DNA from: Henckelia pumila
Lineage: Eukaryota > Streptophyta > Magnoliopsida > Lamiales > Gesneriaceae
NCBI RefSeq assembly: GCF_033568475.1
Contig: NC_133122.1
Span: 180,129,449-180,193,448, forward strand
Direction: 5' to 3'
Length of the DNA: 64,000 nt
The notes under the pieces: generated by a model
Told to the model about the DNA's origin: nothing
Database searches by the model: none
What the model saw: only the letters and a program-made list of their open reading frames with translations
Program-made: the position numbers and the translations under genes
Shown: in pieces, positions 1 through 64,000 of the stretch
How the letters are laid out: each line of letters starts with the position of its first letter
Position numbering within the stretch: position 1 is the first letter of the stretch

Positions 1-1254
1 TTAATCAAATTGTGAATCAACCAGAACGAAAGCTCCGTTGGCAGAAACGGAAGCTCCGATGGAGATCGGAAGCTCCGGTGTGCAACGGAAGTTCCGATAG
101 TATTACGTCATGCATGACGTGTGAGACATCGGAAGCTTCAGATCAGAATGGAGGTTCCGATTGCCCCTATCCATTGGCAGCCAATCATATTTTGACACAT
201 TGCGGATAAGAGAGAATGGAAGCTCCGATGGCGCATCGGAGGTTCCGTTTGTGACCTATAAATATAGGGCCGAGGATTCAGATTTCTTTACCAATTCTGC
301 GAGTTCTCTCTCTATTCTAGGCTTATTTTAGTAGTTTTAGCCTTCATAGGCTTGACCTGGTGGTCGGCAAGGCGTTCGGGAGACGCAACGGAGTTGTGCC
401 CTAGTTCTGGAGGCATCGACATCAAAGGGCTAACGACGGACGAAAGTATAACTTTTGCTTCCTAAAAATATTTAGGAGTATGAAATAGCTTAGTTAAGGA
501 TTTTAGGGCACTACAATGATATTAGTATCATTTGGCAGTGTAGTGCGGATTATAGGCCTAGACCTAGAGTTTGTAGAGCGCGCCTAGTATTTGAGGTATG
601 AAGGTACTGTTCGAGATATCCTGACTGAGTATGTATGTATTATATGACTGCATGATTTATATGCCATGATTTTATGTTGTATACATTTGCATCTTGAGCT
701 ATCTCTTTTGAGATGTTTGTTAGTAGGGTTTACCCTATCCTGTTAATGGATGGACGTTCATCGATTTGGGTCCCGCGTATCCACTGGTATTTTCGGTATG
801 TGAGCCACCTCCTGAAGCGACGACACATGGTGCTACATACCAGGGCCCGGTATGTCTTTGTTATCTGATTCTTGACCTCCAGTCAGTAGACGGTACACTT
901 GCATGCATGTATACTCATACTCTTGTGCTGAACGTTTTATGCTCACGTCTCGTACTCTGTGTTTCTGGACACCCTATTTCATGGGAAATGTTTGCGATTG
1001 GACGAGGCGGGTGGATCCAAGAGGGGTAGTCAGTGGTTGGCCAGCTGGAGCTTCGTCTAGGTTTTTATTCTGTGTTTTTTGGGTTGATATAACTTTCGAT
1101 TTGGTTGTATAACTATTCGGATATTTACAGGTTTCTTTCCTTGAGATTATAATATTGTTTATGGTTTCCACAGCTTATACGGGTTTACTATTTGATTAAG
1201 TTAATTGCATGCCTAAGTTCTGTTTAGTCGATGATCTCGCTAAGGGTCACTAAA
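1..1254 (+). mobile_element. Gypsy-type LTR, left end cut by the window
   Basis: This LTR resembles those at 46473-47876 and 60198-61630. It has short CGGA-N-TCCG near-palindromes (1-250), a TATA box CCTATAAATATAGG (about 246-260), a GGGCTAACGACGGACG motif (about 427-442) and a right end GGTCACTAAA where relatives end GGTCACTACA. No gag follows; copia sequence starts within about 10 bp, so this is a truncated or solo LTR beside or inside a copia element. The left end and any TSD lie outside the window. Confidence 0.75.
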
Positions 1255-1264
1255 ATTTAATACC

Positions 1265-2335
1265 ACAAATCGTCCTCCTGCTAGAACACCTATGGATTTG
1301 GGTACACATTTAGCCAAAAATAAAGGAGATCATGTTTCACAAGTGGAATGTGCAAGGGTAATAGGAAGTTTAATATACCTAACTAACTGTATCCGTCCTG
1401 ATCTTGCATATACAGTAAATAAACATAGTCGATACACAAGTAATCCAAGTGAGGATCATTGGAAAGCATTAATGAGAGGGCTTGGATATTTGAAATACAC
1501 TTCAAGTTATGGATTAGTGTTTACAAAATATCCTGCGGTCCTAGAAGTATATTGTGATGCTAATTGGATTTCTGACCCGAAAGACTCCAAGTATACTAGT
1601 GGATATGTGTTCACAATCGGTAGAGGAGCGGTGTCATGGAGATCTTCTAAGCAAACATGTATAGCTCCGTCGACTATGGAATCCGAGTTCATTGCTTTGG
1701 ATAAAGCTGGAGAAGAAGCCAAATGGCTTCGAAACTTTTTAGAAGATATTCCTTGTTGGAATAAACCGATGTATTCCATTATAATTCATTGTGACAGTCA
1801 GTCAGCAATAGGAAGAGCACAAAGTAGTATGTACAATGGTAAATCTCAACATATTCGTCGGAGACACAATACCATAAGACAATTGATCTCGAATGAGGTT
1901 ATTTCAGTTGACTATGTAAAGTAAAAGGAAAACCTAGCGGATCCACTTACACAATTTATGCACTTTAGCATACTCACTTGAAAGTTTTTTGTGAGTTATT
2001 GTTGCATCAAGATAGGTAGCTTGTGGCTTTGAACCTACCTTAGTAATATACTATCGGATTTACTAGTTGCATAGTGACGCGATGCCTTGAACTAGTCAAC
2101 CTTTTATGTAAACCAAGTCAATAGCATTTACACAACAATAACTTTAATATATTTTGTTCTCATGTTGTGTCCATTTCGGCCTTGGACCATATCTTTGATT
2201 CATAAGCGTTTCAATCAAAGCGGCCAATACTTTACACTTATATAGGTGATCTCCTATCTAGAGTATCCTTATTTACTCTACCTTATAGGTATATGAATCA
2301 TTAAAAGAAAACTTAACCTCATTAATGTGAGAGAT
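1265..2335 (+). mobile_element. Ty1/copia polyprotein 3' end (RNase H region), degenerate
   Basis: The open frame 1292-1924 encodes the C-terminal part of a copia Pol. It shows the motifs [38 protein letters not shown] and [19 protein letters not shown], which mark the end of RT and the RNase H domain. A TAA at 1922-1924 interrupts the frame; the same frame continues KENLADPLT to a TGA at 1978-1980, so the stop is a later mutation. Gag, protease, integrase and most of RT are absent, and the upstream side is cut by the LTR at 1-1254. The non-coding 3' part up to 2335 leads into the LTR starting TGTTGG. The element cannot move by itself. Confidence 0.85.
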
Positions 2336-3110
2336 TGTTGGAAAAATGTGAATGAATTAATGAGAAATAGTTTGTCCCACATTGGAAAAATTCCAATGTG
2401 TTTCACTCCTTAACTAGTCCAACTTTGGATTTTGGTTTTAGGCCCTTAGGGCACCAGATATTTTTTAAAGGGCCAAGATGCTAGTCGATGCAACAAACAT
2501 ACACGGGCGCGGCCGTCCGGCCGCTCGGCGCTGTGGGGTGGGGTCTTCTGATCCTATTATTTTTTTGGATAAAATTTAATTTCAAATAACATTTATTATT
2601 ATTTTATTTGTGTACACCACCACCCAAGCCTCCTCGAAAAAATAGGCGAAATAGAAACTTTGGCGCTTGAGCGCGAGCCTCACAGACAGAAAACTTAGCG
2701 CTCGAGTGCGCAAATCTGCCGCTCGAGAGAGCCTCCAAAAAAACAACAAACAGAAAACTTGGCGCTCGAGCGCTCCGTCTGTGTCCTCCGAAAAAGTGTG
2801 ACCTTTTTGGGCTTATTTCGCATTGGGTTGCTTCTTTTGACTATAAGACACGTTCCTTGGATATCAGTATTATAAATAATCTGATAATGATTGCAGAAAG
2901 TGAACTGATAACATATAATGTGAGATTTCAGATTTCTGCAAATTTCCCCCACTCTTTCTAAAATAAAGTTGCTGCATATTTTAGTTCGTTGAAGTTTGAG
3001 ATATTTGTAGTGTTGCTATATCTCGTTCGTGAGTCGTTGTATCTTAGAAACGATTGTCGTCAATGTTTAGCACTGATAACAGACAATTTTTTCTTGCGAA
3101 AAAAGAGAAT
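2336..3110 (+). mobile_element. Copia 3' LTR, copy 1
   Basis: It starts TGTTGGAAAAATG directly after a purine-rich GTGAGAGAT, as expected for the 3' LTR of the copia remnant upstream. It contains the conserved block CACATTGGAAAAATTCC and a GC-rich block of repeated CGCTCGAG motifs (about 2660-2780). The right boundary is set only by where the second copy begins. Confidence 0.55.
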
Positions 3111-3590
3111 CTCTCGCCAAAAATATGAATGAATTAAAGAGAAAGAGCTTGTTCCATATTGGAAGAATTTCAATTATTCCAATGTGTTTCACTCCTTAAC
3201 TAGTCCAACTTTAGATTATGAGATTGAGCCCTTAGGGCACCAGATGTTTTGTAAAGGGGCAAGGCGCTAGTCGATGCAACAAACTCACACGGGCGCGCGC
3301 GGTTGGCCGATCCGCTCGACTCGGCTCGGTGCGGTGAGGTAAAGGTAGGGTGGGGTCTTCTGATCCTATTATTCTTTTTGGATAAAATTTAATTAAAATA
3401 ATATTTATTATTATTTTATTTGTGTACACCACCACCCAAGCCTCCGCGGAAAATAGGGGAAACAGAAACTTCGGCGCTCGAGCGCGAGCTTCACAGGCAG
3501 AAAACTTGGCGCTCGAGTGCGCAAATCTGCCGCTCGAGCGAGCCTCCAAAAAAACAGCAGGCAGAAAACTTGGCGGGCACAAAAATAATT
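3111..3590 (+). mobile_element. Copia LTR, copy 2, truncated
   Basis: This is a direct repeat of 2342-2785 in the same orientation. It shares the AATGTGTTTCACTCCTTAAC block, the GGGGTCTTCTGATCC block and the CGCTCGAG-rich block, with scattered differences. It breaks off after GGCAGAAAACTTGGCG. Two LTR copies with no internal domain between them suggest unequal recombination or a tandem insertion. Confidence 0.55.
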
Positions 3591-3621
3591 AAACAATTCG
3601 AAATCTTATTCATGTTTTTAG

Positions 3622-4476
3622 GGGATAATAGCCAAAATAGTCCTGTAAGTTTGCTTGTCTTGTGATTTGGTCCTGTAAATATTCAATTTTGGGTTTTGGT
3701 CCTATAAGTTTAGTTATATTTTGGTTTTTAGTCTTTTTTCATTTAAGCAATTTTTTTAATTTATAACCGGATCGGTGATCAAACCAAACTAACTTAAAAA
3801 ATGGTCCAACTGATTGGAATGTTTTAACCGAACGGTCGAATTGGAAAACCATTTATATAATATAATATAATTAATAATATATTTTAAATTATAAAACCTA
3901 AAAAATTTATATAAATTAAAAATTATATATATATCGTAGTTTGAAAACTAAATAACTATATAAATATATTCAAAAAATTATAAACTCTAATATTAATAAA
4001 TAATATTTTTAACGAAATTTTTTTTTCAAATAATCATGTATATATATAATAAAATGTTAAATTAAGGTTTTAAAATAAAAATTAATTTTTCAAAAAAAAA
4101 AATCAAAAAACCGATTTTCCTGTTTTTGACCAGTTTTGTTGGTTCAACCGTTAAAATAGTGTTTGGAAGTGTTTCGGATCAAATCAGTGATCGGTTCCGG
4201 ATCGAACAGGTTGAACCAGTCAGTACAGTTCGGTTTTGAAAACATAACATTTAACTGTTAATGCCACAACAGACAGATCATCATTTCTCAACGCGACTTA
4301 AGAATTTTTGGGTTTCATGTCGGCATTTTCTGATATCACGTCAACACGCTATGAAAAAAGGACTGAAAACCAATTATAACATAACTTATAGGATCAAAAC
4401 CCAAAATTAAATACGTACTTACAGAACCAAAACACAAATTTGACAAACTTATAGGACCATTTTGACAATATTCTCA
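3622..4476. mobile_element. TIR DNA element with ~120-bp inverted ends
   Basis: The ends, 3622-3745 and about 4358-4476, are inverted copies of each other; both contain AAAATNGTCCTNTAAG and TTTTGGGTTTTGNTCCTATA. The flanks carry GTTTTTAG at 3614-3621 and 4477-4484, a likely 8-bp target-site duplication. No transposase frame is present. Long TIRs with an 8-9 bp TSD fit a Mutator-like or hAT-like non-autonomous element. Related copies lie at 6530-6979 and 36262-36565. Confidence 0.7.
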
Positions 4477-4954
4477 GTTTTTAGATAAGAAAAATACAAA
4501 TAGATAGATTAGATACTAGATTTTATTTTTAACAAGATGCGTATGAAATTAGTGCATGAGACATATATATGCTCCATCTTTAAGAACATTATGTAAAAAT
4601 CAATACAATATCTGATATTAACAGACAACATTTGGAATTCGCTCAGATTAATATAATAATAATCAACACATTGATTTTTTTAATAATTTAACGACGATTT
4701 ATGTATTAAAACAAGAAAAAATTAGAGTTTAAAAATCCTTGTTCAGAAAAATTTAAACGCTCTTCCTTAGCTCTCCACGATGCATTCATTATATTCTCCG
4801 ACACCGCCTAAGAACAAGATTCCTTCTTAGGATTGATTCTCTTGGACGAAATTAACATTTATTAAATGCTTTCCACGCGCAGGGAGCGTGTTTTCCAGTT
4901 CAAATCCACACTCCCAATAATAATAATCCCTTTTCAATTCTCAGAAATATTTAA
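4477..4954 (+). other. Upstream region of the VIT-like gene
   Basis: AT-rich sequence with no coding signal. It should hold the promoter and leader of the gene starting at 4955, but I see no single convincing TATA box. The stretch CCCTTTTCAATTCTCAG just before the ATG looks like a pyrimidine-rich leader. Confidence 0.4.
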
Positions 4955-5698
4955 ATGGATTCCGCCATTGAAATCAAGCAGCTCCCCACACCACCAGATC
5001 ATCAGGACGAATTCGGATTTAGAAAGTTGAAGCTTTTGCAACGGGCACAATGGCTTCGAGCCGCCATTCTTGGAGCCAACGACGGCTTGCTCTCCACCAC
5101 ATCCCTCATGCTCGGCGTCACCGCCGCCAAAGATCCCGACCAGCGGCTCGTGATCGTGTCGGGCCTGGCCGGAGCTCTGGCGGGGGCATGCAGCATGGCC
5201 GTCGGCGAGTTCGTGTCCGTGTCGACCCAGAGAGATATCCAACACATGACATCGACTCAAAAACCGGCCGATTCAGAAGCTCATCATGAGATTTCTAAAA
5301 CCAACAAAACTAGCTCGAATGGGGATATGGAGGCATCGAGAGGCGCCAGTACTCCCAAGTCTCCTTTCATGAAAGTCGTATCGAGCGACGCTTTCCTGGA
5401 GGAGACGTTGCCGAATCCGTATAAAGCTGCGGGAGCATCGTCGTTGGCTTTCCTCTGCGGATCGGCTTTCCCTCTGCTGTCGGCAATGGCGGTCTCGCAT
5501 GATAGCACGATCAGGGTTGCGGTGATAGTCGTCGTCGCATCGGTGGCGCTGGTTGTTTTCGGGGGAGTTGGAGCATTTCTTGGGGGCTCGTCGGTTAGGG
5601 TATCGGCCATGAGAGTTCTGGTGGGAGGATGGATTTCTATGGCGGTAACCTATGGCTTGCTTAAACCTATAGATAAAGATCACAAGGGTAGTGACTAG
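4955..5698 (+). CDS. Vacuolar iron transporter-like (VTL / nodulin-21-like) protein
   Basis: An intronless frame of 247 aa. Residues 36-58 contain GANDGLLSTTSLMLGV and residues 74-91 contain AGALAGACSMAVGEFVSVST, hallmarks of the VIT1/CCC1 family. Five membrane segments are visible at about 36-58, 65-90, 158-180, 188-211 and 218-238. A hydrophilic loop (92-155) rich in Ser, Thr and Lys takes the place of the cytosolic metal-binding helices of true VITs, which fits the shorter plant VTL group. Family members move Fe2+ or Mn2+ into the vacuole or other compartments; the substrate here is inferred from the family. The first ATG is used: the preceding sequence is AT-rich leader and the N-terminus matches family length. 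No frameshift or missing core motif is seen, so the gene is probably functional. Confidence 0.93.
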   Translation: MDSAIEIKQLPTPPDHQDEFGFRKLKLLQRAQWLRAAILGANDGLLSTTSLMLGVTAAKDPDQRLVIVSGLAGALAGACSMAVGEFVSVSTQRDIQHMTSTQKPADSEAHHEISKTNKTSSNGDMEASRGASTPKSPFMKVVSSDAFLEETLPNPYKAAGASSLAFLCGSAFPLLSAMAVSHDSTIRVAVIVVVASVALVVFGGVGAFLGGSSVRVSAMRVLVGGWISMAVTYGLLKPIDKDHKGSD

Positions 5699-6529
5699 GA
5701 TGATTGAATGCATGGGCTAAAATTTCGTCATATCATTAGATCACGTGGATTGACGATCGAAGAGTTAGAATTTCATCATATGAGATGAAATATTCTCGCT
5801 GTAGCATAGAATCTATATATGCTGTGTGTTTTTAATCCATATTTTGGGTTGTGATATATACACACACAAAGACAACATATTTTGGGTTGTGAAAATATGT
5901 TGTAATGAAGTAACATTCTACATGGGCTTGTTTTTCTTTTTACAAGGAATGTTAATTTGGTGGATGACTATCCTAGGAAGGGGATCTTCTTCTGGGTGGT
6001 GTCCAAGAAAATAATGAAAAATATTATTATTATATCAAAAGTAATGTTCTTTGTTTTGTATATAGATGTGATCAATCCGTTTTGTGGATATGCCAAAAAT
6101 ATTTGTGAGATTGTTCCAAAAGATATATAACCGGAATAATATATGTTTATACAAACAAAAACATATAATGATACCAAAATTTAAACCGTAACATGTTCGC
6201 AAAATAATATCGTAAAAAATATTAAATATACTAGATATAAATGAGATTTTCTAAAACAAAATGTCGAAAATATCGAAATGTGTCTTAGAATCAAGCATGA
6301 TACCCAACTACCCAACATGTGATCAGAGCAAATTAAAGTGCTAGAGGGGATACTTTCAAAAAACAAAAAAAAAAAAGTGCTCGAGGGGATATTGCTTAAT
6401 TAGTGGTCAAAGCTTTTTTGTTGTCATGACTCAACCATATAATCTGAACTTATCCCGTGATCGGTTGTTCAACTTTTGATTTTATATTAATGTTCATGAA
6501 GCAATGCAACACTATTTGACTTTTATAAG
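5699..6529. other. 3' flank, no gene recognised
   Basis: AT-rich DNA holding the 3'UTR of the VIT-like gene and unassigned sequence. Two short direct repeats of ATATTTTGGGTTGTGA occur near 5841 and 5878. The small open frames here look random. Confidence 0.5.
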
Positions 6530-6979
6530 AGAAAATTGCTAGCTTGGTCCGATAATTTTGTCAATTTGTGAATTTGATCATTTATGTTTTCAAATTTCAT
6601 TTTTAGTTTTATATATTTCTATTTTTAACAATTTTATTCATTTTTCGTTCAAAAACGCAGACGTGGACTGTACAAGCCAGCTCCACGGCAATACTACAAA
6701 AGTGCCCAAAAAATTTAAGCACTCTTTGTTCCTATTGTTAAGCTGAGGCATTTTCTAATCGGAAATCAAACGTGGGAATATAACCAGAGCACTTCTCTAG
6801 TTGTACACTTGAAGAATAAGCCTGTTTTGTGGCCATCAGCGTCACGTAGAAAAAAAGACTAAAATTACCCAAAAAAAAAGAAACAAAGATGGCATACTAA
6901 ACTGAAATTTGATAACATAAATGATCGAAATCGCAAAATGACAAACATACGACACCAAAAAAAAACAATTCTCCCTTTT
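6530..6979. mobile_element. TIR element related to 3622-4476
   Basis: The left arm (6530-6640) and right arm (about 6880-6979) are inverted relatives; both carry GATCATTTATGTTNTCAAATTTCA. The centre contains ACGTGGACTGTACAAGCCAGCTCC, matching the centre of 36262-36565. There is no coding capacity, the exact ends are uncertain and no clear TSD was found. Confidence 0.55.
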
Positions 6980-7012
6980 AATAATCTAACCAAACTTATG
7001 ATATTAATATGA

Positions 7013-7188
7013 AGTAGGTCTCTTGTGAGACGGTATCACAAAATTTTATCGTGAAACGAGTCAACTCTACCCATATTTACAATAAAAAGTAATACTTTTG
7101 ACATACGAAATAATATTTTTCATGGGTGACCCAAATAAAAGATTCATCTCATAAAATTGATCCGTGAGACCGTCTCATAAAATTTTTT
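7013..7188. mobile_element. MITE with GTGAGACGGT / ACCGTCTCA ends
   Basis: Inverted ends AGGTCTCTTGTGAGACGG and GTGAGACCGTCTCA flank a short centre with CATGGGTGACCCAAATAAAAG. This arrangement is a common miniature inverted-repeat element in eudicot genomes. It is non-coding. Confidence 0.65.
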
Positions 7189-7568
7189 ACTTTTAATACG
7201 TGTGATCGATATTATTTTTCAGTAGATCTCATGTATGCCAATGAAGATCCATTGTTAATATAATTCATATTCTCATCAATGTCATATGTAGCGCCTGTGA
7301 GGAACAATGCATACTTCCAATTCATACATAATTACCAAGAAGAAAATACGCGTTTATCACTTATGTATCACCACCGGAATTTTGTCTCAAACGATCGTGA
7401 CAACGAAAGTTACTATTTTTTAAAAACAAATTCCTTACAATACCTTTTGTCTGATAAATTGTGTATTGGTTTGATGTATCTGCTATTATTTTAATTTCAT
7501 AAAATGCTACTCTCCCCATTATTTGATGTATTAGACTTTTTTTATCTTAAAAAAAAAAAACGTAATCA

Positions 7569-7647
7569 CATCATAGAGCTTTAAGCTTTTAACTGGTGCT
7601 AGTGTTTTTATATATATCGCCAGTTAAAAGCTTAAAACTCTATGATG
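7569..7647. repeat. Palindromic element 1 of three
   Basis: The arms 7569-7596 and 7620-7647 read CATCATAGAGCTTTAAGC and its near-perfect complement, with a 23-bp AT loop. A TA-rich spacer separates it from the next palindrome. Confidence 0.65.
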
Positions 7648-7657
7648 TTATATATAT

Positions 7658-7788
7658 AGTTTTTTTATGGTACTCAACAACTATGTCCAACTTCATGTCC
7701 ACCATGTGCAATAGGTGAGTTGACCAGCACAATTGGTGAGTTGACTTATACATGGTGGGCATAGTTGTTGGGCACCATAAAAGAACTC
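7658..7788. repeat. Palindromic element 2 of three
   Basis: The arms, about 7659-7710 and 7745-7788, include ATGGTACTCAACAACTATG against CATAGTTGTTGGGCACCAT. The centre contains two copies of GGTGAGTTGAC. It is a non-coding MITE-like fold-back in a TA-rich context. Confidence 0.65.
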
Positions 7789-7799
7789 TATATATATAT

Positions 7800-7939
7800 G
7801 AGTTTCGATCACATGAGCAACGACCATGGATAACTACGTGAGCAACAACTGACGTGACAATCATTTATTGGGATGTACAAGATGACACGTCAGCTGTTGC
7901 TGACGTAGTTACCCATGATGGTTGCCCATGTGATCGAAA

Positions 7940-7942
<3 letters not shown>
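7800..7942. repeat. Palindromic element 3 of three
   Basis: The arms are about 57 bp and nearly perfect, starting GAGTTTCGATCACATG on both strands and including GACCATGGATAACTACGT. The element sits between TA runs; a (TA)n run follows at 7943-7972. A half-copy lies at about 62710-62765. Confidence 0.7.
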
Positions 7943-7976
<34 letters not shown>

Positions 7977-10600
7977 TAAAATTTGAAGTCAGCTAAATAG
8001 AAAGTTATGTTTAATTTGGTCTTCTAATTTGTAATTTTTTTTTTGTTTTTTTTCATGTTAACAATGAGTTTTTATTTTTAATCCTATAATTTTCATCTTT
8101 TTTTTATTTTTGTTGATATTAATAATAAATTTGTGTTTTTAGTCAATTGTTCATGTGGACTGGCGACCATGCATGTATGCTGACTTTGGGAAGAAAACTT
8201 GCATTGTATATTTTTTGCTATTATCATGTGGAATTTGGGATCGGTAGATAAACAATTTTCGGCTAACATGATGAATTTCAATAAAATACGACCAAAATGA
8301 AAAAAAAAATTCCAAGTGACATGAGTAAAAAGGAAATTCATTGATAGCTGAATCGGAAATGGAAGATTATAAATAATTAGAAGACCAAAAATTTAATTAT
8401 ATCTAAATTTTAAAAAAATACAACTTCCAACTTTACTTATTAATGCATAATAATTTATTTTTCCTCCTACACTGCACTTTTAATTGTTGAGTAATTCTCA
8501 CATACGGTACCACAAATTTATACTCAGTGTGATAGATCAATACACAAGCTCGTATTTGAGGTGAATCTCATGAATCGGTCAACTTAGGGTCCATTCTCGA
8601 AGGACGCCTCAAAATTTTTTATGGACATAGTATTGCTTCAAATATATGCACAGAACAACAATTTTTCCATTATATATATGAAACCAACAATTTCAGAAAA
8701 TTTAAAAACTTGACTTTTTCTTAACCATATATATGACATTTATATATACATAATTCTTTGTTCATCATCTAAATAATCAACTATCAGCATTATACATTTA
8801 TTTTAATTATTAAAATTTTATGTTGAGATAAATGAAGTTTTGTTTGACAACCTTCATTATGTTCGTGTTTTGTTTTAGATTATGCTCAACAAATTATACT
8901 TTTTAAAAATTTTCTTTATACTTTTTGTATATAGTTGATGAGTACTAATCAACAGTTCCTTAAATAAATACAAAGTCTTGTAATTTTTAAGACACAAAAT
9001 TTGAATTGATTACGTCAGTTGCAAATAGAACATACAAATCTGCACACATTAATTAATTTATAAATGTATTCCAAAATCCTAAGTTATGTAATTTATAACT
9101 ATAATAGATAGAACGAAATTTTTTTTTTTGGATATAACCATAATCAATTATGTCAAGAAATTCTTTTGAGTAGTAAAAGGAGAAAGGAAACAAAGAAAAA
9201 ACTAGAATAAATTCAGAGCCAGACTAGAGGTAGTGGTAAATATTCTAGCGACAATAATAAATAATGAAAAAATAAATAATTGATAATTTACAGATGTGTA
9301 GCTAGAAAATCACAACAACAATGTTAAGAATTTTATTTATTTATGAATGACAATGATGATAAAAAAAAAATTATTCAATTAACAAACTGAATAAATAAGA
9401 TAATGTTAACATTATCGAGATATTTAACATAAAAATATGAATTTAAAAAGTCAATTTGCCTCTAAATGTTCTTCATGACCACATAATTGGGATAAATTGA
9501 TAAAAATCTTAGGAAATTCTTAATCGATAATGATCCAAATAGAAATGATTATGTTATGTCTTGAAAAACTTATTTTTTAATGAAAAACGATTATCTAATA
9601 TTTTAAGGGGTTTGATTTTTTAAGCTCGACTTAGGTCTTCGATTGAAATCTCAGGTACGATATTGTGACAAGACGATCCATATTATAATGAAATAATGTA
9701 AAACTTTAGGCATAAAAAAATTATATTTTTAATGAATTGAGACAATTAAAAAAAATAACATATAAAACCGTCTCAAAATTTTTTTTGTCTTAATTATTTC
9801 CTTAATCATAGGTAGAAAGCTCGTAATTTGCTTTAACATCGTACATAATTACAAATCAACGAGTGGGCACGCCCAACTAAGATTCCTGCTGTAAATTTAT
9901 CTTTTTGAAAAAAATTGTCTTAAATTATGGAGGGCGACGTATAACAGGGAATAAAGTACAAAAGCAAAAGTCAGCTTTACAGAGGGAGGTAGCCACACAC
10001 AGATCGGGGAATATAAAATCCAAATAAAATATTAATTTTTTTTAATTAATTGCTATTCTTTGTTTTTGAATGTGAGAGAATTTTTTAATTGAAGAAAGGG
10101 TGACCAAGACATGTTTGTAGTTTGTACTCCTCTCAGTAGTCGTCCTACTGCTGATAATATGTAAAGCAACTTCCTGGAACCCTTCATGCCTATAAAACAC
10201 TTATTGCTTCTTGTGCCAACTTTTTTGTGTGAAAATATTATCGCAATATAAAACTTTGAAAATATTTTTTGATGATATAATTATTTTAAAAATTTCAAGT
10301 ACGATGTAATTAAAAATAGAATTTTTTTACATTAAAATTAGTTATTCAAAACCATTACCTTTTATAATATTGTATATAAACCTATGATTTGTAACACATC
10401 TGATATCAAGATACAAGTATTTATGTGATATGATCTCATATATCAATTTCGTAAGAAAAATATTCTATTTTGATCATTCATAAAAAAATATTATTTTTTA
10501 TATCAAAAATATTATTTTTTATTATAAATATAAATAAAATTGATTTGTTTAAGGAATAATGATCCGCGATATCGTCTTTCACAAGACCTTATTTAATGAC
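7943..10600. other. AT-rich intergenic DNA, nothing recognised
   Basis: After a (TA)n run there is about 2.6 kb of very AT-rich DNA. The small open frames have no recognisable domain or codon signal. I find no RNA gene or intact element here. Confidence 0.5.
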
Positions 10601-10607
10601 CTTATTT

Positions 10608-10625
10608 ATATTTATTTATATATAG
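10608..10625 (+). promoter_or_regulatory. Probable TATA region of lectin receptor kinase 1
   Basis: The segment TTTATTTATATATAGG lies about 65-80 bp before the start codon. A pyrimidine-rich leader CATCTTTCTTCCTC follows, which is also present before the paralogue at 19455. Confidence 0.45.
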
Positions 10626-10681
10626 GATAAATGGGAGAGAAATAAATAGTCATAATCGCCCCAATCATCTTTCTTCCTCAA

Positions 10682-10714
10682 ATGAAATGGCAAATCGGAT
10701 CATCGCCGCCATAG
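10682..10714 (+). promoter_or_regulatory. Overlapping 10-codon upstream ORF
   Basis: An ATG lies 5 bp before the main start in another frame and runs 10 codons to a TAG inside the coding region. Initiation here would bypass the main start. The paralogue has ATG-TAA at the same place. Confidence 0.5.
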
Positions 10715-13700
10715 CTATACTCTCTTTCCTTTCCGCCATTAGAGTTACTGCTGAAGCTCAGAAGCTCGCCACATTCGTCGGCCAATACGGCCCTTTTAAC
10801 CAGACACACTTCGGAATCTTCACGGTGGTGCCACCTGCGACCATCAGCAACGATGCTCTTCAGGTGACCCCTGACTCAGCTTCTGCTGATTTCAATATGA
10901 CTTTCAATTCAGGCCGAATCATCTTGAAACAGCCTTTCAAGCTCTGGGATGGCAACTCCACCGCTTCTTTCAACACATCTTTTCTCGTCAATGTCTACCG
11001 GCCAGTGAACGACACCCCCGGAGAAGGCGTAGCCTTCGTCGTCGCCCCTGATCTGTCTCTGCCTCGGAATAGCTTCGGGGGGTTTCTGGGTCTGACGAAT
11101 TCGTCCACAGATGGGAACGCGGCGAACAAGATTTTAGCGGTTGAGCTGGACACTTTCAAGCAAGATTTCGATCCGGACGACAACCACGTCGGCGTCGACT
11201 TGAACGGTGTCAGATCTGTGAAGACGGAACCTCTCGCACTCCACAACATCACGATTGCTCCCATCGGAGCCAGATTCTACAACGTTTGGATCGATTACGA
11301 TGGCGATAGAAAGATTATTGAAGTGTACATGGCGGAACAGGCGACGAAAACTGGCCACACTCCGGCCAAGCCCGGGTCGCCGATCATATGGGTGGATAAA
11401 CTGGACCTGAGAGAACAAGTGAACCAGTATTCGTATTTTGGGTTCTCCGCGTCGACTGGGAACGCGACGGAGTTGAACTGCGTGCTAAGGTGGAACCTAA
11501 CCGTTCACTACTTCCCCAAAGAAAAGCAGAAATGGCCGAAAATCCTAGTGGGTGCGGGAGTGCCGGCGCTGGTGCTGCTGCTGATGGGCGCCGCGTGGTT
11601 TGTTTACCGTTTGCACAAGCAGCAGGTGGCGAAATCGAAGCGGAGTTTGGTGGGGGCATTGAAAAGTTTGCCTGGGACGCCGCGGGAATTCAGGTACAGG
11701 GATTTGAAGAAGGCAACCAACGGTTTCGATGTGAAGAAGAAGCTAGGAGAAGGAGGATATGGGGTGGTGTACAGAGGGTTGTTGGCGAAGGAGGAATCGG
11801 AGATTGCGGTGAAATGCTTCTCCAGAGGGAGCATCAAAGGGGAAGACGATTTTTTGGCCGAGCTCACCATCATCAATCGCCTTCGACACAAGCATCTCGT
11901 CAAATTACTTGGTAACCACTTTTCTTTGATAAAATTTTATTAAATAGAAGCTCATAATTGTTTCATAGAAAATACACTAATGCGAAAATATTTTATTTTT
12001 TATTTTACATCAAATTCGTTTTGTTTTTGTATGTTTCTTTATTTTTTTATTTTCCTCGACGTTTTTTTTCTTGTGTTACATGTGCGGATGATGTGCCGCA
12101 ATCTCTGGGAGAGAAAGTTTGAATTTTGAAACATTATTGTTGATTGAATTAATGCAACCTTACAAGAAATGGGTCGTTTTTTTTCTGCACAACATTTGAA
12201 CAGAGTTCATAATCAAGGTTTTTTTTTTTTTTTTAAAAAAAACAAATGAAATCAATATTTAATGTAGAGAGAAATTTAAGTTGCCTTAAATTTATTTATT
12301 TATTTATTTGTTGTTGTTGACAGTAGTTGCCTTAAATATTGGGTGTGGTAAATAAAGTAGTCAATTTTTTACTGGGGTTAATTAATCAGGCGTGACCGTA
12401 CAGAAGATTTATAATATGGTATGGTATATCACTTTCTTATAGTTACGGTTGTCTTTTTTCCACGTAGATTAAAAAAATTATATAAAAAAGTTGAAATTTT
12501 GCATATTAATCTTGCTTAGTGAGTAGTTTAGTTGGAAATAAAAAACAGTTGGCACTTGGAAGTAGTTAATTTATATTTTAATAAATAAAATATATTGGTA
12601 AAAAAATATAGAAAATAATATTAAATATAGACTCTAAACTATACATTTAAGATGGGGAAAAATGAAATTATATTCTTAATATTTGAGACGATACACGAAG
12701 TAAGTAATTAATATAATCTAAAGCTTCGGTCAATGCTGGGAGGAGTTTGGGAGAATTGAAATCATGGGGCTAATTGCATTCACGCTCCTTGTGAAAAGTA
12801 TAAAAAACATAAAATCCTCTAAAAAATATTAATAGGCTAATGCATCCCTCAGTTTTTTAAAATGTAGCACATTTCACCCCTATGTTATACAAACTCGGGC
12901 ACATTTATACCCTTTTATACGGGTTTTTATGCTAATTTTTTTAAAACTTAGGGTTTAACATGCTATTAGTTTTACACATGGTGTTTTATGCCTTTTAGAC
13001 TTTTCATAGGGAATGTGAATGCAATTAGCCCGAAACCATGTGATGATTGCTTATCGGCTGAGCTAAGGTGGTTGACGTGTACTATCACATGATAATATTT
13101 AGGGCTGACATACCGTACTGAAATACCGAAATTTTGGCATACCGTACCGAAATTTTTTCGATATACAGACATTTTTTCGGTATACCGAATTTTTTTTCTG
13201 TATCTATACGATATCAATATGGATTTTTTTCGTACCAAAGTTTTGGAATTTTATTATCGGTATTGGTATGACTTTTTTTCATATCAATATTTATAGTAAG
13301 GTATACCGAAAAACCACCCCTAATAATATTAAATATATGCGCAATTTATATTACTTTTATAGAACTTAAAGATTTTGCCTGCTTTATTTTGTTTTATTTT
13401 TACTTCTATAAATCTTCAACCTTTAATTTTCAAACAGTATATATGTTCACTTCTTGCATTGTATTTGCACGGTTGTTGACCTAAGACAATTGATAATAGC
13501 CACAGGATCATAATTGGTCATTATATTTTTCTGTAATTTATGTTTTCTGAAAGACAATATATATACATTTTTTTAGATAGATAGAGAACTGAATATTTCT
13601 GACTAGTTCATGTGGATTTGATCAACAGATTTTATGAGATGAGATGGGATTATTTAAATTGGAAATTTCCTAGCAAAATGCTGTGTCTACTATAATTGAA

Positions 13701-14969
13701 TCATGAAAAGGACTTTTGGTTGACTTCTGAAAATTTCACTAGCAATTAAGTAGCTATTGAAAATGAAATTAATCTTTGTTTACGAATAACACTTGAAGTT
13801 AATATATTCAGACGCTTGTGCTTGAGAATATTTGCAAGTGGCGATTGATGGTTAATGGTGAAATGTAACGGTATTTTTGCAGCAGCATGTTTAGTGTTTT
13901 AGAATATTTGAGTCCATGATTAATTACACTACGATCTTGCCATGGAAACATGAACTTTTCTTATTTATTTGATTCTGAAAATTAATTTGAGAAATACAAA
14001 AACAACACTGTTTCACAACTAAATTTTTTGTGAAACAAATCTCTTATTATTTGTATTATCATAAAAAAATATTAATTTTTTATGTCAAAATAAATAGAAT
14101 CTCTTCGAATAAAAATCCATGATAGCCTCACAGGAGAAAAAGGATTGGTCATAATTTGTAGTTGCAATATGTGTATATTAGGATGGTGTCACAAGAATGG
14201 GAAGCTACTGTTGGTGTACGAATACATGCCGAACGGAAGTCTAGACCAGCACCTGTTCGTCGGGCCAAACGTCGAGCCACTCGAGTGGGACGTCCGCTAC
14301 AAAGTTATCTCAGGGGTGGCCTCTGCCCTTCACTATCTCCACAACGAGTATGACCAAAGGGTCGTTCACCGCGATCTAAAAGCCAGCAACGTCATGCTAG
14401 ATTCGAATTTCAACGCCCGTCTAGGCGATTTCGGCCTTGCACGAGCATTAGAAAATGAGAAAACCTCGTATGCGGAGGCCCAGGGAGTTTTAGGCACGAT
14501 GGGGTACATTGCCCCAGAGTGCTTCCACACAGGAAAAGCTACTCAACTATCAGATGTTTACGCGTTTGGGGCGGTCTTACTTGAAGTAGTGTGTGGCAGA
14601 CGACCCGGAACCAAGATTGGCGGGTACCAGTTATTGGTGGATTGGGTTTGGTCCTTGCACCGTGAAGGGAGATTACTCGAGGCCGTGGATCCAAGATTGG
14701 GGGAAAACTTCGTCGCAGAAGAAGCAGAGAGGCTGCTTCTGTTGGGGCTGGCATGTTCACATCCTGATGCTAATGAGAGACCTAAAACACAAGCTATCTT
14801 TCAGATGATCATATCAGGAACTATGCCTGTGCCTCAGGTGCCGCTATTCAGGCCAGCATTCGTGTGGCCTGCTGCAGCGCCGATGGATTTGGATTCAAGT
14901 TCGGTTTATTCAAGTTCGCAGTACCTCAGCAAGGAGAGCTATACAGGGCACACTGACTCTTCGGTGTAA
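10687..14969 (+). CDS. L-type lectin-domain receptor-like kinase, copy 1
   Basis: Exons 10687-11911 and 14182-14969 join to 2013 nt (670 aa). The donor TTG^GTAACC and acceptor TTAG^GATGG rebuild the Gly codon of LVKLLGWCH. In order: signal peptide (1-23), legume-lectin domain (about 24-275) with VELDTFKQDFDPDDNHVGVD, membrane segment (285-308), juxtamembrane region with EFRYRDLKKATNGF, and kinase domain. The kinase has GEGGYG at 354-359, Lys376 in AVK, HRDLKASN at 471-478, DFG at 491-493 and APE at 519-521, all intact, so it should be an active RD kinase. The tail has LFRPAFVWPAAAP. Family members sit in the plasma membrane and sense cell-wall, sugar or danger signals; the ligand here is unknown. 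The frame reads on to 11943 only by running into the intron. The closest relative is 19455-22256. Confidence 0.93.
12767..13031. mobile_element. Mutator-like MITE in the intron
   Basis: The ends GGGCTAATTGCATTCAC and GTGAATGCAATTAGCCC start ~55-bp imperfect inverted repeats. The flanks are GAAATCATG (12758-12766) and GAAACCATG (13032-13040), a 9-bp target duplication with one difference. Length is 265 bp, non-coding. Confidence 0.8.
13100..13322. mobile_element. hAT-like MITE rich in GGTATACCGAAA
   Basis: It begins TAGGGCTGACATACCG and ends CACCCCTA. Both flanks are ATAATATT (13092-13099 and 13323-13330), a perfect 8-bp target duplication. The interior is made of degenerate repeats of CGGTATACCGAAA in both orientations. 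Confidence 0.75.
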
Positions 14970-15490
14970 ATTTTGAGGAGAAGAAAAAGGAATTAATCGA
15001 GAACGTGCATTTCTTTGTTTGTTTGATTGATTGTCACCTTTCTCTGTTTTGCTTTTCTTTTTTCCCCCTCTATATATATATAGTTTCTTTCTCTTGTAAG
15101 CTATTTTGTATATATAGTTTCTTACCTTGTAAGCTATTTTGTTGATGGAAAAGAAGCCAAAAAGAGTTTTATATACTATCATTTTTATTCTCAAGGAGTT
15201 TGTTGAAGATTATAAACAAGACGGTCCCTTAATTTTTTATATTATGTTAAGATTATGGACTCAAGTTTAACTCAAACTCAAAAGCTAGCATAAAAGAAAA
15301 AGATTGTCGAAGTTCATATATACAATTCCAAGAACTTAATCCAAACGGTGCGGGACAACCAACATTGTTAAGATTATGACTTAAGCTTAACTCAAATCTT
15401 AAATAATTAATCCAACTGATGTGGGACAACTACGTCTCATGTATGAAATTTGCAAGACATAAGTGGATGACTCATTTGGACAGTCCAACA
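14970..15490 (+). other. 3'UTR and duplicated 3' flank of lectin receptor kinase 1
   Basis: It includes a 38-bp tandem duplication of TATATAGTTTCTT...CTTGTAAGCTATTTTG (about 15070-15142). The sequence to about 15510 aligns with the flanks of the other two copies (22440-23600 and 28838-29330), which defines part of the duplicated segment. The match ends where the GGTATACC-rich repeat starts. Confidence 0.6.
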
Positions 15491-15850
15491 CATTACGATG
15501 TTTGAACTCTAATATTCGGTATACCGAAATTTTCGGTACATATAAATAACATACCGATTATACCAAAATTTTACGGTATACCGTTTCATACCGAAAAAAA
15601 ATCTTATATTTTTAAAAAAATTTAAATTTATTGTTTATAAATATTATATATTTTTATTTTTTTAAAATAATTTTCGATATTTCGATATACCGTTTTATAC
15701 CAAAATTTTGAAATGTCATACTGTTACCGTACCGAAAAATTCGGTATCGATACCGTACCGTACCGAAATTTTCGGTATACAAAAAATTCGATAAATTTGG
15801 TATATTTTCGGTACGATATCTTCGGTATACCGAAATTTCGGTATTTTTCG
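15491..15850. repeat. GGTATACCGAAATTTC-rich repeat block
   Basis: At least ten copies of GGTATACCGAAA-type motifs occur in both orientations, giving multiple possible hairpins. The content matches the MITE at 13100-13322, but no terminal repeat or target duplication was found, so it is probably a longer or degraded relative. Confidence 0.55.
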
Positions 15851-16312
15851 ATATCTCACAACATGACATCATCTTGATGACCTCATCTAGGACAATTGCT
15901 GAAATGAGTTCGGATCGTCCGACCCCTTCGCATCTTCCGAACTTCAACTTACCTTCCGAACTCCCCACCTCGAATCCTCCGATCCTGGAGCTCGGATCAT
16001 CCGATCTCTTCGAGAGATTAAGTCCCTCCGTGCCATTTTCGACTGTTTTGAACCCAATTTTTGAGATAATGCATTAAAATATCTCTATTGTTTTCGTGAT
16101 TTCCCATTATGTCCCTTGAATATTTTTTGTGTCATTTATATCCATTGTCGGCATATTTCTTTTCAAAAAATGTCTCTGTCATCAAGTAATTTGTTAAGTT
16201 TAACGGATCATGCGTTTGAGGGACATAAATAACACTAAAAAGATTCCTTCTTAAAATATCACTTCTCAAAATATATTATTTCCTATATTTAAATTTCATA
16301 ATTTAGTTTTAG

Positions 16313-16365
<53 letters not shown>

Positions 16366-17406
16366 TGGTTTTGACTTCGTTAAAAATAGTATTTAAACTT
16401 ATTTTATTTTTTTTTGCTTATATATATATATAAATATATATTATATTTTATGTTTTGATTATATATACTATTTAGATTTTAAATTAGATAAATATATATT
16501 TAAAATTTTTAAAATTTAAAATATAACAATTAATATATTATAAACTTAAAAAAATTAATATATTTTACTATCATTTTAAACAATATAGCAATATTTAGTT
16601 CCGATCATCCGATTGTGTTTTTTGATCAGTTGAATCTTTTTACCAGTTCGATTATTCATCTGATTATTAAAATATTGATTCACATAATTTTTTTTATTTT
16701 ATTTGAGTATCATAATGGCTACATAAGGTGATTATAAGCTATATTGAGAAAAAACCATTTCTAATACATTGATAAAAGATAAATTTCTCACTTAGTTACT
16801 AATAAAATCCTTTTATTACCTCTCATGTTAATTTGTTCTCATAGTGTAGAATCACCCCAGCACGACACGATCCATACACAAACAAATTTGGATGTCATCG
16901 TTTATTTTAGCTGTGATGTATATCAGTTCTCATTTCGAAATGAATAATAATAACTTTTTTAAAATAATCTTCAGATTTTTTATTCTAGAGATTTATATAT
17001 ATTTATGTTGAATCCGACCTTTTCTATTCTGGAAGAAGAAAATGCTTAATTCATTGGGTGATTTTGGGTCTTCTTTTATCTTTTATCTATGTATTGGAAA
17101 TGTTTTTTTTTTTTTCAATATAGCATATAATCACATTTTGTATCTTTTATGATACTCAACTAAAATTAAAAAAATTATGTGCATCGATATTTTAATAATC
17201 AGATGGATAATCAAACAGGTGAATTTTTTTTTAAAAAATCAATTGGTTCAAAAATACAATTGAATTATCCAAACTAATTAAATACTGTTATATTGTTTAA
17301 AATGATAGTATAATGTATTAGTTTTTTTGTAAGTTTATAATATATTAATTTTATATTTTAAATTTTAAAAATTTTAAATATATATTTATATAATTTAAAA
17401 TATAAA

Positions 17407-17438
<32 letters not shown>

Positions 17439-17514
17439 AACAAAAGAATAAATTAAAATAAGTTTAAATACTATTTTTAACCAAGTTCAAAACCTAATAA
17501 CCAAGTTCAAAACC

Positions 17515-17554
<40 letters not shown>

Positions 17555-17925
17555 CAAACTAAATTATGAAATTTTAAATGTAGGAAATAATATATTTTAA
17601 ATAGATATATATATATATTATCAAACTAAATTATGAAATTTTAAATGTAGGAAATAATATATTTTAAAAAGAAATCTATTTTATTTCATTTATGGATCTT
17701 AAATGTATGACCCATTAACAGGAGGACATTTTTTTGGAAATAAATATCGTACAAGGGATATAAATGAAACAAAAAAATTCAAAAAAATCAATGAAAAATC
17801 ACGGAAACAAGAGGGACATTTTAATAAATTATCCTCCAATTTTTTTTTACTCTATAACTCAAATGTTTTAACTTCACTAAACATTATTACCAATTTAATT
17901 ATAATATGTGGGTCGAGTTACTACA
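15851..17925 (-). mobile_element. Gypsy LTR fragment (U3 end), split by a fold-back element
   Basis: Residues of a minus-strand LTR lie at 15880-16062 and resume at 17845-17925. The first part has TCGGATCATCCGATC-type palindromes and CCATTTTCGACTGTTTTGAACCC, matching 45405-45440. The second part ends GTCGAGTTACTACA, the family's LTR terminus. The interruption is the element at 16063-17836. Only the U3 end of the LTR is left. Confidence 0.65.
16063..17836. mobile_element. Large fold-back element, ~700-bp arms
   Basis: The left arm, about 16063-16795, and the right arm, about 17085-17836, are inverted copies along nearly their full length. Both ends read GAGNATAAT and both arms share TTTCGTGATTT, TATTATTTCCTA and CATCTGATTATTAAAATAT. 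The loop (16800-17085) is unique. Flanks are CAATTTTT on both sides (16055-16062 and 17837-17844), and the interrupted LTR resumes after the right flank. The right arm has later tandem duplications (17489-17520 and 17553-17668) around AT runs. No transposase is encoded. Confidence 0.75.
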
Positions 17926-18044
17926 AAGAGAATAGATCGATAATTTTTTTATGTTTAAAATTTTGTCCAAAATTTTTTTAATGTTTCTTTTTTAAAAAAA
18001 TACTATTTAGAACTTATCTGTCTAAAGAAAAAAAAATGTATTTA

Positions 18045-18784
18045 GAGGGTGTTTGACGAAACTTATTAAAAATAACTTATAAGTTGTAGAAACTTATAAG
18101 CTGTTTTAGGAGCTTATAAGCTGTTAGGTCTTATTTTAAAAATAAGTTGTTAAAGTGTTTGGATGAACTTATTTTAAACAACTTAAAGATGTTGATATGT
18201 TTGGCTTTATAAGATCTTTTTATTGTTAAAATTATCAAAAGAGTATAATAATATGAAGGTGATGTAAATATTATATATATACAAAAATAATTTTAAAATT
18301 TTAATAAAATTAAATAAAAACTATTTTATATTTTAATTTATAAAAATAGTACGCTATGAATTTTTTTTAAAAAAAAATATGTAATATTTTAAAATTACTC
18401 AATAATATCTTAATAGTTTAGTTTTTATAATTATAAGAAAATGATAGAACAAAAAATTATTTTAAAAAATATATATATATAATATTTTATATTTTAAATT
18501 ATAAAAAAAGTATGCTTTGAATTTTTTTTTTTTAAAAATATTTAAGACAAGGAGACTGAATCGTGTAAAGTAAAGTAAAAAAATTGTGCAAAGAGCATGT
18601 TGGATATAAGTGAAAATATAGAAGGATACGAATGAGAAACAAAATATTAAAATAAGATATTTTCTTAAAAAGTATGGGTGCATCTACTTTTTTTAAAATA
18701 GCTTACTTTGATAGCTTATAAGTTGTTTGTAAAAAAATTTACCAAACAGTTTTGAAGAGCTTATAAGTTCATCCAAACACACTC
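18045..18784. mobile_element. Tourist/PIF-like MITE
   Basis: The ends GAGGGTGTTTGACGAA and TTCATCCAAACACACTC are inverted, with a TTA duplication on each side (18042-18044 and 18785-18787). The subterminal parts repeat GCTTATAAGTT several times in both orientations. It is non-coding; small open frames inside are random. Confidence 0.7.
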
Positions 18785-18787
18785 TTA

Positions 18788-19449
18788 ATTACAAACATAT
18801 AATATTTAAATATTAAGGATAATAGTTCAAAAATTTTTCAGAAAACTAAAAGAAAATGTTACTATTTTTTAAAAAATATCCAAAAACTTATAATAACCAT
18901 ACTTTCAACTAGAAACATATTAGTCCATAACAAGATCATTATATATATTTATTATTAATTTTGATGATTATAAAACTCAAAATATTGTACGCAACAACTA
19001 AAATCAAGCAATTATTTTGAGAAAAATATTTTCATGTACAACCCAATTTAACATTAATATTAAAATCTTGTATTTTCACATTTTTATGGAAGAAGATTAT
19101 CAACTAGACACCAGATAATTATTATTAACAACATGTTTGGATGCAAATTACATTCAAAACACGGGTTAACTATTAAATTTTGGTAAATAGATGAAGGCCA
19201 ATTTGCATCTCTTATTCTATATTTGTTATAATAATAAATATGAATTAACCAAATTTTTAATAATCTTTTTAAAAAATATAAGAAAAATAAACCGATGACT
19301 TGCAACATAATGGTGTCAACTTATCAGTACAAGTTTAAAACTGGGTCAATTATAAAATATTCATTGTCAAGATATAAGTTTTAAAGTTTAAAACAGGGTG
19401 AATTATAAAAAAAAGTTTTAAACAGCTAGCTATCATCTTTCTTCCTCGA
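18788..19449 (+). promoter_or_regulatory. Upstream region of lectin receptor kinase 2
   Basis: AT-rich sequence. The part at 19287-19340 (AACCGATGACTTG...GTTTAAAACTGGGTC) is repeated before the third, deleted copy at 28517-28581. A possible TATA element AATTATAAAAAAAAG lies at about 19402-19416, some 40-50 bp before the start, followed by the CATCTTTCTTCCTC leader shared with copy 1. Confidence 0.45.
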
Positions 19450-19455
19450 ATGTAA
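19450..19455 (+). promoter_or_regulatory. Minimal start-stop upstream ORF (ATG-TAA)
   Basis: The leader reads ATGTAATGG: an ATG followed at once by TAA, whose last A is the first base of the real start codon. A single base difference (T against A) separates it from the overlapping uORF of copy 1. Confidence 0.5.
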
Positions 19456-22256
19456 TGGCAAATCTGATGATCGCCGCATTAATAGTTATTATACTCTCTC
19501 TCCTTTCCGCCATTAGAGTTACTGCCGAAGCTCAGAAGCTCACCACATTCGTCGGCCAATACGGCCCTTTCAACCAGACACACTTCGGAATATTCGCGGC
19601 GGTGGTGCCCCCTGCGACCATCAGCAATGGTGCTCTTCAGGTGACCCCTGACTCAGCTTCTGCTGATTTCAATATGACTTTCAATTCAGGACGTATCCTA
19701 TTGAAACAGCCTTTCAAGCTCTGGGATGGCAACTCCACCGCTTCTTTCAACACTTCTTTTCTGGTCAATGTTTACCGGCCACAGAACGACACCCCCGCAG
19801 AAGGCTTAGCCTTCGTCGTCGCCCCTGATCTTTCTCTGCCTCCGAATAGCTTCGGGGAGTTTCTGGGTCTGACGAATTCGTCCACAGATGGGAACGCGAC
19901 GAACAAGATTTTAGCGGTGGAGCTGGACACTTTCAAGCAAGATTTTGATCCGGACGATAATCACGTGGGCGTCGACTTGAACGGTGTAAGGTCCGTGAAG
20001 ACCGAATCTCTAGCACCTCACAACATCATGATTGCTCCAATGGGAACCAGATTCTACAACGTTTGGATCGATTACGATGGCGATAGAAAGATTATTGAAG
20101 TGTACATGGCGGAACAGGCGACGAAAACTGGCCCCACTCCGGCCAAGCCCGGCTCGCCGATCATATGGGTGGATAAACTGGACCTGAGAGAACAGGTGAA
20201 CCAGTATTCGTATTTCGGGTTCTCCGCGTCGACTGGGAACGCGACGGAGTTGAACTGCGTGCTAAGGTGGAACCTAACGGTTCATTACTTCCCCAAAGAA
20301 AAGCAGAAATGGATGAAAATCATGGTGGGTGCCGGAGTGCCGGCGCTGCTGCTGCTGCTGATGGGCGCTGCGTGGTTTGTGTACTGTTTGCACAAGCAGC
20401 AGGGGACGAATCCGGAGCCCAGTGTGGAGCCAGCATTGGATTTGCCTCGGGAATTCAGGTACAGGGATTTGAAGAAGGCAACCAACGGTTTCGATTTGAA
20501 TAATAAGCTGGGCGAGGGAGCATCTGGGGTGGTGTACAGAGGGTATTTGGCCAAGGAGGAATCGGAGATTGCTGTGAAGCGCTTCCATAGAGGGAACATC
20601 AAAGGGGAAGACGATTTCTTGGCCGAGCTCTCCATCATCAATCGCCTTCGACACAAGCATCTTGTCAAATTACTTGGTAATTCCTTTCATTTTCACTTTT
20701 GGTTCCAACATTAACTTTGTAAAAAAAAAAATTTAAAATTTTTTAAATAGAATTCTAGTATTTCTATTAAACTAGCAAGCGTAACACACCCTTGTAACTA
20801 AAATAAATTTACTGTAGTGAGAAAACTAACAAATAATTAAGATATACTATATATACACAATAATGTAACCTTTGATCAAAAAAATAATAATAATAATGTA
20901 ACCGTTGACACAGAATATTTAAATGTCTAAAGAAAATGCTGTCTACTAACATAATTGATCATATGAAAAGGACTTTCGACTGAGTTTTGAAAATTTCACT
21001 AGCAATTAAGTATCTATTGAAAATAAATTTAATTAGAACGTGGATTAAATATACTCGGAAGCGTACGTTCTTGATAATATTTACAAGTGGCGATTGATGG
21101 TCAATGGTGAAATGTACGTAACGGCATTTTTTGCAGTAGCAACTAGCTTGTTTAGTTTTTACAATATTTGAGTTCATGATTAATTATAGGAAAATGTTAT
21201 ATGTATACATTGGATTACGTGTAGTATCACCGTTAATTAGATTACACTACGATCTCGGTGTAGAAGCATGAAGTTTTTTTATTTATTTGATGCTGAATAT
21301 TAATTTGATAAATACAAAAACTGATTCAAGTTTATGAGATAACTCTATTATTTAATCTCACCTAGAAAATTATTATTTTTTTATGCCAAAGTAGATATAA
21401 TTGTCTTACGAATAAAAATAAGTGAAAGCGAGACTTTCACAAAAGGAAAGGATTACTCATAATTTGTAGATGCAATATCTGTATATTAGGATGGTGTCAC
21501 GAGAAAGGGAAACTCCTGTTGGTGTATGAATACATGGCGAACGGAAGTCTAGACCAGCACCTCTTCAGGCCAGACGTCGAGCCACTCGAGTGGGACATTC
21601 GTTGCAAAGTTATTTCTGGCTTGGCTTCTGCTCTTCACCACCTCCATTGCGAGTGTGACCAAAGAGTTATTCACAGAGACATTAAAGCCAGCAACATCAT
21701 GCTAAATTCGAATTTCAATATTGCCCGTCTAGGTGATTTCGGCCTAGCACGGGCATTAGAAAAAGAGAACTCGTGGCATCCGCAGACAGATGGACGACTG
21801 TTCGGTACAATGGGATACATTGCCCCAGAGTGCTTACACACAGGAAAAGCTACTCTACAATCAGATGTTTTCGCGTTTGGGGCAGTGTTAATTGAAGTAG
21901 TGTGCGGCAAGCGACCCGGAACCAAGATTGGCGGGTACCAATTTTTGGTTGACTGGGTTTGGGCCTTGTTCCGTGATGGGAGATTACTCGAGGCCGTGGA
22001 TCCAAGATTGGGGGAAAACTTTGTAGCTGAAGAAGCGGAGAGGCTACTTCTATTGGGGCTGGCATGTTCACATCCCGATGCTAATGAGAGGCCTAAAACA
22101 CAAGCTATATTTCAGATGATCATATCCGGAACTGTGCCTGTGCCTCAGGTTCCGCTATTCAGGCCAGCATTCATGTGGCCTTCTGCAGCTCCCATGGATT
22201 TCGATTCAATTTCGTTTTGTTCAACTTCGCAGTCCCTCAACAAGGAGATCTCCTAA
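19455..22256 (+). CDS. L-type lectin-domain receptor-like kinase, copy 2
   Basis: Exons 19455-20676 and 21490-22256 join to 1989 nt (662 aa), with the same intron position and phase as copy 1 (813-bp intron). The order is signal peptide (about 1-25), legume-lectin domain with VELDTFKQDFDPDDNHVGVD, one membrane segment and an RD kinase. It has GEGASG, AVKRF, HRDIKASN at 469-476, DFG at 490-492 and APE, so it is probably active. It has one extra Ile in SNFNIARLGDFG, between the catalytic loop and DFG, that copy 1 lacks. The juxtamembrane part is shorter and the C-terminal tail ends SLNKEIS rather than TDSSV. The two copies are very similar in the lectin domain and more divergent in the kinase C-lobe loop after DFG. 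The ligand is unknown. Confidence 0.93.
20677..21489 (+). other. Intron of lectin receptor kinase 2
   Basis: A GT-AG intron of 813 bp. Its 3' half is homologous to the corresponding part of the copy-1 intron. It lacks the two intronic MITEs of copy 1. Confidence 0.85.
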
Positions 22257-24171
22257 GGTTTCACATCAACTAGCACATTTTTTTTCCTTTATCGACCATT
22301 CTACCAATTGATATCGTTCCACAAATAATCGAAATTCGATTTCGTGACCTTTAAGCTTTTGTGTTGATGGAAAAGAAGTCTAAAAGATTTCGAATCCTGT
22401 GTTATTTTTATTCTCTGTGTGTCCCTAATATGTATATAGTTTCTTACTCTTGTAAAGTATTGTGTTTGTTGAAGATTATGGATATTACAGTTTCCTAATT
22501 TTTTATATCATGTAAAGATTATGGACTTGAGTCTAATCCAATATTTTCAAAAGCTAGCACGAGGAAAGATTGTCGAAGTTCATACACACAAATTTAAGGG
22601 CATGCTTGGTATGAAGGAATGAGATGAGAATGAAATGAGCATTCTTATCTCATTTCATATACTCATATTTGGTTTGAGATTGGAATGAGAATAAACATTC
22701 TTATTGTATTCTCATGGCTTGGGATTAACCATTTCATTCATTTTTTTGATGAAATGGTCATTCTCACATCTTTTTTTTCCATATTTATATGGAAATTATT
22801 TCTATATTAGATTATTTAAACTATTAATTAACCTATATAATTATTATAATATATATAAAAACAATAATATTATTATACTAATAATAATAATAAATTTTTT
22901 AAATATTAATTATTAGTATTATGATTTATTATTATTATTATTATTATTATTTATAAAAGTATAAATAAAAAATATTATTTTTATTATAAAAATAATATTA
23001 TTTAATATTATTTTGAAAATAATAAATAATATTATTTATTTATTATAAAATTAAAAAATAATATTATAATTGTATCTTATTATTATAAGAAAAAATAATA
23101 ATTATTACTATAAAAACATAAATTTAAATTATTTAAATTATATAATGATAATTTTATAATAATTAATATATCATCAATAATAATAATAATAATAATAAAA
23201 ACATATGAATAACTATTATTTTGATATATGTAGTTAAAATATAATTTTTTTTATTAAAAATAATTGCATTCCATTCTTTTTCATTTCAACTGCTATCATT
23301 CGTTGGAATGGAATATAACAACCATTCCATTCTCAATCTCATTCCATTTCAAAATTAATTTCAATCATACCTTATTCCTTTCCAACGTACCAATCATGCC
23401 TTAAGAATTTAGTTCAACTGATTTGAGATAATTAACATTGATAAGATTATGACTTGAGCTTGACTCAAGTTTTAAAGAATTAATCCAACGGATGTGGGAC
23501 AACTACGTTTAATGTGTGAAGTTTGCAAGACATAAACGGATGACTTGTTAGGATAGTTTAACACATATATAACGGGGTCCAAACTTTGATACTATATAAG
23601 ATTACAGACTTGGTCTAACTCAAACTCAAAATCTGATTACTAGAATTTTTATCAATAAAGAGTCATCATACTCTGCAAGAGTTTATTTGCTGAGATATGA
23701 TCTTAATGTAAATGTTGATCAATGACAATATTCAGTAATTGAAAATTTGCTCTAAAGCATACGTACAACCTTACTATGAATACAAGCGATGGTTTTCTTG
23801 GAACCTCGACAACATAGTAGTGGTCAGGTCAACCAAATAGATACTTCCTAAATTATTAGTTTCTTTTTTTGAGTACAAGTACATCGGATATCAACTTATA
23901 TCAAATTATAACATTAAAGAATAAAATTGTCCGCGCAACCGATTGGACTTGAGCATAGACTCGAGACGTGCTTGTCTCGAGCAACGAAAGTAACTAAATC
24001 AACCTAAATAAATTATTAGTTTCACTATAGTACAATCTATTTTTTTTAATACAGTACAATCCATTATTATTTTCGCGTTTAAGTTGTTTCAAAGAATGTT
24101 ATATTTCTACCGTAACATCCATTGGAAAGGGCGTGACAAAAATAAAATCAAGACGTTAGAAAAGAAAAGTA
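22257..24171 (+). other. 3' flank of lectin receptor kinase 2
   Basis: It holds the 3'UTR and a duplicated flank. The parts 22440-22597 and 23405-23860 align with 15180-15500 (partly) and 28980-29575. The MITE at 22598-23400 interrupts it. No other gene is seen. Confidence 0.6.
22598..23400. mobile_element. PIF/Tourist-like element with GGGCATGNTTGGTA ends
   Basis: The left end GGGCATGCTTGGTATGAAGG and right end TACCAATCATGCC are inverted. TTAA lies on both sides (22594-22597 and 23401-23404), including a TTA duplication. The subterminal parts carry GGAATGAG motifs and the centre is (AT)-rich simple sequence. The homologous flanks of copies 1 and 3 run uninterrupted here, which supports an insertion. 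Confidence 0.75.
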
Positions 24172-24180
24172 TTTATAGTC

Positions 24181-25173
24181 GGGAATGGATCCCCTATTGT
24201 GGCCCTTTCCACAATAGGGGATGTTGTGGTGTCAAAACGACACCACAACAACATTTTCCTTTTTTTAAAAAAATATATTTTAATTTTTTATTTACACTTT
24301 ATAACTGTTTGTTTTGTTTTGTTTTGTTTTATTTTTATTTTTTAATACATTACAATTTATATATATATACTAGCATTTTTATCATGTCAGATTTTATTGT
24401 TTAATTTTCTTGTTATAATTTATACTTTTATATTGATAATTTTTGCACTACCACACAAATTTCTTCCTTAAAATATAAATATATTATTTAAATTTAGTTT
24501 TTTGGGCTTTTAGCTTTCATCTTTCTTTTATTCCCTCCAAAAATTTTCATTTTTAAAAATTTTTTAGGCTATTTTTTTATATATTTTATTTGTTTTATTT
24601 AAATTTTTGGAATTTTTTTTTATTTTTTTTGGCATTTTGGTTTTCTTTCTTTTGGGAGGAAGACATAGTTTGTGTTTTATTTTTACTCAGTTTTTACATG
24701 TTTGATTATTCTTTTTTTTTTCCTTTTTTATATTCATTTTTTAAAAAAATTACAACAGGGGAGGAGAATATTTGAATATAAAACGTTTGATTTTTTGAAC
24801 ATTTGCATTTCAATTTTTTTAAATTGTTTGGTTACCAAATTTATTTATTTTCAGAGTAAAACATATAATTATTTATTTTTGTTTCTATATTGACATATTT
24901 AATCAATTGGTATATTATTATATTATATATTGTAAAAAGATAAATTATAAAAAAAAATTGATACAAGAAAAATTGAAATATAAAATAAAAAATAAAAAAT
25001 TAGACTGTATTAAAAAAAAGGTAAAAAAAGAAAACAAAAGACAAGGTGAAATCAAAATTTATAAAAAAAATTTATAAAAAAAAAAAGAAAGAAAGAGAAA
25101 TGTTGTTGTGGTGTCGTTTTGACACCACAGCATCCCCTACTGTGGAAAGGGCCACAGTAGGGGATCCATTCCC
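24181..25173. mobile_element. Mutator-like element with palindromic TIRs
   Basis: The ~80-bp terminal repeats (24181-24262 and about 25092-25173) are about 95% identical by eye. Each contains two hairpins, one CCCCTANTGTGG...CCACANTAGGGG and one TTGTGGTGTC...GACACCACAA. Flanks are TTTATAGTC on both sides (24172-24180 and 25174-25182), a perfect 9-bp target duplication typical of Mutator-like elements. The left half is T-rich and the right half A-rich on this strand. There is no transposase. Confidence 0.85.
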
Positions 25174-25209
25174 TTTATAGTCATGCCACTTTAAGTGGCG
25201 TGTGATGAC

Positions 25210-26075
25210 CAAGGTTCTAAAAAAAGCGAAACGCGTCGAAACGTGAAAGTCAAGTTTCAAGTTTTTCATGTTTAAACGAGATTACTACGAGTTTAAACGC
25301 AAAAAAACTTTTCAACATTTATTAAAATTTTAATTATATTAATTCAAATAATAAATAAAATGATAAAATTACCATAAATTTAATATTAAACGAATAAATT
25401 TCAAGTTCTTAAAAACATAAAAGTATTAAAATTATATTAATTAATAGTTTCCTACATATCTAAAAATTAATATAATAAAAATAAGCTCATTATCAATTAA
25501 TAATATGTTCTAAAAAGCGCGAAACGCATCGAAGCGTGAAAGTAAGCAAGCGTATGTGGTATTAATACGAGCTTAAACGTAAAATTTTAAATATCTAACA
25601 CAAATTAATGGAGTAAATAATGCCTAAATATAATAAATTTAACTAGAATGCATTGATTTTTTGCAAAAGTCTAATTCAATTTATTATATCATTCATTTTA
25701 TATCAGTTATCATCAAATACAAACTCAATTTAACTAGACTACTTTAAAATATTAGTATTAATATTCTTCAATATGTACTGCATATACTCATCATTGGTAC
25801 ACTTAACTATCCAAGATTGTACAATTTTACATTGCTAGCATTACTTACTAATAAATTTAATAATTCATGTTCTTTCTTCGTGTTATTAATCAATTTTGGT
25901 ATTTTAAAAAATTTCACTTAAGCGTATTTAATGACACTTAATATGATCAACATGTGTTTGACCATTTTTAGTCGAAACGAGTTTTTTTACCGTTTTTAGC
26001 CGAAACGAGGCGTTTGGAGAAGTTTCAAGCTTAAACAAGATTAAACGAGGTTTAATCAAGTTTTTTAGAACACTG
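25210..26075. mobile_element. hAT-like element with CAAGGTTCTAAAAA / TTTTTAGAACACTG ends
   Basis: The ends CAAGGTTCTAAAAAA and TTTTTTAGAACACTG are inverted. Flanks are GTGATGAC (25202-25209) and GTGATAAC (26076-26083), an 8-bp duplication with one change. Inside, GAAACG(C/A)GTCGAAACG and TTAAACGAG motifs recur. It is non-coding. Confidence 0.75.
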
Positions 26076-26083
26076 GTGATAAC

Positions 26084-26151
26084 TAGAATTTTTTTTAAAA
26101 AAAAACAAATAGAAATAAGTCGCACTTTAATGTCGTTAATTTTTTATTTAT

Positions 26152-26211
<60 letters not shown>

Positions 26212-26363
26212 TGCTAGTAGTCATAAGGATAATGATAATATCATTACTTAGATATTTGTTTTATATAAGGATAACAATGAAGAAATTACAATAACAAGAA
26301 TGCTAAAATAATGTAAATTTTATAATAATTAAAAATAACAATAATAATAATAATAAAAATAAA

Positions 26364-26400
<37 letters not shown>

Positions 26401-27200
26401 TATTTAACATGATGTAATTAATTCACTTCTTTATTCTATATAATAATAACGACGAAGAAATATTAACAATAAAAACAATAAATTTGACACTGATAAAAAT
26501 AATGATAATAAATTATTTTAATGATAAATAAAGCAATAATTTTCTTACTATTTTAATAAAAAAATAATATATTTAAAATTAATATTATTAACTATATTAT
26601 TTGTGATGATGAAATATTAAATATCATAATAATATATCAAAAAATAAGAATAATAAGAATAAGAATTATTATACAGACTACAATGAAATGATAATAATAT
26701 GTAAACAAGGCTACTTTAGAAATTTTACAAATCAAAAGGATTTTATCAAATTATTTTGATATAAATTCTCAAAAAATTGCTCAAGACAGCCAACAGGCAA
26801 CAACGCCATACTCGGCTAACAAGGAAAACGAGCTAAAAAAGAACTTATAACAAAATATTTGAACCCAGATTTAACCAAAAATACTTTTAATCTTTTTTTT
26901 TTTTAATCGTAAAGCTTGTAACTATGTTAAGAATGGAATGGATCAAAAATATTTTTAATCTTTTAGTCATATTTCAATTACATATGAACCATATATAGCT
27001 AGATCATGATTTAGCACAAATTAGTTTACCCTGTTATTTAGGCTAATAAATCAAAAATAAACATATTTAAATTTACAGAAATTTAAAAAGAAAGAAAACT
27101 TTCAAAAACACCAAGTAGTAATATTATTTGACAAATCCTTTGGAGTATTACAATAATGCTGGTTGGAAATTAAGTTTAGGCGTTTACGAATCTAAATGTA
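26084..27200. repeat. AT-rich DNA with two (AAT)n microsatellites
   Basis: Pure (AAT)n runs lie at about 26153-26212 and 26338-26402. The rest is AT-rich and has no recognisable gene; an open frame across the first run encodes only poly-Asn. Confidence 0.7.
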
Positions 27201-28252
27201 TTATCAATTGATATCGCGAAGAAAGAAATTAAACTGATATCGCACACTAAACTGATATCGCGAATAAGGGTATCACGCACTAAACTGATTTCACGAAGAA
27301 AGGTACTCAAATGGTTGTAAGATCATTAAACATAGAAAAGGATCCATTCCGTCCATGTGAAGATGATGAAGTTATTCTTGGTCCAGAAGTACCATATCTA
27401 AGTGTCATTGGTGCCCTTATGTATCTTGCAAATTGCACTAGACCTGATATATCTTTTGCTGTAAATTTATTATCAAGATTCAGTTCATATCCAACAAAGA
27501 GGCACTCGAACGGAATTAAACATATATTTCGTTATCTACGAGAAACGACAGATTTGAGACTTTTGTACTCAAAAGACACCAATCAAAGTATCATTGGTTA
27601 TGCTGATGCTGGATATTTATCTGATCCACATAAGGCACGTTCCCAAACCGAATATGTATTTACTCGTGGAGGCACCGCGATTTCTTGGCGTTCACAGAAG
27701 CAAACACTCGTAACAACTTCATCAAATCACGCTGAGATTCTTGCGCTACATGAAGCAAGCCGTGAATGTGTTTGGCTAAAATCAATGACACAACATATCC
27801 AAACTTCTTGTGGATTATCAGTAGACAAGAAGCCTGTGACGTTGTATGAAGATAATGTTGCATGTATTGCTCAAATGAAAGAAGGATACATCAAAAGTTG
27901 TCAACAAAATATATCCCCCAAAGTTCTTTGCCTACACTCAAGAGTTTGAGAAGAATAAAGATATTGATATCTGTTACATTCAATCAAGTGAGAACTCATC
28001 AGACCTCTTCACAAAGGCGCTTCATACGGCAATATTCAGAAAGCATATATATAACATTGGGATGCGCAATCTACGGAATATGTGAAGAATCACTCGTGAT
28101 AACATGAGGGAGAGTTTATGTGGCTGCACTCTTTTTTTCTTGCTATGATTTTTATCCCACTGGGTTTTTTCTAGTAAGGTTTTTAACGAGGCAGTACATA
28201 AAACACGTAATAAAGAAAGTCATCATATCACAATCATCATCACAAGAGGGAG
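27200..28252 (+). mobile_element. Ty1/copia Pol 3' end (RT tail and RNase H), degenerate
   Basis: The frame 27311-27949 carries CTRPDISFAVNLLSRFSS, YADAGYLSDPHKA, TAISWRSQKQTLVTTSSNHAE and EASRECVWLKSM, the end of RT and the RNase H domain of a copia Pol. A frameshift near 27905 separates it from the tail (YTQEFEKN, SSDLFTKAL) that runs to about 28080. The family differs from the copia at 1265-1980. A purine tract AAGAGGGAG at 28244-28252 precedes the LTR. The 5' part of the element is missing. Confidence 0.85.
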
Positions 28253-28506
28253 TGTTGAAAATATGTTATTATTATAATTATTTAAAGTTGAATGTTGAAT
28301 ATTGAGTTGTAAAATGTGAAAAATTAGTGTGTGATGATGTAGATGATGATGTTTTAATTTTTGGACTAATCTTAAATGTGGATCTATAAATAGGTCTTCA
28401 TTACAATTGAATTGAGAGAAAAAGATATTGTGAAGTGTAGAGTTTGATATATTTTGAGTTTTGAAGTTTTTATTTTTTACCATAAATTTTTTACTTTTTC
28501 ACAACA
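28253..28506 (+). mobile_element. Copia 3' LTR (254 bp)
   Basis: It starts TGTTGAAAATATG after a polypurine tract and ends TTTTTCACAACA, so the termini are TGTTG...CAACA. It contains a TATA-like GATCTATAAATAGG (about 28381-28394). No matching 5' LTR is in the window. Confidence 0.75.
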
Positions 28507-28516
28507 ACCTATTATA

Positions 28517-28837
28517 TATAAACCGATTACTTATAACATATATTGGTATCAACTTATAAGTATATAAGTTTAAAACTGGGTCGCAGAAGAAGCGAAAAGG
28601 TTGCTTCTGTTGGGGCTGGCATGTTCACATCCTGATGCTAATGAGAGACCTAAAACACAAGCTATATTTCAGATGATCATATCAGGAACTATGCCTGTGC
28701 CTCCGGTGCCGCTATTCAGGCCAGCATTCGTGTGGCCTGCTGCAGCGCCGATGGATTTGGATTCAAGTTCGGTTTATTCAAGTTCGCAGTACCTCAGCAA
28801 GGAGAGCTATACAGAGCACACTGACTCTTCGGTGTAA
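28517..28837 (+). pseudogene. Lectin receptor kinase, copy 3: promoter scrap fused to the C-terminal tail
   Basis: 28517-28581 matches the upstream region of copy 2 (19287-19340). At GGGTCGCAG it switches to the coding sequence of the last part of the kinase (VAEEAKRLLLLGLACSHPDANERP) and runs 85 codons to a TAA. The tail (SYTEHTDSSV) is closest to copy 1, so the donor had features of both copies. The lectin domain, membrane segment and nearly all of the kinase are gone. A GTC microhomology at the junction suggests an internal deletion. The remaining frame is open from 28580 but has no ATG until 28601, in another frame from the family's start. It is a fossil of a third tandem gene. Confidence 0.85.
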
Positions 28838-28929
28838 ATTTTGAGAAGAAGAAAAAGGAAATCCATAATGTGCATTCCTTCGTTTGTTTGATTTGTCACC
28901 TTTCTCTGTTTTGCTTTTCTTTTTTCCTC

Positions 28930-28963
<34 letters not shown>

Positions 28964-29575
28964 TCTTACTCTTGTAAGCTATTTTGTTGATGGAAAAGAA
29001 GTCTAAGAAATCTTTTAGATATCATTTTTATTCCGAGGTATTTTGTCGAAGATTATGCATAGGACAGTTCTCTAATTTTTTATATTATTTTAAGATTATG
29101 GACTTGAGTTTAACTCAGACTCAAAAACTAGCATAAAGAAAAATGATTGTCGAAGTCATATATACAACTCCAAGAACTTAATCCAACCCATGCATGACAA
29201 CCAACATTGTTAAGATTATGACTAAATCCTAACTCAAATCCTAAAGAATTAATCCACTCGTGTGTGAAGTTTGCAAGATATAATCAAATGACACATTAGG
29301 ACAGTCCAACACATAACGAAGTTTGAACTCTACTATCATATAAGATTACTGACTTAAGCCTAACTCAGACCCAAAATCTAATGACCGGAAGAGTTTATTT
29401 GCTGAGATATGATTTTGATTTAAACGTTGATCAATGACAAAATATTCAGTATTTGAAAATTTGCTCTAAATTATACGTATAACCTTACTATGAATACAAG
29501 TGAGAGTTTCTTGGTACCTCAACAACAGAGTACTGGTCAAGTCAACAAAATAGATGCTTCCTAAATTGGACGTAA
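28838..29575 (+). other. Duplicated 3' flank of lectin receptor kinase copy 3
   Basis: 28838-29060 aligns with the 3'UTR of copy 1, including a (TA)n run at about 28933-28960. 29060-29575 aligns with 22480-22597 plus 23405-23875 downstream of copy 2. It has no gene. Confidence 0.65.
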
Positions 29576-30475
29576 GATAATAAGCTAGATATAGATATCC
29601 TCGAAAGTAAATACCGTCGATTACTTGAGATCTGGGGATCGCATTATACGACTTTCCTTCACAATTTTGTGTTGGCCAATAGCCTCCACTTTTGGTAAAC
29701 TAACTTGTTCATATGACATCCAAAATTTAGGCAAATCAGTCTGGCTGTAGCTAAGTGTAGAACACTGAAAGATATCGACGACGTTCCTTGCAGATCATCG
29801 AAGATATTAGAGAGTAATCCCAATAAGGTAATAAGAATGGTTGAAGATTTCAGCACATCTCTATCTAATCGAGTGTTGGTTATATCTCCCCACTCATTTG
29901 ATGAATTTTTGCACAAGATTAGGTTTTTTCAAGAAACCAATGTACCATTGGATATCTTAGTTAAAACATGATTAAAATAATTAATTATAAACCAAATTAA
30001 AAGAGCTTTAGGATAAGCTCAAAATTATAGACTTGCGGAATCTTACATCAAAGGGTGAAGGTCAACATCATATCACGGACATAAGAATGAAGCCTTCGCC
30101 TTTCAAGTGCCCAAAGTTCTGCATTCACAATATACCTCATATTCCCGTATGCAATACAACAACATACTAAATACACACGGCCAGGATGCTTACTTTGCAA
30201 TGCAAAACAATCATTAATTATTCGGTCGTGTCTAAAACTGGCAATACATGACTGCTTATTTGTAAATGATGATAAATAGACTTAAACTTTAGTATCCCCT
30301 CAGGTTGAAGGACAACTCCTATGATGTACTTCTTTCTTTCCCGCCGTTAAGCTAGATACGAGTGAAGGTTGCGGTTCCAAAAGATTATATCCTGTAAATA
30401 AGGATAATTATGCATCAAGTACATGTATATCATATGCCAGTTTCTCCGACGAGAGCACTGAGGTGCAGAGAAATA
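29576..30475. other. Intergenic DNA and 3' flank of the prenyltransferase
   Basis: No domain is recognised. An 85-codon minus-strand frame at 29659-29916 has a fairly balanced composition, but I cannot link it to any family. The part next to 30475 should include the 3'UTR of the minus-strand gene. Confidence 0.4.
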
Positions 30476-31342
30476 TTACTGCAGCTTCCTTCTCTTCTCC
30501 AGTTCAGTATGGACTCTTTGGAAGTTCAGTACAGCCCACACTAAATGGCACAAGCCAACCTCCGGCCATAATGCTTTGGGGGAGTACAAAAGGCAGTTTG
30601 AAGTCTGCCAAAGCAGAAAATTGCTCAATCGAGTCTCGCCTGAGGAACGGATCAAGATATCAGGATCAGGTGCCACTCCCATGTACATGTTTCTCTCGAT
30701 ATCTACAAGCTTTATATCATAGTTTTCCCCACGTTCTTCTTTACCCACATCACCATTTTCAGCATCATTCGTTTTCATCACAGACTGAATCTTATGCCAC
30801 TTATCTTCGCAAGATTCTTGAGCGGCGTGCACAATTTCATCAGTTGAAGTATAGGCCACACAAATAAGGAGAATGCTTTTGTCATTATTGGAAGTGGCTT
30901 TCATGGCCTTTTCAGCAGCAAGTCTTACAGTGTCACTTAGAAGATTCAAGTTCCCGATAAAATATACCCTCACCCCATATTGGTTCACTATACTTTCTTC
31001 CTTGAGCAAACCTTCAATTTTCTCAAGCATCAAATCCATCACACTCTGAACTTCGTCAGGCCTTCTTTTGAAATTGTCGATGCTAAACGCGTATATGGTC
31101 ACATATTTCACACCCAATTCGTAGCAGTACTTCATCAATGACATGAGAGACAGAAAGCCAGCTCTATGGCCCATTCCTTTTCCAAGATCCCACTTCTTGG
31201 CATATCGTCGATTGCCATCTAAAATAAAGGCTAGGTGATTTGGAATTGGACCCACAGAAAGAATACGAAAAAGAAATCTCCGCATGTAGCCTACAGAACT
31301 GCCAAACAACCTGCCAACGAAACTTTCCTTCTTGTTCTCCAT
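30476..31342 (-). CDS. Cis-prenyltransferase (dehydrodolichyl diphosphate synthase-like)
   Basis: A single frame of 288 aa, the usual length for the plant family. HLAFILDGNRRYAKK at 36-50 holds the catalytic Asp42 and the DGNRR motif. IYAFSIDNFKR (83-93) and ILIRSSGETRLSNFLLWQ (229-246) are the other conserved regions; Arg232 and Arg238 should bind isopentenyl diphosphate. Family members add isopentenyl diphosphate units in cis configuration to farnesyl diphosphate to make dehydrodolichyl diphosphate for protein glycosylation, or in some plants rubber. No plastid transit peptide is evident, so an ER or cytosolic role with a partner subunit is likely (inference). An insert at about 185-210 (Asp-, Glu-, Gly-rich) is within family variation. 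The coding region has no intron, but there is a likely 5'UTR intron. All core motifs are intact. Confidence 0.93.
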   Translation of the reverse strand: MENKKESFVGRLFGSSVGYMRRFLFRILSVGPIPNHLAFILDGNRRYAKKWDLGKGMGHRAGFLSLMSLMKYCYELGVKYVTIYAFSIDNFKRRPDEVQSVMDLMLEKIEGLLKEESIVNQYGVRVYFIGNLNLLSDTVRLAAEKAMKATSNNDKSILLICVAYTSTDEIVHAAQESCEDKWHKIQSVMKTNDAENGDVGKEERGENYDIKLVDIERNMYMGVAPDPDILIRSSGETRLSNFLLWQTSNCLLYSPKALWPEVGLCHLVWAVLNFQRVHTELEKRRKLQ

Positions 31343-32640
31343 TTCAATTTTTTGCCAAACCTATGACACTGCAAATTCGGTAGAATATAGCCAATGGAAT
31401 TTAAACATACCGTTCCAAGCATAATTCTCAACAATTATGAGGAAAGTTCATCCAATGATATACTGAGATATAAAAGTGAGAAAAGAATTCATGTCAAATT
31501 CTGCAGGTACTGATCAAAAACCTTGTTCGTTTGCAACACTATTAAGGACATGGTGATGGAACCGACAGAGGCGGAATGTGTCCTCTTCTCAAGCATAAAG
31601 GAGGACAGTCTTCAAGTAATTATCCGCAAATCTTAACTTTTTCATATCTTTTTTACCCTTTTTTTTTTCCCGCAATTTCACATTGATATTATACAAAAAG
31701 TGTGCCCCCCACACCCCTGAATCAAAAGCCTGATTCTGGCTCGTGTTCATTGAATGTTAATTCATAAAATTTCTTGACCTCCCTCCACTGAGGGCAGAGA
31801 CAGAAAAGAAACTCAAATTAAACTGAAAGTGGAAACAGATAATTTTTCAGAGGATAGCAGATTTCAGGCAACAACTTGTCGTAACCACGATGAAATCAAA
31901 ATACGTACAAGAGATACCACTTGGCTTGAATAAACTTCAGTTGATTTGAGAAATGGATTCAAATGACAATCATTTTAGATTTACTTGAAATCCCCAACGA
32001 AGACTTTGGAAATTATTTAACTTGTTATGGAATGGTTTAAAAATCCCTTGAATTTTTTTTCAATCCAAACAAGCTAAATAATTTAAAATACATAGATCCA
32101 AATACACTCTTAGATTGAGTTTGGCTTATAGGTCTCACATTTGAATAACGAATTTGAGCTCGGTTTCCATTAAAAGAAAAAAAATATATAATCTAACATG
32201 ATGGATTCAGAATCACGGGCTCCTCCGTTCCAAACACACCATATACATCATTTTTGGGAAATCTCTTCGACTCTACACTCCGGCCCCAAAGTTAAACCAA
32301 AGCAACGAACTAAGTTCAAACTTATTAAGACAAAAGGTACAAAAATAACCAAACGCAAAGCAAAATTTCGCAACTTTTCAAGATTCCTGAACGACACATA
32401 AAGGCTAAAGCATAAATACGGAGAATTCAACCGCAAATCGTGCGCGATAGGCGAAAAAAATTACCTCCGCGAATGATTATTGCCAGAAAATCGCGAAACC
32501 AGTTCCAATACCGAAACCCTGGCTGCAAAGTTCTTGATAGAAAGACGTTACAGAACAAGATTAAACAAATGCAAAAACTAGAGTTTAGTACACCAATTTG
32601 AGGATTCAACAGTGTTTATATGCGCGATTGTTGGGGGGCA
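31343..32640 (-). promoter_or_regulatory. 5'UTR with probable intron, and first exon of the prenyltransferase
   Basis: On the minus strand a good acceptor (TTTGCAG^TGTCATAGG) lies about 26 bp before the ATG, at 31368-31370. A plausible donor (CGCGGAG^GTAATTTTTTTCG) lies at 32464-32465, giving a 1.1-kb leader intron. The upstream exon would lie at about 32466-32600, in less AT-rich sequence. The structure is inferred from splice signals only. Confidence 0.5.
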
Positions 32641-33740
32641 ATGTCGGCGGGAAACAGAGTTTTTTGTGTGAATGAAGGAGAAAGGGAGGAAGGAAGAAAA
32701 CTGGGCTATATCCGTTGGGATCACAGCTTTGGTGTGGTATGCTTCATGTGTTGTAGGGAAAATCTAATTTATCGATCGACCTCCCCGTTTTTCAGGTTTT
32801 TTCAAAAACAACAAATTTAAAATTGAAATGATTCTGTCACGTTCACGTATGTGATAAAATAATATTATTTTTTTTAATTATAAATATAAATCGGGTTCCA
32901 TGAATCTCGTTGTTTATATTCGTGAGATCTTCTCATAGCCATAGACATGCACAATCGTATGTGTGTGTGAATTTAATCCACTAAATTATTATAGATAAGT
33001 TTTAATCCATTAAACTTTTGCAGTTTTCTAATTTTGGTACCATTTTGGCTAGAAATTTTCAAGTCATGAGAAATTGATTCTTTGGCACTTGATTTTGACC
33101 GCATAGTATCAAAAACAGAGATCTTTTAGGGCATTCACAGCGATAAAAACTCGATATGAGTTTTTTCGTGTTTCACAATTTGTCGCATCATCATATCAAA
33201 AACAAAAAAATGTCGTCCAACAATTTTTTATATGGACCTCACATTCAATTCAAATATCTCAACTATCAATTTATATATGTGTAATTTATAAAATAATGTA
33301 TTTTTTTATATGTACTACTTAAATTTTATAAAAAAAATTATAATTCTTATTAAATAAAAATCATAAAAAAAAATTGAAAGAAAAATCATAAAATTTTTAT
33401 TACTGAAAAGTTATATTTTTTAAAAGAATGAATACATAATTGTTGTGGCCCACCAAAAAACTCACGGTTTGGTGGGTTGAAGGCGGGCCAGCCCACCATC
33501 ATACGTGTAAATTTTATATAAAGTAATTAATACAAAAAAATTCACAAATTTCATTTAAAAATACATATATCACAATAAAAGTAAAATAAAAATAAAAAAT
33601 TCTCCAACCCGCGGGCTGACCCACCTAAGTCCACCTTTAGTTGAGTTGAAAAAATTTCAACCCCACCCACTTAAATTATGCAGCGGGACGGGCTCCGATG
33701 AACCTAACCCAAATTTACAACTCAAAGTGGTGCGTCCGAC
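32641..33740. other. Intergenic DNA, MITE remnants
   Basis: No gene is recognised. A GGGCATTCACAGCGATAAAA end near 33130 and a block of GTGGGTTGAAGGCGGGCC / GCGGGCTGACCCACC inverted motifs (33470-33700) suggest degraded small DNA elements. Confidence 0.4.
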
Positions 33741-34074
33741 TAGAGGTGTCAAAATGGGTTAGGCCCGTCGGGTTGGCCCGTTCCGCCATACAAAATAGGT
33801 GGGTTAGGTTGGCAATTTCCCAACCCGCCTTAAAGGTGGGCCGGCCCGCACCGCCCCGTCTAATGGTGGATTGGGGTGGGTTGCGGTTTGGCCCGCCAAA
33901 ACCCGTCAAATTACACGTAAGCCCACGGGGTTGGCCCGCCACGCCACTTAAAATAGGTGGATTGGGTTGAGGTTTTCCCAACCCGCCTTAAAGGTGGGCC
34001 GCCCCGCCTCGTCTAATGATGGGTTGCGACGGGTTGTGGGCCGACCCGCCCCGCCAGCCCGTTTCGACACCTCA
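33741..34074. mobile_element. hAT-like MITE with TAGAGGTGTCAAAA ends
   Basis: The ends TAGAGGTGTCAAAATGGG and CCCGTTTCGACACCTCA are inverted. The GC-rich interior repeats GGCGGGTTGGGCC-type motifs (CAACCCGCCTTAAAGGTGGG occurs twice). No clean target duplication was found. The open frames on both strands come from the GC-rich repeats. Confidence 0.55.
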
Positions 34075-36261
34075 CCAAAAAGAACTCCTCTCACTTCCTA
34101 TATGACACGCGGGAACTCTGTGGAAGTCTTTGGAATTATTACGTTGTATTCAAATTATTTTCCACATATTTAAATTTTAAAAAACAAAATTCACATATTA
34201 AAAAAAACAAAAACTTATTAATAAAATACAGAAAAGAAAAGCAAAGTTTCATTACACGTTAAACAAACTAACAAAGAGACAGACTCTCCCCCAGGCCCCA
34301 ATTGCGTTTATGTAAACTCTATAAATTTTTCTCTCTCCAACAAAATTCATCTTCCGAGTAAAAACTTTCAAACCCAAATTTTTTTAACATAGCCATTTGA
34401 GAAAAATATTATAGTGAATTAAAATGCAGTTTGACCAAGAGACAAGATAAATATACACCACCTATGTAAGGTATTTCTTGATCATGTTTGTATGTCATAT
34501 CGAGTCATTGATTTTTTTGAGATTAACATACGGGTAATGTCCTTACGTTAGCATGAATGACCTGTTTTTTTATTTATTTTTTCTGCGAATGAACATCTCA
34601 CAGCAAAAAAAAACCAAGGTTTATACCAACATCAACCTAACTACGAGCCATGATTAATTTTTGCAGTCGTTATGATATGATGGTAGATATAAAGATATTC
34701 CTCAGCGTGTTACTTTAATAACCGTGGTCCCATATATTTCATGGCCCTTGTACTTGGTCGAGTAGTGAACCAAAATATTTTTTTTCTCATGCTTTTTTTG
34801 TTGCTGTACTTTTCCCCAAGTTTTATATTATATTGGTTGGTGCTCGTGGTTTTTAAAAAAATTCTAATATTTTAAGTAAATTCAAGAAAACCATTTGCAA
34901 TACATATTTGTTTTCCCAAGTGGATTTCTCTTCTTTAATTGTATTTTTTTCCGTTGTTTTTAAATTATTTTTATTTTACTGATCGAGATAGCAATTTTTT
35001 GGCAGTTGTGTCATTATGGGTGTAGATTCAACATCGATGGACCGATGGTATTCATAATTAATGAATATAGTGGTTGTTGAGTGAGTAAATGTGACTCCTA
35101 TGAGTTTGAACAAATTCCGCGGTATAATATATTACTATACAAGTAAGTTGATATTTATGCTTTATTTTTATTTTTTTTTGTTATTTGCATTTTGTTTGTG
35201 AATAAAATTTTACATATATAGTGGAGTGTAGATAACTCAAAATAAAACGTAAATATTAACTCTAAGCTTTATATATTTTTATTCTATTATATTAAAATTG
35301 AGGGGTTAGTATATTGATATAGTCATCTCTTCTTTATTTTACCCTTTAGTATATATTTAATTACCAAAATATCATTTTATTTTGTGCACGTTTATCTATC
35401 TATTCTATTAAAGTTGAGGTTGGTATGTTGGTATGACTAAATCCTCTTTATTTTATCCTTTAGTATATATTTAATTACCAAAATATCATTTTATTTTGTC
35501 CACTTTTATAAAATTAATTAATTAATTAAAAAAAACATTTTTCAAAATTGTTCTCTATTTTTTTTAATTAAAAAAATGTATTGCATAACAGCATAAGCAC
35601 GTAATATGTGCTTTCGAATACTAGTATATATAATATACGTGGCTATACAAACAATTCTTCTTGTTACATTTGTACTTTTTTTAAGTGGTTACATTTGTAA
35701 TTTCTAGATCCATATGGTACTATTTGAAAATGTTTTAAATTAGTTAGTATAAATTTTTCTTTACAAACTTTTATAAAGAAAAATCTACAATCTTTTAAAA
35801 AATATTTTAAAAAAAACTCATAATCACTTTTTTCAACTATTTCCAAATATTACACATCAACTAGTTGTGCCGGCTGAGCCTTCATGTCTTCATCTTAACC
35901 ATTTTTGGATAAAGAAATAATTCGATTTTTTACCCAATTGAGATGGCACAAAAAGAAAAGGCCACCTGATTAAAAGTTTGCTCGAATCTAATTATGTTTA
36001 CATTTGCCAGATAATTATCAGTAACTCGGAGAAAAATATTCACCACTGGCATAGTGGCATGTCAATAATTGGTGTATCTCGTATATACGAAAAATTGTCT
36101 TACGTGAAAAAATTTTTAATTATTTTGTAAAAAAAAAATAACAATAATAATAAAGGCAAAAATAAATAGTATCAATACAATAAATTAAAGGAAAACTTAA
36201 TCATAGGTCAAACTTAAACGTTAATATGTAGGTTGAGCTATTAACAATTGTAAAATAATAT
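34075..36261. other. AT-rich DNA with a tandem duplication
   Basis: No gene is seen. 35283-35395 and 35398-35505 are two copies of a ~115-bp unit (TATTCTATTA...GGTTNGTATNTTG...CCAAAATATCATTTTATTTTG). Confidence 0.5.
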
Positions 36262-36565
36262 AGGAAAACTGCAATTTTAATTTTGTATGTTTAGCGTTTT
36301 GCGATTTTGATCTTTTTGTTTTCATATTTTAGTTTTAGTCATGTATGTTTAAATTTTTTGCAATTTTCGTCATTTTTATTCGAAAATGCTCACGTGACAC
36401 TATACACGTCAGCTCCATATCAACATTGTATTAGCGTCATATCGGAAAAATTAAAGACTAAAATTGACAAAAAAATAAATACAGCGGACTAAAACTGAAA
36501 TATGAAAATATAGAAGACTAAAATGGCAAAATAACAAACATACGTAAGCAAAAAATAATTTTTCC
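36262..36565. mobile_element. TIR element related to 3622-4476 and 6530-6979
   Basis: The arms with GCAATTTTAATTTTGTATGTTT and its degenerate complement flank a centre with CACGTGACACTATACACGTC. The flanks are AATAATAT on both sides, which could be an 8-bp duplication, although the AT-rich context makes this weak. Length is 304 bp, non-coding. Confidence 0.6.
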
Positions 36566-37377
36566 AATAATATATTAATATTTAATAATGAACAGAATGA
36601 CATGAATAAGAGGTCATTGTGAATTTGTGATACTCCATTCTCATCCAATTCTTTGGATCATTGTAAGCTTATACTACATTAGATCGTGCTTACTTGATAC
36701 GTCGAAAATTAAAAGTTGCGACTTGCGAGTTTCATCTACATTTAAGAAAATTTGATGGAATTCACATATTCGAGCAAGGATTAGATATTTTTAAAGCTGG
36801 ATTTTAAAATTTTTATAGTAAATCGATCGAATTAAACTTTTATCTCTAACTTTGAGGCAAATCATATACCGTTTTGAAATTTATATGGGACCAAAAAATT
36901 GTTTGACTGAAATCGTTGCACAACAATGATGGTAAGCAATTTGGATCGCATTATTGCGATAAGCATTATTTGGTTCAGACATGTACCAGTCACATTCAAA
37001 TCACATAAAATTTATCACTGACACAATTTGTTCAAAATAATCTCATATCAAAAAAATAAAATTAAAAGAACTGCGGTTTCGACGTATCTATATACCATAC
37101 CTATACTATGACAATGTTTGGTACGAATGATGAAATAAATAATATATAGATAAGTAATGTATTGTAATAAAAAATAAATAAGAAATGATAGTGAATATGG
37201 TATTTGATTTGATTGATAGATTATAGTTGATTTTATTTAATTGATTAAATTTTATATAAAACTGATAAATTATCATTTTATCCTTTTAACAATAAATAAA
37301 ATATAAATAATATTATTTATTAGGGATAATATAGTAATTTAAATTCAATGATTTGATTAATGTAAGATAAATAATTA
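36566..37377. other. AT-rich DNA, no gene
   Basis: The part from about 37108 (CAATGTTTGGTACGAATG) together with 38129-38250 (ending CAATCAAACATAGCC) may be an outer inverted-repeat element hosting the MITE at 37378-38128. Confidence 0.35.
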
Positions 37378-38128
37378 GGTTGTGTTTATTTGATGTGATA
37401 AGTATATGATTATATTAATAATCTTAAGCAATCACATGTTTACTTAATTTTTTAGGGCCCGTATTAACTCATAAAGCTCATCCATAATTATCTAATTTAT
37501 ATTTTAAACTTTGATGATTTATCACAAATAAAGGGTGTGATAAATAATCATTATGTTTTTAATTGAAAAAAAATACACTAATATCCTTCATTTACTTTCC
37601 AAAAAAATAATATGTGAAAATCTCATTTTAAAAAAATTATATAACATGGATATAAATTTCAAATACTTTAAGATATATTAATACATTTCATTTAATTTAA
37701 ATATACGAAATGTTCATTTAAAAATTATAAAACATGAAAAAAAATTCTAATAATTTAATATATTATTAATGCATTTCATTAGAATTTATCGTTATTCATG
37801 GAAAAAAAAAATTTAACTCAATTTATTAATTTTTTTAAAAATAAATAATATTTATACTCAATAATTTTGGTCAATTAAAATAATTTACATTGTCCAATAA
37901 AAATTACAATCCCAATTTTACAAATAAAAACTAAAAATAAGATTATATATTATGCACAAAGGACAAAATTGTAACTCGTCATTTAATCATAGTATCAATC
38001 ACAAAATTGATCCATTAAAGTAAATATGTGATTGTTTATGCATCATTATTCAACGTCCTATAAAATTAGTTTAATAGTCTTAGTATTATTTATCTATATA
38101 TAATTAATCTCACTAAGTAAACACAACC
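37378..38128. mobile_element. Tourist/PIF-like MITE with GGTTGTGTTTA ends
   Basis: The ends GGTTGTGTTTATTTGATG and its inverse CTAAGTAAACACAACC carry TTA on both sides (37375-37377 and 38129-38131). Length is 751 bp, AT-rich and non-coding. Confidence 0.7.
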
Positions 38129-38479
38129 TTAATGATTTGATTGATGTAAAATTATAATCAATAGATGGATAAATAATATGATCAGAAGAACGTAGGACTA
38201 GATAGGATAAATTTAAACAAGGATTATTAATAATCCAATCAAACATAGCCTATAACATATATCAATATTTTTATCTGTATCTATATTTTTATTTATTCTA
38301 TAAATATTTTTTTATTTTATAAAATAAATATATGAGTTTGGAGTACTGCGAATTTACGAATATCTCATCTTTTTAATTCAATAATAATTAATAGATATCT
38401 TTTTGTTTGGTTTTTATCTTTTCACGTATTTAATATATTTTTAAATAAATTGAAAGAAAATTAAATCTAGACTCCATTT

Positions 38480-38940
38480 TTTAAAAAATGAAATTTACGC
38501 TCTATTTTTTAAATGATCTCTATCCTTAATTAATAGAATTTAAAATAAATAGAAGAAGAATGAAATTTACACGCTGTTTTTTTAAAATGAAAATATTCTT
38601 ATTTTTAAATAAATAATGGATGTGCTTGTGTTTGATTTATCTTTTTTTTTTTTGCCCTTTTGTTTGATTTCTCTCTTTTTTTTTTTTCATTTAATTGATG
38701 GATTTTAATACATAGAGTGAAAATGAAATTTACACTTATCTTTTTGAATGAACTCTGACCTTATTTTTTAAATAATTAATGGATTTCCGTTTATCTGATT
38801 TCTGCCCTTTAGGCTTAATGGATGCCCTTTTGTTTGATTCGTTTCCCATTAATTGATGGATTCTAAAATAAATAGAAGAAAAATGAAGTTTACACTCCAT
38901 TTTTTTTAAAAATAAATGCACCCTTTTTTTATTGTATCAC
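38480..38940. repeat. Degenerate tandem array with AATGAAATTTACAC units
   Basis: Four loosely repeated units begin near 38486, 38559, 38723 and 38882, each with GAAATTTAC or GAAGTTTAC followed by a T-run, with TTAATNGAT and AAATAGAAGAA between. It is non-coding. Confidence 0.5.
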
Positions 38941-40141
38941 TTGAAAATAATACTTATATTGAGTTTTCTTCTTTTTTTTAAAAAAAAATGTCTTAACATT
39001 TTTAATTTCTAAAGTAAGTTATCGCGAGACCATAGATTTGGTTTTTTTTTTTTTTTTTTTTTATAAAAAAAACATTTATATACTATTAATAAAAGAAAAG
39101 AAGTTAATAGTAACTATTTTTGGTGATTTTTTTTTTAATATTTCAAATGTACTCTTAGTTTTTTGTGGCTTTTATTTTTTTATTCAACTTTGATTTACTT
39201 TTTAAAATTTTTGTAGAACTTTATTTTTTTCTTAGTGAAAGAATGTTTGAATTTGTTCTATTGTGTCACAATTATAAATCATTAACTTTATATAATAATC
39301 TTTTTTTATTAAAAAAATGATTTATCTGCTATAATTTTGTGTATATATATCGCGTGTGCCCCAGTTGCTAGTATAATTAATAATAATAGAGAAAGGCAAA
39401 AGTAACATACATGTTTTTCTTATATGTTCGTATAGATGCCGATGTTTTATATAATTATGGATTTATATCCCATTTCAAATATATAATTGTATACATAGTT
39501 TTTTTCTCATAAAAAACACACACATATCCGGATGGAGAGTTTCCATTTTGATCATGTAAAAGAAATACGGAATATTAATAACAAAATATGATGATGGCAT
39601 TTACTTTGAAGATGATGGTCTTCTCGAGTCCCAGTTCAGTCCAAATAGAAACGACGTTTCGAGACTAATCCCACAATAAAGCAACAGGTGAAAGGTCCAG
39701 TTTTGATTTTTTTTTTTTTTTCATGTAAGGTCCACAAAAAATGTGGACCCCACATGAAAAAAAAATATGTGCACAAATCTGGACCCTTCTCGTGCAGTTG
39801 AGGAAGTACCACAACTGTAGGGTCAAATCTCACGTCTTTTGACTCTGTACTCCTTTATTTCCATGGCCATGATTCATAATTTTCATATGAGACCCACAAG
39901 TTTCATGTAGGGTTCACGTGAAAATTATATGTGGCTCAATCATGGTCATCAAATCTGCAGAAGGGTTATTACCGCAGGGTCGAATTACCCGTAGATGATA
40001 TGCTAGATAGCTATCATCACGTTATTATCTTTATATTATATTGAACGATTATTTGATTTTAATATGTAACGTGGAGTAGATATTTTTTATAAACTCTACA
40101 TATCTGAATTTTGTTCGATTGAATGTTACGTTATAGTAGTC
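38941..40141. other. T-rich intergenic DNA with a hairpin
   Basis: Long T-runs occur, and a perfect-looking hairpin lies at 39722-39756 (CATGTAAGGTCCACA and TGTGGACCCCACATG) inside a poly-T/poly-A frame. Motifs ACTGTAGGGTCAAAT (39815) and CCGCAGGGTCGAATT (39972) recur. No gene is seen. Confidence 0.45.
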
Positions 40142-40849
40142 AGGGGTGGAGCCAGAACTAGATATCAAGAAGGGCCAATAGCAAACTCGAAAAAGATCAA
40201 ATATTTATTATATATAACAATAAAAATTTTAATATATTATATTGTATCAAATTAATACTACATTAATATTCATCATAAAAATTATAAATATATCATTATT
40301 TCTCGAATCTATTAGAATTTAATTAGAAATTCTCATTGCAAATCACGAAAATCATCTACGACTACAAGAAAACTATATCGAACTTTTCAGAAATTTGATT
40401 CTCAATATACACTAGCAAACAATCATTAAAAATTCCACATTTCATCATATTATGAAGCATAATTCCGACTATATTTATAATATAATTACATATTTATAAA
40501 AACAAAAAAATCAATATATTTTAAAATATTAAGTATCCTCCCGAGTACATGTTAGAATAAATGAAACAAAGAAAGTTATTTTAAAAATCGTGTAATAAAA
40601 CATTAATGACAATGGATTTTTTTTTTTTAAAAAAACACATCTCACAAAAATTTAAAAACGAATTATAATTCAAGAGAGTAAAAAAATAAAAGAAAGGAAC
40701 ACACATTTTATTTTGTAGCTTTTAAACAAGATGAAGGGGAGGGTAGGGAAGAGAAGAAAAAATTAAAGACTAAATATTGCATGAAAAAATTGAGGTTGGC
40801 ATTCGATAAATTATGTTTATCAGTTTTATAAAATTAATTCAAAAAAATA
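40142..40849. mobile_element. Left end of a hAT-like element (CAGGGGTGGAGCCAG)
   Basis: The terminus CAGGGGTGGAGCCAGAAC is typical of plant hAT elements. No matching right end was found downstream, so the element is truncated or the boundary is chance. The AT-rich interior has no coding capacity. Confidence 0.4.
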
Positions 40850-41851
40850 AAAAAAATATATTACTATTTTGATGAGCAGCTCCATCAGCTACTCTATTCA
40901 TGTGCGATAACGATATGAACCCCGGAGAGTCAAGAAGAGCCCGAATTTCCAAAGTCATGATCATTAACTCCTTTTGGACCCAAAGTCTCAACATGATGGT
41001 TAACTGCGTGAACTGCCTAAAGAGATTCCGAAAAGATTCAAACATTGAAAAAGCCAAGAACCTGACACACATCCTCTGAAGTCACAAATTACAGCCCCAA
41101 CATTGAAACGATTCAAACGTTCGTTGCATCCCACGTCAACATCCAATCGCAATTGGTTTTGTATTAGAGGTTTCCAAACCGATTTTGAACTTTGAAAATC
41201 TGCTTGTATAGGAGAATCACACCTGAAAGAAGCCAGCCTTACGACCTCTGCATAGAACACGAATGGGTAATCCTACGAACCTCTCGAATCATACTATATA
41301 TATATATACACCTCATCACCGCAAACAATTCAATATCCTCCTTTTTAAAATAGTTCAATAGCACTAGCCCATAGTCAACAAAGGAAGCCTTCTTAAATTA
41401 ACGCAAAAGACTCCAAAAAATTGAATTTTTCCATGCATTCTACACACCCTTACAAAAGAAAATAGTATGAATCGTAGCAGCGAAAGTATTCTTGCATAAA
41501 GGACAAATACGTGTCGTTGGAACATTATGTGAACAATATTTCACTAATTCTCCAAAGTATATTTTGATTGGAATGGTGGTGGTGCTAAGCTATTTATCTC
41601 CACAACATAACCAAGTTAAACGGAAAAATTTCCGTTTGAGCTTCCCACCTAATATCTAACATTTGCACAACCCTTTTTATTCAAGGGTATGTTACGAATT
41701 GCTTCTGCTTCATATACTGGGAAAACCTGACAACCTCTAATCCCAAGTTCCATTGATTGTAATTAGATCAACCACTTTCAAAAGCGAATTCCTCTGCGAA
41801 CTTAAGAAGCTTCATCTAAGGGTCTGATAGAGCTAGAATATATATAATTAC
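40850..41851 (-). mobile_element. LINE, 3' third (zinc-finger and RNase H-like region)
   Basis: Read on the minus strand, degenerate frames give EAEAIRNIPL, a zinc-finger region (ICPLCKNTFAATIHTIFFC) and an RNase H-like region (DVDVGCNERLNRFNVGAVICDFRG, then SLSHMNRVADGAAH). This is the C-terminal order of plant L1-type LINE ORF2. Stops and frameshifts show it is dead. The piece continues the LINE at 52682-53821 after an LTR inserted with a 5-bp duplication (ATTAC at 41847-41851). Confidence 0.75.
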
Positions 41852-42149
41852 TGTAGTAACTCTGCACGGATCACATATTAACTTTCAATCTTAAGCATGC
41901 AATTAGCTTAATAGAAAATAACTATAAAAGAGAGTAATCTCAACATGTTTACAACATAAACGGACGAAATACAAGCAGTACTAAAACCCAAAATATAGTT
42001 ATACATAAAACCATATTAAAATCCAAATCTAGCTGTAGGCAAATAAAAAATATTAGTAGCCCCTGGTCCCTGTACCTAACCCTTCCTCGATCCTCTCGTT
42101 CCGTCCAAACTGAGATGTGAAGACCTGAAAAATCAGTTGAGTAGTCGAA

Positions 42150-43602
42150 GAACAAGTTCGAGTTGAGCAGCTGAACTGGGCCAACCACAAAAGCAGCCCG
42201 AGTTGAGCAGCTAAACTAGACCAATCGAAGAACAAAAGCAGTCAGGCCAGTCCATTGGGGCGTCCAACTGCCAATCCGTAATAAACAACAGAAAGTATGG
42301 GATTTTGTAACCGATGTAATAACTCAAAATCAAGGAAATTCAAGGGAATTAAATGGCGTGCAACAACCAAATTTGAGCCTATAAATAGCACTCAGAATTC
42401 CGATTAAGAGTGGCACAAGATTCTGAGCAAATACACAGAAATTCGATTGAGAGAATTCAGTGGAGCGACCATCGAACGTCCAGTCGAGTTTCACCTCAAG
42501 AACAACTGAAATTTCTATTAGCAATCTATAGTAAGTGGGCTTTTGGTTCTAAAGCTAATATTACGTTTTAAATCTATTCTAGCATGTATATCTGCTTTCA
42601 AAGTCTGAATATCTGAAATATGTGATTTTGATGCACTGAAGCTTGTGAACTAGTGATAGGAATATATATTCTGAACAATCTGCTTTGTTTTTGTTCTGAT
42701 TCCTCATCCTTTAGAGGATAAACATATAAGAGATTGATATCAGTTAGCCACAAAAATCATGAGTAAACTGGTGCATAATTTGATTCTGTAATTCTGTTGA
42801 ATATATATGATTTTAGTTTTGCTATGATTCTGTATATGTATAAGATTTTTGTTAAAAAACTAATTTTAAAAGCTGAGATATTTTCTCAATTTACCGAGTG
42901 ATACTCATATCACTCACCCAACCAAAACCATCTCAGATAAGAACGAAGAAGGACTCGAGGATGATGAGCAGAACTAGTTTTGGGGCTGGTGAATACGATC
43001 ACTGACTTCTGAAATTTAGATTTAGTATACTATGTCCGCTGCATTTTTTTTATCAGTTTAGAGTTCTGTTAATCGAGCATTGTAAAAGACGATGAGCACG
43101 TTTGGGAACAATAAATTTTTATTTAAAAAAGTGTTTTTTAAAGTTGGATTTTAAAAGTATTTTTTCAAATAAAAGTTGTAGTATTTTTGTATTTGGATAA
43201 ACAAATGAAAAACACTTATTTAATTGATGAATCTGTTTGGAAGAATATTATTTGTGTTTGGATAAACAAATAAAAAACAATTATCTAGAAATAAAATTAT
43301 AAAAGCACTTAAAAAAGCCACATTTTTTGGCTTCTAAAAAAACATCAATTATAGCTTAATTAAGTGCTTTTTAAATCACTTAGAAGCCTATCCAAACACT
43401 AAAATAATCACAAAAGTGCTTTTTTTTTTAATTAAAAAAAGTGCTTTTCTTAAATTATCTAGTGTTCCCAAACGGGCTTGATGTATTTCAGTTTATGAAG
43501 TAAAAGACTGGTTATTTCAAAATTATGTAAGAGGCTTGCTGTTTAATATGAAAACGTTAAATAACGTCGATGTCAACTAGATCCCAGTTACGGGACGTGA
43601 CA
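42150..43602 (+). mobile_element. LTR-like insertion inside LTR-B
   Basis: This block interrupts LTR-B. It has a TATA-type AGCCTATAAATAGC (42378) and ends GATCCCAGTTACGGGACGTGACA-like sequence at about 43580-43602, a typical gypsy LTR terminus. It is probably a solo LTR of another family. The left end is uncertain; no secure TSD was found. Confidence 0.45.
43094..43478. mobile_element. MITE with CACGTTTGGGAACA ends
   Basis: GAGCACGTTTGGGAACA at the left and TGTTCCCAAACGGGCT at the right are inverted. The interior has AAGTGCTTTTT motifs in both orientations. No clear target duplication was found. It is nested in the LTR-like block. Confidence 0.6.
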
Positions 43603-44019
43603 TGATACCTGCCCTGTGGAGTGGGATGTCGAAGATAATACCGAGTACGTGACCGACTAACGTCCAGTACGAAATTATGAGTCTAGAAGCTAATATGATG
43701 CATGCAGCATGAGATGACTGAGTGATTGGTCAACTACCAAGTCCTGCTCAGACTATGAGCCAATGAATATGTAGCACCATCTGGTAATTCCACCGCGGGA
43801 TAGCTCACACACTCGTCTAGATCACCATAGCATCTGTCTCCATCATAACAATAACTCCCGGTGTCAGACCCATATATGCAGGTGTAGAGTTGAGCGACCC
43901 TACTAGAAAGACTATCTCAAAGGAGATACGACTCAACATGTATGTACACATGTAGTATATATAAAAAGCAACAAAACAAATATCACGACACATAAGATGT
44001 AACATATAAGCATACATAC

Positions 44020-45540
44020 TGTAGTGAACCGTTTAGAATCACTTACTAACAGAGACTTTAAGCATGCAATTAAAACTTAACAATCAATAATCAAAGAAAA
44101 CTGCGGAAACTTTAAACAAATACTAATCCGACAGAATACAACTGGTAATTAATGTACAATCAAATCGAAAACCCAAAAACAATAGGGCCAGTTCTAACTA
44201 TCCCTGCTGGTACCATTTGAGTCCACAACTCTTTGGTCACCAACTACAAACTAGTCCCCTAACCTGGAAAACCTGCAACTGCCCCGTCGAATGGGGTTGT
44301 CCAATAAAAATACACGGACGTGAGCTAACAAAGCTTAGTACAGATGTATGAATATACACATGCTATGAATGCTAAACGCAAGTAAAGGGTGCCAAAAACT
44401 TATCCATATAGAATCCTGCTCAGTCAAAGGCGCCATGGTATGTAGCCCACTGGGCTGTCGCATCAGGAGGTACTCCATACCATAAAATCGTGAAAATATC
44501 CGGATCCAAAACCATGGTATCCATCCAAAAAATATAATGGGACTGAGCGACCCCTCTACTGGTTATATCAATGATAAAAGGCTCAACATGATAATGCATG
44601 CATCATAATATCCGTGACATAATCAATACACATATCAGTAATGCCACATAAAACATGCAAACATAGAAGATTCATATTCAACCAGGGTATCTCGGATAGT
44701 ACGTTCGTGCCTCAAATCATGCAAATCAAGCAACCTAGCCACCTGGGTACTCGAGTCCAAGCCTATAAGCATATAATCATTATATCACTTATAGTTCTCT
44801 AAAATCCATAACTAAACTAATAGCTACTCACAAAAGATAATCAAAGTCTAGCAATATACCTGCATCCGTCGTTAGCTCTTTGATGACGATGACCTCAAAA
44901 CATAGGCACAACTCCGCTACGATTTCGGTAGCACCTCGCTATCTCCCGACCTCCATAAATGATGCCTAAAATGGCCTAAAAGCCCATTAGAAACACCTAG
45001 GAACGAGAGAAAGAGAGAGAAAAATGAGCAAGTGAAATGAGGTCTCGGCACCCCTATTTATAGACCACGTTCGAAACTACCAAACTCGCGATCGGAACTT
45101 TCGAACTCACTTCGGATCTTTCGATCGTGCTTCCGAATTCTCTCCACTGAACTTATGTCTTTTGATTGGAAAACACGGCTGTCGACAACGTTCAAAAATT
45201 CCGAACTAGGGGATCGAAACTACCGATCTCCACCCTGTCCAATCACAATTCAGAAAGCCCATATCTGCCTGTCGGGAAACGTTCAGATATTTCGAACTCA
45301 GGATCAGAGCTTCCGAACTCCAACTCTTGCTTTCGAAGGGATCGGAACTTTCGATCTCCACCCTGTTAAAGTTTGGACCTTCCGAACTGTCGAACACTTG
45401 GAACCCTCCGGACCATTTTCGAACGTCCTGAATCCGATTTTTTACTTATTAATCACATCTGAGAATTACTTAATCATGTTTTAAAAATTCTAAATATGCT
45501 TAGACATTTAATTTTTTATTTTGAAAATCGGGTTACTACA
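44020..45540 (-). mobile_element. Solo gypsy LTR with perfect TSD
   Basis: It starts TGTAGTGAACC and ends CGGGTTACTACA. Flanks are CATAC on both sides (44015-44019 and 45541-45545). The LTR is 1521 bp in minus orientation. U3 (about 45060-45420) holds many TCGGAACTTTCGAAC-type motifs. A TATA box lies at 45053-45062 (complement of CTATTTATAG), and the conserved CCGTCGTTAGC motif is at 44866. It is nested in LTR-B. Confidence 0.85.
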
Positions 45541-45892
45541 CATACTCACTAGCAATCTCAATCAGTACTTACGTACGTCTATATGATAGGTCGAGTGAAA
45601 TCAGGGTCTAGTGTCAAAACCTACAGTCAAATGATTATCATATCACTAATCATGTTCTAAAAGCCTTAACTAAGCTAACAGATACTCTTATTTTCTAATA
45701 GAATTCTCGGACCATACCTATGTCCGTCGTAGCCTGCCAATGTCAAAAGCCCTGGATTTTAGGCACAACTCTGTTGTTATTCCAGAAGCACCTTGTTATT
45801 GCTCGGCACTCACTTGTATGACTAACTCACTAGTATAAACTGATTTGAAAGGGAAATTGTGAATGTGTGACTTCTGAAATGCTATGTTGGAT

Positions 45893-46234
45893 TGCAATAA
45901 TTGTCCCTGCGAGATAGCGTGATCGAACCATGGTGCTTGGGCTGTTATGCGGTTTAAAATATTTGAGTTGCACAATTACCACCAGCTATAACTTTTGGTA
46001 AAGTGGAAAGCGCTCGGTCCTACAATTGGTATCAAATATAATGTCATGTGTTTGATTTCATTGATTACAATGATGCAATTATTGAGAAGGAGATTTTCGG
46101 GGTGCGATAATTATCCCTGTTGGATAGAACGATCGAACCATAACGCTTGGACTGTTGTACGGTTTAAAATATTTGAGTTGTAATATTACCACTAGCTATA
46201 GTTTTTGGTAAAGCGGCAAGCACTCGGTCCTACA
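45893..46234 (+). mobile_element. TRIM-like miniature LTR retrotransposon
   Basis: Two 132-bp direct repeats (45893-46024 and 46103-46234) start TGCNATAATTNTCCCTG and end TCGGTCCTACA. Between them are 78 bp that begin ATTGGTATCAAAT, close to the initiator-Met tRNA binding site TGGTATCAGAG. They end in a purine-rich GAGAAGGAG...CGGGG. This is the layout of a TRIM. A TSD was not confirmed; the exact ends may shift a few bases. Confidence 0.65.
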
Positions 46235-46472
46235 AGCTGCCTCAAAGCCCTATTTATAAACAGAGTTCGGATGCTCCGAACTCAGATTTGGACCTTCCAA
46301 ACTCTGCATGCGTGAAACGTATCTGGTTTTTGAGTTCGGTTGGTCTAATCGCCCCTTCGGATGTTCCGAACTCTGCATGCAACGATGAGTCACCACTTCT
46401 CGGACACCTCATGGGCAAATGACTTTGGAAGGTCCGATCGGGACTTTAGACGTTCCGAACTGCCACGTGTCC

Positions 46473-46769
46473 TGTAGTAGCCCGGTTCTATTTTACAAGA
46501 TTAAATGATTTTAAACATGTTAAAAAATGACATATAATTTTAAAAATGTCAAAACGTGTTTTAGGATTCCTTATTTGGTTAAAATAAGTGGAAAATCAGA
46601 TCCGAAACATCCGAAAATGGTAGGGTAGGTCCCAGGGGTCCAAAAATGAGTTTGAAAGGACCAAAACAGTTTGGAGCATACTGACCAGTTCGGGCCGTCG
46701 GAACCCAGTTCGGACCGTTCGAACTCCGCCTATAAATAGGCCATCCAAGGACCTCATTTCTCACTCAAT

Positions 46770-46815
<46 letters not shown>

Positions 46816-47876
46816 TTCAGCTTGTTTTTAGGGGTTTAGGGGTGATTCCAGCCTTCCTAGGCTTGGTCCGTAGGTTGGCCAGGTGCTCCGGGGTTGCGGC
46901 GGAGCGGTGCCTAAGTTCTGGGGCAGTCGTCATCAGTGGGCTGACGACAGACGCAGGTATAGCTTTGGCTCCTTATAGTAAATAGGAAGTATGCTATAGT
47001 CTAGTTAAGGCTTTTAGAATAAAGTGATAATGCATGAGTACTTTGCATTGTAGTGTGGACTGTAGGCTTAGATATAGTGCTGGTCTAGCTTGCCTAGTTT
47101 TTGAGGTACGGAAGTATTATTCGAGATATCCAGATTGAGTATGCATGTATTATGTGTTTGCATGGATTATGTGATTGCATGTTTTATATGCCTTTTTATA
47201 TACAACATGTCACGACTATATGTTGAATACATGAGCATATTGAGCCTGTATCCTTGCTATATCCGGTATTTGGATATTTATCCTGTCAGTAAATGGTTGG
47301 ACACAAAGACACGTGTTAGGTCACCAAAATCAGTTGGACACGGATCTCGTGTTAGGTCACTGATATTTGGTTGGACACGTGTACTTGTGTTAGGTCACCA
47401 TCAGGGCTTCTGAGTATGTTGGTCACCTCCTGTAGCGACGGCTAAGCGTAGCACATACCAGGACCCAAGTTTGTTCTTGATCAGATACTTTTGACCTCGT
47501 GTCTTGGTACACAGTTCACTTGCATACATGCACATATAATACCGTATACTCATACTCTCGTACTGAGCTTATCATGCTCACGTCCCGTACTTGTTGTATC
47601 TGGACACCCTATTCCATAGGGCAGGTCTGCGGCTGGATGATGCGGGTGGTTCCAGGAGGGCTTAGGCGTTGGATGACCAGCAAGGCATTGTCTAGGCTTT
47701 TGTTTCTGTTGTATTTGGGTTAATACATTGGATTTATTTGATTTGGTTGTATCATAATTATTTTATTTGGGGATTTATTTATGCTTTTCCGCTGTTAATT
47801 CTGATGATTTTATTATTTAAGTTAAATGCATGCTTAAGCTTTTGATTAGTAGGTGATCACGGCGCGGGTCACTACA
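46473..47876 (+). repeat. 5' LTR of the gag-only element
   Basis: TGTAGTAGCCCGG to GGGTCACTACA, 1404 bp. It contains two TTCGG-N-TCGGAAC palindromes (46687-46722), a TATA box CCTATAAATAGG, a (CT)n run (46772-46812) and the conserved CATCAGTGGGCTGACGAC motif (46931-46948). Confidence 0.85.
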
Positions 47877-47955
47877 TTTATGGTATGAGAGAATGCATAG
47901 TAATCTTGAGATCTAGATTGTTGAAATTGGGTTTAACCTTTCGATCATCGTATGG

Positions 47956-48948
47956 ATGGCGGGACATGGTGACGAAAGTAGCCATAGTAGCGTGGGTGGA
48001 CGCTGGGGTGATCAGGACGATCGGGAGCATTGTCGGGCCATCATCACCATCGCCATGATGATCATAGGCGCTTCAGTATGCACAGGTTTTTGCAGATGGG
48101 TCTGAAACCATTAGTCGGAGGTGAGTCACCGGAGGATGCGGAGACCTGGCTTTGGCATATGGAGGTCTGCTTCCGAGAGTTCCGTTGCACAGAGGAGCAG
48201 AAAATGGAGACTCTTGAATTCCTCGTGGATGGACTAGCTCCGAGATGGTGGCATTCTGCATCCACACCATTTATTACAGCCCGGGGAGTTGCTACCTGGG
48301 AAGAATTCCGCACAGCTTTTCACAAGCTTTATTTTCCTCCTACAGGCGAAGGCGAGCAAGTTACTGAGTTTGCGTCAGGGATCGATGTCGATCGACGATT
48401 ACCAGCTGAAGTTCTTTGAGTTGCTGCCCTATTGCCCCCAGATTTCTGATAGCACGGAGGCGAAGTATAATCTGTTCCTCCAGGGTCTTAATCCGAAAAT
48501 CCATGACCGGGTAGCTGTGGGTAATGACATGACTTATGAGGGATTAGTTAGTCGATGTCATCAGACGGAGGATAGCATTCGATGCAACATGTCTTTCTTC
48601 TCATCTAGACCCACGAGTTCTTTGAGTCCCCGTACTTAGTCATTTAAGAAATCCGGATCTTCTTCATCTACAGGATCTGGTGAGACTCGTCAGCCGGGCA
48701 AGAATAAGTTGCAGTGTGATCATTGTGGGAGAGACCATCTCACTGAGAATTTTAGAGCCGCTGCTGGAGCTTGTTTCATCTGTGGAAGTGTTGATCACTT
48801 CAAGAGAGATTGTCCCAAGCGTAGTGGACAGAGTGGACAAGAATCTAGGATGGTATCTCAGGTGAGTAGACAGTATGAGGTATCAGTGCAGCAAAGGACC
48901 CAGAGTAGGCATCATGGAGATGGTCAGCAGTCTCGGATGCAGGGTTAG
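47956..48948 (+). pseudogene. Degraded gag with CCHC zinc knuckle
   Basis: The likely start is 47956 (MAGHGDESSH), like the gag of the minus-strand element at 58286. Frames change near 48010 and near 48345, and a TAG lies at 48637-48639. Recognisable parts are GLKPLVGGESPEDAETWL, the capsid-like region SLRQGSMSIDDYQLKFFELL and the knuckle CFICGSVDHFKRDC (48775-48816). Gag would form the particle that packages element RNA; this copy cannot make an intact one. Confidence 0.8.
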
Positions 48949-50149
48949 ATTTATGCTTTGCAGGGAGCTCAGACGCAGTCAGAAAATAATGTTAACGCTC
49001 ATAATGATTTTTATGGATGATGTATTTGAGTTTTCCGTTTGATAAATTCTGTTTTGTGATAGCAGAATATAAATAAGTTGTATTCTGACAATCATGTGGA
49101 TTTATGATTTGGGAATTTTCTAAATTTAATTCCAAGTATTTTCTGATCGATATTCAACTGTGTTGAATTAGTTGATATTTGCATAACCAAGGATTAGAGT
49201 TGTGCTTGTTTTCAGATGATCAGTTCTAGGCTTTTTCCTATGATTCAAAAAGTCCGTGATTTGACGTAGTGCCAAAGTTGACTTGTTTTCTCAGAAACTC
49301 AGTGTTTGGGTCATTGGTTATTGGTGATGGATTTTCATCATACTTTGAGTGATGAATTATACCAGGTGCTGAGGACTGTGCTGGATTGTTCAAGACGGGA
49401 TAGGAAGCGCGACCTACGCCGATGTTTTCTGGGAAGTTTATTCCAGATAGGATATTGGGGGAGGCTACCTGAGTCTTGATATTTTGCACAGTTATAGCAA
49501 GGAGTATAATTACCAAAAGGAATGTTCTTATGAATTTGATATTGGTAGTGGATTAGTACCAAGAGATTTGAACGTTATCGTCTGACTTTATCAGGGATAC
49601 AAATTTTAGTTTCCGTTGACAGAATAGTTTTGGAAAGAATTCTTTGACAAGTGTACATTCTGGATGGATAGTTTTCACAGGTGGTACTGGGGGAGAACCA
49701 AGATATTCGATCATTATCGTCTGGCAATATCAGAGTTACAGATAGTGATCGAGGACATGATCAACATGATGATTTGAGTTTCTTATTAAGTGATTGTAAG
49801 ACTTATTTGGGTGATTTCCCTATGAGATTAGAGATATGATTTTGAGTTGTCAAGTGATGAAAATTTTCATTAGGATACAGTGATGATTGATAATGAGAGA
49901 CGTGGACTGTAATCAGGATTGGAAGTGGTGGTATGTGTTCCCATTATTGCTCTGGAAGTCTTTTGTACTTCAGAAAGGTTATTGGAAAGTTACCCCAGTC
50001 TAGAGACCATGATGTTACTAGTGATTATTTAGATTCAGTGAGGTCTTGTAAAATTATATGAGAGAATAAAGAACTTGTTGTTCTTATTCAAGTCCATATC
50101 GGTACTTAAGATGTATTTCGAGGACGAAATTATCTTAAGTGGGGGAGAA

Positions 50150-50515
50150 TATAGTAGACCGATTCTATTTTACAAGATTAAATGATTTTAAACATGTTAG
50201 AAAATGACATATAATTTTAAAAGTGTCAATACATGTTTAAGGAGTCCTTATTTAGTTAAAATAAGTGGAAAATCATATCCGAAACGTCCGAAAAAGGTAG
50301 GGTAGGTCCCAGGGGTCCAAAAATGAGTTTGGAAGGACCAAAACAGTTCGGAGCATACGGACCAGTTCGGGCCCTCCGAACCACTTCGGGCCCTCCAAAC
50401 CCAGTTCGGGCCATCCGAACTCAGTAGAGCCCAGGTGTCAAAATGGCTCGGACAAGTGGCAGTTCGGGCCGTCCGAACTCCGCCTATAAATAGGCCATCC
50501 GAGGGCCTCATTTCT

Positions 50516-50593
<78 letters not shown>

Positions 50594-51654
50594 TTCAGCT
50601 TGGTTTTAGGGGTTTAGGGGTGATTCCAGCCTTCCTAGGCTTGGTCCGGAGGTTGGCCAGGTGCTTCGGGATTGCGGCGGAGCGGTGCCCAAGTTCTGGG
50701 GCAGTCGTCATCAGCGGGCTGACGACGGACGCAGGTATAGCTTTGGCTCCTTATAGTAAATAGGAAGTATGCTATAGTCTAGTTAAGGCTTTTAGAATAA
50801 AGTGATAATGCATGAGTACTTTGCATTGTAGTATAGACTGTAGGCTTGTACATAGTGCTGGTCTAGCTTGCCTAGTTTTTGAGGTACGGAAGTATTTTTC
50901 GAGATATCCAGATTGAGTATGCATGTATTATGTGTTTGCATGGATTATGTGATTGCATGTTTTATATGCCTTTATATATACAGCATGTCACGACTATATG
51001 TTGCATACATGAGCATATTGAGCCTGTATCCTTGCGATATCCGGTATTTGGATATTTATCCTGTCAGTAGATGGTTGGACACAGAGACACATGTTAGGTC
51101 ACCAAAATCAGTTTGACACGGATCTCGTGTTAGGTCACTGATATTTGGTTGGACACGTGTACTTGTGTTAGGTCAACATCAGGGCTTCTGGGTATGTTGG
51201 TCACCTCCTGTAGCAACGGCTCAGCGTGGAACATACCAGGACCCAAGTTTGTTCTTGATCAGATATTCTTGACCTCGTGTCTTGGTACACAGTTCACTTG
51301 CATACATGCACATATAATACCGTATACTCATACTCTCGTACTGAGCTTATCATGCTCACGTCCCGTACTTGTTGTATCTGGACACCCTATTCCATAGGGC
51401 AGGTCTGCGGCTGGATGATGCGGGTGGTTCCAGGAGGGCTTAGGCATTGGATGACCAGCAAGGCTTTGTCTAGACTTTTGTTTCTGTTGTATTTGAGTTA
51501 ATACATTTGATTTATTCGATTTGGTTGTATCATAATTATTTTATTTGGGGATTTATTTATGCTTTTCCGCTGTTAATTTTGATGATTTTATTATTTAAGT
51601 TAAATGCATGCTTAAACTTTTGATTAGTAGGTGATCACGGCGCGGATCACTACA
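50150..51654 (+). repeat. 3' LTR of the gag-only element
   Basis: It starts TATAGTAGACC (TG mutated to TA) and ends CGGATCACTACA; 1505 bp. It has four TTCGGGCC-N-TCCGAAC palindromes (50346-50480) against two in the 5' LTR, and a longer (CT)n run (50516-50590). Confidence 0.85.
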
Positions 51655-51683
51655 TGTCCTGTATCCAAATGTCCACTCACTTG

Positions 51684-52349
51684 TAGGGATTGCAATGAGC
51701 CGGGTTTAGTGTTAAACCCGCCCCGGATGAGGCGGGTTCAAACCCGATCAAACGGGTTTTGGGGCGGGGCGGCTCTTGGTCAACGGGTCCGGAGACGTGT
51801 CCGGGGCGGGTCCCGGGTTTGAGTGCACCCCCCGAACCCGCCCCGTATATATATATATATTTATATTTTATATATCATATAAAATAATATATAACATTTA
51901 TAATATATTATATATAGTATATATTAATATATACAGTATCTCTATAAAATATATTATATTATATATATAGTATATATATTTTAGATATACAATATATTAT
52001 ATACAGTAATATACCGTAGATTATATATATGTATAATTTTTTTTTGTTCAGTATATATCGTATAAATATATATATATATACATACTGTATATATATATTT
52101 CATATAAATAAATAGATATGTATATATAAATATATTTATAATATTATAAATAATAATATATTTAATTTTTATTAAAAAATAAATGTTAACGGGTTCGTGG
52201 GTCCAAACCCGGGTTGGACCACCAGGTTTTGAGGCGGGGCGGGTCAAAAAAAGAGGCGGGGCGGGTTCGGGTCTGGGTCTAATATCTTTTGGCGGGCGGT
52301 TCTTGGGTTTGGCAAAACCCGCCTCGAACCCGCCCCGTTGCCATCCCCA
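51684..52349. mobile_element. hAT-like non-autonomous element
   Basis: The ends TAGGGATTGCAATG and CCGTTGCCATCCCCA are inverted. Flanks are CTCACTTG on both sides (51676-51683 and 52350-52357), a perfect 8-bp duplication. GC-rich arms with CGGGGCGGG motifs flank a ~330-bp AT core of TATATA repeats. It is non-coding and sits inside LTR-B. Confidence 0.85.
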
Positions 52350-52681
52350 CTCACTTGCTTGTTTGTCTCGCTAAGGATCGGACGTTCCTATCGTAGTTCG
52401 GACCTTTCGAACTGTTCTTTTGCATCCGAACATTGACCATGCTTCTGAAAACGTTCGGACCTTTCGAACTGAATTCGAACATTTCGAACCGCCCTGCATC
52501 AGAACTTAAACAAGGCCTAGTTCAGTGCTTCCGAACTGTACCTCGGACCTTCCAAACCTTCGAGTGGATCTGAAGCTTGAAATTCATATTTTATTCCTAA
52601 TTAAGTTTTTATTTGTATAAATTTTAACCCTTAACCATATTTAATATTTAATTAACTTAAATCAGGGTATGAGTTACTACC

Positions 52682-53821
52682 ATTAGCCCATTACCATCCC
52701 CAACTCTCCAGAAAATCCCCTTACGGATGACATTGCGCCTCCATAGTGATGATCACCACATAAAAGAAGGTTTGGAACCCAGATCCGCCACCATTACGTC
52801 AAAGTGTTTAACACAGAGAGATTTAAAGATATTGGCCATCAACGAGTTAGGATAATGGAACACTCGTCAAACTTGCTTGGCCACAAGGGCTTTGTTAAAT
52901 GCACTCAACTTATGAAAACCCATTCCCTGCCACTTCGGCCTACAGACGCTATCCCAACTCAACCAATGCATACCCATTTTCCCTGTGTTTTTAGACCACC
53001 AAAAAATTGCACAAGGTTGCTTTATTCCTTGACAGACTGAGATTGGTATTTTAAGGCAAAACAAATCATAAGTCGGTATAGCTTGCAACACTACTTTAAT
53101 TAGAACTTCACGACCTCCCATAGAAAATCTTTTGACCACCACCCTTGAATTTTCCGACAAACGCACTCGCACAAATAGGAAAAATGGAGTCGTTTTTTTT
53201 TAATAAAGAGAATGTTGGCATCCCAAATAGAGATCGTGAGCCTGTACCATTGAAGTAGGAAACACGTTCTTGATATATTAGATAACACCATAAGAAGTAT
53301 TAGGGCTAAAAAAAAGCGCAGATTTATCATAATTAACCATCTGACTTGACGCCCTTTCATAAATTCGTAAACATTGGCGAAATTGTAAGAAACACTCTTT
53401 CTTCGCTATAAAAAAGACTAGACTATCATCTACAAAGAAAAAATATGAAACAACCGGACATGACGCTGCAATCTTCACTCCTTTGAAGAGCCTTTGATTC
53501 ACGACTTTTGAAATTATAGAGGACAAGCCATGTGCACATAGAACAAACAAAAATGAGGATAGCTTATCTCTTTGCCTCGGCCCTATAGAAGGCTGAATTT
53601 TGCCAACAAAAAATTGGTTGATCCGGAAAGCATATCTAACTAAGATAACACACCTCATAATAAAATTAACCCACTCCTTGGAAAACCCTCGTTTAATCAT
53701 TATAGTACTCAAAAAGCTCCACTTAAATTTGTCACTCATATCAAGCTCTAAAAGCTGTGTATCCTGATTTCTCCTTCTTGTTATTCCTAATCCAATTCAT
53801 ACATTCAAAACCAATAATGAC
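52682..53821 (-). mobile_element. LINE, middle piece (reverse transcriptase core to C-terminus)
   Basis: On the minus strand, 53739-53278 shows DMSDKFKWSFL, the active-site region FFFVDDSLVF (family FADD) and YERASSQMVNYDKSA. 53172-52867 shows GGREVLIKVVLQAIPTY, IFWWSKN and GMGFHKLSAFNKALVAKQ. This is an L1-type plant RT. Frameshifts separate the parts. Its 5' neighbour in the LINE is now at 61631-61862 and its 3' neighbour at 40850-41851. Confidence 0.85.
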
Positions 53822-54789
53822 TGTAGTAGCCCGATTCTATTTTACAAGATTAATTTTCTAATCATGTTTAGAATTAATGAAACATGAATTAAGATATTTT
53901 TATATAATTTAACGGACCAAGGAATTGGGTCTAGAATGCCCGAAAAATGCTTAATGGGTTTATTTAGGCTCGGGCAGTTCGAGGGTCCAAACCAGATCGA
54001 AGCCACCGATGGAGTTTGGAAGATAAGGGTCAGATCGGAGCGTCCGAACTCAGTGCCATGCACGTGGACATTGGGATTGAACACGTAGCTGCATGCAAGG
54101 GATCAGAGCCTCCGAAGTGGGATCAGAGAGTCAGATCTTACCCGGTCGGAACGTGGAACTCATGAATGGATCGGAGCGTCCAATCGATGTCTATAAATAG
54201 GGGTCCGAGAGCTCTTATTTCTTGCTCATTTCTCATCTCTCCTTGGCCCATGTTAGCTTGATTTTAAGAGCTTTTGGTTACTCTTATTTTAAGAGTTGGA
54301 GTGGTAGTAGTTTTTTTTATAACGGACAGTGTCCGTAGTAGTGGCCAGGCGGGGAGCTCTGACAAGGTGTCCAAGAGTCTTAGCAAGGTTGTGCCCAAGC
54401 TCTAGGGCATGCGACATCAGCGGGCTGACGACAGACGAAGGTATGGTTATGGTTTCTTATAGGAAATAGGGAGTATGTTATAGTTTAGTTAAGACTTTTA
54501 GAGCATGTTAGGTTTTGTTTGGCATGCCAGATAATGCATGGTATTTATGTATTGTAGTGCTGCATGGTAGGCTTGGACCTAGAGGGGAGCTTCTAGGATC
54601 TGCCTTAGTAAGGTACTGAAGTTTTATTCGAGATATCCAGATTGAGTATACATGTATTATGTGATTGCATGATTTATATGATACATCATGCCACGATTGT
54701 ATGTTGCATACATGAGCATATTGAGCCTTTATCCTAGAAGTATCCTATAGTAGGGCGCTCACCCTACGAGTTTGTGGATGGTTGGATAC
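53822..54789 (+). mobile_element. Gypsy element D, 5' LTR (right part lost)
   Basis: It starts TGTAGTAGCCCGATTC and matches 60198-61165 closely, including GATCGGAGCGTCCGAAC, TATA (TCTATAAATAGG) and the CATCAGCGGGCTGACGAC motif. It breaks off after GGTTGGATAC, where unrelated sequence starts TGTGAGACC. The left flank is ATGAC (53817-53821), matching ATGGC after the 3' LTR. Confidence 0.8.
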
Positions 54790-55013
54790 TGTGAGACCTC
54801 GGTTCTAAACAATAATTAAACATACCAGACCCAACCAAGAAAAGCGATTATTTTTTTTTTATAAAAGAGAACGCCTCGCGCTCGCGCTCGACAACATCTC
54901 GCGCGCGCGCAAGCTATGCCTCCAGATCCCCAGCTGAAGGCTCGCGCCCGCGCGAGATACATCTCTCCACCAAACATCTCGAAAAAAATTGATACACACT
55001 CCTCTTCATCCCT
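54790..55013. mobile_element. Unassigned LTR-like fragment (TGTGAGACCTCGG)
   Basis: It begins TGTGAGACCTCGGTTC and holds a GC-rich CGCGCTCGCGCTCG block and a T-run. It looks like the end of an LTR of another family. It is joined directly to the broken integrase of element E. Open frames through it are not conserved. Confidence 0.4.
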
Positions 55014-55273
55014 TTCCACCAGAATCTAGTTCGCAAATTCTTATACATTTTCATGCTTCCAGGATGAACTGATAATCGACTCCTGTGAGCTTGAGAAAGA
55101 ATATCGTTCCTGAGTTCCGCAACATCAGGTACAACCACTCAATTAGATAAGCACAATAATCCATCTGCCTGAAAATGGAATCCAGATGTATTAACCCCAT
55201 TGGTTAGACGTGCCAAACGCTGAGTCTTAACATCAGATATCTGAGCATTTCTGATCCGAGAATACAATGCTGG

Positions 55274-56848
55274 CTAAGATAGAATAGTATACAATCGAAT
55301 CTCATTTCTCCCTTTCCTGTGCTTGAGCGTAAAACTCAATGAACAACACTCTTGTATCATATGAGATATTTCATTAGTCTGAAGTGTAGACAGTCTCACC
55401 TGCCGACTCAAGACATCAGCAGTAAGATTAGCAGAACTTGGATGATATTTGATTTCATAATCATAATCCTTCAGAAGATCCATCCAGCGTCTCTGTCGCA
55501 TATTCAACTCCGCCTGAGTGAATAAATACTTCAAACTCTTGTGATCCGTAAATATCTCAAATTTCTCGCCATAAAGATAATGCCTCCAAATATTGAGTGC
55601 AAATACAATGGCGGCTAACTTGAGATCATGTACTGGATAATTATTCTCATGCGTCTTCAACTGTCGAGAAGCATAGACAATAACATGTCCATGCTGTGTA
55701 AGAACACATCCTAACCCCTGACCAGATGCATCAGTATAGACAATATAACCTCCTGATCCAGAAGGTAGAGCTAACACAGGTGCAGTAGTAAGACGTCTAC
55801 GCAGCTCGTGAAATGACTCCTCACAATCCGAGGACCATATGAAGGCAACATCTTTCCGCGTAAGCTGTGTCAAAGGCCTGGCCAACTGTGCAAAATTCTC
55901 GATGAACCGACGGTAATAACCCGCTAGACCCAAGAAACTTCGAATCTCAGCAACCGTCGTCGGACGAGACCAGTTCAGCACTGCCTCTATCTTACTTGGA
56001 TCAACAGATATCCCTTCACTAGAAATTACATGACCGAGAAACACTACCCGATCAAGCCAGAATTCGCACTTGCTTAATTTCGCATACATCTGCTTATCTC
56101 GTAACGTCTGTAAAATAATTCTCAGATGCTGTGCATGCTTATCCTTGTCATGAGAATAGACAAGAATATCATCAATAAAGACGATGACAAATCTATCCAG
56201 ATATTCTTGAAATACCTGATTCATCAGATTCATAAAGACTGCCGGTGCATTCGTCAAACCGAATGGCATCACCAGAAATTCATAATGCCCGTATCTGGTC
56301 TTGAAAGCAGTCGTAGAAATATCTGAGTCTCGTACCCGCATCTGGTGGTATCCAGATCTCAGATCTATCTTCGAGTAAACAGAAGTACCCTGTAATTGAT
56401 CGAACAGATCATCAATCCACGACAAAGGATACTTATTCTTGATGGTGACACGATTCAACTGCCTGTAGTCAATACATAATCGCATCGATCCATCCTTCTT
56501 CTTGACGAACAAAACAGGTGCTCCCCACGAAGAAACACTCGGACGAATATATCCCTTATCAAACAGATCCTGCAATTGCTGTTTCAATTCCCTCATCTCT
56601 GACGGTGCCAGACGATAAGGTGCTCGAGATATAGGCATAGTTCCTGGTACTAGATCAATACCAAATTCAACCTCTCGAACCGGAGGAAAATCAGGAATCT
56701 CATCAGGGAATACATCAGGAAACTTGCTGACAACCGGTAACTGATCGATACCCGGACTACTCGTGGACATATCAACTGCATAGATGAGGTAGCCCTCCCC
56801 ACCTGACTCTAAGACATGACATGCCTTCAAAGCCGAAACAAGTGGCAT
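55274..56848 (-). pseudogene. Gypsy RT-RNase H of element E
   Basis: A 524-codon open frame. RT motifs include [33 protein letters not shown], the fingers-palm MPFGLTNAP and the catalytic FIDDILVYS. RNase H has [15 protein letters not shown] and [11 protein letters not shown]. The protein would copy element RNA into DNA. It is still open, but upstream it is out of frame with protease (shift near 56880), and it ends LYTILS before the integrase part, which continues in a disrupted frame. Confidence 0.85.
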
Positions 56849-57600
56849 CGGAGGTCGCGCACCCTCTCCATAAAAGTACCATCACCCTCATCCGGATGAA
56901 ACTGTATCAGACGCTGATAACAATCCACAGTAGCGTGATACAAAGTCAGCATATCTATTCCCAAAATACAATCCAAATCTGTCATCGCTAGAATCATCAG
57001 ATTAGTAGACAACACGTGACCCTCAAACTCTAGAAGGCAACCCATCACTAGACGCTTAGTCACTACCTCCTGCTCCAGCGGAGTAGATACAACTAAATCC
57101 ATATCTAATAATACATAAGGTAATATATGTATCTTAACAAAATGGCTAGAAATAAAAGAATGCGGTGCTCCAGTATCAATTAAAAAAAGTTCAGGAATAC
57201 CACATAACAAAAAGGTGCCTACCAACATGTGATCGCTTCCCTTAGTAGCCTGGTCTTGAGACAGAGCAAACACCTGCCCTTGTGAGTGTGGACGGTAACC
57301 AGAAGAACTCTGTGGTGCTGGCTGCTGACGTGGAAAAGTAGAAGCCTGAGATCCAACCTCTGATCCCGATCCACTAGCAGAACCCATACGCTGAGGACAA
57401 TCTCTCCGCAGATGTCCCTGCTCACCACAAATATAACAAGAACCAGTAGCCTTTCGACATGAAGCTGCAGGATGTTTCCCTCCACAGTGGCTGCAAAATT
57501 CCTCTTTCTTCTTCTTCTTCCCGAAACGGAATGTACCTCGTGAACCACGAGAACCAGATAAAGTAGAAGGAGTAGAAGAAGACATAGGTCCAGATTGCAC
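56827..57600 (-). pseudogene. Zinc knuckle and aspartic protease of element E
   Basis: The frame starts in the gag tail. CCHC knuckle CYICGEQGHLRRDC lies near residue 55, preceded by a CSHCGGKHPAASC finger. The retropepsin has the active site LIDTGAPHSFIS and, later, DCILGIDML. A frameshift near 56880 separates it from RT. Confidence 0.8.
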
Positions 57601-58286
57601 AACAGATTGAGCTCTAGGCTCAAAGATCCACTAGGCTGTCCTGGCATCATCAACTGTGCCCGCCTGTTGCTGGTCTCCACAAGACGGCAACGGTTCACCA
57701 AAGTCTCATAAGATGTCGGATCATTACAGACGACAACTTGTGAGTAGATATCTTGATTCAAACCTTGCAGAAAGATATCATACTTGGATGCATCACTGTC
57801 ACTGATATGAGGACTGAAAGGTAGCAGATCAAGAAATCGTTGCTGATATTGATCAATAGTCATTGATCCTTGCCTCAGAGTAAGCAAATCCATCGATCGT
57901 GCTCGGCGAACAGCTGGAGGAAAATACAGTTTCTGAAACTGCTGACAAAAATCTCTCCAAGTCACCTGTCCTCTCTTAGTACGTGCCTGAGCAACCTTGG
58001 CATCCCACCAAAATCATGCTCGATCCTCTAAAACGAATTCTAAAACTTCCAATTTCTGCTCCTCAGTGCAATCGAAAGCTCGAAAAGCACTCTCGAGTTT
58101 GGACATCCAACTTCTTGCTTGTTCAGGATTCTCGCCTCCCACCAAGGGTTTCGGTCCTACTTGCATGAACTTATTAATAGTGTAGCGACGTCTACCCTCA
58201 TGAGGACGATGCTGATCATCACGATGGCGATGATGACGATGATGACCACCTCCCTGGTCAATACTACTGTGACTCTCGCCAGCCAT
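57219..58286 (-). pseudogene. Gag of element E
   Basis: The start is at 58286 (MAGESHSS). It contains GPKPLVGGENPEQARSWM and a capsid-like core (LRQGSMTIDQYQQRFLDLLPF). A TGA near 58012 (EDRA-stop-FWWDAK) and a frameshift near 57620 break it. The frame to 57219 after the shift is not real. Confidence 0.8.
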
Positions 58287-58396
58287 ATCCTGAAAAGAAT
58301 TGCACATTAAAATCCCAAATGTGCAATAATTACTCAAGACTAAACTAAATCCCAAGTACTAATTCCCAAAATCTATGCATGCTCTGATATCAAAAA

Positions 58397-59900
58397 TGTA
58401 GTGACCCTGCATGGAATCACCTACTAACTGGCAACTAATAGCATGCATTAAACTTAATACAGCAAAATACTTAACAAAATAAAACGTGCGGAAACATAAT
58501 CCATAAATTATATATCAGCTTAGTAAAATATATCCAGGCTTAATACTGTAGTGATACAATCATATCGAAAAACTTAAAAGTAAACATTATACAGCTATAT
58601 CGAATCCTGCTGTATAATAAACTCCTCAAGGCTCCTGCTCCGTCCATCCTGCGACCTGCCGCATGGAATAGGTTGTCCAAGATAATAACTAGAACGTGAG
58701 CGCTAACGCCCAATACATAAACATGAGTAAACATATGTATATAGTGCATGCAACATGATGACTGGTAAAGGGTCATCTGAAAAGTCATGCTCAGTACCGG
58801 CGCCACATGAGTGCTGCCACCGCACGGATCAACCTCTGGGTGCAACCAAACTCGTCAAGTACACCAGAGTAGTCAGACATAAATGTCTCCGCCGTCGCGG
58901 TACTCTCAGTGACAGACTATCGAGTATAGAGCTGAGCGGCTCTATAATAAGGTATATCAAGGTATAGGCTCAAAGTGTATATGCACATGACATATGAATA
59001 TAGAAAGCGGTAAATCATATATCATGCCATATAATAATGTCAAATAAATGCAACATATAAACATGTATACTCGCTGGCAATCTCAGTCAATGTGTACGTA
59101 CCTCTAAGCTAGTTCAAGTATAGTAGGATCCTAGATTCCAAGCCTATATTCAGAAGTTCATCGTATCACTACACAAGTTCTATAAGCCTTAACTAAGCTA
59201 ATAAGTACTCCCAAAACTTAAATAGATTCCCGGACCATACCTTCGTCCGTCGATAGCCCTTTGAAGTCGCTAGTTCCGGATGACTATAACCACTCCTTGG
59301 TTATTCCAGAACCTCTATTATAACCGATAGGGACCTCAAGTGTATAACTCACACTATATAACTGAAGAAGAAAACTCGGGAATTCGTATTCAAATTATGA
59401 CTCCGAAGAGCCCTATTTATAGCCAAAAATCCGTCGGAGTTCGGACCCTCCGAACCTGCATGTACGACACTTGTCAAAATCGCGGATTAGTCATCTAGCA
59501 TTGCTGTCTGGGGGAGTTCGGAGCCTCCTAAGTGCTGGGTTCGGATCCTCCGAACCCAGGTTCGGATGGTCCGAACTTTGTATTTGAGTTCGGATGGTCC
59601 GAACTCATTTCGGTGCCTCCGAACTGTCCGAGACTCCCAGGACCCTCCCTACCATTTTCGGACGTTCCGAAGCTGTTTTTCCACTTATTTTTATCAAATA
59701 AGGACTCCTTAATCATGTTTTGCCACATTTAAAATTATATGCCATATCATAGCATGGAAAGTGGAACTTGGCTATCACCCTTATATGCAGCAATCCCTCT
59801 GGTAATTCTGAAGTCCAATTATGCCTTGAAATTGGTTAATTACTAACCCTTAATCATGTTTAACATATCATTATCTTAAAATAAAATCTGGGTTACTACA
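58397..59900 (-). repeat. 5' LTR of element E
   Basis: On the minus strand it starts TGTAGTAACCC (at 59900) and ends GGGTCACTACA (at 58397). It contains GGTTCGGATCCTCCGAACC (59538-59556), GAGTTCGGA-TGG-TCCGAACTC (59586-59606), a TATA box (complement at 59410-59422) and CCGTCGATAGCCC (59247). The 3' LTR of this element is absent. Confidence 0.85.
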
Positions 59901-60197
59901 GTTACTATAACTGTTTAACCAGAAAAGATATCTTTGGAATTTATTGGTATATTGAGCAATATGTGAGATATAGTTCAAGCAAGTATTGCAATTATATGGG
60001 ATAATATCCACTATGTATCACTGTTAAGATGATACAGTGGATACAGATCTGACATGTATGGAAATACCATGATGTTTACTGAATCATTCGGAAGATCTTG
60101 TAAAATGATGTGAATAAAGAAATTGTATTTCTTATTCAAATCCATATCGGTACTTAAGATTTATTTCGAGGATGAAATTATCTTAAGTGGGAAAAAA
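59901..60197 (+). mobile_element. Element D, remaining internal 3' end
   Basis: 297 bp before the 3' LTR, ending TTTCGAGGATGAAATT...TTAAGTGGGAAAAAA. It aligns with 49850-50149 of the gag-only element. The rest of the interior of D, with gag and pol, is missing; element E lies there instead. Confidence 0.75.
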
Positions 60198-61630
60198 TGT
60201 AGTAGCCCGGTTCTATTTTATAAGATTAATTTGCTAATCATGTTTAGAATTAATAAAACATGAAGTAAGGGATTTTTTATATAATCTAACGGACCAAGGA
60301 ATTGGGTCCAAAATGCCCGAAAAATGCTTAATGGGCTTATTTGGGCTCGGGCAGTTCGGAGGATTCTAACCAAATCGGAGCCACCGATGGAGTTTGGAAG
60401 CTAAGGGGCAGATCGGAGCGTCCGAACTCAGTTCCATGCACGTGGCCATAAGGCTTGAACACGTAGCTGCATGAAAGGGATCAGAGCGTTCGATCTTACC
60501 CGATTGGAACGTGGCACTCATGCACGGATATGAGCGTCTGATCGATGCCTATAAATAGGGGTCCGAGAGCTCTCATTTCTTGCTCATTTCTCACCTCTCC
60601 TTGGCCCATGTTAGCTTTATTTTAAGAGCTTTTGGGTACTCTTATTTTAAGAGTTGGAGTAGGTAGTAGTTTTTTTTTTATAACGGACAGTGTCCATAGT
60701 AGTGGCCAGGCAGCGGAGCTCTGGCAAGGTGTCCAGGAGTAGTATCAAGGCTGTGCCCAAGCTCTGGGGCATGCGACATCAGCGGGCTGACGACGGACGA
60801 AGGTATGGTTCTGGCTCCTTATAGGAAATAGGGAGTATATTATAGTTTAATTAAGACTTTTAGAGCATGTTAGGTGTTGTTTGGCATGCTAGATAATGCA
60901 TTGTATTTATGTATCATAATGCTGCAGGTAGGCTTGGACCTAGAGAAGAGCTTCTAGGATCTGTCTTAGTAAGGTACGTAAGTATTATTCGAGATATCCA
61001 GATTGAGTATACATGTATTATGTGTTTGCATGTATTATGTGATTGCATGATTTATATGATACAACATGTCACGACTGTATGTTGCATACATGATTATATT
61101 GAGCATTTATCCTAGAAGTATCCCGTAGTAGGGCACTCACCCTACGAGTTTGTGGATGGTTGGATACGTAAGTTTTGTGTCAGGTCACCATTATAGTTGG
61201 ACACTTGTACCAGTATCAGGACATCATTATCCACTGGGTATATGAGCCACCTCCTGAGGCGACGGCGCATCATGTTATATACCCTGGGCCCGGTCTATGA
61301 GCTTGATTTCTTGACCTGAGTGTCTTGGTACTCAGTTCACTTGCATACATGCACGTATAATACCGTATCCTCATACTCTTGTACTGAGCGTTTTATGCTC
61401 ACTTCCGGTTATTTTCTGTTGTCTGGATACCTTATTCAATGGGGCAGGTTGCAGATATTTATCCTGAGGATGAGGAGATTAGGTGGTGGTCAATACATGA
61501 TTGCAAGGTTGACCACTAGGTGGTATTTCTTGGTATATAGTCTCCGCATTTACTCTGCTTAAGATTTTCTATTAAGTCAAATGTATGCTTAAGTTTTGAT
61601 TAGTAAATGATCACGATGCGGGTCACTACA
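60198..61630 (+). repeat. 3' LTR of element D
   Basis: TGTAGTAGCCCGGTTC to GGGTCACTACA, 1433 bp. The flank ATGGC (61631-61635) matches ATGAC before the 5' LTR. It has GATCGGAGCGTCCGAAC (60411-60427), a TATA box CCTATAAATAGG (60547-60558) and the CATCAGCGGGCTGACGAC motif. Confidence 0.85.
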
Positions 61631-61862
61631 ATGGCATTATCCAAAATTAGTCTCTTTGGAATAAAAACAATTTGATATGAGTCAATAGCTTGATCAAGCA
61701 CTGGCCCGGGCCTATTAGTGATTACACAAGACACAATCTTATAACATGTATCGCATAAACTAAGAAACCTAAAATCTTTCAACATCGTAGAATCTGGCAC
61801 CTTGGGAATTAGGGTGATAAGTGTAGAGTTTCGCTCCAAAGGATCCCTTTTTCGTTGAGAAT
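61631..61862 (-). mobile_element. LINE, 5' piece (start of reverse transcriptase domain)
   Basis: On the minus strand: STLITLIPKVPDSTMLKDFR, then LCDTCYKIVSCVITNR and IPKRLILDNAIVVTRIVI. This is the first block of an L1-type RT (family LIPK..., FRPISL, GRLI.DN). It ends exactly at the LTR of element D and continues at 53821. Confidence 0.85.
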
Positions 61863-61890
61863 TTTAAGCTCCACAATAGTGACATTCGAT

Positions 61891-62475
61891 CTTTTTTTTT
61901 AACCATTAGATATTTTATGATTTACCAAAATGATATTCACTTTGTACCATTTGATTTTTTTTATTTACAAAAATGTCACGCACTCTGTAAAATTAATATA
62001 TTTATTGCGTTTTTGTGATTAATAATCACAAAAACGCTATATTTGTTTGTTTGTTGATAAAAAATGGACTGTACAAAAAGGCAAAACGTGCAGAATACTA
62101 GTATATATAATTTTCTTATTTTTATTCTTAACAAGTATATGATATGTACGACAATAACAAAATTGAGTAACTTTTTACTTGCCGAAAAATCTAAGGTTAC
62201 GTAAAGATATCAATTATAATCTTTTGACAATGTAATCATATTTCAATTACTCATCTAATTATTATTATTCTGATGAACGCGTTGCATGCTTATATAATCT
62301 GTTTTTAATAAAACTTAAAAAAATATAGCATTTTTTCTAAATAAATAGTCACAAAAACGCAATAGATATATTGATGTTACAAAGTGAGTGACATTTTCAT
62401 AAATAAATAGACATCAAAGAGCACAAAGTGAGTGTCATTCTGGTAAATAATAAAACATGTAATGGTTAAAAAAAG
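61891..62475. mobile_element. MITE with ~140-bp inverted ends
   Basis: TTTTTTTAACCATTAGATAT at the left and its inverse at the right start long arms containing TATTGCGTTTTTGTGA. No clean target duplication was found. It is non-coding. Confidence 0.6.
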
Positions 62476-62558
62476 AGGAAGCCATATAAGATGACTAATT
62501 TGGCTTATAATTTTGGTTTTATTAAAAATTAATTTAGGATATAATGATAATTTCAAAT

Positions 62559-62761
62559 CAAGTATCACCGATTAATTGAAAGTTGGTTAATTAAAGGACC
62601 TCTACTATAATAATATAATAAAATATTTCAACCATTAGTGTTTGGACTTCGTTGCCCATTATATCAAGCCTCACCGATTAATTGAAAGTTAGTTAAAACA
62701 TCTAATTTCACATCAGCCGTTGCCCATGTAGGTGCCCATGGTGGTTGCCCATTATATCAAA

Positions 62762-62818
<57 letters not shown>

Positions 62819-62820
62819 CG
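62559..62820. repeat. Direct repeat, half-palindrome and (AT)n
   Basis: TCACCGATTAATTGAAAGTT occurs at 62565 and 62670. 62710-62765 resembles one arm of the palindrome at 7800-7942 (ATGGTGGTTGCCCAT). A pure (AT)n run of ~54 bp follows. Confidence 0.55.
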
Positions 62821-62889
62821 TGACTAATATCACGGGACTGAAAAAACCATGCATATTAATCATAAAATGACAATGATATTAATCATTTA

Positions 62890-63237
62890 GATTTTGTTTG
62901 GACATGTACTTATAAAATATTTTTATAAATTATTTTTTAAATTTTTTTTAGAAAATATTTTAAAATTTGTTTTAAGAATAAATATGTGTTTAGACAATTA
63001 TTCTACAAAAATATTTTAACATTTCAAAAGTAATGTTTTTCATCATTGTCTTTCATAGTTCCATTCTAACAACTTATAAAAACACATCTCAAGTGTTCTT
63101 TAAAAATATACTCGGAAAACACTTTTCAGAAAATATTTTCAAAAACATGATACAAAAATATTATCAAAATACATACTTTAAGTTTTTTCACTTATAAAAC
63201 ACTAAAAATATTTCTAAAATACATGTGCAAACGAAAC
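62890..63237. mobile_element. Tourist/PIF-like MITE
   Basis: The ends GATTTTGTTTGGACATG and CATGTGCAAACGAAAC are inverted, with TTA on both sides (62887-62889 and 63238-63240). Length is 348 bp, non-coding. Confidence 0.65.
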
Positions 63238-63240
63238 TTA

Positions 63241-64000
63241 ATTACAAAATTACGAGAAAAATGAGATAAAATCAGTAGTCAAAGCATGATTACAACAGGC
63301 TCCCCACAGAAATTGAAATTTGAGTTATGTCACGTATTGATGGGTGATGATCATTTTTCTTAATTATACTATATATAGTAAAATTTATATTGGTATACGA
63401 TTATTGATAAAATATCAAATTGATACATGAACTATTGTAAATGACGTAATTGATAAATTATCGAACTAAAAATTCAGTTTTGACCTTGAATGAAATTGGT
63501 TTTAAGTCTAATTATTTTCAGTAAAAATTTAACTAAATGCATATTTTATTTTTTAAAATTATTTTATTGATTAAAATTATAAAAAAAGTTTATATATATT
63601 TAAAAATTATAATAAATAAGTGTCTTAATATATTATTGTTTAAATATATTTATATTTTACTCATTAATAAATTTACTCAATATAATAAAATTTCAAAATA
63701 CTAGTAATATATAATCAAATGATATTTGTTCCTATCTATATTAAGGTATTATATTTTTTCTAAATAAATTTGATATTATTATAAAATCAAACTCAATAAA
63801 TAATTCATATATATTGTTAAAATATATTTTAATTTACTGATAAAATATAATTTAAATAAATTTAATATTTTAGAATGAATCAATAAAATAACCTTAAGAA
63901 TAAATATGTACCTAATTGATTTTAATAATAGTAATTGACTTAAGAACAATTTAACTTAAAGGTAAACTTTATTTTTTAATTTGATCATAAATCATTTACA
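63241..64000. other. AT-rich DNA, nothing recognised
   Basis: No gene or element is recognised in the last 760 bp. Confidence 0.5.

Follow-up and report, generated by a model that had tools for sequence, protein, structure and literature searches.

What becomes of a LINE in a plant genome when later elements keep landing in it, and can its pieces still be recognised as one? A 64,000-nt stretch of Henckelia pumila DNA (C3:180129449-180193448, hereafter the window) raises the question, since a sequence-only reading had joined three distant minus-strand pieces into one LINE interrupted by LTR elements. We followed this up with searches of the 884.7 Mb genome (133 contigs). We are nearly certain that the locus is a fragment of an L1-type LINE cut twice by LTR-retrotransposons, each of which was hit again.

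Three pieces of one LINE

By their similarity to known sequences, the three minus-strand pieces are assigned to a single plant L1-type LINE ORF2, carrying RT, zinc finger and part of RNase H:

61631 to 61889, minus strand: piece 1, RT start (P0001 6-78; L009 2721-2977; weak RVT_1 match below the cut-off)
52682 to 53821, minus strand: piece 2, RT core and C-terminal part (132 homologues; P0001 76-459)
40852 to 41851, minus strand: piece 3, zinc finger and most of RNase H (P0001 481-539; L006, L009, L011)

Piece 2 has 132 homologous proteins (120 listed, best E 4.5e-126), and the best of them, P0001 (541 aa), is collinear with all three pieces:

P0001 6-78: 61845-61627, piece 1
P0001 76-100: 53821-53747, piece 2
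P0001 99-459: 53751-52681, piece 2
P0001 481-497: 41790-41740, piece 3
P0001 503-539: 41729-41619, piece 3

The genomic LINE copy L009 follows the same order (61887-61635, 53812-52691, 41724-41566, 41529-41369 and 41178-41067), and when its core was compared by blastn (E up to 1e-3) with the window extended by the following 10 kb, no other segments matched. Pieces 1-3 are therefore collinear with known plant members, which places them among non-LTR RTs, and the claim that they form one LINE holds; a match to different LINE families, which would have spoken against it, was not seen, all pieces matching the family of P0001 and L009. As to their contents, the RT start, the RT core with C-terminus and the zinc finger stand as described, but the RNase H is incomplete, and the limits shift slightly, with the LINE extending to about 61887-61889 and 40852 and the element between pieces 2 and 3 spanning 41852-52681.

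The domains of L009 run endonuclease (Exo_endo_phos), RVT_1, zf-RVT and RNase H (RVT_3). The window copy, unlike L009, has no endonuclease part and no 3′ end, and its reading frame is interrupted by stops and shifted at least once. Pfam found no LINE domain in pieces 2 and 3 and only the sub-cut-off RVT_1 in piece 1. A TnsE_C match of piece 2 (E 0.2) is at chance level, and its ten PDB matches (all E >= 0.08) are likewise regarded as chance. Rfam, at gathering level, and tRNA scans found nothing.

Two breaks and their joints

Both LINE breaks are located at LTR ends, as had been proposed, and the proposed 5-bp duplications are also present: ATGAC/ATGGC around element D, between pieces 1 and 2, and ATTAC/ATTAG around the second element, LTR-B, between pieces 2 and 3, each agreeing at 4/5 bases. 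Among 200,000 random end pairs drawn from the same region, 5/5 agreement occurs in 0.14%, at least 4/5 in 1.85% and at least 3/5 in 11.3%, though the true chance level lies somewhat above these figures, as element ends were picked by eye at LTR-like termini.

To each joint we assigned an offset, the distance across the break minus the expected distance with the insert and one 5-bp copy removed, using LINE copies at 13 genomic places taken from search matches (duplicate loci per place excluded), three of which match piece 3 alone. Joint 1, between pieces 1 and 2, is exact to the base: the offset is 0 nt in seven of the eight measurable copies, the exception being L006 (-19), whose alignment ends 85 nt off. 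Joint 2, between pieces 2 and 3, was measurable in six copies; the three alignments ending closest to it (77, 77 and 82 nt) give +8, +8 and +7 nt, and those ending at 112, 131 and 329 nt give -29, +11 and +100 nt. The LINE is probably continuous here save for the loss of about 8 nt. A check for gaps or overlaps in the rejoined ORF2 is accordingly clean at joint 1 in seven of eight copies, but at joint 2 it finds the roughly 8 nt missing.

We also compared 150-nt flanks of each joint with P0001, keeping one, both or no copies of the target-site duplication (TSD). At joint 1, one copy gives an unbroken alignment to P0001 27-100 (69-70%), both copies give a frame shift and zero copies a split match. 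At joint 2 the scores are 65.5 bits with one copy, 66.6 with both and 62.0 with none, so that one copy is not favoured.

The same observations bear on whether the pieces might be separate insertions of one LINE family that fell into the right order by chance. Related copies are plentiful, with 45 matches to piece 2 in the genome, but no LINE part is repeated among the pieces, duplications stand at the breaks, and the zero offset in seven of eight copies at joint 1 contradicts the idea so strongly that we give it next to no chance.

A solo LTR and its inserts

A single fragmented LINE leaves two inserts to be accounted for. The one between pieces 2 and 3, LTR-B, consists of a single solo LTR in reverse orientation, about 1.5 kb long and itself interrupted:

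41852 to 52681, minus strand: LTR-B, solo LTR, reversed, cut by F, S, TRIM, A and H; ordered along LTR C (the LTR of element C, below), adjacent in family copies
42116 to 43602, minus strand: F, single LTR of another family, reversed; flank overlap, TSD TGAGA/TGATA (4/5)
43095 to 43478, strand unassigned: MITE-like piece within F; 47-nt inverted arms, 70% complementary
44020 to 45540, minus strand: S, solo LTR, reversed; flank overlap, TSD CATAC/CATAC (5/5)
about 45885 to 46234, plus strand: TRIM, two 130-140-bp terminal repeats; TSD TGCTA/AGCTG (3/5, a weak match)
46473 to 51654, plus strand: A, LTR element with LTRs 46473-47876 and 50150-51654; LTR pair, gag and zinc knuckle, TSD TGTCC/TGTCC (5/5)
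51683 to 52348, strand unassigned: H, hAT-like element; 8-bp TSD ACTCACTT at both sides (8/8)

The pieces of LTR-B match LTR C in order at 2-84, 276-387, 536-834, 844-1247 and 1423-1504; the stretches between these segments have no blastn match to LTR C. The nearest relative of one LTR-B piece among the matches listed is 83% identical. LTR-B (with one TSD mismatch) and S each have a single LTR and a TSD without an internal domain, as solo LTRs do.

At each insert, the overlap of its flanks was examined in eleven loci of the LTR-B family; for F and S a locus counts if its alignments extend to the joint on both sides. An overlap of exactly 5 nt is seen for F in six of the eleven (L027, L030, L032, L033, L034, L036) and for S in seven (L026, L028, L029, L030, L032, L033, L036); in L031 the pieces lie at other places. 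For A and H the overlap is readable in L035 only, at 5 nt for A and 8 nt for H, the latter with one end extrapolated by 2 nt. The flanks of F and S are thus precise in a number of family members, those of A and H in one. The left end of F at 42116 is matched in a single copy, L036, the remaining ends of this LTR being read by eye, as were the inverted ends of H.

The inner part of A, in a domain scan leaving out 49051-50149, retains gag remains and a zinc knuckle, and is too short for a full pol. TRIM combines short direct terminal repeats, 81% alike, with many genomic copies (1669 first-look candidates for 45885-46235, of which the best 40 were scored; at least 48 further matches), in keeping with its name; a primer-like site was read by eye alone. 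TRIM copies also occur in tandem, about 170-240 bp apart, in L038 (C4:64169754-64170531) and at C103:4028370-4029315.

Five independent hits in about 1.5 kb could be taken as a local target preference rather than chance, with LTR-B as a preferred landing pad. We consider this unlikely; if true, it would run against the reported avoidance of LTRs, which are described as not commonly targeted (PMC6911290).

Element D and its contents

The insert between pieces 1 and 2 contains the following:

53822 to 61630, plus strand: D, LTR element, left LTR 53822-54789 (broken), right LTR 60198-61630; LTR pair, TSD
54790 to 54968, plus strand: E, 179-bp LTR-like fragment between the end of the D LTR match and the start of C
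54969 to 59900, minus strand: C, reversed Ty3/gypsy element, LTR 58397-59900; domains, family copies

C reads gag, protease, RT, RNase H and integrase (zinc-binding start only), which is the Ty3/gypsy order, and its RT frame resembles Ty3 Gag-Pol (E 2.1e-87). The series is broken at two adjoining points. In the self-comparison the match of the left LTR of D to its right LTR ends at 54789, and C is cut at 54969, with no second LTR found. All 39 other copies of C listed (best 40 of 2775 candidates) begin at 54969 and are 96-98% identical; on this start we rejected E as part of C, and the high identity is consistent with a late arrival of C within D, whose LTR K2P is 0.086. A single deletion may have fused E to the integrase of C, removing at the same time the end of the left LTR of D, most of its inner part and the second LTR of C. 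LTR sequences of A, S, C and D are also related to a further stretch at 208-1257, with 60-66% identity.

At least five insertions had been proposed beyond the two that split the LINE, and eight can be placed: F, S, TRIM, A and H in LTR-B, C in D and, as candidates, E in D and the MITE-like piece within F. Families of such high copy number (1355, 1669 and 2775 first-look candidates) invite misassembly, and part of the nest could be an artefact of that kind; most joints, however, keep duplications and flank overlaps, which misjoins are not expected to produce, and we regard an artefact as very improbable.

Lost ends of the LINE

The assembled nest sits in a LINE of which both ends are lost. The 5′ part of L009 has zero tblastx matches in the window and the next 10 kb, where an endonuclease upstream of the RT was sought; six scattered blastn matches (60-70%) in the same range are regarded as low-complexity chance. 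The 3′ part of L009, sought there as a 3′ end with poly(A), is unmatched by blastn or tblastx. As L009 has an endonuclease and none was found for the window copy, we interpret the latter as truncated.

Its left limit lies near 40852, within RNase H. On the right it ends at about 61887-61889 and adjoins a palindromic repeat (61890-62626) in which a high-copy unit (641 first-look candidates) occurs twice, as inverted arms. Comparison with six copies shows in every case that the left arm is cut off at 61890, the LINE edge, while in five of the six the right arm continues to about 62621-62628. Had the LINE inserted into this repeat, the rest of the left arm might lie at its other side; a search of 39000-41000 gave two weak matches (60-67%), not at the LINE, and this origin was rejected. 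Both outer edges are additional breakpoints.

Breakage free of insertion therefore occurs nearby, at the E/C junction and at both outer edges, and about 8 nt are missing at joint 2, which might suggest that a deletion, inversion or translocation, not an insertion, made one or both LINE breaks. Against this, both breaks have LTR ends and 4/5 duplications, and joint 1 is base-exact; a rearrangement at either one seems to us highly doubtful, and insertion the far better account of both breaks.

Ages and order of the layers

The insertions had been described as a datable series, which overstates the case: A, D and TRIM can be dated, but LTR-B, S and F (single LTRs) and C (one LTR kept) have no LTR pair. 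K2P is 0.048 between the LTRs of A (1404 sites; 0.036 without CG and CHG sites), 0.086 for D (951 sites, at most 4 of them from E; 0.067 without CG and CHG) and 0.21 for the TRIM repeats (130 sites, standard error 0.048; 0.145 without CG and CHG). At a substitution rate of 1.3e-8 per site per year, A would be about 1.8, D 3.3 and TRIM 8 million years old, and half the rate would double these ages. The age of TRIM gives a rough minimum for LTR-B.

As no inner and outer element both carry dates, LTR divergence does not bear on the expected age order, and as the five insertions in LTR-B are siblings, the nesting order is partial only. LTR dates are in any case weak evidence of order, as about a quarter of nested elements are reported to show LTR divergence above that of their hosts (PMC7251063).

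Discussion

The history that fits best would start with LTR-retrotransposon insertions splitting a LINE fragment at two sites. LTR-B, inserted in reverse, would have shrunk to a solo LTR of about 1.5 kb, which F, S, TRIM, A and H then struck independently; the solo LTRs probably arose through LTR-LTR recombination. D would have received C, and probably E, before the deletion that now joins them.

We found no paper on this locus in a literature search. Structures of this type are well known and ordinary in plants, and the one at this locus is real. Nested LTR retrotransposons are common in plants (PMC6911290), so that the novelty of the locus is low. With the systems of that source and of PMC7251063 it shares the insertion of younger LTR elements into older ones, TSDs and the LTR-divergence clock; it differs in that its oldest host is a LINE and that a solo LTR was hit five times. 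REANNOTATE (PMC2672092) likewise rejoins pieces across later inserts, reconstructs nesting order and dates LTRs, whereas here one locus was treated by hand and its joints were tested by genomic copies and TSD overlaps.

Elsewhere in the window, 10600-14969 and 19422-22256 hold legume-lectin receptor kinase genes, a tandem pair 90% alike in the first part, both open frames breaking at about the same point of the kinase domain. Open frames at 4955-5698 and 30476-31360 match the VIT family and a prenyltransferase.

The locus leaves known mechanisms unchanged and shows a limit of LTR dating, an LTR pair being absent from its outer layer. The growth and decay of a plant genome can be followed here in good resolution, with a dead LINE serving as the record of about ten later insertions, one deletion and, probably, three events of solo-LTR formation.
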